A DNA stretch of 35,209 nt, from contig JAQXZB010000009.1 in the NCBI GenBank assembly GCA_029226975.1, positions 1 through 35,209 on the forward strand, in the 5' to 3' direction. Shown here piece by piece: positions 1 to 35,209 of the stretch. The stretch's first letter is position 1. Each line of letters opens with the position of its first letter. Position numbers and translations under genes: made by a program. The notes beneath the pieces were generated by a model that made no database searches, was not told where the DNA came from, and saw nothing but the letters and a program-made list of their open reading frames with translations. Origin of the DNA: Clostridiales bacterium. GTDB lineage: Bacteria; Bacillota; Clostridia; UBA1381.

Positions 1-930
1 ATTTGTGTTTGTTCCGGCATATGTCTTTAGGAGATTTTCCAACCAGTCAAGCTGAGCTGTTGAAAAATTGTCCTGAAGGTTTGTATTAGAAATACTTGTA
101 AGCTCCTGTGCCAGATAAATAAACAAATTATCCTTTTCACCTGCATCACCTTTTTTCAGCACATAAAACCACGGTGATTTTTCAAACGGACGAACCATAT
201 CGTCTCGTGATGTATAATTTATAAAATTATCATTTTCCTGCGAATCGTGATTTCCGCGAGCCATATATATCTTTGACGAATCGTAGCTTGAAGCATTAAT
301 ACTTTGCGTATATACTTCATATTCCGATGCACCGCCAACAGATGTGCAGTCACCCGATATATTTACCATATCAAGATTTAATTCCGCAAAGTAATTCAAC
401 GCCTGAGTCCACTTATACGGTGCGCCGCAATAATTATCCGAATTGGGATCGGAACTGTTATAATTGACGTGAATATCAGATACCGACGCAAAGGTCATTT
501 CAAGGTTTCCGCTGTCAAATTGCTTGCTTTTCGGAATATCATAAAGAATTGCGTCCGATAACCCCTGCGGAACATAATTCTCCGTATCGGTAAAAAACAC
601 ACCCAAATGTGACGCACCGTCGGGAATCGCCATGTTTTCAGCCATATTGTATTCTATTGTTTTATTTGAGTTTATTTTTATCGCAGCTATCTTTTCATAT
701 CCGCTCAAAATCCCGTTATCATCTGCCCAAAACAAAATACAATATCCTGTTTTTTCTCCGGAGGATACGGTAACCGTACCCTCGGCATATCCCGCAAGCC
801 CTGCCTCACGTCCTGTAAAAACATAATTCACAGCCGGTGTCTGTGCATTTATTCCCTGTGGAATACAGAGATTCACGGAGCAAAGCAGCAGATGCATTGC
901 CAAAATTATACTTAAATTTTTATTGTTCAT
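1..930 (-). CDS. Secreted metallophosphoesterase, C-terminus cut by window edge
   Basis: The reading frame is open from the ATG at 930 to the left edge, giving 310 residues without a stop. A strong ribosome binding site (GAAGGAG) lies 5 nt upstream. Residues 1-30 form a signal peptide ending near INAQ. Residues 31-155 look like a beta-rich accessory domain. The calcineurin-like phosphoesterase core begins near residue 159 with SDIHVN (metal ligands Asp and His), followed by SGDCT around 202 and ARGNHD around 235, which are the family's GD and GNHD metal-binding motifs; QLDWLENLL near the edge is also typical. It should be an exported, metal-dependent phosphohydrolase, but the substrate cannot be told. 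It lies 10 nt downstream of the GH65 gene and is probably co-transcribed with it. The family call is firm; a role in glycan use is inferred from context only. Confidence 0.88.
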   Translation of the reverse strand, partial: MNNKNLSIILAMHLLLCSVNLCIPQGINAQTPAVNYVFTGREAGLAGYAEGTVTVSSGEKTGYCILFWADDNGILSGYEKIAAIKINSNKTIEYNMAENMAIPDGASHLGVFFTDTENYVPQGLSDAILYDIPKSKQFDSGNLEMTFASVSDIHVNYNSSDPNSDNYCGAPYKWTQALNYFAELNLDMVNISGDCTSVGGASEYEVYTQSINASSYDSSKIYMARGNHDSQENDNFINYTSRDDMVRPFEKSPWFYVLKKGDAGEKDNLFIYLAQELTSISNTNLQDNFSTAQLDWLENLLKTYAGTNTN

Positions 931-940
931 AAATCTCCTT

Positions 941-3073
941 CTATGTTATTATCATCACCGCACCTGAATTGTTTTGTACCTCAATTACATACAGTTTATT
1001 CTTATATATCAACTTGAATCTCATACCGTTCCACTTTTTAGGGAGATTTGGCTTACATATAAGCTCACCGTTTTCTTCTCTTATTCCTGCAAAGCCTTTG
1101 ACTGCTGCAATCCATGCACCTCCGGCACTTGCCGGATGTGTTCCGCCGATATATACCAAGCCTGCCCATTCCTTACCGCCCTTTGTTAAATCAGCCTTTG
1201 CCGATTTCATAAACATGGGATATGCGATTTCGGGATTGTTTGTATAACACGAAAGAAGTGAATACATACACGCTGATAATGATGAACCGTGTTCGGTTCT
1301 CGGCTCATAGTATTCTAAATTCTTTGCCATTACCTCGGTTGTATAATCATCCTTAAACATAGAGAGCATTGCCACAACGTCCGCTTGCTTTATAACCTGT
1401 GTATCCGCCGCAACACCGTACGCGCCGCCCCAATATTCCTTTGGATCTATCAGTCTTGAACGCACCTCGTCCACGCTTACGTCCTCAAGCTTGAAATAGC
1501 CGTCAAACTGTTCTATTATACCGTTCTCATCAGGCTTTCGGATAAATATGTTTTCGGATGAATCCTTAAGCATAGGCTTTAAGCCGTCATATTTGTCGGA
1601 CGGGTACTTGTCTATGAGTTCCAGTGCGGTATCGAACACAAATTTTGCCATTCTGTTCGTATACGCATTGTTATTGACTCTCTCGTGATATTCATCGGGA
1701 CCTACAACATCATGAATTTCATAATACGGCTCATCTGCCTTTTTAATGAGAAGTGAGCGGTAAAACTCGGCACATTCAATTGCCATATCCATTGCGCCCT
1801 CATTCAAAATATCATAGTCTCCCGTTGCGTTGATATATTTCATAAGACCGTACACTATCGCCGCCGAAACGTGATACTGCTTATCTCTAAAATGAGTACG
1901 CATCGGACGCTTTGTAAATACGTCTGTCACATTGTAGTCCGAACAACCCTCGTATCCGCCGTCCTGGCTCTCCCATGCGTAATATGCACCCTTGAGTCCG
2001 TATTCCTTTGCCTTTTTCCTTGCACCGTCCAATGTGTAGATTCTGTACTGCAACAGCGTTTTTGCAATCTGCGGTTCGGTATGTATATAATAATCTATCA
2101 TAAACATTTCCGTATCCCAGAACACCGCGCCCTTATACACCTGCCCCGACAGACCTCTTGCCGCTATTGATTTGCCTTTCATTTCTCTCGGCGCAATACA
2201 ATTCAAATGATAAATTGAATAATTAAGCGCATACATCGCCTCATCGTCGCCGTCTATGGTGATTTTTGAAATGTCCCATATTCTTGCCCATGCAGCGGTA
2301 TGCTCCGCTTTAAGCTCCGTATATGTCATTTCCGTTATTTCACCCTGCGGCTCAAAATCATCCTCCGAGGTTGTTATCTCGGCAATTTTCTCTACGCTGT
2401 ATTCTTTCTGCGACTCTACCTTAAAGGAAATACGTCTGTATACACCTTTTTCCGTATTTTCCGTTTCACTGGCTGCATTGAAATCTGCATTTACGGTATC
2501 ACGAACAGTTACGAAAATGTTTTTTTCACCCGTCACACCTGTTACATAATTCACTCCATCCTCATAGCCTGTGCGCATTTTCACAAAATGAGGTCCGTTA
2601 ATATCCCACACATCGCCGTCAATGCCCGTTATGATTTCCGCATCACATTCAAAATCAGATGCAAACGTATACCTCATTGCAATTAAATGTCTGCGGCTCA
2701 TGCTTGCAAAGCGTTCACATTTAACCGTTATTTTTCCTTTTTCAGTCTGCCACACTGTTTTTCGGCTGTGCAAGCCGTTTTCAAAATCAAGCTTTTGTTC
2801 ATGAGAAACAGGCTCGTTTTCGGGAAGTGCATATTTCTTTCCGTTTACCTTAACATATGTATACAGCGGATTAGGCGCATTTACCGTTTCACGCCATGCG
2901 TCCCCTGCACGGTCGTAAATGCCCGCCATATTTACGGCGCACATATTCTCTTTCGTGTATTCCTCAAGTGTTCCCCTTATTCCGAAATAACCGTTGCCCG
3001 TAAGGAAACGGTTTCCGTTCCACGGTATATTATCCCTGTCAAAATTCTTTTCCGTCAATATAAAATCTATCAT
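941..3073 (-). CDS. GH65 family glycoside phosphorylase (maltose/kojibiose/trehalose phosphorylase type)
   Basis: Residues 1-250 match the GH65 N-terminal domain (NRFLTGNGYFGIRGTLEEY). An (alpha/alpha)6 barrel follows, starting around AVFWDTEMF. The catalytic general acid is the Glu in VVGPDEYHERV, about residue 461. HGSSLS near the end of the barrel corresponds to the phosphate-binding loop. Family members reversibly phosphorolyse alpha-linked glucosides to beta-glucose 1-phosphate; the linkage handled here cannot be read from sequence. There is no signal peptide, so it is cytoplasmic. An ATG at 3091 overlaps the stop of a preceding mini-frame (ATGA), but the ATG at 3073 has GGGAG at good spacing and starts at the usual MIDFILTEKNF, so 3073 is preferred. 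The stop codon is TAG. The partner usually encoded beside it, beta-phosphoglucomutase, survives only as a scar upstream. Confidence 0.9.
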   Translation of the reverse strand: MIDFILTEKNFDRDNIPWNGNRFLTGNGYFGIRGTLEEYTKENMCAVNMAGIYDRAGDAWRETVNAPNPLYTYVKVNGKKYALPENEPVSHEQKLDFENGLHSRKTVWQTEKGKITVKCERFASMSRRHLIAMRYTFASDFECDAEIITGIDGDVWDINGPHFVKMRTGYEDGVNYVTGVTGEKNIFVTVRDTVNADFNAASETENTEKGVYRRISFKVESQKEYSVEKIAEITTSEDDFEPQGEITEMTYTELKAEHTAAWARIWDISKITIDGDDEAMYALNYSIYHLNCIAPREMKGKSIAARGLSGQVYKGAVFWDTEMFMIDYYIHTEPQIAKTLLQYRIYTLDGARKKAKEYGLKGAYYAWESQDGGYEGCSDYNVTDVFTKRPMRTHFRDKQYHVSAAIVYGLMKYINATGDYDILNEGAMDMAIECAEFYRSLLIKKADEPYYEIHDVVGPDEYHERVNNNAYTNRMAKFVFDTALELIDKYPSDKYDGLKPMLKDSSENIFIRKPDENGIIEQFDGYFKLEDVSVDEVRSRLIDPKEYWGGAYGVAADTQVIKQADVVAMLSMFKDDYTTEVMAKNLEYYEPRTEHGSSLSACMYSLLSCYTNNPEIAYPMFMKSAKADLTKGGKEWAGLVYIGGTHPASAGGAWIAAVKGFAGIREENGELICKPNLPKKWNGMRFKLIYKNKLYVIEVQNNSGAVMIIT

Positions 3074-3087
3074 CACATTCTCCCATG

Positions 3088-3153
3088 TCATGCTAAAATG
3101 CTTAATGCTCTGTATAAGCTGTCCAAATCAAATATTACTGCTTTTATATCCAT
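3088..3153 (-). pseudogene. Truncated 5' end of a beta-phosphoglucomutase-like HAD gene
   Basis: A 21-codon frame starts at the ATG at 3153 behind a good ribosome binding site (AGGAG, 7-8 nt upstream). It begins MDIKAVIFDLD, the classic first strand and catalytic aspartate pair of HAD phosphatases, in the form usual for beta-phosphoglucomutase. The frame then runs into unrelated residues (SLYRALSILA) and stops at TGA 3088-3090, overlapping a possible ATG of the GH65 gene. Beta-phosphoglucomutase genes often neighbour GH65 phosphorylase genes because they process beta-glucose 1-phosphate. The likely reading is an internal deletion that left only the start of pgmB. A translated leader peptide that couples translation to GH65 is the alternative. 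Confidence 0.6.
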
Positions 3154-3205
3154 ATGTTTGTTCTCCTGTATTTACAATATCAAAGATCAAGTGACGATAT
3201 CTCAT
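3128..3205 (-). pseudogene. Second HAD-like truncated gene start
   Basis: A 25-codon frame starts at the ATG at 3205 behind AAAGGA and begins MRYRHLIFDI, which resembles the first strand of HAD phosphatases (usually followed by DGT). Here it continues with VNTGEQ and ends at TGA 3128-3130, overlapping the next fragment in another frame. Two consecutive HAD-like beginnings, each with its own ribosome binding site and each broken at the same place in the fold, suggest repeated deletions in a former HAD gene pair. Only ten residues carry the signal, so this is tentative. Confidence 0.35.
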
Positions 3206-3247
3206 GCTATGTCCTTTATTTAAAAAATGTTGCGTAATTCCTCATCA

Positions 3248-3327
3248 CAGAATACACGGTTTGGAGAGGGAGAGAGAAATACCCCAAAAATCAGCTATAT
3301 AGCTAAGGGGGAATACCGTATATTCTG
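3248..3327. repeat. Nested inverted repeat in the gap upstream of GH65
   Basis: CAGAATACACGGT (3248-3260) and ACCGTATATTCTG (3315-3327) are inverted copies matching at 12 of 13 positions. Inside them CCCC (3282-3285) and GGGG (3307-3310) flank the perfect palindrome AGCTATATAGCT (3293-3304). The roughly 80-bp unit could be an operator pair for the GH65 genes, a folded RNA leader, or a miniature mobile-element remnant. No flanking target duplication was recognised. Confidence 0.5.
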
Positions 3328-3350
3328 AGATCAAAAATGCTATCTTATAT

Positions 3351-3376
3351 AGAGGCTGCGTTTCAAGGCAGCCTCT
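3351..3376 (-). terminator. Hairpin downstream of the transporter operon, possible terminator
   Basis: AGAGGCTGC (3351-3359) pairs perfectly with GCAGCCTCT (3368-3376) around an 8-nt loop. It is the strongest hairpin after the last permease gene and lies before the GH65 unit. No real U-run follows on the minus strand, only an AU-rich stretch with TTTTT about 15 nt later, so termination is probable rather than certain. Confidence 0.45.
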
Positions 3377-3411
3377 TAATTATGCTGTTAAAATATAAAT
3401 TTTGTTATAGT

Positions 3412-3612
3412 TTACAAATCATTAAACTTAGCCTTTGTAAGCTGCGCACCTGAATTTCTATTCAGCCATGTTTTCAGTGCCTCTATATAGCCATCGTTGC
3501 TTATAGTTATAGCTTAATTGCTAAACAAGCTTATATCAAAGATATGGGTATTATATACTTTTTTATAAAATATCTCCCCATTTTTAATTTTTGCATCCAT
3601 CCATATATCTTT
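3412..3612 (-). pseudogene. Degraded coding remnant downstream of the permease genes
   Basis: One minus-strand frame reads KDIWMDAKIKNGEIFYKK and onward to about position 3517, is interrupted by TAA, then continues in the same frame with ISNDGYIEALKTWLN to a final TAA at 3412-3414. The composition is protein-like on both sides of the internal stop, and a TAA also lies just upstream at 3613-3615, so no intact gene is present. The parent family is not recognised. It may be the tail of a former last gene of the transporter operon, with the hairpin at 3351-3376 as its original terminator. Confidence 0.4.
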
Positions 3613-3628
3613 TTATCTGCTTTTGAGC

Positions 3629-4546
3629 TTAACCCTTTACTCCGCCTACGTTTATGCCTCCGATAATCCTCTTTTGGAATATGAGGAATAAAATGAGCGG
3701 CGGCAAGCTCGCAAATATATAGCCCATGAAACGAGCATTCATCTGTATGCTTGCGTCACTTTGAAGTCTGTATATCCTAAGAGGTGTTACCTCTCGATTA
3801 TCGAGATAAAGCAGCGGCGCAAAGAAGTCCGACCACGCACCGCCCAATACATTTATTGAAACATATATTATAATGGGCATGGATAGCGGGAACATGATTT
3901 GAAAGAATATTCTGAAGTTACCGCACCCATCCAGCTGAGCCGCTTCAACATATGAATGCGAAAGCGAATCAAATGCATTTTTGAACAGGATAATGTAGAA
4001 CGCATTTGCTCCGGCAGCGAGCCACATCGGCCAGTATGTATCAAGCAGACTTACACCGGGAACAATCGAATCCTGCGATGCAAACGGGAAATTCAGCATT
4101 GATATGTAATTCGGAACCATTCTTATCTGGGCAGGCATCATCATTGTCCACACAACCAAAGCAAACACTATTTTTGTTCCCTTCGGCTTAAGCTTTGATA
4201 AAACATATCCCGCAAATCCGCACACAACAATAGTAAATGCCAAATCACCTATTGAAAGAATAATCGTATTTATGAATGATTTTCCAAGCTGAAGCTGTTT
4301 CCACGAATCCGATACTCTGTGCCACAGGTTTCCGGGAGACATATCCTTTGGGAACATGCTGAAGGACGAATACATTTCCTGCGACTCTTTGAACGCTGTC
4401 AGCAACGTCCATATCGCCGGAAAAAGCGATATTACACAAAACGCAACAAGAATGGCAAAAAACAGCCAGTAAATAAATTGTCCTTTAAATGTTTTCAATT
4501 CAGCGCTGCTCAGCAGTCCCGCCTGTTTATTTTGAAACTTTTTCAT
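3629..4546 (-). CDS. CUT1 sugar ABC transporter permease, MalG type
   Basis: This 305-residue inner-membrane permease has about six transmembrane segments; the first (WLFFAILVAFCVISLFP) begins near residue 29. The cytoplasmic EAA loop (VEAAQLDGCGNFRIFFQIMFP, in part) is the docking site for the transporter's ATPase and is diagnostic of binding-protein-dependent sugar permeases. Length and the short C-terminal tail with a terminal GG motif fit the MalG/AraQ group. The start has AAGGAGGG 7 nt upstream. It lies 12 nt after the partner permease and is the last intact gene of the long operon. It should import an oligosaccharide released by the neighbouring glycosidases; the sugar is unknown. Confidence 0.95.
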   Translation of the reverse strand: MKKFQNKQAGLLSSAELKTFKGQFIYWLFFAILVAFCVISLFPAIWTLLTAFKESQEMYSSFSMFPKDMSPGNLWHRVSDSWKQLQLGKSFINTIILSIGDLAFTIVVCGFAGYVLSKLKPKGTKIVFALVVWTMMMPAQIRMVPNYISMLNFPFASQDSIVPGVSLLDTYWPMWLAAGANAFYIILFKNAFDSLSHSYVEAAQLDGCGNFRIFFQIMFPLSMPIIIYVSINVLGGAWSDFFAPLLYLDNREVTPLRIYRLQSDASIQMNARFMGYIFASLPPLILFLIFQKRIIGGINVGGVKG

Positions 4547-4558
4547 TGTATGCCCTCC

Positions 4559-5494
4559 TTAATATGCGTTGTCTTCAACTTTCTTGTTAAGCCTAAAGTA
4601 GAATATTGTCAGAACCAAGAGTATAAGAAATATAATTACACCCAGAGCCATAGCCTGACCTGTTGCTTTACCTCCGCTTGCAAAGCCGTACTTATACAGT
4701 TGGTATCCGAGAGATATGGATGCACCGTTCGGTCCGCCGCCCGTCATTGCAAGAGGCTCCTGCATTATCTGGAACACAGCAATAATCTGATTTACCAAAC
4801 ACAAAAGCAGTGTTCCCGCTATCTGAGGACGGGTAACATTCCATGCTCGATTTAACATTCCGGCACCGTCAATAATTGCGGCTTCATACAGCTCGGTAGA
4901 TACTGACTGAATAGAAGCGTAATAAAGAAGCATTGTACCCGGAAATGCTTTCCATGTGCAATAAATCACAATTCCCGGTATTGCAAAATTCGGATTAGTC
5001 AGCCATGTATACGGCTCCAATCCAAGCTTCATCAGAATCACGTTCAAAAGACCTGTCTGGTCAGGGTAATATACATAGGACCACATGAGCATTGCCGCAA
5101 TTCCGGGAATAACAGCCGGAAGATAAATTATTGAGCGGAATCCGTTGTTAAAGTGCACCATCTCGTTTATAATAACCGCAAGAAGCAAGGGCGGAAGGTA
5201 ACCTAAGACGAGTGACCATAAAACATACTTCACCGTATTCCAAAGAGTAGGAAGAAATTGTGTGTGGGTTATAACCATCCTATAGTTATCCAATCCGCAA
5301 AATTCACCGATAGAGTATCCCCTCATCTTAAAAAACGACCATACTGTGCCAAGAACTGTAGGACGCCATATCATAAGATAGAGAACAATAACCGCAGGAA
5401 TAAGCAAAATCCATGCATCCACATTATTTCGAAAGCGAGAAGTAACCTTCATTCTTTTCTTTAATTTGACAGTATTGTGATCCTTTAAACGCAT
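4559..5494 (-). CDS. CUT1 sugar ABC transporter permease, MalF/UgpA type
   Basis: The protein has 311 residues and six predicted transmembrane segments; the first is AWILLIPAVIVLYLMIW. The EAA loop reads YEAAIIDGAGMLNRAWNVTRP. It forms the membrane channel with the permease encoded immediately downstream. A GTG at 5506 could extend the frame by four codons, but AGGTGGAG sits 6 nt before the ATG at 5494, which is therefore preferred. It follows the binding-protein gene after a 99-nt gap containing a stable hairpin. No ATPase gene is present in the window, which is common for Gram-positive CUT1 systems that share one MsmX-type ATPase. Confidence 0.95.
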   Translation of the reverse strand: MRLKDHNTVKLKKRMKVTSRFRNNVDAWILLIPAVIVLYLMIWRPTVLGTVWSFFKMRGYSIGEFCGLDNYRMVITHTQFLPTLWNTVKYVLWSLVLGYLPPLLLAVIINEMVHFNNGFRSIIYLPAVIPGIAAMLMWSYVYYPDQTGLLNVILMKLGLEPYTWLTNPNFAIPGIVIYCTWKAFPGTMLLYYASIQSVSTELYEAAIIDGAGMLNRAWNVTRPQIAGTLLLCLVNQIIAVFQIMQEPLAMTGGGPNGASISLGYQLYKYGFASGGKATGQAMALGVIIFLILLVLTIFYFRLNKKVEDNAY

Positions 5495-5532
5495 ACAATA
5501 CTCCACCTTTCTTCATGAATTTTTCTGCCGCC

Positions 5533-5563
5533 CATACGCCCGGCACAGAAGCCGGAACGTATG
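5533..5563 (-). promoter_or_regulatory. Intercistronic hairpin between binding-protein and permease genes
   Basis: On the minus strand CATACG and CGTATG close an inner CCGGC/GCCGG stem with a 6-nt loop. The element sits in a 99-nt gap between the stop of the binding-protein gene (5594) and the first permease start (5494). Such hairpins commonly protect the binding-protein mRNA or reduce read-through so that binding protein is made in excess; that role is inferred here. Confidence 0.6.
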
Positions 5564-5593
5564 AGCAAAGCGTTTCTCTTAATAAGCCGACAA

Positions 5594-7006
5594 TTAATAA
5601 TCCAAATTATCCAGATAGTTAACCTGGAAATCACTGCAAGCTTTCTCTATAAGCACTGCGCAATCAGCGTCTTTGCTAGTCAGCACTTCCTGAATACATC
5701 CGTCGAGTATGCTGTAAAGCTCCTGAGCGCACACGGGTTCTTCCGGCTGCAAAACACAGTCTCCGAGATCTGTTACAAAATCATTGTAAAGCTTAACATG
5801 ATTCGGATTCGCATTAGCCATTTCATCTATCTTAGAATGCAAGAACTTAACAGCCTCCGAATCAGTATTCCAGACAGACATGGACTTAACCGTTATAAGC
5901 TCATTATTTTCCAGGCGTCTTGCAAGGTCTGCTTCGGTATTTGTCTTATACTCATCCGTAGCGTCCGGAGAATATGTGGTTTCAATCCACTTAAGAGCGC
6001 CTTCAATCTGCTTTTCATCAGCCTTATCGGAAACAGACTGAACAGCACCGCCCATAAGAGTTACATGTTTCTTAGGACCTGCGGGCATAGCCATTATACC
6101 GATTTGCTCCGGCTCTATAGCGTACTCAGGCAGATTTTTCGTAAAATCTCCCGCAGCCAGCAACATACCGGCATTGCCGATTCCGAATTCCTTATAGTAT
6201 TCCGCTCCGCCCATCAAGGTATTTGACGGAAGAACGTCATACTTCCACTTCAAGTCCTTTATAAACTGCAAGGCTTCAACGGCTTCGGGACTGTTAAATG
6301 TTGCCTTCCATTTTCCGTCCTCATCCTTATCCATAAAGTCAACACCGAAGCTCCATGCAACCGGTGTGAACATCCAGCCGCCGAAGTTGCCCGACGACGG
6401 GAATACAAATCCGGGTTTTCCCGTAGCCTCCTTTATCTTAACGGCAAAGTCGGCAACCTCATACCAATCCTTCGGCTGTTTCGGTGTTCCGTCTGCCTCC
6501 ATAAGTCCCGAAGCTTCCATTAAATCCACGTTAAATCCGATTCCCAGCGCATATGTTTCATAGGGGAATGCATATACTCTGCCGTCCTCCGATACAAGAT
6601 CCAAAACAGCGGGATTAAACTTGTCATATAATCCTTCCTTCTTTAATTGATCTGTGATGTCCGCCGAATATCCGGATGCGATAATCTGCGACACTTCCGT
6701 GAAGTGAGTTCTGTATACAGTCGGGAGCTGTCCGCCGGCAGCCTTCGGATAGAATGACTGTAAATCAAAAATCCAGTTGTTCGGTATTACCTCAAAATCA
6801 GGATTTGCCTCCTCAAATCTCATCTTCTTAGCCTCTAAGTTTTCCTTTTCCGTACCATCCTTGGTCGGCCAGTCGCCTACACTGAACTGTGTCTTGCCGT
6901 CCTTGGATGCCGTTCCGTTTCCGCCTCCGCAACCCGAAAGCGCACCGCACATCATGGTGATTGCTGCCGCAACCGACATGATTTTTAAAAATGTTTTGTT
7001 TCCCAT
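5594..7006 (-). CDS. Extracellular sugar-binding lipoprotein (family 1 solute-binding protein)
   Basis: The 470-residue protein starts MGNKTFLKIMSVAAAIT and carries a lipobox LSGC with the lipidated Cys at residue 26, followed by a glycine-rich linker. The mature part is typical of CUT1 family 1 binding proteins: FNSPEAVEALQFIKDL in the middle, with a hinge pattern of YAFPYETYALGIGFNVDL near residue 150. The ATG at 7006 has AAAGGAG 7-8 nt upstream; the frame could extend to 7048 but would place a hydrophilic stretch before the signal peptide. It should capture oligosaccharides at the outer face of the membrane and pass them to the two permeases that follow. It directly follows the GH38 gene, so import and intracellular mannoside cleavage are probably linked. 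Confidence 0.95.
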   Translation of the reverse strand: MGNKTFLKIMSVAAAITMMCGALSGCGGGNGTASKDGKTQFSVGDWPTKDGTEKENLEAKKMRFEEANPDFEVIPNNWIFDLQSFYPKAAGGQLPTVYRTHFTEVSQIIASGYSADITDQLKKEGLYDKFNPAVLDLVSEDGRVYAFPYETYALGIGFNVDLMEASGLMEADGTPKQPKDWYEVADFAVKIKEATGKPGFVFPSSGNFGGWMFTPVAWSFGVDFMDKDEDGKWKATFNSPEAVEALQFIKDLKWKYDVLPSNTLMGGAEYYKEFGIGNAGMLLAAGDFTKNLPEYAIEPEQIGIMAMPAGPKKHVTLMGGAVQSVSDKADEKQIEGALKWIETTYSPDATDEYKTNTEADLARRLENNELITVKSMSVWNTDSEAVKFLHSKIDEMANANPNHVKLYNDFVTDLGDCVLQPEEPVCAQELYSILDGCIQEVLTSKDADCAVLIEKACSDFQVNYLDNLDY

Positions 7007-7049
7007 CGTTTTACTCCTTTTATAATTATTTTTTGTAAAATGCAACACC

Positions 7050-10000
7050 TTAGTATTGCATTTTCAGCCTAACCGTAACAACCTCAAAAGGTCTAAACGC
7101 AAAGGCAAGCTCATTATTCTTAACTTCTGCCTTTACGGAATTTTGTTCGAGCATATTTGTAATATATGCCTCGTTTATATTGAATGCACAAGTAAGAGTG
7201 CAGTTTGTCCGCGTGTTGCTTGACTCGTACATTCTGATGATAATATCTCCGCTGCCGTCCTCCGCCGCTTTTATTGTATCGATAATTATATTACTTTCCG
7301 ATACATTAAGCAAAGACTTTTCTCCGGCAAAGCCGTCTTTTATCATAACGTGAGAATTGAGTTCAAATGCCTCTTTTGTCACATCGCTGTCCGCTAAATT
7401 CTCGGCAAAGGTCATAAACGAATATTTAAAGCTCTGTATTCCCTTGTCGGCATTCAAACCCGGATGTACGGATGAGTTTAAAAGCGTAAGGCTCATTCTT
7501 CCTTTATCTGCGCTTATACCGTATTTGCAGTCATTTAATATTGCCGCACCGCGCTTGCTTTCGCAGAGTGCCGACCATTTATGATTGCATACCTCAAACC
7601 GATCCGCATCATACTGTCTCGTTTTGTGATTGGGACGCTTTACATATCCGAACTGCACCTCTGAGATCAATTCATCCGTTTGAATATCGGTATTAAAATC
7701 CACCTTTAAAAGCTTATGAGTCTCTCTCCAATCGATTTCGGTTTCAAAATCAATTCTTCTGCTGTCTTTTCTTAAAATCACCCTCTGCACAAGCGAGGAA
7801 TTATTTAATTTCTTCTTGATTACAAGCGATGACTCAAGCTTTCCTTTATATTCAACGTAAATTTCAGTTTTATTTTCCAAGTGCAGCTCTGTTTTCTCGT
7901 AAAAGCTATCTATGTCCCACGCATCAAAAACAGTGGGTTTGTTTTGATACATTCTGAACACATTTGACGGCTGTGACAAATATTCCGTGCCTGTTTGCTT
8001 ATCTGATACGCTTATCAATTCACCATTTCGGTTAAACTCTGCTTTAATTAAGTTGTTTTCAAGGGTTAATGCCTCGTCGGCTTTTCCCTCTTCCGCAAAA
8101 TCTCTGCCGAGTTTATATGACTTGAACCCACACGCCGGCACATCAACAAGAGCAATAACCTTATCGCCTATTCTCTGTGTCTCGCAGTTTTCAGCAGAGG
8201 AATAGCCTTCGGGCAATTCAATGTATGCTTTTCTGTCCCACGAAAGAGAGTTAAACACAGTTAAGCACTCATTCTTATCCCTAATGACGTTTTCAACTGC
8301 CGATGCAGACAATTCATTGGCTTGTCGGATTACTTCCTCGTATTCCTTTTCAGCCTGCTCATGAACCGGAGCAATCGATGTTCCGGGAATTATGTCGTGA
8401 AACTGGTTGAACAGCACCGTCTTCCATAGTGCGTCCGTTTCCGCCTTTGTGTCTTTTTTGAGCAATGCTGACCACAATTCGGCGTCACGCAGTGCAAATT
8501 CGCTTTGTCTGTTCAGCTTTTTGGTTTTCGCCTGTGAGGTGTATGTACCTCTGTGAGCCGCATAATACAGTTCACCGACGTACCTTTCGTTTATTTCACA
8601 GTCGCTCTCCAAGGCTTGGAAGAATTTAACGGGGCTTTCGGAAACCACTTTCGGCATACCCTCAAGATTTGATTCACGCTTTAAATATTCAAGATGAATT
8701 TTTGTGGCACCTCCGCCTCCGTCTCCGTGTCCGTATGACACGAGAGTTATCGGAACATCCGCTTTTTCCTTATTCATATGCCATTTTTCAAAAATTTTTG
8801 ACGGTGTCATATCCACAACATACTCCTGAGTGAGATTCGTTAATATCTCGCTTCCGTCTATACCCTGCCACATAAAGTTGCTGTGCGGCACCTCGTCACC
8901 GCCGGTATACTGCCACATTATTTTTGCATTCATAAAATATTTTATACCGCAGCCCTTCATTATCTGAGGGAGCGAACCGCTCATACCAAAGCTGTCGGGC
9001 AGCCAAAATATTTCACTTTCGGTGTCAAATTCTTCTTTTATAAATCTTTTGCCGAACATAAACTGACGGATTAAGCTTTCTCCTGACGGTATATTGGTAT
9101 CGGGTTCTACCCATGTTCCGCCTTCAACCGTAATTTTTCCGTCCCTTACCGCCTGCTTGAGGTCCTTATACAAATCGGGATACTCATTCTTTACGACTTC
9201 GAGCAGCCACGGCTGACTTTGGATATATTTATATTCTTCGTATTCCTCCATCAGTTTCAGCTGATTGCCGAGAGTTCTTGCGATTTTTCGTCTTGTTTCA
9301 TTTTTCGTCCAAAGCCATTGTAAATCAAGGTGCGAATGTCCGATTGCATAAACCGTCGGTGCTGTCGAACCGTTTTTACAGTCCAAAACGGACTTTAATA
9401 TTTTTCTGCCCTCTTTAACCGATAGTAAAAAGTCTTCAAAGGGCAGTTCTATATCCACCGCATCGCACATCTTTGATAATGCTTTTTCAATTTTTGCTTT
9501 TCTGAGCGAATTGTCATCAAGATTGTTTCGCAAATCATATAAAGTATTTATATCCATCCACAGCCGGAACACTTCATCGTAAAACATTCCGAAACTGCCG
9601 CTCTTTACAGTCTTTTGCTCTGTATCTTCGGGAAATTCCTTTAAATCCTCTTGTGACAAAACAAGCTTTGTATGCTCCCGGTCAAGAGTATTTTCAAGTC
9701 CGTCATGCCCCGCATATGCTTCCATTGCAATTTTAAATCGCTCACCGCCTTTAGAACAGTCTGTCAGAGTTATATGCGTATGCTCCTTATCAAAGGAACC
9801 GTAAATTTTCCCGTTTACAAATACCACACTTTCGCCCTGCTTAGCCTCAAAAACCACTCTTTTACCTTTGCATTCATCAGGTACGGTTATCTCTGTAAAG
9901 AACCAGCCGTATTCCCACTTTCTGCCCCACTTAAAGCCCGGTAAAATCGGAGTTTTTTCCCTGCTTTGAGCTTGTGCAAGCGTAAGTCTGTCATATGTAA

Positions 10001-10100
10001 AAAATCCCGTGTATTCAAGACCTCCAATAGCCTTATATATCCTTTTGGGAATGTTTTTTATGTAATATTCTATCTTTGACGAATATTCCTCAAACGCCAT
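7050..10100 (-). CDS. GH38 alpha-mannosidase
   Basis: This 1016-residue enzyme has the full GH38 plan: an N-terminal beta domain (1-245), the catalytic domain, then large beta-sandwich domains. GHSHLDLQWLW carries zinc ligands His257 and Asp259. FWLPDSFG holds the nucleophile Asp369, which also binds zinc. LFNQFHDIIPGTS holds the fourth ligand, His568. All key residues are present, so it should be an active, metal-dependent exo-alpha-mannosidase. No signal peptide is present, so it is cytoplasmic and acts on imported mannosides. Start: AAAGGAG lies 8 nt before the ATG. It sits 30 nt after the GH36-like gene and 43 nt before the binding-protein gene. Linkage preference cannot be predicted from sequence. 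Confidence 0.95.
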   Translation of the reverse strand: MAFEEYSSKIEYYIKNIPKRIYKAIGGLEYTGFFTYDRLTLAQAQSREKTPILPGFKWGRKWEYGWFFTEITVPDECKGKRVVFEAKQGESVVFVNGKIYGSFDKEHTHITLTDCSKGGERFKIAMEAYAGHDGLENTLDREHTKLVLSQEDLKEFPEDTEQKTVKSGSFGMFYDEVFRLWMDINTLYDLRNNLDDNSLRKAKIEKALSKMCDAVDIELPFEDFLLSVKEGRKILKSVLDCKNGSTAPTVYAIGHSHLDLQWLWTKNETRRKIARTLGNQLKLMEEYEEYKYIQSQPWLLEVVKNEYPDLYKDLKQAVRDGKITVEGGTWVEPDTNIPSGESLIRQFMFGKRFIKEEFDTESEIFWLPDSFGMSGSLPQIMKGCGIKYFMNAKIMWQYTGGDEVPHSNFMWQGIDGSEILTNLTQEYVVDMTPSKIFEKWHMNKEKADVPITLVSYGHGDGGGGATKIHLEYLKRESNLEGMPKVVSESPVKFFQALESDCEINERYVGELYYAAHRGTYTSQAKTKKLNRQSEFALRDAELWSALLKKDTKAETDALWKTVLFNQFHDIIPGTSIAPVHEQAEKEYEEVIRQANELSASAVENVIRDKNECLTVFNSLSWDRKAYIELPEGYSSAENCETQRIGDKVIALVDVPACGFKSYKLGRDFAEEGKADEALTLENNLIKAEFNRNGELISVSDKQTGTEYLSQPSNVFRMYQNKPTVFDAWDIDSFYEKTELHLENKTEIYVEYKGKLESSLVIKKKLNNSSLVQRVILRKDSRRIDFETEIDWRETHKLLKVDFNTDIQTDELISEVQFGYVKRPNHKTRQYDADRFEVCNHKWSALCESKRGAAILNDCKYGISADKGRMSLTLLNSSVHPGLNADKGIQSFKYSFMTFAENLADSDVTKEAFELNSHVMIKDGFAGEKSLLNVSESNIIIDTIKAAEDGSGDIIIRMYESSNTRTNCTLTCAFNINEAYITNMLEQNSVKAEVKNNELAFAFRPFEVVTVRLKMQY

Positions 10101-10130
10101 CGCATCATCTCCTTTCTTTAGCTGTCAAAC

Positions 10131-11681
10131 TCAATCCCACATATATTTATCCGCACCGAAATCGCTTTCCCACTCGCACGAAACTCGGTTATCCAACCAG
10201 TCGAGCGGTCTTGATGTATTGTGCGTTTCCGATGCTTTTTTAAACGCCTCGGTTACTCCGGCTTTCACCTCATCGCTGTACGCATCTTCCGCAATAGATA
10301 CAAATAACGGTGTTCCGCTTTTGGCAAGCACATCGAGCCACTGCTTGTTCAGCTGCCAGTCTATGCTGTTGGTTATTCCGACGCAGTCGGCATCGGCGGC
10401 ATAAAACGCTTCGTGCTGAGGCATTCTCATTGCCAAGGTGTTTATTCCGTATTTTTTTGTCCTTGACCAATCCAAGCCGCTCGTATCATCGCCCGTTCTC
10501 TGTATCTCGAAAATACCTGCCGACAGATGACTGAACGTATTGCAACCGATAATAAGAACATCATCCCCCGCAGCGTCCTTGAGCGTCATATAAAAGTCTT
10601 TTATAATTTCTGCGGTTGTTCTTGTCTTATCGTAAAACGAAACTTCATGTCCTTCCTTGTAAAGGTCTGTTTCCATCTCAAAGCCCCATTGCTTTGTAAT
10701 ATCAAACGATGAGAAATCGTGTTTTATAAGCCTGTAGCCCCATTCTGTAAAGGTTTTTACATCCTCCTTTATAATATTCAATGCTTTCGGATGCGACGGA
10801 TCAAGTACAAGCATTATGCCCTCTCTGCGCAGAACACATTCCTGCGGTATCTTTTCAACAGTGAGCAGCGGTCTGAACCATATTCCCGGTATTGCTCCCT
10901 CAGCCGATATAGCGTCCGCCATCTTCTTCATGTCGCCGAAATTTCTGTTCGCATACTTCCACGGTCCGCCGTTAAAATACTCGCCTTCACGGTCTCCGGA
11001 ACGCTGACATATTTCCCAGCCGTCATCGATAACCATATACGGCTTTTCTGCGCCGTTTGGTGAACACTCCACAATTCTTTTGGTATGTGTAAGTATTTTA
11101 TCGAAAGAATTATCGGCATAGTTGCAATACCAGTCATTGCCGCCGTATATTGCTCTTTTTGGAGTTTTGGGATTATCGCACATTTCTCTGCAAAATTCTC
11201 TTGCGGCGCTATATATATCTCCGCCGTATTCATTTATGACAAGAGTGCAAGCCGCAAGCTCGCGTCCGTTTAAAACAATATCGTACGTACCGTTTCTCAC
11301 ATCGACGATTAAAACTATTTTATCGTTATCGCATTTCCATCCGCAAAAAGAATTTGGTAAGGTTTTCACTCCGAAGCCATATAGGATATTGCTGCAATAA
11401 GCCATAAAATACCACGGCATAATTTTATTGGCATCAGCCTCCTTCCACTCCAAGTCTCCGTATGCTCTTTCCCACGCATCGCCGAGAATCAAGGCGTCTT
11501 TAAACCAGTTATTGTTCATTTCAAACTCAATAAACGCAATCGGAGTTTTGTTGCCGGTCAACAGAATTTCATTGTTTTCATTTATGCTGACCGATATATC
11601 CTCATACATATATTTGTTGTCTTTAAATATAAGGTCTTTATATTCTCCCTTTGTTATAATCTTGACTTTTTCAAATTTCAT
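10131..11681 (-). CDS. GH36/GH27-like alpha-galactosidase (clan D)
   Basis: The 516-residue protein has a short N-terminal beta domain (1-170) and a TIM barrel. PYMVIDDGWE and GIWFRPLL are typical of clan GH-D. LIKHDFSSFD carries the expected nucleophile Asp322, and RTGDDTSG carries the expected acid/base Asp (398 or 399). Clan-D enzymes are retaining alpha-galactosidases or alpha-N-acetylgalactosaminidases. It is shorter than classical ~700-residue GH36 enzymes and lacks their large N-terminal domain, so the subfamily and exact sugar are uncertain. There is no signal peptide, so it is cytoplasmic. It starts 13 nt after the SLH protein gene; the ribosome binding site (TAGGTG) is weaker than those of its neighbours. 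Confidence 0.85.
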   Translation of the reverse strand: MKFEKVKIITKGEYKDLIFKDNKYMYEDISVSINENNEILLTGNKTPIAFIEFEMNNNWFKDALILGDAWERAYGDLEWKEADANKIMPWYFMAYCSNILYGFGVKTLPNSFCGWKCDNDKIVLIVDVRNGTYDIVLNGRELAACTLVINEYGGDIYSAAREFCREMCDNPKTPKRAIYGGNDWYCNYADNSFDKILTHTKRIVECSPNGAEKPYMVIDDGWEICQRSGDREGEYFNGGPWKYANRNFGDMKKMADAISAEGAIPGIWFRPLLTVEKIPQECVLRREGIMLVLDPSHPKALNIIKEDVKTFTEWGYRLIKHDFSSFDITKQWGFEMETDLYKEGHEVSFYDKTRTTAEIIKDFYMTLKDAAGDDVLIIGCNTFSHLSAGIFEIQRTGDDTSGLDWSRTKKYGINTLAMRMPQHEAFYAADADCVGITNSIDWQLNKQWLDVLAKSGTPLFVSIAEDAYSDEVKAGVTEAFKKASETHNTSRPLDWLDNRVSCEWESDFGADKYMWD

Positions 11682-11694
11682 AATTTTAAAACAC

Positions 11695-14268
11695 CTACTT
11701 ATATATTACGCACAAGCGAGGATACATTGAATCTGTTATCATAACTATCGATGAACACTCACCGCCCGCATTGTAATATGTAATTGCTTCATTTATATCT
11801 CCAACAGTTATTTCGCCTTTGCTGCTTGTTGTATCATAAATCAGTATCGGCGTATCCTTTGTATACATCACTCGGTCAATATCTCCCGGATTGTAACCGA
11901 TTTTGACAACCTCATCCACAATATCCGTCACATATCCGATAATCGCAACATAGCTTCCGTTAATATCGGTGGATGAGGGATATTTTTCCTTTTCTCTGTA
12001 ATCATAATAAATACTTAATTTATTAACTTCTCCCCTTGAATTGGTCGAAACTCTTACAAGTGAGCCTTTTTGAACACCCTGCTCCGTAAAGCTAAAGCCG
12101 CTCTCGGCAAGATAAGTCATTTCACTGCTGCCCTTATAGCCATGAACGCTTTCCACTATATCTCCGTCCTCATTGACGCATTTGTTTATCTCATCAACGA
12201 GTATCGGGACTTCGGGCGCATATCCGCTAAAGGCTTTATACCCCTTTACAACAATGTATTCCTCATAACCTACACGCTGCTTTGTTTTATAGGTTTCAAC
12301 TATCACTCCCGTATCTCCGTAGAGCTTATTTCTTTTCATTATCGAGTAATCGTAATTTTGTGCGGTGTCCTTCTCGTCATCACCGGGTATTCCGAAAATG
12401 ACCGTATCATCGTTGATTACCGACAACGCGCCCATAACTCCGTTATTTTTGTAATAACGGCTTTCGCCAAAGGGAATGTTTACTGTCAGGGAATTTTCAT
12501 TTTCACGGCTCATGTTGTATGTCGGGGTGTCAATATAATTTATCAAGCCGTCACTGTTTTCTTTAATCAGCGCAATTGTCGGAACATTATATAAGTCCTC
12601 GTGCGCATCGGAGGCAGAGCGATAAGTTATTCCGTCAATCTGAATTTTTTGAGCCGTTTCAAAAACTCCGACAGTCCCGTCCTGCTTAAGCATTTTAATA
12701 TAGAGCTTATCCTCTCCGTCATCTATGCTTGCCTTTATCATATACGCCGCATATTCCGCTTGACTTTTAAGCTCCAAATAAGCTATCTCACCCACAGTAT
12801 CCAGGTATATTTTCACCTCATTGCCGGCATTGAATTTCTCATAACCGGCGGTTTTGGGCATTCTGTAGCTTGCGGTGCCCATATCAAGTACATACTCATA
12901 ATCATCGGCACTGAAGGTTTCTATTTTCCCCTCAATCTGTTCGGTTGACACATGAATATCCATATACTCACCGTCAATCGATTTGTATACACTCAGTACA
13001 TTATTCTCCTTCAGGTCCGAAAAGGATATTTCCGCCTTTCCCTTTGCGGCAATCCTCAGCTTACTGTACTTGTCCTTATCCAAATTCAGAGCTTTTGACG
13101 GGTCATGCTTGTCCCAAACGACTTGCTTGGTTTTGTCAATTTTTCCTATAACAATGTTTTCATAAGCTTTTACAACCGCTACGGTATACTTTCCGTTGCT
13201 GTCCTTAACAAACTTGGCACTGTAACGTCCCTTTGAGAAAACATCCCCCAAATTGCTTGTTACCACTCCCCCGTTGTATATAACAACAATGCTTTTATCC
13301 AAAGTTATTCTTTTTGTTCTGTTCTCTCCTTCTCGGTATTCAAGCTCAAATGCAGAGCTGTCAAATTTCGCATCATTATCCACAGTTACATAAAGGCAGT
13401 CCGTTGTATTTGTTCTCTTTGCAAGAAGGACTCTTTTTTTGTCACTGCTGTCGGTGTCAAAATAGAAATATTCGATTTTCTCGCCGATATACTCCTCCAG
13501 CTCAATCTCGCTGTCCATAACAACACCGTCAATTTCGACCTCACCCTTCTGCAATGGGGTTTCGTTTACGGAGGAATAGTTTGCCCCGTTAACAATACCC
13601 TTGTCATAATATGCGTCATGGTATACCGACAGCAGGGTTTTACCGTCGGCGGTTTCGTATTTTGCGGAGCCTTTAACGGTTTCGCTAAGGTCAAGAATTT
13701 CTGTTTTCATTGCATTGAATACCAGTATAAGCATATCGCCCATGGTGAGGTATTCGTCACTTGATACTCCTTCTAAAATGTCAAGCTGTGCCGCAGTTTT
13801 TAAATATCCTCCGGGATAGCCACCGCTAAGATCACTGTATTTTGCATAGCCCATCAAATCAAGCAAAATCTTTACGGCTTCGGGCTTTTTTATCTTTTCA
13901 TCGGGCAAAAACAGCTTGTCGCCCTTGCCGCTTAAAATTCCCATGCTTGTCAATGCGCAAATCTCATTGTATGCCCAATGCGTCTTTGGCACATCGTAGT
14001 AATACACAGCCGTTTCGTCATATTTGTCGGCATTTACAATCTTTGCCGCAGTTGATACAAAGTCGGCTCTTGACGGATACTGTGAAATATCCGTATTATA
14101 GTCATAGTAATCGGGAATAAACCCAAAATAACGAAGCGCATCAATTGCAAATATCATCGTATCGCTCATGTTTTTATCATCTGCCGCATAAGCATTCATT
14201 CCCAAGGCACCGATACAAAATACGGCGGACAAAAACAAACACATTATTTTCTCACGCAATCTTCTCAT
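11695..14268 (-). CDS. Secreted SLH-domain surface protein, large uncharacterised beta-rich region
   Basis: The 857-residue protein starts with a signal peptide (cleavage near NAYAA, residue 28). Three degenerate SLH repeats follow at about 33-85, 88-146 and 148-200; the second (VPKTHWAYNEICALTSMGIL) is clearest. SLH domains usually bind pyruvylated secondary cell-wall polymer, so this protein should sit on the cell wall. Residues 200-857 look beta-rich, with short repeating patterns (DSNGKYTVAVVKAYENIVIG, YGDTGVIVETYKTK), and no catalytic motif was recognised. The ribosome binding site is GGAGGAG. It lies between a second SLH gene and cytoplasmic glycosidase genes, suggesting a glycan-binding or scaffold role that is not proven. 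Confidence 0.85.
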   Translation of the reverse strand: MRRLREKIMCLFLSAVFCIGALGMNAYAADDKNMSDTMIFAIDALRYFGFIPDYYDYNTDISQYPSRADFVSTAAKIVNADKYDETAVYYYDVPKTHWAYNEICALTSMGILSGKGDKLFLPDEKIKKPEAVKILLDLMGYAKYSDLSGGYPGGYLKTAAQLDILEGVSSDEYLTMGDMLILVFNAMKTEILDLSETVKGSAKYETADGKTLLSVYHDAYYDKGIVNGANYSSVNETPLQKGEVEIDGVVMDSEIELEEYIGEKIEYFYFDTDSSDKKRVLLAKRTNTTDCLYVTVDNDAKFDSSAFELEYREGENRTKRITLDKSIVVIYNGGVVTSNLGDVFSKGRYSAKFVKDSNGKYTVAVVKAYENIVIGKIDKTKQVVWDKHDPSKALNLDKDKYSKLRIAAKGKAEISFSDLKENNVLSVYKSIDGEYMDIHVSTEQIEGKIETFSADDYEYVLDMGTASYRMPKTAGYEKFNAGNEVKIYLDTVGEIAYLELKSQAEYAAYMIKASIDDGEDKLYIKMLKQDGTVGVFETAQKIQIDGITYRSASDAHEDLYNVPTIALIKENSDGLINYIDTPTYNMSRENENSLTVNIPFGESRYYKNNGVMGALSVINDDTVIFGIPGDDEKDTAQNYDYSIMKRNKLYGDTGVIVETYKTKQRVGYEEYIVVKGYKAFSGYAPEVPILVDEINKCVNEDGDIVESVHGYKGSSEMTYLAESGFSFTEQGVQKGSLVRVSTNSRGEVNKLSIYYDYREKEKYPSSTDINGSYVAIIGYVTDIVDEVVKIGYNPGDIDRVMYTKDTPILIYDTTSSKGEITVGDINEAITYYNAGGECSSIVMITDSMYPRLCVIYK

Positions 14269-14281
14269 TTACTATCTCCTC

Positions 14282-15907
14282 CTATTGTAATTGCTTTAAA
14301 ACGGCATAAATAATCTTTGCAGCCTGTGCTCTTGTTGCATTGGCAAGAGGATCGAATTTTGTATCCGACACACCATCTATTACGCCCATGCCGTAAAGTG
14401 TGCCGACCGCAGTCTTTGCATAGTCCGCAATCAAAGAATTGTCCTCAAATGCAGGCTCTGCCGTATTTGCCGTAGTACCCTTTGTGAGCAGTGCGTTATA
14501 GAGCATAACCGCCATATCCTGACGGGTTATTTTTGCGCCCGTACCGAATTTACCTTCTCCTGTGCCCTGTACAATATTGTTTTTATACGCAATATTTACA
14601 TATCTGCAAAACCAGTCGCTTTCGTCAACGTCCTCAAATACATTACCCGAATATGATGCGTCGGATAAATTCATCGCTCCCACAAGTATTTTAACAAACT
14701 CTTCTCTTGTTATTTTGTCATAGGGCTTAAACTTGTTGTTGTCCTTGCCGTCTATGATTCCCTTGTCCGCCAATGCTACAATTGCTTCAACTGCCCAGTC
14801 AACACCTTCTATATCCTCAAAAGTAATATTTATTTCGGGAGGAATGTCCTTGGTTTCAGAAACATTCCCCGTACTGCCTGTTACATGAATGTTGGGCGAA
14901 GTGCCGCCTCCGCCACCGCCGCCTGTACCGCCGCTTACGGTACTTTGAGTATTGTTCGCCGCATTGTTGTATGCCGATATGAATGTGCTTATGTTTCCGT
15001 AATCCTGTCCTACCAGATTTTTGTATATATCAGCATTCGATGAAACGCTTATTCCCAAATCGGCGCCGTATTTTGTCAAAACGGTTCTCAGTTCGCCGTA
15101 ACCGCTTGCGTGCTTTGCATATGTAAGCACCAAGGCCTCCTTAAAGGTCTTGACAAATTTATCAATATCGTGAATTTCCCTCAATGAAAGCTTTTGAGTA
15201 AAATACTGCCGGGTGCTTTCATTTTTGCATATCCCCTCATAAGCCTCGAGAAGATACGAATCCTCCAGATACAGCTTGTTAATCTGCGGATTTATATTTG
15301 AAATCATGCCGTCATTTAGCTTGTCGAAAATCAAAAAGCTGTTGAATATATCAATATTCTTTTCGCTTTGGGTATAATCAAACCCATTCTTTTTGGCATA
15401 TTCAAACAAATCCGTCTTTTTAAAATCCCCTCCCGCGTTCTTGTCGGCACTCAGATATATTATGTTTTCATCAATAACACCCTCAAATGCGGATATGTCA
15501 TTATTCTTAACCGCTTCATCTATGGCATCATATATTGTTTTTAACTCCTCGGCAGATATTATAACCACGTCAAAATCGGTTTTTTCAAGGTCCTTGCTGT
15601 GAGCAAGCCTGCCCTTGTATATTCCCTTGCCTGCATCATAATCGATGTCAAAGGAATATTTTCCGTCCTTTACTCTGCATTGTCCGCCGTATAGCAGCTT
15701 TGAATAATCAAAACTCTCAAAGCTCTCATCACCGTTTATGATTTGAATTGTAATAAAGCTGTCGTTAGCATCGCAATCCCCGCTTACGGTCATTTTCTGC
15801 GATAAATAATCGTATTTTATCAGATACGGTATTTCCGTCGCCGACACATTGATACCGAGTAATGAAAATGCTGTTAAAAATGATATTAGCTTAATTATCT
15901 TTTTCAT
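14282..15907 (-). CDS. Secreted protein with three C-terminal SLH domains
   Basis: Of 541 residues, 1-24 form a signal peptide (ends NVSATE). Residues 25-105 look like a beta-sandwich and 110-310 are helix-rich. A glycine linker (TGGGGGGGT) lies near 325-335. Three clear SLH repeats follow at about 360-412 (VDWAVEAIVALADKGIIDG), 421-476 (SDWFCRYVNIAYKNNIVQG) and 487-541 (YAKTAVGTLYGMGVIDG). This is the best cell-wall anchor in the window. No enzyme motif is visible. It lies 27 nt after the preceding gene and 13 nt before the other SLH gene, so the two surface proteins are probably made together. Its binding partner is unknown; display of glycan-binding or cleaving proteins is the contextual guess. 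Confidence 0.9.
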   Translation of the reverse strand: MKKIIKLISFLTAFSLLGINVSATEIPYLIKYDYLSQKMTVSGDCDANDSFITIQIINGDESFESFDYSKLLYGGQCRVKDGKYSFDIDYDAGKGIYKGRLAHSKDLEKTDFDVVIISAEELKTIYDAIDEAVKNNDISAFEGVIDENIIYLSADKNAGGDFKKTDLFEYAKKNGFDYTQSEKNIDIFNSFLIFDKLNDGMISNINPQINKLYLEDSYLLEAYEGICKNESTRQYFTQKLSLREIHDIDKFVKTFKEALVLTYAKHASGYGELRTVLTKYGADLGISVSSNADIYKNLVGQDYGNISTFISAYNNAANNTQSTVSGGTGGGGGGGTSPNIHVTGSTGNVSETKDIPPEINITFEDIEGVDWAVEAIVALADKGIIDGKDNNKFKPYDKITREEFVKILVGAMNLSDASYSGNVFEDVDESDWFCRYVNIAYKNNIVQGTGEGKFGTGAKITRQDMAVMLYNALLTKGTTANTAEPAFEDNSLIADYAKTAVGTLYGMGVIDGVSDTKFDPLANATRAQAAKIIYAVLKQLQ

Positions 15908-15934
15908 CTTATCATTCCTTTACTGTTTTGGTTG

Positions 15935-17932
15935 TTACTCCAATGTGATATTGTCGCAGTATGCAGCCATATCACTTTGCGTATTCCACAAAAATACTTT
16001 TACGCTTGTAATACCCATCAAATCCGGCAGCGTAAATGTCGGATTTTCATGCAGGGCAGAGCCGGGTCCTACATACGCAGTCATATTTTGAGCCATTACC
16101 GCTTTGTTTTTGTTGTAGTATATTACAAGCCACATAAGCGGAGCGCTCTCGTTTGCGATATTTACAAACTCGGTGTCAATCGTCATTTCCTTTCCCGCTT
16201 CAAGATCCGGCATGGCGTATACATAATTTCCGTCAATCTTTACACCCCGCAGCAATGCCGACATAGCCGCATCTCCCGTTGTAAACTTCATCACAAATTC
16301 ATTGTCAAGCCTTTTCCCGCTGAAGCTCATAACATCGGGCGATATTGTTAAAATATATTTCGTATTTCCCTTAAGCAGTGCGTTCGGTTTTATTATACAG
16401 TCGCTGTCATCGATTTCATATGTAAAATCAACCGGCGCTCCGTCCTCTGAAGTAAACGAAATTGCATTTTCAAAGCTTGCTGCGTTCATTTCCGGCCCGA
16501 AATCAATATTTATGCTTGACAGTGACGGCGAAACATTTCTTACTTTATCTTGAAGCTGCTCTCCGTTTAGGTCATAAATGGATATACCGTCAACTCCGGC
16601 ATTTGGCTCTTGGTTGTAAACGGACAGCTTGAAATTATCCAAATAGTTGGCCGGATAGGCGCTTGACCAGTTTCTTATTCTAAAATATGTCAAGGACTGA
16701 TCCACATAACCGCTGCCCACAATATTTCTAAAGCCCTTTGCCGTTACCGTTCCTCCGATTTGATTTCCCGATGCGTCATATACCGAGTGGGTTACCGTCT
16801 TTTTATCCAGATCCACTATGTTATTGATTGTTATCCACTGTCCGTTATCGGCACTTGCGAAAAGACAGCTTCCGTCCTTTACATATGTTGTGTGATATAT
16901 GTTCCCGTTTTCGTCTATGTATGCCATATTAAGTCCGTCCCCGGTATCGGCCGTAGGCAGAAGCTCTATCATATACGGGTTTCCGGATAAGTATACGTCA
17001 TATGAGAGATTGTATCTTCCTTTGGTAAGAGCATAGGGCATAGCTATGCGTATTCCCGAATTTACATTTGTCATAACCGCAGTTTTTGAGTCCGCTATAC
17101 CCTCCGGCACTTCAAAGGACAATGTGGGCGACATTGCCAGTATGCCTAAGCCCTGCATATTATCGGTTGTAATGTTTTCAAAGCTTTCGGATCTTAAAAC
17201 CAAATCCTGTGTATCCTCGCCCTCAATCCACTCTGCCGAAAAATTATCAACATATAGGCTGCTTGATTGTCTTATGTTTCTGAATCTGATTTTTGAAAGC
17301 TCCGTAAGCAGTCCGTAAGCGTTGGCATTTCCGGAAATTCCCGGCTTCAAATTACGAACTTGTTTAATAACATCTCCGTCCCTTGATGCCGAAACATTAT
17401 ATACCCCCTTGTCAAAATCCACAACGATTGAAAAATCATACCAGACATTGGGCGTATAATTCGAAACAAGCTCTACAGATGCGCTTTCCGTCTGCGTTCC
17501 GAATACCTTTGAGCCGCCTCTTGAGCAAACCGCATATAATCCCAATTCCTCCTGCTCATCGTCCGCATTGAGAAACGTTCTCTCGGGTATAAGCTCAATT
17601 GCTCCTCTCGTTCCCTCCTCAAACATCATTGAAGCCTTTATTCTGACCTTACCGCTGTTTATGGGTGCGTCAAGGTCATATGTAATGCAGGCATTCTGCT
17701 CAAACTTCAGATATTGATTGCCGCCATCGGAAACGATTTTTGAATCCGGTGACCACCACCAGCCGCCCTTTCTCCAGCCGTTGCTGTATAAGCTCTCCAA
17801 GGTGCAGTCGTCAAAGTTGTCGGATATACATAAATCATAACCCGCCGCCATGACATTTACCGATACAAGCATTGTAAAAATCATTGCACAAGCAACAGTT
17901 AAGCTTGTAATCTTTTTAATCATCTTTTTCAT
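15935..17932 (-). CDS. Secreted beta-sandwich/Ig-like protein, probable glycan-binding
   Basis: The 665-residue protein has a signal peptide ending near NVMAAG. Two beta-sandwich modules follow: about 30-230, ending LYVDNFSAEWI, and about 235-455, ending NYLDNFKLSVY. A Big_5 (SbsA-like) Ig domain lies at about 462-553 (INIDFGPEMN ... LKGNTKYILTI). A final domain of about 110 residues ends with VKVFLWNTQSDMAA. No catalytic signature was seen. The ATG at 17932 is preferred because GGAGGG lies about 9 nt upstream; the ATG at 17941 is only 0-1 nt from that site. It is encoded 18 nt after a secreted clan-A glycosidase and probably binds the same polymer. The domain pattern is clear; the function is inferred. 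Confidence 0.8.
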   Translation of the reverse strand: MKKMIKKITSLTVACAMIFTMLVSVNVMAAGYDLCISDNFDDCTLESLYSNGWRKGGWWWSPDSKIVSDGGNQYLKFEQNACITYDLDAPINSGKVRIKASMMFEEGTRGAIELIPERTFLNADDEQEELGLYAVCSRGGSKVFGTQTESASVELVSNYTPNVWYDFSIVVDFDKGVYNVSASRDGDVIKQVRNLKPGISGNANAYGLLTELSKIRFRNIRQSSSLYVDNFSAEWIEGEDTQDLVLRSESFENITTDNMQGLGILAMSPTLSFEVPEGIADSKTAVMTNVNSGIRIAMPYALTKGRYNLSYDVYLSGNPYMIELLPTADTGDGLNMAYIDENGNIYHTTYVKDGSCLFASADNGQWITINNIVDLDKKTVTHSVYDASGNQIGGTVTAKGFRNIVGSGYVDQSLTYFRIRNWSSAYPANYLDNFKLSVYNQEPNAGVDGISIYDLNGEQLQDKVRNVSPSLSSINIDFGPEMNAASFENAISFTSEDGAPVDFTYEIDDSDCIIKPNALLKGNTKYILTISPDVMSFSGKRLDNEFVMKFTTGDAAMSALLRGVKIDGNYVYAMPDLEAGKEMTIDTEFVNIANESAPLMWLVIYYNKNKAVMAQNMTAYVGPGSALHENPTFTLPDLMGITSVKVFLWNTQSDMAAYCDNITLE

Positions 17933-17950
17933 TGTATTCATCCCTCCAAA

Positions 17951-20900
17951 TCACTTTACAAAGTTCCATTTTCCGAACAATAAGGCATTTTTAGTTTGAC
18001 CTATACCCGAAGTATATTCCATAAAGCCTTTTCTTCCGTTTCCGTCATTGTCATTGACCAAAATCGAAAATCTACCCGGCTTGCTTACGTCCGGCACAAA
18101 ATCCTCTTTAAATATTACCTTCCATGGTATTGCGCATTCATATACGGTGTATGTATCATAGTTCTTAACCTCAATCTCAACCTCGTTAAGCTCTCTTGTA
18201 ATATTGGCGCTTGAGGTTTCATACATTGCCTTATATCTGTATGCCGCAGACCTGCCGCCCGAAAGCTTTACCAAACCGATTTCCGTAAATGCCGAGTTTC
18301 CGAGAGAATCGACAAATTCTCTGTCGTCAAAGCCCAACTGTATGCTGTCTCCCTGCCATAGCAGGCTCGGCTCTGAGGCGGCACTGTGCACATCGTCGGT
18401 AACCGTTGCCATGAAATAGAAATTCTCCTCATCCCATTTCGTAATCGCCGAGAAGGACAAATCGGAAGGTCCTTTCCATTCTCCGCTGTACATATACACA
18501 TCCTTTTCCTCATCGGCACCTACCCAGCTTCCCGTCCATTCGCCGTTTTCTATAACACCGTCTATCTTGGGCTTTTCGTAGGCGTAGCCCGACGATATAA
18601 ATTCCACCTTGGACTCGTTTGTGTCCACATATCCGCTGTCAAGGGTTGTGTCCACCGTTAAATCTATGGTTTTCTTTGTTACCTGTTCGGGAATATTAAA
18701 CAGAAACACTGCCTTTTCTCCCGGCATTAAATCGTTAAATCTCTTTGTTCCGTTATAGCTTGCCAAATTCTTTGGCTCTTTTATTTCCACATTGCCGCTG
18801 AGCCTTCCTGTGTTTGAGTTGTTCACAACTTCCGTGCGTATTCTCCAATGGGTGTTTGAATTGAGCACCGCCTGCTCCGAACTTACCGAAACCGTAATGG
18901 GGTCTTTATACTCTATTCTGTGCTCAAAATTGTAATATACATTCCCCTCATCATCGGAAATAATTATTCTTATGTTTTCGGGTGAATTTATGTTTTCACT
19001 TGTTTTTAAAACCACCTCGGCACGGTTGTTTACAAAGCCTTTGTTTTCAAGCTCAGTAATGTTCTTTGACTCAATAACCTTGATGTTCATATTCTTATCG
19101 CAAAGCTTTGTAAATCCGAAACGCACCTCATCGTTTGATGTTGCCTGTGCATAAACCGAGCCGAAATCCAAATATTCGCTTTTTGCGGCGTCCTTTAATT
19201 GGGTAAAATCCCCGATTAAATAAACCGGCACTTGCGATACGGGGATTGTGAAAACGCCCGTTTCGGAATATAAGGTGTCAACCTTGTTTCCGTACATATC
19301 ATATAAATCCGCATATTGACATCCCAAGGAATAGCTCTTCTCTTTTTCTTCCTCTCCCGACATCAACAGCAGCACATTTTTCTTCATTTTATTGTTGTAA
19401 AAGCTTGCCGCGTATATTCTTCCGTCCTGTAAATGCTCCACATAATCGGCATACTTGCCGCAGAACTCGTTCATTGTATTTACAGCCAGAAAGCTCTCCT
19501 TTGCGGCGTTTGGAGTATTGTCCTTATCATCATACCAGTTTATAAGTCCCCAGCAGTATTCCTGCTCCCAGTCGCGGTCACGGTCGGGGAACTGGAACTG
19601 AGTAAACATATCCGCCAAATCATACATCTTCATAACTGCCAGGAATCGCACAAAGTTTGATGCCTGCTCAACACGGGTAAATCCGCCCATATATGTTGAA
19701 AAGCCTCCCTCTGTGTACCATATGGGCTTTTCATCTCCGTACTTTTTCATAAGCTCCTTCAGTGCCAAGCCTTCCTCTACGGTACGGTATTCACGATATT
19801 CTCCGGACCAATCGTAGGGGTGAACACTTACCATGTCCATGTAATCATATCCGCCGGCTTCAAATACCCGCTCTATCCATTCAAGATCAATACTCGCCGT
19901 ATCGCAGCCTATTACAACCGCATCGGGGTTAACCTCTTTTATTTTTTTATATGCCGCCTTGAGCATTTTCGCATAGGTTTCCGGCGGCTCGGACGCATTG
20001 TTAAAGCCCGAATGATTGTATTCATTCCATATCTCAAAATATTTGACAGTACCCTTAAGTTCCTGAACCATAAACGCGCAGTAATTCGCATATGCCTCTA
20101 TCGCCTCATCCGAGGACGGTGTTTTTCCGTTATCGTAGAACTGATTATAATAACATAAAATCAGCAAAGGTTCTATTCCGTTGTCTTTCATTTCCTTCAA
20201 CTTATTTTTGTATGCATCAGGAAACGTTAAAACACCCTTTTCCTTTTCAATCTTTTCCCACAAAATCTCATCTCGAACAACATTCATACCTGCCATCTTT
20301 ATAAGATCTGTCTGCTCCTTAATATCCTTTACCATCCATCCGACAAGCTGATAACAGGTTCCCAAAAGCGGGTTTCTGTCCTCGTCCGCGGTGACCTTTG
20401 ACACCGAAAACTCCTGTGTTTCGGCAGCCGTATATTTTTCTTCGGGATTGTCGTCATACCAACACGTCTGATTTAACGTGATATTATACAATCCGTAAAT
20501 GCCGGGATTTTCAAGCTCGATTTTTTGCTCCTTAATCTCGCCCGGCGCAAGCTTAACCTCTTTCTTTTCAAGAGTTTTTGTATAATACTGTGTATCCGCG
20601 TCATAAACGTACTCATATTCGACGGTTATGTTTTTTTCAGATTTATTTATTGTTTTTTGGTTAAAGGAAATATAATCCGTCATCTCATAAATATTTCCCA
20701 ATTTATCAAAATCATATATCGTAGACGCCGGGTTTTGCGGCTCGGCTCTCTCTATTTTTACATTACCGAATATGACGTCATCTTCAGACATTCCGGTAAA
20801 GGTATCCCAGATACCGATACGGAAGTCACCGACCTTGTCAAGCTTGTTTGAAAGACGCATATCCTCCAAATAATATGTATATGTTTTCCATGTGTTTGTA

Positions 20901-21349
20901 TTTGTCAATTCCACCGTTCCGGCGCTTCTCCAGCAAGTGTTCTCAACGGCCGCTCCGTTTTCATCAACACCAAGCCAAAATTGCGATTGAGGATGATACG
21001 AGTCATAATTAAGCGAAAACTTACCCGTCCCCTTATCGAAATATTCAATCGTTACAGCCATGGGAGTGTATTCCGGCAGATTATACATAAGCTTATCGTC
21101 AACATCAAACATAATGTATAATTGACCCATTGACTTAACGGTAGTAAGCGCTTTTTTGCCCTGTACCATCGTTTCTGTCATTCCATATTTTTGAAATTCC
21201 ATATTAACCGGATTATCCATGTCCGCAAAATCAACATAAGCGCTGAAATCCTCTGTATAAGCGTTCGGTATATCACCATCCTCGGCAAATACCGGGCATG
21301 AACCGAAACATAGTATTAAAGTCAAAAGCAAGCTTATAGTCTTTTTCAT
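17951..21349 (-). CDS. Secreted clan-A glycoside hydrolase with CBM9-like C-terminus
   Basis: The 1132-residue enzyme starts at the ATG at 21349 (AAAGGTGG about 10 nt upstream) with signal peptide MKKTISLLLTLILCFGSC; a longer frame to 21415 would add a charged, non-signal leader. Residues 30-215 look like a carbohydrate-binding beta-sandwich. A TIM barrel spans about 325-640: FEIWNEYN gives acid/base Glu443, SVHPYDW lies on the next strands, and WYTEGGF gives nucleophile Glu547, the clan GH-A retaining pair. Beta domains follow, and 920-1130 (KIDGVIENGEW ... DDVHSA ... WQGDSIQLGFD) is CBM9/DOMON-like. It should cut a polysaccharide or glycan outside the cell. The family within clan A (GH39-, GH5- or GH30-like) could not be fixed. 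It is paralogous to the broken clan-A gene two genes upstream in the operon. Confidence 0.88.
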   Translation of the reverse strand: MKKTISLLLTLILCFGSCPVFAEDGDIPNAYTEDFSAYVDFADMDNPVNMEFQKYGMTETMVQGKKALTTVKSMGQLYIMFDVDDKLMYNLPEYTPMAVTIEYFDKGTGKFSLNYDSYHPQSQFWLGVDENGAAVENTCWRSAGTVELTNTNTWKTYTYYLEDMRLSNKLDKVGDFRIGIWDTFTGMSEDDVIFGNVKIERAEPQNPASTIYDFDKLGNIYEMTDYISFNQKTINKSEKNITVEYEYVYDADTQYYTKTLEKKEVKLAPGEIKEQKIELENPGIYGLYNITLNQTCWYDDNPEEKYTAAETQEFSVSKVTADEDRNPLLGTCYQLVGWMVKDIKEQTDLIKMAGMNVVRDEILWEKIEKEKGVLTFPDAYKNKLKEMKDNGIEPLLILCYYNQFYDNGKTPSSDEAIEAYANYCAFMVQELKGTVKYFEIWNEYNHSGFNNASEPPETYAKMLKAAYKKIKEVNPDAVVIGCDTASIDLEWIERVFEAGGYDYMDMVSVHPYDWSGEYREYRTVEEGLALKELMKKYGDEKPIWYTEGGFSTYMGGFTRVEQASNFVRFLAVMKMYDLADMFTQFQFPDRDRDWEQEYCWGLINWYDDKDNTPNAAKESFLAVNTMNEFCGKYADYVEHLQDGRIYAASFYNNKMKKNVLLLMSGEEEKEKSYSLGCQYADLYDMYGNKVDTLYSETGVFTIPVSQVPVYLIGDFTQLKDAAKSEYLDFGSVYAQATSNDEVRFGFTKLCDKNMNIKVIESKNITELENKGFVNNRAEVVLKTSENINSPENIRIIISDDEGNVYYNFEHRIEYKDPITVSVSSEQAVLNSNTHWRIRTEVVNNSNTGRLSGNVEIKEPKNLASYNGTKRFNDLMPGEKAVFLFNIPEQVTKKTIDLTVDTTLDSGYVDTNESKVEFISSGYAYEKPKIDGVIENGEWTGSWVGADEEKDVYMYSGEWKGPSDLSFSAITKWDEENFYFMATVTDDVHSAASEPSLLWQGDSIQLGFDDREFVDSLGNSAFTEIGLVKLSGGRSAAYRYKAMYETSSANITRELNEVEIEVKNYDTYTVYECAIPWKVIFKEDFVPDVSKPGRFSILVNDNDGNGRKGFMEYTSGIGQTKNALLFGKWNFVK

Positions 21350-21378
21350 TCCTATAATCCACCTTTCTGCGAAAGATA

Positions 21379-21401
21379 CCGACGGCGATAACCGCCGCCG
21401 G
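21379..21401 (-). promoter_or_regulatory. Intercistronic hairpin ahead of the clan-A glycosidase gene
   Basis: CCGGCGGCG and CGCCGTCGG (minus strand) form a 9-bp GC-rich stem with one G-U pair and a 5-nt loop. It lies in a 99-nt gap, one of the two widest in the twelve-gene operon; the other also holds a hairpin. It may block exonucleases or set relative expression of the flanking genes. No U-run follows, so it is not a simple terminator. Confidence 0.55.
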
Positions 21402-21448
21402 TCCCTCTCGACCAATTACTCATTTAATCTTTAATTGACCCTCGCCAA

Positions 21449-24091
21449 TCAGAACTTAATGCCCGGAACCAAAGGATTGCATTTATCCAATCCGTTCCAA
21501 TACATGATCTTAAGGCTTGCCGCACCTTCGGGCAGTGTAACACTTCCGAAATCGGCAGTTTTTGTGCCTAACTCATATGCCGACAACTCAATCGGACTTG
21601 TCATAACATCCAAAAGCTGTCCCTTTTCATTGTATATTGCCGCAATGGCAACATTTGCCCTTGCCTCACCGGTATCATTTTCGGTGTCTATGCTTACTTT
21701 CCAGCTGCCGCTTGTAACGTCCGCAAAAGTGCCTACCGTTGTTGTATCATCGATTGTGAAATTGCCTATTGCGTTGGGGTTGTACTCAACCTTAATGTTA
21801 TCCAACTTCACATCGAACATACACGCAAGGCTCTTGTATTGTGTTGTGTCAATCGCCCAGCCGTACCATACCTCCTTAGTATCGTCAGCCGCATCTTTGT
21901 AAATGCAGTTAGCATCTATCGACGCAACCACAGTAGTTGAATTTCTCGGAGAAATTCTTGCTACCAGTCTTCTGTTTGCAATATCCAGTGATGCCGAATA
22001 TGTATACCAGTTGGACTCTAAAACAGCAGGATTGCCGTTTGCATCTTTATACTCCACACCGGTGCCATCTACACCGAACGCACGAACATGAGAATCGGCA
22101 TCATCCACATACATCAGCGTCATTACTTTTCTTCTTGCGGCATATTGGTCTATCTCACCCGTAAATACCGCAACATCCTTTCCGCCGTAATAGAAATCAT
22201 ATTGAACGTTAAAGTTTTGAGTAGCTACTGCGTTTGTAAAATCCAACGCCCACACATCTGTCCAGAGACTGCTGGTCACCTGCATATACTTATTATTTGG
22301 AGTTCCTCCTATAATCGGTTGTGTTGATCCTGATGTAATACGAACACCGGCATACTCACTCTGTGCCGTATAATCCTCAAAATTCTCCTCAAACAGCGAA
22401 TTTTTGCCGATTACCTTGATGTTTTTGGTGTATGCTTGTGCCATATCATATCCGTGATATGATTTCAGATTGCTCATATTAAGCACTGCATTCCCCGATA
22501 CAATGTCCTGGTTAAATGTCATTGTATATGTCTTAAGGTCGCCTGAAAGCTTGCCTGTATACGGAACATTTGCGTCATTGTTTGTAAAGCTTATGTTATC
22601 CGAGGTCATTGTTGAACGAGCCATTTTGTCGCTAAAGGCAATATCCACGGACTTTACTCTTTCCGAGAAATTATTGAGCACCTCGCCTTTTCCGTTCTTA
22701 TATGTAACAGAAGTAACAACGGGAGCTTCATAAACCTCGCTGACATTTATATTATCAAGCGTTCCGTTAAGAAGAACCATAAGATTTTCATAGCTTGTGT
22801 CCGCTATAGCGTAGTTCCACCATACGTCGTTATCCTTATCCTCTTTATAAATAGCTGTTTGATCAAATGAAGCAACTGCTGTATTGGTTCCTTTTTCGGT
22901 TATTGCTGCGGTCAGCCTTCTGTTTTCCGTATCAAGTATTGCGGAATAGCTGTACCATTTTCCTGATGTCAGTGTGGCATCATTGCCGCTTGCATCTTTA
23001 TATTTGGGTCCAGTTTCATTGGCAAAAGCAGCAATCTTGCCGGTCGAACCGTCATACCACATTATTGTCATAACTGTTGATGATGTTACGTTATCAAAGC
23101 CTTTTCCGTCAAAATCACCGACAAATACGCCACCCGTTTTTCCTTCATAATAGAAGTCATAGTCCACAGTAAACTTTGTTGTGTCTATAGGTCTGTCAAA
23201 ATCAAATCCATGTGATTCCCAGCTAACAGCATAGCTTATGCACTTGTTGTTTGCGTCCGTAGGATCAGTGGTTACCGATGATATTGTGTCGGTAGTCTTT
23301 GCTTTTCTGAGAGGTTTTATTGTTTCTCCGTCAAAGTTTTCTTCAAACACCGTCTGAGAATTAGCAATTTCAGCTACTTTTACATTATCAAGATTACAGT
23401 TACGCAGAGTTATGAGGTTTTCAAAGCTTGTGCCTTTTACTGCATAACCCCACCATGCATTCCCTGTCTGACCGCCGTCTTTATAGTTAACATCACTGTC
23501 AAAGGAAGCAACCGTATCACTCTTTCCTCTTTCGGTTATTGTTGCAGTCATTCTCCTTGTTCCGGTATACAGTGTTGCTGAATAGCTGTACCACTTTCCC
23601 GATTCCAGTGTGGCATTCGATGTACCGTCCGCAGTTTTATATTCTATGCCTAAACTGTCATGACAAAACGCCCTAATCTCACCGCTTGTGTTTGTATACA
23701 TTATGGTCATTGTTGTAGAAGTCGCCGCATTCGTGTTGCCCATGCCGTTTATGTCACCTACAATTACCGCATCTGCTTTTCCGTCATAATAGAAGTCATA
23801 GTTTACCGTAAAATTCGCTGTTGATATAGGTCTGTCAAAATCAATCGCATACGGATCCCATGTATCACCATGGTATACATAGTGGTTTTGGGTACTTTCT
23901 TCTGTCTTCCATTCCGCTGGTATGCCGCCCGGTTTTTTAAGAGATATGTTTGAAGAATCCTCGAAATTATTCTCAAACACAACCAAGTCCGATTCGGCTG
24001 TTGCCGCACCTGCCGAAATACTGCCTATTGCCGACAATGCCATACATCCCGACAGAGCTGCGCTTAACATTTTTTTCATTACATTTTTCAT
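21449..24091 (-). CDS. Secreted protein with three copies of a LamG-like module
   Basis: The 880-residue protein has a signal peptide (MKNVMKKMLSAALSGCMAL, cleavage near AGAATAE). Modules of about 200 residues start near 37, 249 and 565. Each runs from an opening FEENF-type strand, through FTVNYDFYYDGK, a TIM(Y/W) strand and SGKWYSYSATL, to a closing LDNIKV. An Ig-like domain (about 455-562) separates modules 2 and 3. The last ~105 residues form a domain ending LKIMYWNGLDKCNPL. No catalytic signature was seen. The module is also found twice in the protein encoded just upstream in the operon. It resembles concanavalin-like lectin folds, so glycan binding is the likely role. The ribosome binding site AAGGAGG lies 7 nt before the start. 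Module boundaries are approximate. Confidence 0.82.
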   Translation of the reverse strand: MKNVMKKMLSAALSGCMALSAIGSISAGAATAESDLVVFENNFEDSSNISLKKPGGIPAEWKTEESTQNHYVYHGDTWDPYAIDFDRPISTANFTVNYDFYYDGKADAVIVGDINGMGNTNAATSTTMTIMYTNTSGEIRAFCHDSLGIEYKTADGTSNATLESGKWYSYSATLYTGTRRMTATITERGKSDTVASFDSDVNYKDGGQTGNAWWGYAVKGTSFENLITLRNCNLDNVKVAEIANSQTVFEENFDGETIKPLRKAKTTDTISSVTTDPTDANNKCISYAVSWESHGFDFDRPIDTTKFTVDYDFYYEGKTGGVFVGDFDGKGFDNVTSSTVMTIMWYDGSTGKIAAFANETGPKYKDASGNDATLTSGKWYSYSAILDTENRRLTAAITEKGTNTAVASFDQTAIYKEDKDNDVWWNYAIADTSYENLMVLLNGTLDNINVSEVYEAPVVTSVTYKNGKGEVLNNFSERVKSVDIAFSDKMARSTMTSDNISFTNNDANVPYTGKLSGDLKTYTMTFNQDIVSGNAVLNMSNLKSYHGYDMAQAYTKNIKVIGKNSLFEENFEDYTAQSEYAGVRITSGSTQPIIGGTPNNKYMQVTSSLWTDVWALDFTNAVATQNFNVQYDFYYGGKDVAVFTGEIDQYAARRKVMTLMYVDDADSHVRAFGVDGTGVEYKDANGNPAVLESNWYTYSASLDIANRRLVARISPRNSTTVVASIDANCIYKDAADDTKEVWYGWAIDTTQYKSLACMFDVKLDNIKVEYNPNAIGNFTIDDTTTVGTFADVTSGSWKVSIDTENDTGEARANVAIAAIYNEKGQLLDVMTSPIELSAYELGTKTADFGSVTLPEGAASLKIMYWNGLDKCNPLVPGIKF

Positions 24092-24144
24092 TGCAATTCC
24101 TCCTTATTTTGGTTGTTGTACATTGTTTTTAGTATATATTATTT

Positions 24145-27100
24145 TCATGGCACAAGTTCTGCGTCCTCAATCACCGGAATCATGTTTTTATTCCACAAAA
24201 ACCATTGAATTTTTTCCGTATCATCGGAATTGTAATCATTGCTGTCTGTGCCGCTGCCTTGGGGAATCGTTATTTCGATTTCACCCGATGTTTCGCCGGT
24301 ATCATTCCATTGAAGCACGCTTTTGTATGCCGACATCAATTTTCCACCTCCTCCCTTTACAGCGCTCATGAAGTGAAGCTCCTCACCGAGGCTCTCCTTT
24401 CCTTTAATTTCAATGACGCTGCGAAGCTTATCTCCGGGGTTAAGTTTTTCTCCGGAATACGGTTTATTATTCACATAGTAGCTTATTTTAATTTCATCAG
24501 CCGCATATGCATTATAAGTACCGTCTTTATCTTTTCCGTTATAAACATAAATCCCGTAGTATTCATCCGCATCAACCTTAAAGCTGAATTCAAACTCGCC
24601 GTATTTATCTACTTTGGTTTGATTTGCATACTCTATAGGTTTTTGCGGCTTGACCTCGTTTTGTACAAGTACGGTTGCAAATGTGCCGGGCTTGGCATTT
24701 TTCCCCTTAACCGTAATTATGTTATTGTCGGAGGTGATTTCTAAGGCGTTTTTCTTTGAGCATACGATATATGCAGGTTCCTCACAAAGAGCGCATACAT
24801 TGCCCGCCGCAAATCCGCCAATCTCATTTCCGTCAATATCATACATTGTAACCTTTTCGTTGGGGTTAATATGCAGTACAAGCGAATCCCCCTCATCGGT
24901 TATTGCAATTTCGCCGGTATTGGCATTATCCTCCGCAAGCCGTATATTTTTTGAAGCATTATTTATCTTGCTTGTCCACAGGGCGAATATATCGTCTTGG
25001 GTACGAGTATTTTTAAATCTGTAGTATGTATATTGTCTTGTCGCATATGTACCTGCCGCCTCTTTGCTTACAAAGTCTGCTTCTGCAAACAGCTTATTGT
25101 AAAACGCCAATGCGGTAAATGACGATTTTGCGGTATGGTCCAATCTAACCATGCCGAAATTTTCTTCTCTCCCGTCACCGTAGCCGCACAAAAACGTGTA
25201 CAAAATCAATTTTTCCATTCTTGGATGCGTTTGTGCCATCAAGGCGGTTCTTACAAGATTTACACCTTGCTCATACTCGTTATATCCCGTTTCCTCCGAT
25301 GCGCTCGTTCCGTACTCGGACACCCATATGGGCTTATCCAGCCCCGCATCGCTCAACGCCGTACTCACATAATCGATATGCTCGTAAAAATCAAAGTCGA
25401 ACTCATCCGAATAGCATCCGTTATTTGCCTAAGGGTGTATGGAGAGTGCGTCAAAATAATTATCCACATTCGGCTGTGCTATGAAATTATGTAAAAATTT
25501 ATTCGCCTCTGCTTTTTTCATGCTGCAGAGTGCTCCCGCCAAAATAGGAACATTTTCCATGCCCGGTTTAATATTATTGTTCTCGTCATACTTAGCCGCC
25601 TTGTATACAGTCTTCATTATTAACGCATAATGCGCTCCGGTTACAAAGCTGTCAGCCTCATTCCAAATCTCAAAAGCCGATACACGGTCTTTAAAATGCT
25701 CAATCATAAATACGCAGTAGTTTTTAAACGCCTCGAAGCTTTCTTCGCCCGGCCACGGCGGATAAAAATTCAGTCTTCCGCCCTCACCGCGGTACAGGTC
25801 GTTGCCGTATCCCAATATCAAGAGAATTTTCTTTCCGTTTTTATGCAGCTCATTGATGTAGTTTTCATATTTCGCCGGGACATTATACTGCCCCTTGACG
25901 GTTTCCACATCTGACCATAGTATTTCATCACGAACCCAGCCCGTTCCGTTGTCGGCGGTAATATTGAGAAACGTTGTTACGTCCTCGTCTACAAGACCAT
26001 GATGCGTAGAATAGCCTAAAAAGTCATTGTCTGTATAATTGTGCTCCATTATCGAAAATGGCATTTCACCGCTGTAGCTGCCCAAGGGGCATCTTACGGT
26101 CACCTTAAATTTCACACAGCCTCTTACCTTGCTTATATCCTCATCAAAGCCTTCCAAAACGGAGGTTTTTTTGCCGAGGTCATAATTGTTTATGCTCTTT
26201 GTCAGGATTTTTTTATTTGTATTGACGTTTGCAATCTCATATGTAACGCTGCCTTTCATATTAAGGTTTGATGCGTTTGTAATCTTAGCGCATAACGTGG
26301 GCAGATTGTCCTCGGTATACCGATACCCGTCCGCAGGATTGCCGATTGATGCGACAGCACCAATCACATCGGCATTGCTCATAACGCCTATATTGTCAAG
26401 CTTTACGCTAAACATTGTAATTAGCTGAGAAAATTCTCCGCCCTCGGCTATCCAGCCGTAATAATCCCCGGTGCCGGTTTTTCTTGCTATATTTGACAAA
26501 GACGCGCTTCCAACGATTTCTCCGCTTGTATTTTTTATTGAGAGGGTAACAGAGCGGCTTACTGTATTTAAAACAGCGCTGTAGCTGTACCAATTGCCGG
26601 CTTGAAGCACCGTTTGTGTGCCGCTCTGTTCGCCGTTTTCGGTTATATTCGGGGCATGACCGTCATTTAAGCAATATGCCTCTCCGGAGGCGTTGACCCA
26701 CAGCAGAGTCATCATTTTGCTTATATCGGAGCTGTTTCTGCTTCCGGTAAAAATTGCGAACTGTCTGCCCTCAAAGTAAAAGTCGAAGTTTATTTTAAAC
26801 TCGGTTTCCTTAACAGCTTCATGAGTCATTGTCATTGACGTCCAATCGGGTGCTTTGACATTTATGTATTTATTACCGTTTTCATTTACAATCTCCGCCG
26901 ATGCGTCTGCGCCGTTACATGGTAAAAAGTTATTGTAAGTATCCGAGTCGAAATCCTCGCCCAAATAGATATTTACCCCATTTGCGGACGCTGCCGACGA
27001 TACGCCCGTAACGCTTATATTGTCAAGCTTTACGCTAAACATTGTAATAAGCTGCGAAAACGCCGCGCCGTCGGCTATCCAGCCGTAATAATCCCCGGTG

Positions 27101-27690
27101 CCTGTCTTTCCGGCTATATTGGACAAGGACGCGCTTCCGACGGTTTCTCCGCTTGTATTTTTTATTGAGAGGGTAACAGAGCGGCTTACTGTATTTAAAA
27201 CAGCGCTGTAGCTATACCAATTACCGGCTTGAAGCACCGTTTGTGTGCCGCTCTGTTTGCCGTTTTCGGTTATATATGGAACATGGCCGTCATTTAAGCA
27301 ATATGCCTCTCCGGAGGCGTTGACCCACAGCAGAGTCATCATTTTACTTATATCGGAGCTTTCCCGGCTTCCGGTAAAAATTGCGAACTGTCTGCCTTCA
27401 AAGTAAAAGTCGAAGTTTATTTCAAACTCGTTTTCCGATATGGTTTCATGAGTCATTGTCATTGATGTCCAATCAGGCGCTGTAACTTGTATATACCTAT
27501 TGCCGTTTTCGCTCACAATATCCGCCGATGCGTCTGCGCCGTTACAAGGTAAAAAGTTATTATAAGTATCCGATTGGAAATCTTCACTTAAATAAACAGT
27601 CATTTTGCTTTCCGACGCAGCCGACGATATACCCGCAATGCTTGTCAGGCACAAAGTCATTACAAGAAACAGACTTATCAGTTTTTTCAT
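24145..27690 (-). pseudogene. Secreted clan-A glycosidase interrupted by one in-frame TAG
   Basis: A single frame of about 1181 codons is open except for TAG at 25429-25431 (codon 754). Layout: signal peptide (start at 27690, AGGTG 5 nt upstream), two nearly identical LamG-like modules (about 33-225 and 242-434), a TIM barrel, Ig-like parts, and a C-terminal domain ending IQWFLWNKNMIP. The barrel has acid/base Glu678 (FEIWNEAD) before the TAG and nucleophile Glu792 (WVSEYGTS) after it. The text around the stop is SIHP-stop-ANNG; the intact paralogue reads SVHPYDW, so a Tyr codon became TAG. The downstream part has no ribosome binding site, only an internal GTG at 25368. Without read-through, the 753-residue product would keep its binding modules but not the nucleophile. 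Elsewhere TAG is a normal stop (GH65, SLH gene), so mutation is likelier than recoding. Confidence 0.82.
26392..27594 (-). repeat. Tandem 627-bp direct repeat inside the broken glycosidase gene
   Basis: Two copies, about 27019-27594 and 26392-26967, repeat with a 627-bp (209-codon) period. Long stretches are identical at DNA level, for example GCGGCTTACTGTATTTAAAA at both 27181 and 26554. Differences are few and scattered. This points to a recent duplication or gene conversion of one binding module, and it is also a place where read assembly could misjudge copy number. Confidence 0.9.
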
Positions 27691-27725
27691 TTTGCACCTC
27701 ATCTCCTAACTTTCAATATTTATTT

Positions 27726-29624
27726 TTACAACAGATTTATAAACAGTGCTCCCATAACGGATCTGTTTTGGAAATTCACCCAACGGCCGCTTGTTACATA
27801 ATAGTAATCGGTTACAGGCACTCTGTCGGGAGTTTCACTTATAAAATCAAAGATTTTTCCATATACCAAATCCCTGTATTCCTTATCATCGCTCATCACT
27901 GTAGTCCATGCCATCCAATCCAATTTCCCGTAATCCGCACGGCAGTCAAGAGGCAATCCGTATCTGCACATTTTTGTTTTATACATTTCCACCTCCCGTT
28001 TATATGTTTCCTCGCCAAACAAGTTTAATCCCAGCAGCTTATCCCAAATCATATTATACTTTACGCTCCAGGTATTTTCGCTTCCGAAGGCAAGGATTGT
28101 GCCCATTTCGGCTTTCGTTTCCTTTTCCCATTTTGCCGCAAGCTCCATGGCTGTTTTTGTATAGCAAGCTTCATCAAACATTTTACCGTATGCGGCTATG
28201 GCTATAATGGATTTAATGCTCAAATTGCAGTTATGGGGCCATGACCCGGCGAAATCATCGGTACAAAGCTGTTCTTTAGGGTCATATCCGTTTTCAAGCA
28301 GGTAGTCTGCCCATACCTTTAAAAGGTCCTTATTTTCCAAAGCGAAAGCACTGCTGTTTTGAGCCTTACAGACTGCCGCTGTTGCAATAATTGCATTTCC
28401 GCATTCCTCAACCGGCATATGAGCATCATTTTCAAGCCCGTATGCCAGACCGTTCACCAGAGGATAAACACCGACATCGTGAGGAGCAAAGTCGTGATTC
28501 CATGCATTGCTTCTTGCAAGCTTGAATATCGGTCTTAACATACCCTTAACCAGTTCGGGATTATACTTCAAAAACAGCGGCATGGACGGATACGTAACGT
28601 CAAGGGTAGCCGCGCAGCCGTTACTGTAACATTCCTTTGAAATGAATATTATCTCTCCGTTCTCATCACATGACAGCTTATGCGCACCTATTGCCTGCCG
28701 GAAAACAAGTGAAACCACCTTTTCATATTCATAACCTATTTCTCTTGCTTCACTCATCAGGCGTTCATCAAAGTCCCGGCACATTTTTTTAATCTCGGGA
28801 TACTGCGAAACCGCCGTTTTTACCATTTCATCAAAGCTTGAAAACTCTTTTAAGTAATATTCATCAAGCTGTTTCCCGAAATATTCCAAGGGCTTTACAA
28901 AATTGTACGCTATCACCACAACATCGTTTGTTTTTTTGCTTTTCATGCCCAAAAGCGGCTGTTCATTACAGGCATTATATGCTTTATTTATATCAGCCTC
29001 CCTCGGAATAGGCTTATAAAGGCTCTTATCCCTTCCGTCAAGCAAATATGTATTCTTGGCGACCAGATGCAGCTCGCCCCAATTTACAAAGCAGTCGTCA
29101 CCGCTTTCTTTCAATATGTTCTGAACTTTGTTTTTACAAAAAATACTGTAGTCCGTTTTGCCGCAGACCACATCTTCTTTCCAGCTGTTCACGCAGCACT
29201 CCGCCGAAATATCAAAGTAAAAGGTTATATCATGCTCTTTGCCGTCATTTACTTTTATATCATATTCGATATAAGAAAGCGGTCTTGACAAGATATTTAG
29301 CTTATCCGGCAACAACGGAGTTACAAATTCCAAAGTTACGTCCACAATATCATTTTTAAATTTATACTCGGATATGAGCGGCTTAACTTCTAAAGATATT
29401 TGGGGAATAACCGCTGCAGGCGGTCTGTATCTGCTGCTTTCGGCATAATTTATACCCATAAGCGAGTAGTACTTTCCGTCTATCATAATTCCCGCATTCA
29501 TGCCGTTTTTTCTGCCTGCCCAATTTCTCGTCACATCTTCATTGAGTTTATCTGCAAAAGACCATATAGAAAAGTATGGATCTGTCGTAATAAGCGGTAC
29601 TGCTGTTGGTCTGAATTGTTTCAT
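27726..29624 (-). CDS. GtaA-like (DUF4965/DUF5127 family) protein, probable cytoplasmic hydrolase
   Basis: The 632-residue protein matches the glutaminase A-like family along its length. AVPLITTDPYFSIWS near the start followed by NWAGR is the family's hallmark N-terminal beta domain (DUF5127/4964). An (alpha/alpha)6-like domain follows, with TLDVTYPSMPLFLKYNP, APHDVGVYP, DDFAGSWPHNCNLS and LPLDCRADYGKLDWMAWT. The fungal name comes from an Aspergillus glutaminase, but bacterial members often sit in glycan operons, and an unproven glycosidase activity is at least as likely here. No signal peptide is present. It is the first gene of the long operon, 42 nt downstream of a good promoter, with GAGGAAA as ribosome binding site. 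Family assignment is firm; the reaction is not. Confidence 0.82.
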   Translation of the reverse strand: MKQFRPTAVPLITTDPYFSIWSFADKLNEDVTRNWAGRKNGMNAGIMIDGKYYSLMGINYAESSRYRPPAAVIPQISLEVKPLISEYKFKNDIVDVTLEFVTPLLPDKLNILSRPLSYIEYDIKVNDGKEHDITFYFDISAECCVNSWKEDVVCGKTDYSIFCKNKVQNILKESGDDCFVNWGELHLVAKNTYLLDGRDKSLYKPIPREADINKAYNACNEQPLLGMKSKKTNDVVVIAYNFVKPLEYFGKQLDEYYLKEFSSFDEMVKTAVSQYPEIKKMCRDFDERLMSEAREIGYEYEKVVSLVFRQAIGAHKLSCDENGEIIFISKECYSNGCAATLDVTYPSMPLFLKYNPELVKGMLRPIFKLARSNAWNHDFAPHDVGVYPLVNGLAYGLENDAHMPVEECGNAIIATAAVCKAQNSSAFALENKDLLKVWADYLLENGYDPKEQLCTDDFAGSWPHNCNLSIKSIIAIAAYGKMFDEACYTKTAMELAAKWEKETKAEMGTILAFGSENTWSVKYNMIWDKLLGLNLFGEETYKREVEMYKTKMCRYGLPLDCRADYGKLDWMAWTTVMSDDKEYRDLVYGKIFDFISETPDRVPVTDYYYVTSGRWVNFQNRSVMGALFINLL

Positions 29625-29665
29625 TTACTGTTTCCTCACGATTTACATAAAATATCTTTAAATTC

Positions 29666-29693
29666 ATTATATCATATAAACCCGCATTGTAAA
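29666..29693 (-). promoter_or_regulatory. Probable sigma-A promoter of the twelve-gene operon
   Basis: On the minus strand TTTACA (29688-29693) and TATAAT (29666-29671) are separated by 16 nt. The -10 box lies 41 nt upstream of the first start codon (29624). It faces away from the AraC-family gene, as expected for an activator-controlled operon. Confidence 0.65.
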
Positions 29694-29841
29694 TGTATAA
29701 TACTTCTATCTATGATGTAAAATCTTCCGATGGGTTTCCTTTCCCGATTGCCGCCAAAAAAAACAATTCACTTAAAGACGGTTTTCGTTACCTTATAATA
29801 TTACCACATTTTTTAGATAAATTCAACCAAACATATACTTC

Positions 29842-29855
29842 ATTACATATGTAAT
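29842..29855. promoter_or_regulatory. Perfect 14-bp palindrome, candidate operator
   Basis: ATTACATATGTAAT lies about midway between the two divergent promoters, roughly 60 bp upstream of the AraC -35 box and 149 bp upstream of the operon -35 box. Position and symmetry suit a regulator site, but AraC proteins often use direct repeats and AT-rich palindromes arise by chance, so this is tentative. Confidence 0.35.
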
Positions 29856-29914
29856 TTATGCCAATAATCATAATACCGCCTTTATTCACCGAAAAAACAG
29901 AATAAAATAAATAC

Positions 29915-29943
29915 TTGACTTTTTTCTGTATCATTGGTATAAT
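29915..29943 (+). promoter_or_regulatory. Strong sigma-A promoter of the AraC-family gene
   Basis: TTGACT (29915-29920) and a perfect TATAAT (29938-29943) are separated by exactly 17 nt. The start codon at 29976 follows after about 32 nt, with GGGAGGG just upstream of it. This is close to the ideal housekeeping promoter. Confidence 0.8.
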
Positions 29944-29975
29944 AAATACACCAACAAAGATTGGGAGGGATTTAG

Positions 29976-30815
29976 ATGTCAAAAAAATACTCACGCTTTA
30001 ACGAAGATATTTATCTCTATTACGGTTTGGAACATAATCCTATAAAAAGAGCCTTAATCGGTATTACATTTCCCGATGTCACATATGAAGTGGTTCGTGA
30101 TGTTTCCACCGTATACAGCATAGAATATGTATACAGCGGAGAATGTGTTATTCAGCATAATAAGGATTTTTTTGTAGCAAAGGAGGGCGATGCTTTTATT
30201 CTTAATCCCCACTCGTTTCACCATTATTACAGCAACCCGAAAAATCCGGTGAAAAAAATATTCTTAAATATAGATCAAGGATACTCCATTATAACCCATC
30301 TTATAAATGATTATAATCTGAAGAATTTCATTCACCTTCCCGAATTCAATAATCCGTCATACTGGGAAACTTGCTTTGAGGCAGCAAAATCAAAGGACAG
30401 AAATCTGTCTAAAATACTTACGTTCAGCATACATAATATTATCTCGGACATAGCTGAAAAAAAGGCGTTGGCGGAAAACAGTATGCTTTATACGGTAACC
30501 AATCTTAAAACTTATTTTGAAAAGAATATTACAAAATGTGTAACATTGGACGATTGCTGTGAGCTTGTGCAGCTTGAAAAATCACAGCTGCATAAGCTTT
30601 TCAAGGAAACCTTCGATATAACTCCCATTGCATATTTTAATAAGATGAAAATCGATGACGCAAAAACAATGCTCAGCGGAACAGATGTAAGCATCACGGA
30701 AATTGCCGCAATTTACGGTTTCTATGATGTGTATCACTTTTCCAAAGCATTTAAGAAACACATCGGTATGTCGCCCACCGAATACAGAAAAATCAATAAT
30801 ACACACAACCGCTGA
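29976..30815 (+). CDS. AraC-family transcriptional regulator
   Basis: The 279-residue protein has an N-terminal cupin-like sensing domain (about 20-150; YSGECVIQHNKDFFVAKEGDAFILNP) and a C-terminal double helix-turn-helix (about 185-275). The second helix-turn-helix, VSITEIAAIYGFYDVYHFSKAFKKHIGMSPTEYRK, matches the AraC signature (key residues I-A-x-x-x-G-F and F-x-x-x-F-K-K-x-x-G-x-x-P-x-x-Y-R). The ribosome binding site GGGAGGG lies about 6 nt before the ATG. It is transcribed divergently from the glycan operon with 351 nt between start codons, the standard arrangement for a sugar-responsive activator of the adjacent genes. The inducing sugar cannot be predicted. Confidence 0.93.
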   Translation: MSKKYSRFNEDIYLYYGLEHNPIKRALIGITFPDVTYEVVRDVSTVYSIEYVYSGECVIQHNKDFFVAKEGDAFILNPHSFHHYYSNPKNPVKKIFLNIDQGYSIITHLINDYNLKNFIHLPEFNNPSYWETCFEAAKSKDRNLSKILTFSIHNIISDIAEKKALAENSMLYTVTNLKTYFEKNITKCVTLDDCCELVQLEKSQLHKLFKETFDITPIAYFNKMKIDDAKTMLSGTDVSITEIAAIYGFYDVYHFSKAFKKHIGMSPTEYRKINNTHNR

Positions 30816-30839
30816 ATTGACTTTTGGCAGATGCATGAC

Positions 30840-30858
30840 GGGCGGATAATATCCGCCC
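30840..30858 (+). terminator. Hairpin after the AraC-family gene
   Basis: GGGCGGATA (30840-30848) and TATCCGCCC (30850-30858) form a near-perfect inverted repeat, effectively a 7-bp GC-rich stem with a 5-nt loop, 25 nt after the regulator's stop codon. A T-run appears only about 13 nt later (TTTTTA), so termination strength is uncertain. Confidence 0.5.
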
Positions 30859-30899
30859 TCTACACTACCGTTTTTAGAATTGCCGCAGGAAATAAAAAA

Positions 30900-31129
30900 A
30901 GGTGCATAAAAATCTATTCCGTCCGTATTCATCTCTTCAATCAAATCAACGGCATATCCCCACGGGAATATATTACTATAAAACGTGCGGAAATGGCTAT
31001 AAATCTGCTAAAACAAGTGATATGTCGAAGCTTGAAATAGCCGAACAATGCGGCTTTTCAAGCTCCTCCAATTTTTACAAAGCGTTTTTTTAGATAACAG
31101 GCAAGCATCCGAAGGATTTTTGCCGATAA
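30900..31129 (+). pseudogene. Decayed C-terminal half of a second AraC-family regulator
   Basis: One frame reads INGISPREYITIKRAEMAIN from about 30945. After a frameshift near 31010 the next frame continues SDMSKLEIAEQCGFSSSSNF then YKAFF, hits TAG at 31091-31093, and goes on ITGKHPKDFCR to TAA at 31127-31129. Joined together these give a complete AraC second helix-turn-helix with its usual FYKAF-x-x-ITG-x-x-P ending. No start, ribosome binding site or sensing domain remains. It differs from the intact regulator upstream, so it is a separate, dead regulator rather than its duplicate. Its last 40 bp overlap the end of the convergent secreted-protein gene. Confidence 0.82.
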
Positions 31130-31689
31130 ACCTCATGTGCGTCATCAAGTAATTTTCTCGTTCTGTTATAAACAGCCATATCAACGGCGGGTATATCCTG
31201 ATAACAGGTATCAAGTGAGAACTGTACTTCCGGATTAAATGCCGGATTGATTGACTGATAGATTTTTGTATGTGCTTCCTTAATGGCTGTGTTTATGTTC
31301 ATTCCGTTCTCAACCGCTGTGATTGTATCGGCAAGCAGAACCTTCAGTCGGTCCTCTGCCTCTTGATATACCTCCGGTCTTAGGTACATATCACGGGCGT
31401 TAAGTATGGCATTTTTCATAATTTCCGAAAGTATTGCGTAATCGTTGCAGTTTGTTTGTCCTGCGATTACCGCCTTATACACTCTCGGCTCTGCCTTGTT
31501 TTCTGCCTCCGCATAACCTAAACCGTTCTGTACCTCGTCAAGAATATTGCCTATAAGATTTTCGATGATTAGAATTTGCTCCTCTGTTGCGTCGAGCGGA
31601 GCGGTTGCTCTCGGTATTTCTGCGGCTGATACCGTTGCAGTCATTGATACCGCTAATGCCAGTGTGATAATTGTTTTTAATGTTTTCAT
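31090..31689 (-). CDS. Small secreted protein of unknown function, C-terminus probably altered
   Basis: The 199-residue protein has a clear signal peptide (MKTLKTIITLALAVSMTATV, cleavage near VSAAE). The mature part is mostly helical and acidic, with two Cys residues (NCNDYAI and DTCYQDI) plus a third near the end. No known family was recognised. AAGGGGG precedes the ATG at about 9 nt and a near-perfect promoter lies just upstream, so it is likely well expressed. The final 13 or so residues (VYRQKSFGCLPVI) are encoded by the antisense of the dead AraC gene, so the original C-terminus was probably lost at a rearrangement. It lies downstream of conjugation genes, but a conjugation role is unproven. 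Confidence 0.7.
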   Translation of the reverse strand: MKTLKTIITLALAVSMTATVSAAEIPRATAPLDATEEQILIIENLIGNILDEVQNGLGYAEAENKAEPRVYKAVIAGQTNCNDYAILSEIMKNAILNARDMYLRPEVYQEAEDRLKVLLADTITAVENGMNINTAIKEAHTKIYQSINPAFNPEVQFSLDTCYQDIPAVDMAVYNRTRKLLDDAHEVYRQKSFGCLPVI

Positions 31690-31723
31690 AGCGAAAAACC
31701 CCCTTAATTTATTTTATATCATA

Positions 31724-31752
31724 ATTATATCGGGATTAGATTACGTTGTCAA
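31724..31752 (-). promoter_or_regulatory. Consensus sigma-A promoter of the small secreted-protein gene
   Basis: On the minus strand TTGACA (31747-31752) and TATAAT (31724-31729) match both consensus boxes fully and are separated by exactly 17 nt. The start codon at 31689 lies 34 nt downstream of the -10 box. The gene is therefore transcribed independently of the conjugation genes upstream. Confidence 0.85.
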
Positions 31753-31774
31753 AAAAATCTTGGCACATATTGAT

Positions 31775-34132
31775 TTAATAACAATTCGGTCGGCGAAATA
31801 CCGTAAAGCCTACACTTGATGCTGTGGATACCACTACGTTATTTGCACTTGATGAGCAATGAATAACAAGGATATTTCCGCTTATGTCCTGTCCCACAAC
31901 AATACCGACATGGCTGTAGCTCGGCAGAAATGCCAGATCTCCCGCCTGCACCGCTGATGTTGATACAACTACACTTCTGTCACGCTGTCCGTATGTGCCG
32001 TCACCGACATACATACCGCTGTTATTAAACACCCACGATACAAAACCGGAGCAGTCAAGACCGTATGCTCGGATTGTTCCCGATGACGGGCTTCCTGCCG
32101 CTGTTACTCTGCGCATACTTCCCCATGCGTTGTCCCAGCCTATGGCACTTGATTTGCCGCCCCAAAAATAGTTTACCTTTCCCACAAGTGAGCCTGCATT
32201 TTTTACTACGTCTTTTTGCTTCTGCGGCAATGATGAGGGCAGTCCGTTTATAATACTCTGCACATCGGCATTGGTAATTGCAAGGCTGTGGCTTGATGCG
32301 GTCAGTACATCGCCATGTTCGAGCAGGGTTTCAACCGCTTCACGCTGCTTTCCCGTCAAGCCATACTCATCCATAAGTTCTTCTTTTGTTTTTCCACTGA
32401 TTGTAATAGTCAGCTTTTTGGTCGTTTCCGTTTCAGACGCCTGTGTTTCCTCTACGGTATATTCAACTGTATTAGATGCTCTGAAATATTCCTTTAGTTT
32501 CTCCGCCTTTGCATCATCAAATACAACAACATCCTCTGCTGTGTTATCCTCCGCCCCTGCTGTCTTTGCCGCAAACACGGCTATAACAATATTTGCATTT
32601 GTCTGATTATCAATGACTTCGACCTCTGTATGCTCTACGGACAGCTCTATATCCTCTGCCGCCTGTGTAAGCTCAATATTATATTCGGATATAATCTGAG
32701 AAAGCGGAATAGTGCCTGTTTCCGTGACTTCCTCAGATATAAAAATCCCGAAAGGACTTGCCGCTATTGCTGCTATGATAATAACAATTATAAGCACCAC
32801 AAGCATCACTGCCCAACCGCCGAGAGCCGCCAGCGCAGAAATAAGTTCTTTTGCTGCCGCTGCGACAGCCTGTGCAACTTTAACCGTAACTTTGAAAGCA
32901 GTCTTTACAGCCGCCTTTGCCGTCTGTACACTCCGCCGTGCAAGCTCTTTTGAACGTTTAGCCGCCTGTTTTGCCGCTTGTTTTGTAACCTGTTTTTGAG
33001 TTTTAACAGTCGCCCGATTTGCTGATTTCTTTGCTGTACGCTGTGCTGTTTTAGGCATACGAATTTTCCTTGCAGGCTTAATCGAAGAAGCTTTATTCTG
33101 CACCGATTTTATTGTGTTTTTAGGCTTGTACTTTATAATTCGTTTATCCTGTGAGATAATATAAGGATTTATCTCTGTGCCGGATGGCTTTGCCTTTACA
33201 TCTGCCACATTGCGAGCGTGTGAATGGATATAACTATCTCTTGTTTTTATATCTGTCTTTTTGACCTTTATCTGCTCTTGCGGTGTCGGTTTCTGCTTTG
33301 GCATATGTACATCTGCCTGAATGGGATTTTCCGATACAGGCTGAATATCTGTAACCTTGATTTCAGCCGTATTTTGAATTTCGGATTTTGTTTTGAGTTT
33401 ATTTTGCACATATTTTCTTGCAGCTTGATTTTTATTATCAGCAGTCTTTAATGTCTGTTTCTCCTGCTTTGCTCTGACTGCCTGCAAGGTTTTTGGCTTT
33501 ATCTTCTGTGCCTTTGACTTATATACCTTATCGGATTTCAGACGATAATTTCTTCCTCCGGCAGCAGACTTGGTTTTCACATATTCCGCTTTGCTCTTTA
33601 TTCGAAGCATCGGTTCCGGTGATCTTTTCGTTGCTTCTGAAGATAAAACTACATCCTTAGTCTTCATCTTTGCTGACTTAACAGCCGCCTCCTGCCGTGC
33701 TTTAATTTTCATCTGCTCCTGAGGAACAGTCTTATTTTCCGCCTGTAATGCTGCTGTTTTTGGAGCATTAATTCTTTGCAGCCGAACAGGCTCCTGTGTC
33801 GGAATATCCGACACAGGTATGTCATAGGTTTGTCCTCTGCTTCGATGCTGTATTTTGTTCTTTACATATCTTGCAGACTTACGCACCGTATCAGCCGAAG
33901 CATAAGCAGTGCTTTCCGCCTTGTCCTCAACCTCGTCAACCGCATAATTTTCAGGGCGTTCCATCTGATCCGAAGTCTGTTTCTGAAGCTCTGTCTTGCT
34001 CTTTACATACTGACGCTTTAAGCTGTCCACCGCACTCATCTGAACAGTAGCTTTTCCTCTTGCCGAATCGGAAGTTTTCAGCTTGTGTGTATTACTCCTC
34101 ACATTCTTCGGCTTGCTTTTTATATCTTTCAT
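31775..34132 (-). CDS. CD1108-like conjugative-element protein with NlpC/P60 peptidase domain
   Basis: The protein has about 785 residues. Residues 1-430 are very Lys/Gln/Ala-rich, basic and probably disordered. One transmembrane segment lies near 438-465 (WAVMLVVLIIVIIIAAIAAS). An extracellular linker follows, and the C-terminal NlpC/P60 cysteine peptidase domain has the full triad: Cys694 (GLDCSGF), His741 (SYSHVGIVVG) and His758 (VIHCSSS). This is the plan of the CD1108-type protein of Tn1549/CTn conjugative elements, thought to open peptidoglycan for the mating channel. The ATG at 34132 shares its A with the TGA stop of the VirB4-like gene and has GGGGAGGGAG just upstream; a GTG at 34135 would add one residue. 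Translational coupling is likely. Confidence 0.9.
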   Translation of the reverse strand: MKDIKSKPKNVRSNTHKLKTSDSARGKATVQMSAVDSLKRQYVKSKTELQKQTSDQMERPENYAVDEVEDKAESTAYASADTVRKSARYVKNKIQHRSRGQTYDIPVSDIPTQEPVRLQRINAPKTAALQAENKTVPQEQMKIKARQEAAVKSAKMKTKDVVLSSEATKRSPEPMLRIKSKAEYVKTKSAAGGRNYRLKSDKVYKSKAQKIKPKTLQAVRAKQEKQTLKTADNKNQAARKYVQNKLKTKSEIQNTAEIKVTDIQPVSENPIQADVHMPKQKPTPQEQIKVKKTDIKTRDSYIHSHARNVADVKAKPSGTEINPYIISQDKRIIKYKPKNTIKSVQNKASSIKPARKIRMPKTAQRTAKKSANRATVKTQKQVTKQAAKQAAKRSKELARRSVQTAKAAVKTAFKVTVKVAQAVAAAAKELISALAALGGWAVMLVVLIIVIIIAAIAASPFGIFISEEVTETGTIPLSQIISEYNIELTQAAEDIELSVEHTEVEVIDNQTNANIVIAVFAAKTAGAEDNTAEDVVVFDDAKAEKLKEYFRASNTVEYTVEETQASETETTKKLTITISGKTKEELMDEYGLTGKQREAVETLLEHGDVLTASSHSLAITNADVQSIINGLPSSLPQKQKDVVKNAGSLVGKVNYFWGGKSSAIGWDNAWGSMRRVTAAGSPSSGTIRAYGLDCSGFVSWVFNNSGMYVGDGTYGQRDRSVVVSTSAVQAGDLAFLPSYSHVGIVVGQDISGNILVIHCSSSANNVVVSTASSVGFTVFRRPNCY

Positions 34133-35209
34133 CACTCCCTCCCCGGACTTGTACTCATCAACTCAAACAGCTGTGTATCAGTAGGGAAATCGTTTGCAAA
34201 CGGCACGATAGAACCGCCAACCTTAATAAGTCCATGCCCTGCCGGAGCGTTAGTTATATATCCCATCTGAGTTTCTGAAATACTTAAAAGTCCCGCAAGC
34301 TCAATTCTGTCAGACGGGGATTGATTAAGCATTAGGAGAAATTCACTGTTTGCAAGCATTCCCCTTGCTGTTTCGTTACTCAGACAATCAGCTATATTCT
34401 GTGTGATACCCGTCAGAAGTCCGCCGTACTTTCCGAACCGCTTCCAAGCCTTTAGCAGAAACTCCGCGCTGTACGGATTTTTAAAGAACAGGTGTGCCTC
34501 ATCAATATACACCCTTGTGTATTTTCCTTTCTTACGATTTGCCATAACCCTGTTCATGATATTATCAAGCATAATCAAAAGACCGATTGACTTCATCTGA
34601 TCTCCAAGCTCCAAAATATCATAGCAAGCGATACGGTTATTCACATTGACATTGCTCTGATGTGAAAAGGCGTCTAAGCTGCCCGTTGCAAACAATTCAA
34701 GCGACAGTGCCAAGTCGTGTGCCTCCTGCTCCGGCTGGCGCAGTAATTCCTCTCTGAAATCCGCAAGCGTAGGCATTATATCAGACTTGCCGTTAAAGTA
34801 ATTGCCGTACACATTGATAGTACAGCGGTCAATAATTGAGCGGTCTTTTGCGCCGACACCGCCGCCGAACCGTGCGTCACCGTTTTTAAGCAGTTGGTCA
34901 AACAGTGATATTAAAAATTCAGACTTTATAGAAATCGGATTATCCTCTCCGCTCATATCTGCGTTTATATCCATTGCGTTTATATGGTTGGGTGATGATG
35001 CCGACAGCTTTATTACCTCACCTCCGAGATTTGATACAAGCGGCGCATACTCGCGCTCCGGATCGACTACGATAATATCATCATTCGTAAACAGCGCTGC
35101 CATTGCAATCTCCATCTTTGAAGCAAAGGATTTACCGGAGCCGGATACGCCTATGATAAAACCATTGCCATTGAGCAGTAATTTTCTGTTGCACATCAAA
35201 AGGTTATGC
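34132..35209 (-). CDS. VirB4/TraE-type conjugation ATPase, C-terminal part only
   Basis: The frame is open through the right edge, so only the last 358 residues are visible. HNLLMCNRKLLLNGNGFIIG leads into the Walker A motif GVSGSGKS. IIVVDPEREYAPLV lies soon after it, and the Walker B motif is RVYIDEAHLFF. GGLLTGITQNIAD near the end is also typical of VirB4-family ATPases of Gram-positive conjugative elements. Such proteins power assembly of the type IV secretion channel at the membrane. The stop codon overlaps the start of the NlpC/P60 gene, the usual order in Tn1549/CTn-like elements. The TTG at 35199 is internal, not the true start. The missing N-terminus lies outside the window. Confidence 0.93.
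   Translation of the reverse strand, partial: HNLLMCNRKLLLNGNGFIIGVSGSGKSFASKMEIAMAALFTNDDIIVVDPEREYAPLVSNLGGEVIKLSASSPNHINAMDINADMSGEDNPISIKSEFLISLFDQLLKNGDARFGGGVGAKDRSIIDRCTINVYGNYFNGKSDIMPTLADFREELLRQPEQEAHDLALSLELFATGSLDAFSHQSNVNVNNRIACYDILELGDQMKSIGLLIMLDNIMNRVMANRKKGKYTRVYIDEAHLFFKNPYSAEFLLKAWKRFGKYGGLLTGITQNIADCLSNETARGMLANSEFLLMLNQSPSDRIELAGLLSISETQMGYITNAPAGHGLIKVGGSIVPFANDFPTDTQLFELMSTSPGRE

Follow-up and report, generated by a model that had tools for sequence, protein, structure and literature searches.

Surface glycan capture in described systems

In the polysaccharide utilization loci (PULs) of Bacteroidetes, non-catalytic surface glycan-binding proteins are encoded beside endo-enzymes and an importer, with a lipoprotein anchor and a SusCD transporter completing the system. 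For Gram-positive gut-type bacteria that lack SusD-like proteins, little is described of how polysaccharides are retained at the cell surface. A Gram-positive PUL (gpPUL) has been defined as one locus that combines a degrading enzyme, a transport system and a regulator (PMC5320581). Among described domains, the closest to the modules considered here are Pfam family PF22585 and the accessory domain (residues 410-616) of BT_1020 (5mqr), a beta-L-arabinofuranosidase of family GH142 (PMC7263609); fold, remote profile homology and attachment to glycan-degrading enzymes are shared with both, whereas our modules do not score with the PF22585 model. The sandwich fold is also common to CBM66 (4azz) and CBM40, for which a Pfam scan detects no sequence relationship, and to laminin G/LamG-like domains, which additionally share a conserved mid-strand tryptophan and a weak neurexin match of our broadest profile, but whose Pfam models do not match our modules. 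A comparable case is domain 4 of AbnA, an unnamed ConA-like CBM that binds arabinan (PMC9110388).

The window, by which the whole 35,209-nt stretch analyzed is meant (contig JAQXZB010000009.1, assembly GCA_029226975.1, Clostridiales bacterium, UBA1381), encodes all parts of a gpPUL as defined (PMC5320581), namely GH39-like, GH38 and GH65 enzymes, an ABC sugar importer with a solute-binding protein and two permeases (3629-7048, minus strand), and a divergent AraC-type regulator (29976-30815, plus strand). In contrast to that definition, this locus type adds a constant layer of SLH-anchored, multi-module, putative binding proteins. A functional likeness to the surface glycan-binding proteins of Bacteroidetes is possible, although the anchor (SLH) and the transporter (ABC) are unrelated to theirs. 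The reading that we favor, with a probability of roughly two in three, is that the modules form a CBM-like, so far uncatalogued branch of LamG/ConA domains and serve as the tandem, multivalent glycan-capture arm of an S-layer-anchored gpPUL. Neither the module nor this locus type turned up in the literature searched. What is new is a branch within a well-known type of module, and its link to an SLH surface system is unusually clear.

Genes of the locus

The module genes and their neighbors form a block on the minus strand. An 880-aa protein with a signal-peptide-like N-terminus, as judged by eye, carries three modules (21449-24091); no SLH domain was found in it by Pfam scan, and a Big_5-like Ig linker lies 3' of its second module (22505-22729; 17.1 bits, below the Pfam cut-off of 23.6). 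A ~100-residue C-terminal domain follows the third module (21452-21769) and has no Pfam match; in relatives, many secreted proteins have a comparable tail at their end or as a link (loci L058, L059, and L022), as does one further protein of the source genome (G000:C103). Next to the three-module gene lies a gene for a GH39-like enzyme with a C-terminal CBM9-like domain (17951-21415, minus strand), which scores 34.0 bits against the Glyco_hydro_39 cut-off of 26 and has 5jvk and PslG as its nearest solved relatives. It is followed by a 668-aa protein (15935-17941, minus strand) with two distant modules, a Big_5 domain and a C-terminal domain, in this order, and the adjoining gene encodes the anchor protein SLH541 (14282-15907, minus strand), which consists of a conserved N-domain (14888-15835) and three SLH repeats. 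The conserved block has another SLH protein, SLH857, encoded at 11695-14268 on the same strand. In the Pfam scan the SLH repeats reach 113 bits in SLH541 and 45 bits in SLH857, so that the proteins adjoining the modules do carry SLH repeats.

The second GH39-like enzyme, a two-module glycosidase (24145-27702, minus strand), has an in-frame TAG at 25429-25431, which splits its gene into a 757-aa open reading frame (25429-27702) and a remainder in the same frame (24145-25368). Three neighboring genes also terminate with TAG, hence read-through was rejected and the codon is taken as a genuine stop. It lies inside the GH39-like domain and could reflect either a true pseudogene or an error of assembly; as the gene stands, its predicted product would comprise the two modules with part of the catalytic domain. 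Related loci encode unbroken counterparts, in which two modules precede a GH39-like domain (L058:11117-14803, 1228 aa; L074:9848-13891, a 1348-aa frame), and an intact homologue reaches 28.1 bits against the Glyco_hydro_39 cut-off of 26, below which the broken copy of the window falls.

Three further regions of the window were noted. Between the GH38 and SLH857 genes, a 516-aa protein (10131-11681) has no match in the Pfam scan. A protein encoded at the head of the gene block (27726-29624) has a glutaminase A-like architecture (DUF4964/DUF5127/GtaA) and no obvious signal peptide. At the window end (31775-35199), genes for an NlpC/P60-CHAP protein and a TraG/VirB4-like ATPase suggest a conjugative element beside the locus.

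Five close and two distant modules

The initial annotation had proposed a ~200-residue module with five copies in two adjacent genes, and this was borne out, with three copies in the 880-aa protein (A1, 23363-23989; A2, 22727-23362; A3, 21776-22405) and two in the 757-aa frame of the broken glycosidase (B1, 26998-27609; B2, 26374-26979), all on the minus strand. A profile of the five modules gives high scores at these five places alone in the 2.8-Mb genome, with E-values of 5e-89 to 3e-96 (A1, 3.4e-96; A2, 4.6e-89; B1, 1.1e-91; A3 and B2 likewise matched), but as it was built from the same five modules, the independent test is pairwise BLASTP. By this measure A1 and A2 are 45% identical (E 5e-55), A3 is 39% identical to A1 and A2 (E 1e-36 to 3e-37), and A and B modules share 25-33% identity (E 1e-15 to 3e-24). 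The alignment of the five has 28 invariant columns, and together with BLASTP it recovers the motifs described earlier with slight variation: EENF, ENNF or EDF in the opening strand, VNYDFYYDG, VDYDFYYEG, VQYDFYYGG or INFDFYFEG in the second motif, GKWYSYSA, SNWYTYSA or GNWYSYSA around the WY pair, and LDN(I/V)xV at the close. The most conserved residues (F10, F72, G84, W134, Y137, and D203 in A3 numbering) match LamG-type tryptophan and terminal-strand positions and therefore look fold-defining rather than part of a binding site.

B1 and B2 are identical at 87% of protein and 90% of DNA positions and differ by 27 synonymous and 28 non-synonymous codons among 202; they are a recent tandem duplication. 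All five close modules fall into one clade (support 100/96) when 72 modules are placed in a tree, hence they were amplified within this lineage.

Two more distant versions had been suspected in the 668-aa protein, and both proved to be true homologues (D1, 17225-17836; D2, 16607-17203; minus strand), although the connection runs only through intermediate sequences of related genomes. Direct pairwise BLASTP of D1 and D2 against the five close modules gives no significant match (best E 0.03). Both were found at E 8e-5 in a second search round that included relatives (genome G043 and other genomes of the family), and the 72-member profile, which includes them, matches the two at E 7e-34 and 3e-26. 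Reverse searches seeded with D1 or D2 agree weakly, reaching A1/A2 and B1/B2 at 0.004-0.008. In the tree of 72 modules both branch apart from the five-module clade, and D2 clusters with modules of fused SLH proteins of two related genomes (G010 and G031; support 98/89).

Fold and family placement

A concanavalin-type sandwich had been predicted from the sequence, and AlphaFold2 models of A3 (pLDDT 81.7, pTM 0.85) and D1 (pLDDT 80.3, pTM 0.83) bear this out, both being modeled as ConA-like and mostly beta. The alignment behind the A3 model (13 sequences) holds no D-type sequences, while that behind D1 (72 sequences) holds both types. Foldseek matches comprise calreticulin and legume/L-type lectins. 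In VIA-align the top match of both models is BT_1020 410-616 (A3: Z 15.5, rmsd 2.9, 167 residues; D1: Z 18.0, rmsd 3.3, 175 residues), followed by L-type lectins and the CBM40 of a Vibrio sialidase (Z 16.5 for D1). A3 also superimposes on CBM66 (4azz; Z 13.0, rmsd 2.6 Å, 147 of 165 residues), as it does equally well on many other ConA-like chains. ConA-like folds occur also in proteins that do not bind sugar, and the fold shared with BT_1020 and lectins is no proof of function.

The module could at first not be placed in a named binding family. This holds in so far as Pfam and NCBIfam scans place none of the window modules in any model above threshold; it does not hold in the sense of isolation, because at the profile-profile level the module joins PF22585 and LamG-like domains. 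The PF22585 gathering cut-off (27 bits) is reached by no window protein and by none of the 13 core modules, and the source genome has no match to this model at E 0.001. Eight of the 72 wider relatives do match PF22585 ("Sialidase-like CBM"; best E 2e-4). When aligned by hhalign to PF22585 members from the same order, the 13-member profile reached E 4.2e-9 over 146 columns, the 72-member profile E 8.5e-18 and the five window modules alone E 2e-4 (46% probability). Five unrelated domains of the same loci served as controls and gave no domain-length match, with at most 1.5% probability against the 13-member profile and one 15-column boundary match at 31% against the 72-member profile. Among PDB sequences, the 72-member profile found a neurexin LamG domain (5e-6), BT_1020 (5mqr; 0.004) and, at chance level, the extracellular arabinanase chain 5hon (0.19); the five- and 13-member profiles found nothing credible there. 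Laminin G domains in Pfam gave no match above cut-off with the window proteins, the 13 core modules or the 72 members; a PHROGs search gave no match, and NCBIfam yielded only isolated chance-level matches with the 72 members, one of them to a hyaluronan-binding family at 0.005. The profile and hhalign matches show remote homology to PF22585 and place the module, distantly, at the PF22585/LamG end of the ConA superfamily and outside any curated family. With 72 members aligned, the family is of a size usual for Pfam or CAZy and is at present missed by annotation pipelines.

A conserved block and fusion to an S-layer anchor

The block recurs in genomes G043 and G109, on two contigs in each, and in G357, which belongs to a different family. 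It comprises the solute-binding protein, two permeases, the GH39-like/CBM9 enzyme, the module-GH39-like enzyme, one to three multi-module proteins, SLH541 and SLH857. The SLH541 N-domain has no Pfam match and is widespread in the bacterial family (23 carriers among 70 genomes; loci L107-L144), where it occurs either with SLH repeats only (~540-600 aa) or in long frames (1270-1660 aa), of which eight contain modules. Modules are found in 18 of 38 SLH541 neighborhoods, as separate proteins in 10 and fused in 8, and a GH39-like homologue in 27; about half of the neighborhoods have no module, partly because contigs end. In the eight fusions, of which seven have clear module matches and one (L117) a weaker match, the modules, Ig domains, SLH541 N-domain and SLH repeats constitute one protein with the modules ahead. 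The two-module protein and SLH541, encoded by adjacent genes in the window, thus correspond to a single protein in these relatives. The fusion is the strongest indirect evidence obtained here for a cell-surface location of module function. Together with the conserved linkage, it argues for the suggested surface role beside enzymes and an importer, as far as gene context can tell, and makes the module a concrete, testable lectin-like candidate.

Capture arm, spacer or dock

Considering fold and gene context, the seven modules probably grip a polysaccharide at the cell surface while neighboring enzymes cut it. Each module would bind a short stretch weakly, and tandem copies would raise avidity. 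The SLH proteins would fix the binders to the wall; cutting of the held chain would fall to the GH39-like enzymes and uptake of the cleavage products to the ABC importer. As in CAZy modules, the units are discrete, non-catalytic and contiguous with an enzyme, namely in the GH39-like glycosidase that carries B1 and B2, in its intact homologues (L058, L074) and beside a PL11 domain (L192). Against capture counts that the core family is rare and that the five window modules go back to an expansion specific to their lineage. The rarity is concluded from direct scans, which found no close relatives in the genome contig collection and none in plasmids; within the bacterial family, 10 of 70 genomes carry the core family at 1e-6, and in the class as a whole 5 of 391 do so at 1e-8.

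Low sequence conservation outside the core residues, arrays of up to seven tandem modules in one protein (L127) and the neurexin LamG match would also suit structural spacers or LamG-like adhesion units for protein or cell binding, which would keep enzymes or anchors at a distance from the wall, with glycan binding absent or incidental. This explanation is unlikely, as the modules lie repeatedly in or beside glycoside hydrolases, a rhamnogalacturonan lyase/esterase protein and ABC importers, and their nearest structural domain belongs to a glycosidase (BT_1020). The modules might instead dock, like cohesins and dockerins, to the SLH541 N-domain or to each other, with substrate bound elsewhere, for example by the CBM9-like domain, which would explain why the three-module protein lacks an anchor of its own yet is encoded near SLH proteins with module-fused homologues; however, modules stay in tandem even when fused, for which docking gives no need, and occur where no SLH541 gene is seen nearby (L060, L062, and L192), so that docking is very improbable. 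Least probable is that the modules are catalytic ConA-fold members (GH16-, GH131- or lyase-like), since despite GH131 among the structural matches of A3, the arrays of copies stand next to a catalytic domain distinct from them and the sole invariant acidic residue in 13 members is D203 in the last strand, with no conserved acidic pair.

Candidate ligand

If the modules do capture glycans, a first guess suggests a rhamnose-containing pectic glycan as ligand. The guess derives from a lyase/esterase homologue and from a gene resembling alpha-L-rhamnosidase in each of two sister loci. In a distant family of the same phylum, three genomes have one module copy each, in reading frames of 2132-2150 aa; the one annotated among these giant proteins (L192) carries the module at residues 1037-1205 (E 8e-13), preceded by a PL11 rhamnogalacturonan-I lyase and a GDSL esterase and followed by a YxiM-type esterase, the esterase parts being annotated as acetylesterase. 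The GH38 and GH65 genes that the window itself carries give no hint of a rhamnose-rich pectic ligand. A wider proposal, possible yet on balance doubtful, is that the modules, the SLH541 N-domain and the second SLH protein are, for Gram-positive bacteria, a dedicated and widely reused equivalent of the surface glycan-binding proteins of Bacteroidetes; the module would then be the first of a new CBM family for rhamnose-rich glycans, be they pectic or bacterial exopolysaccharides. The source genome has PL11-type rhamnogalacturonan lyase genes elsewhere (G000 contigs C67, C32, and C36), and contig C36 also bears distant modules (71318-78162).
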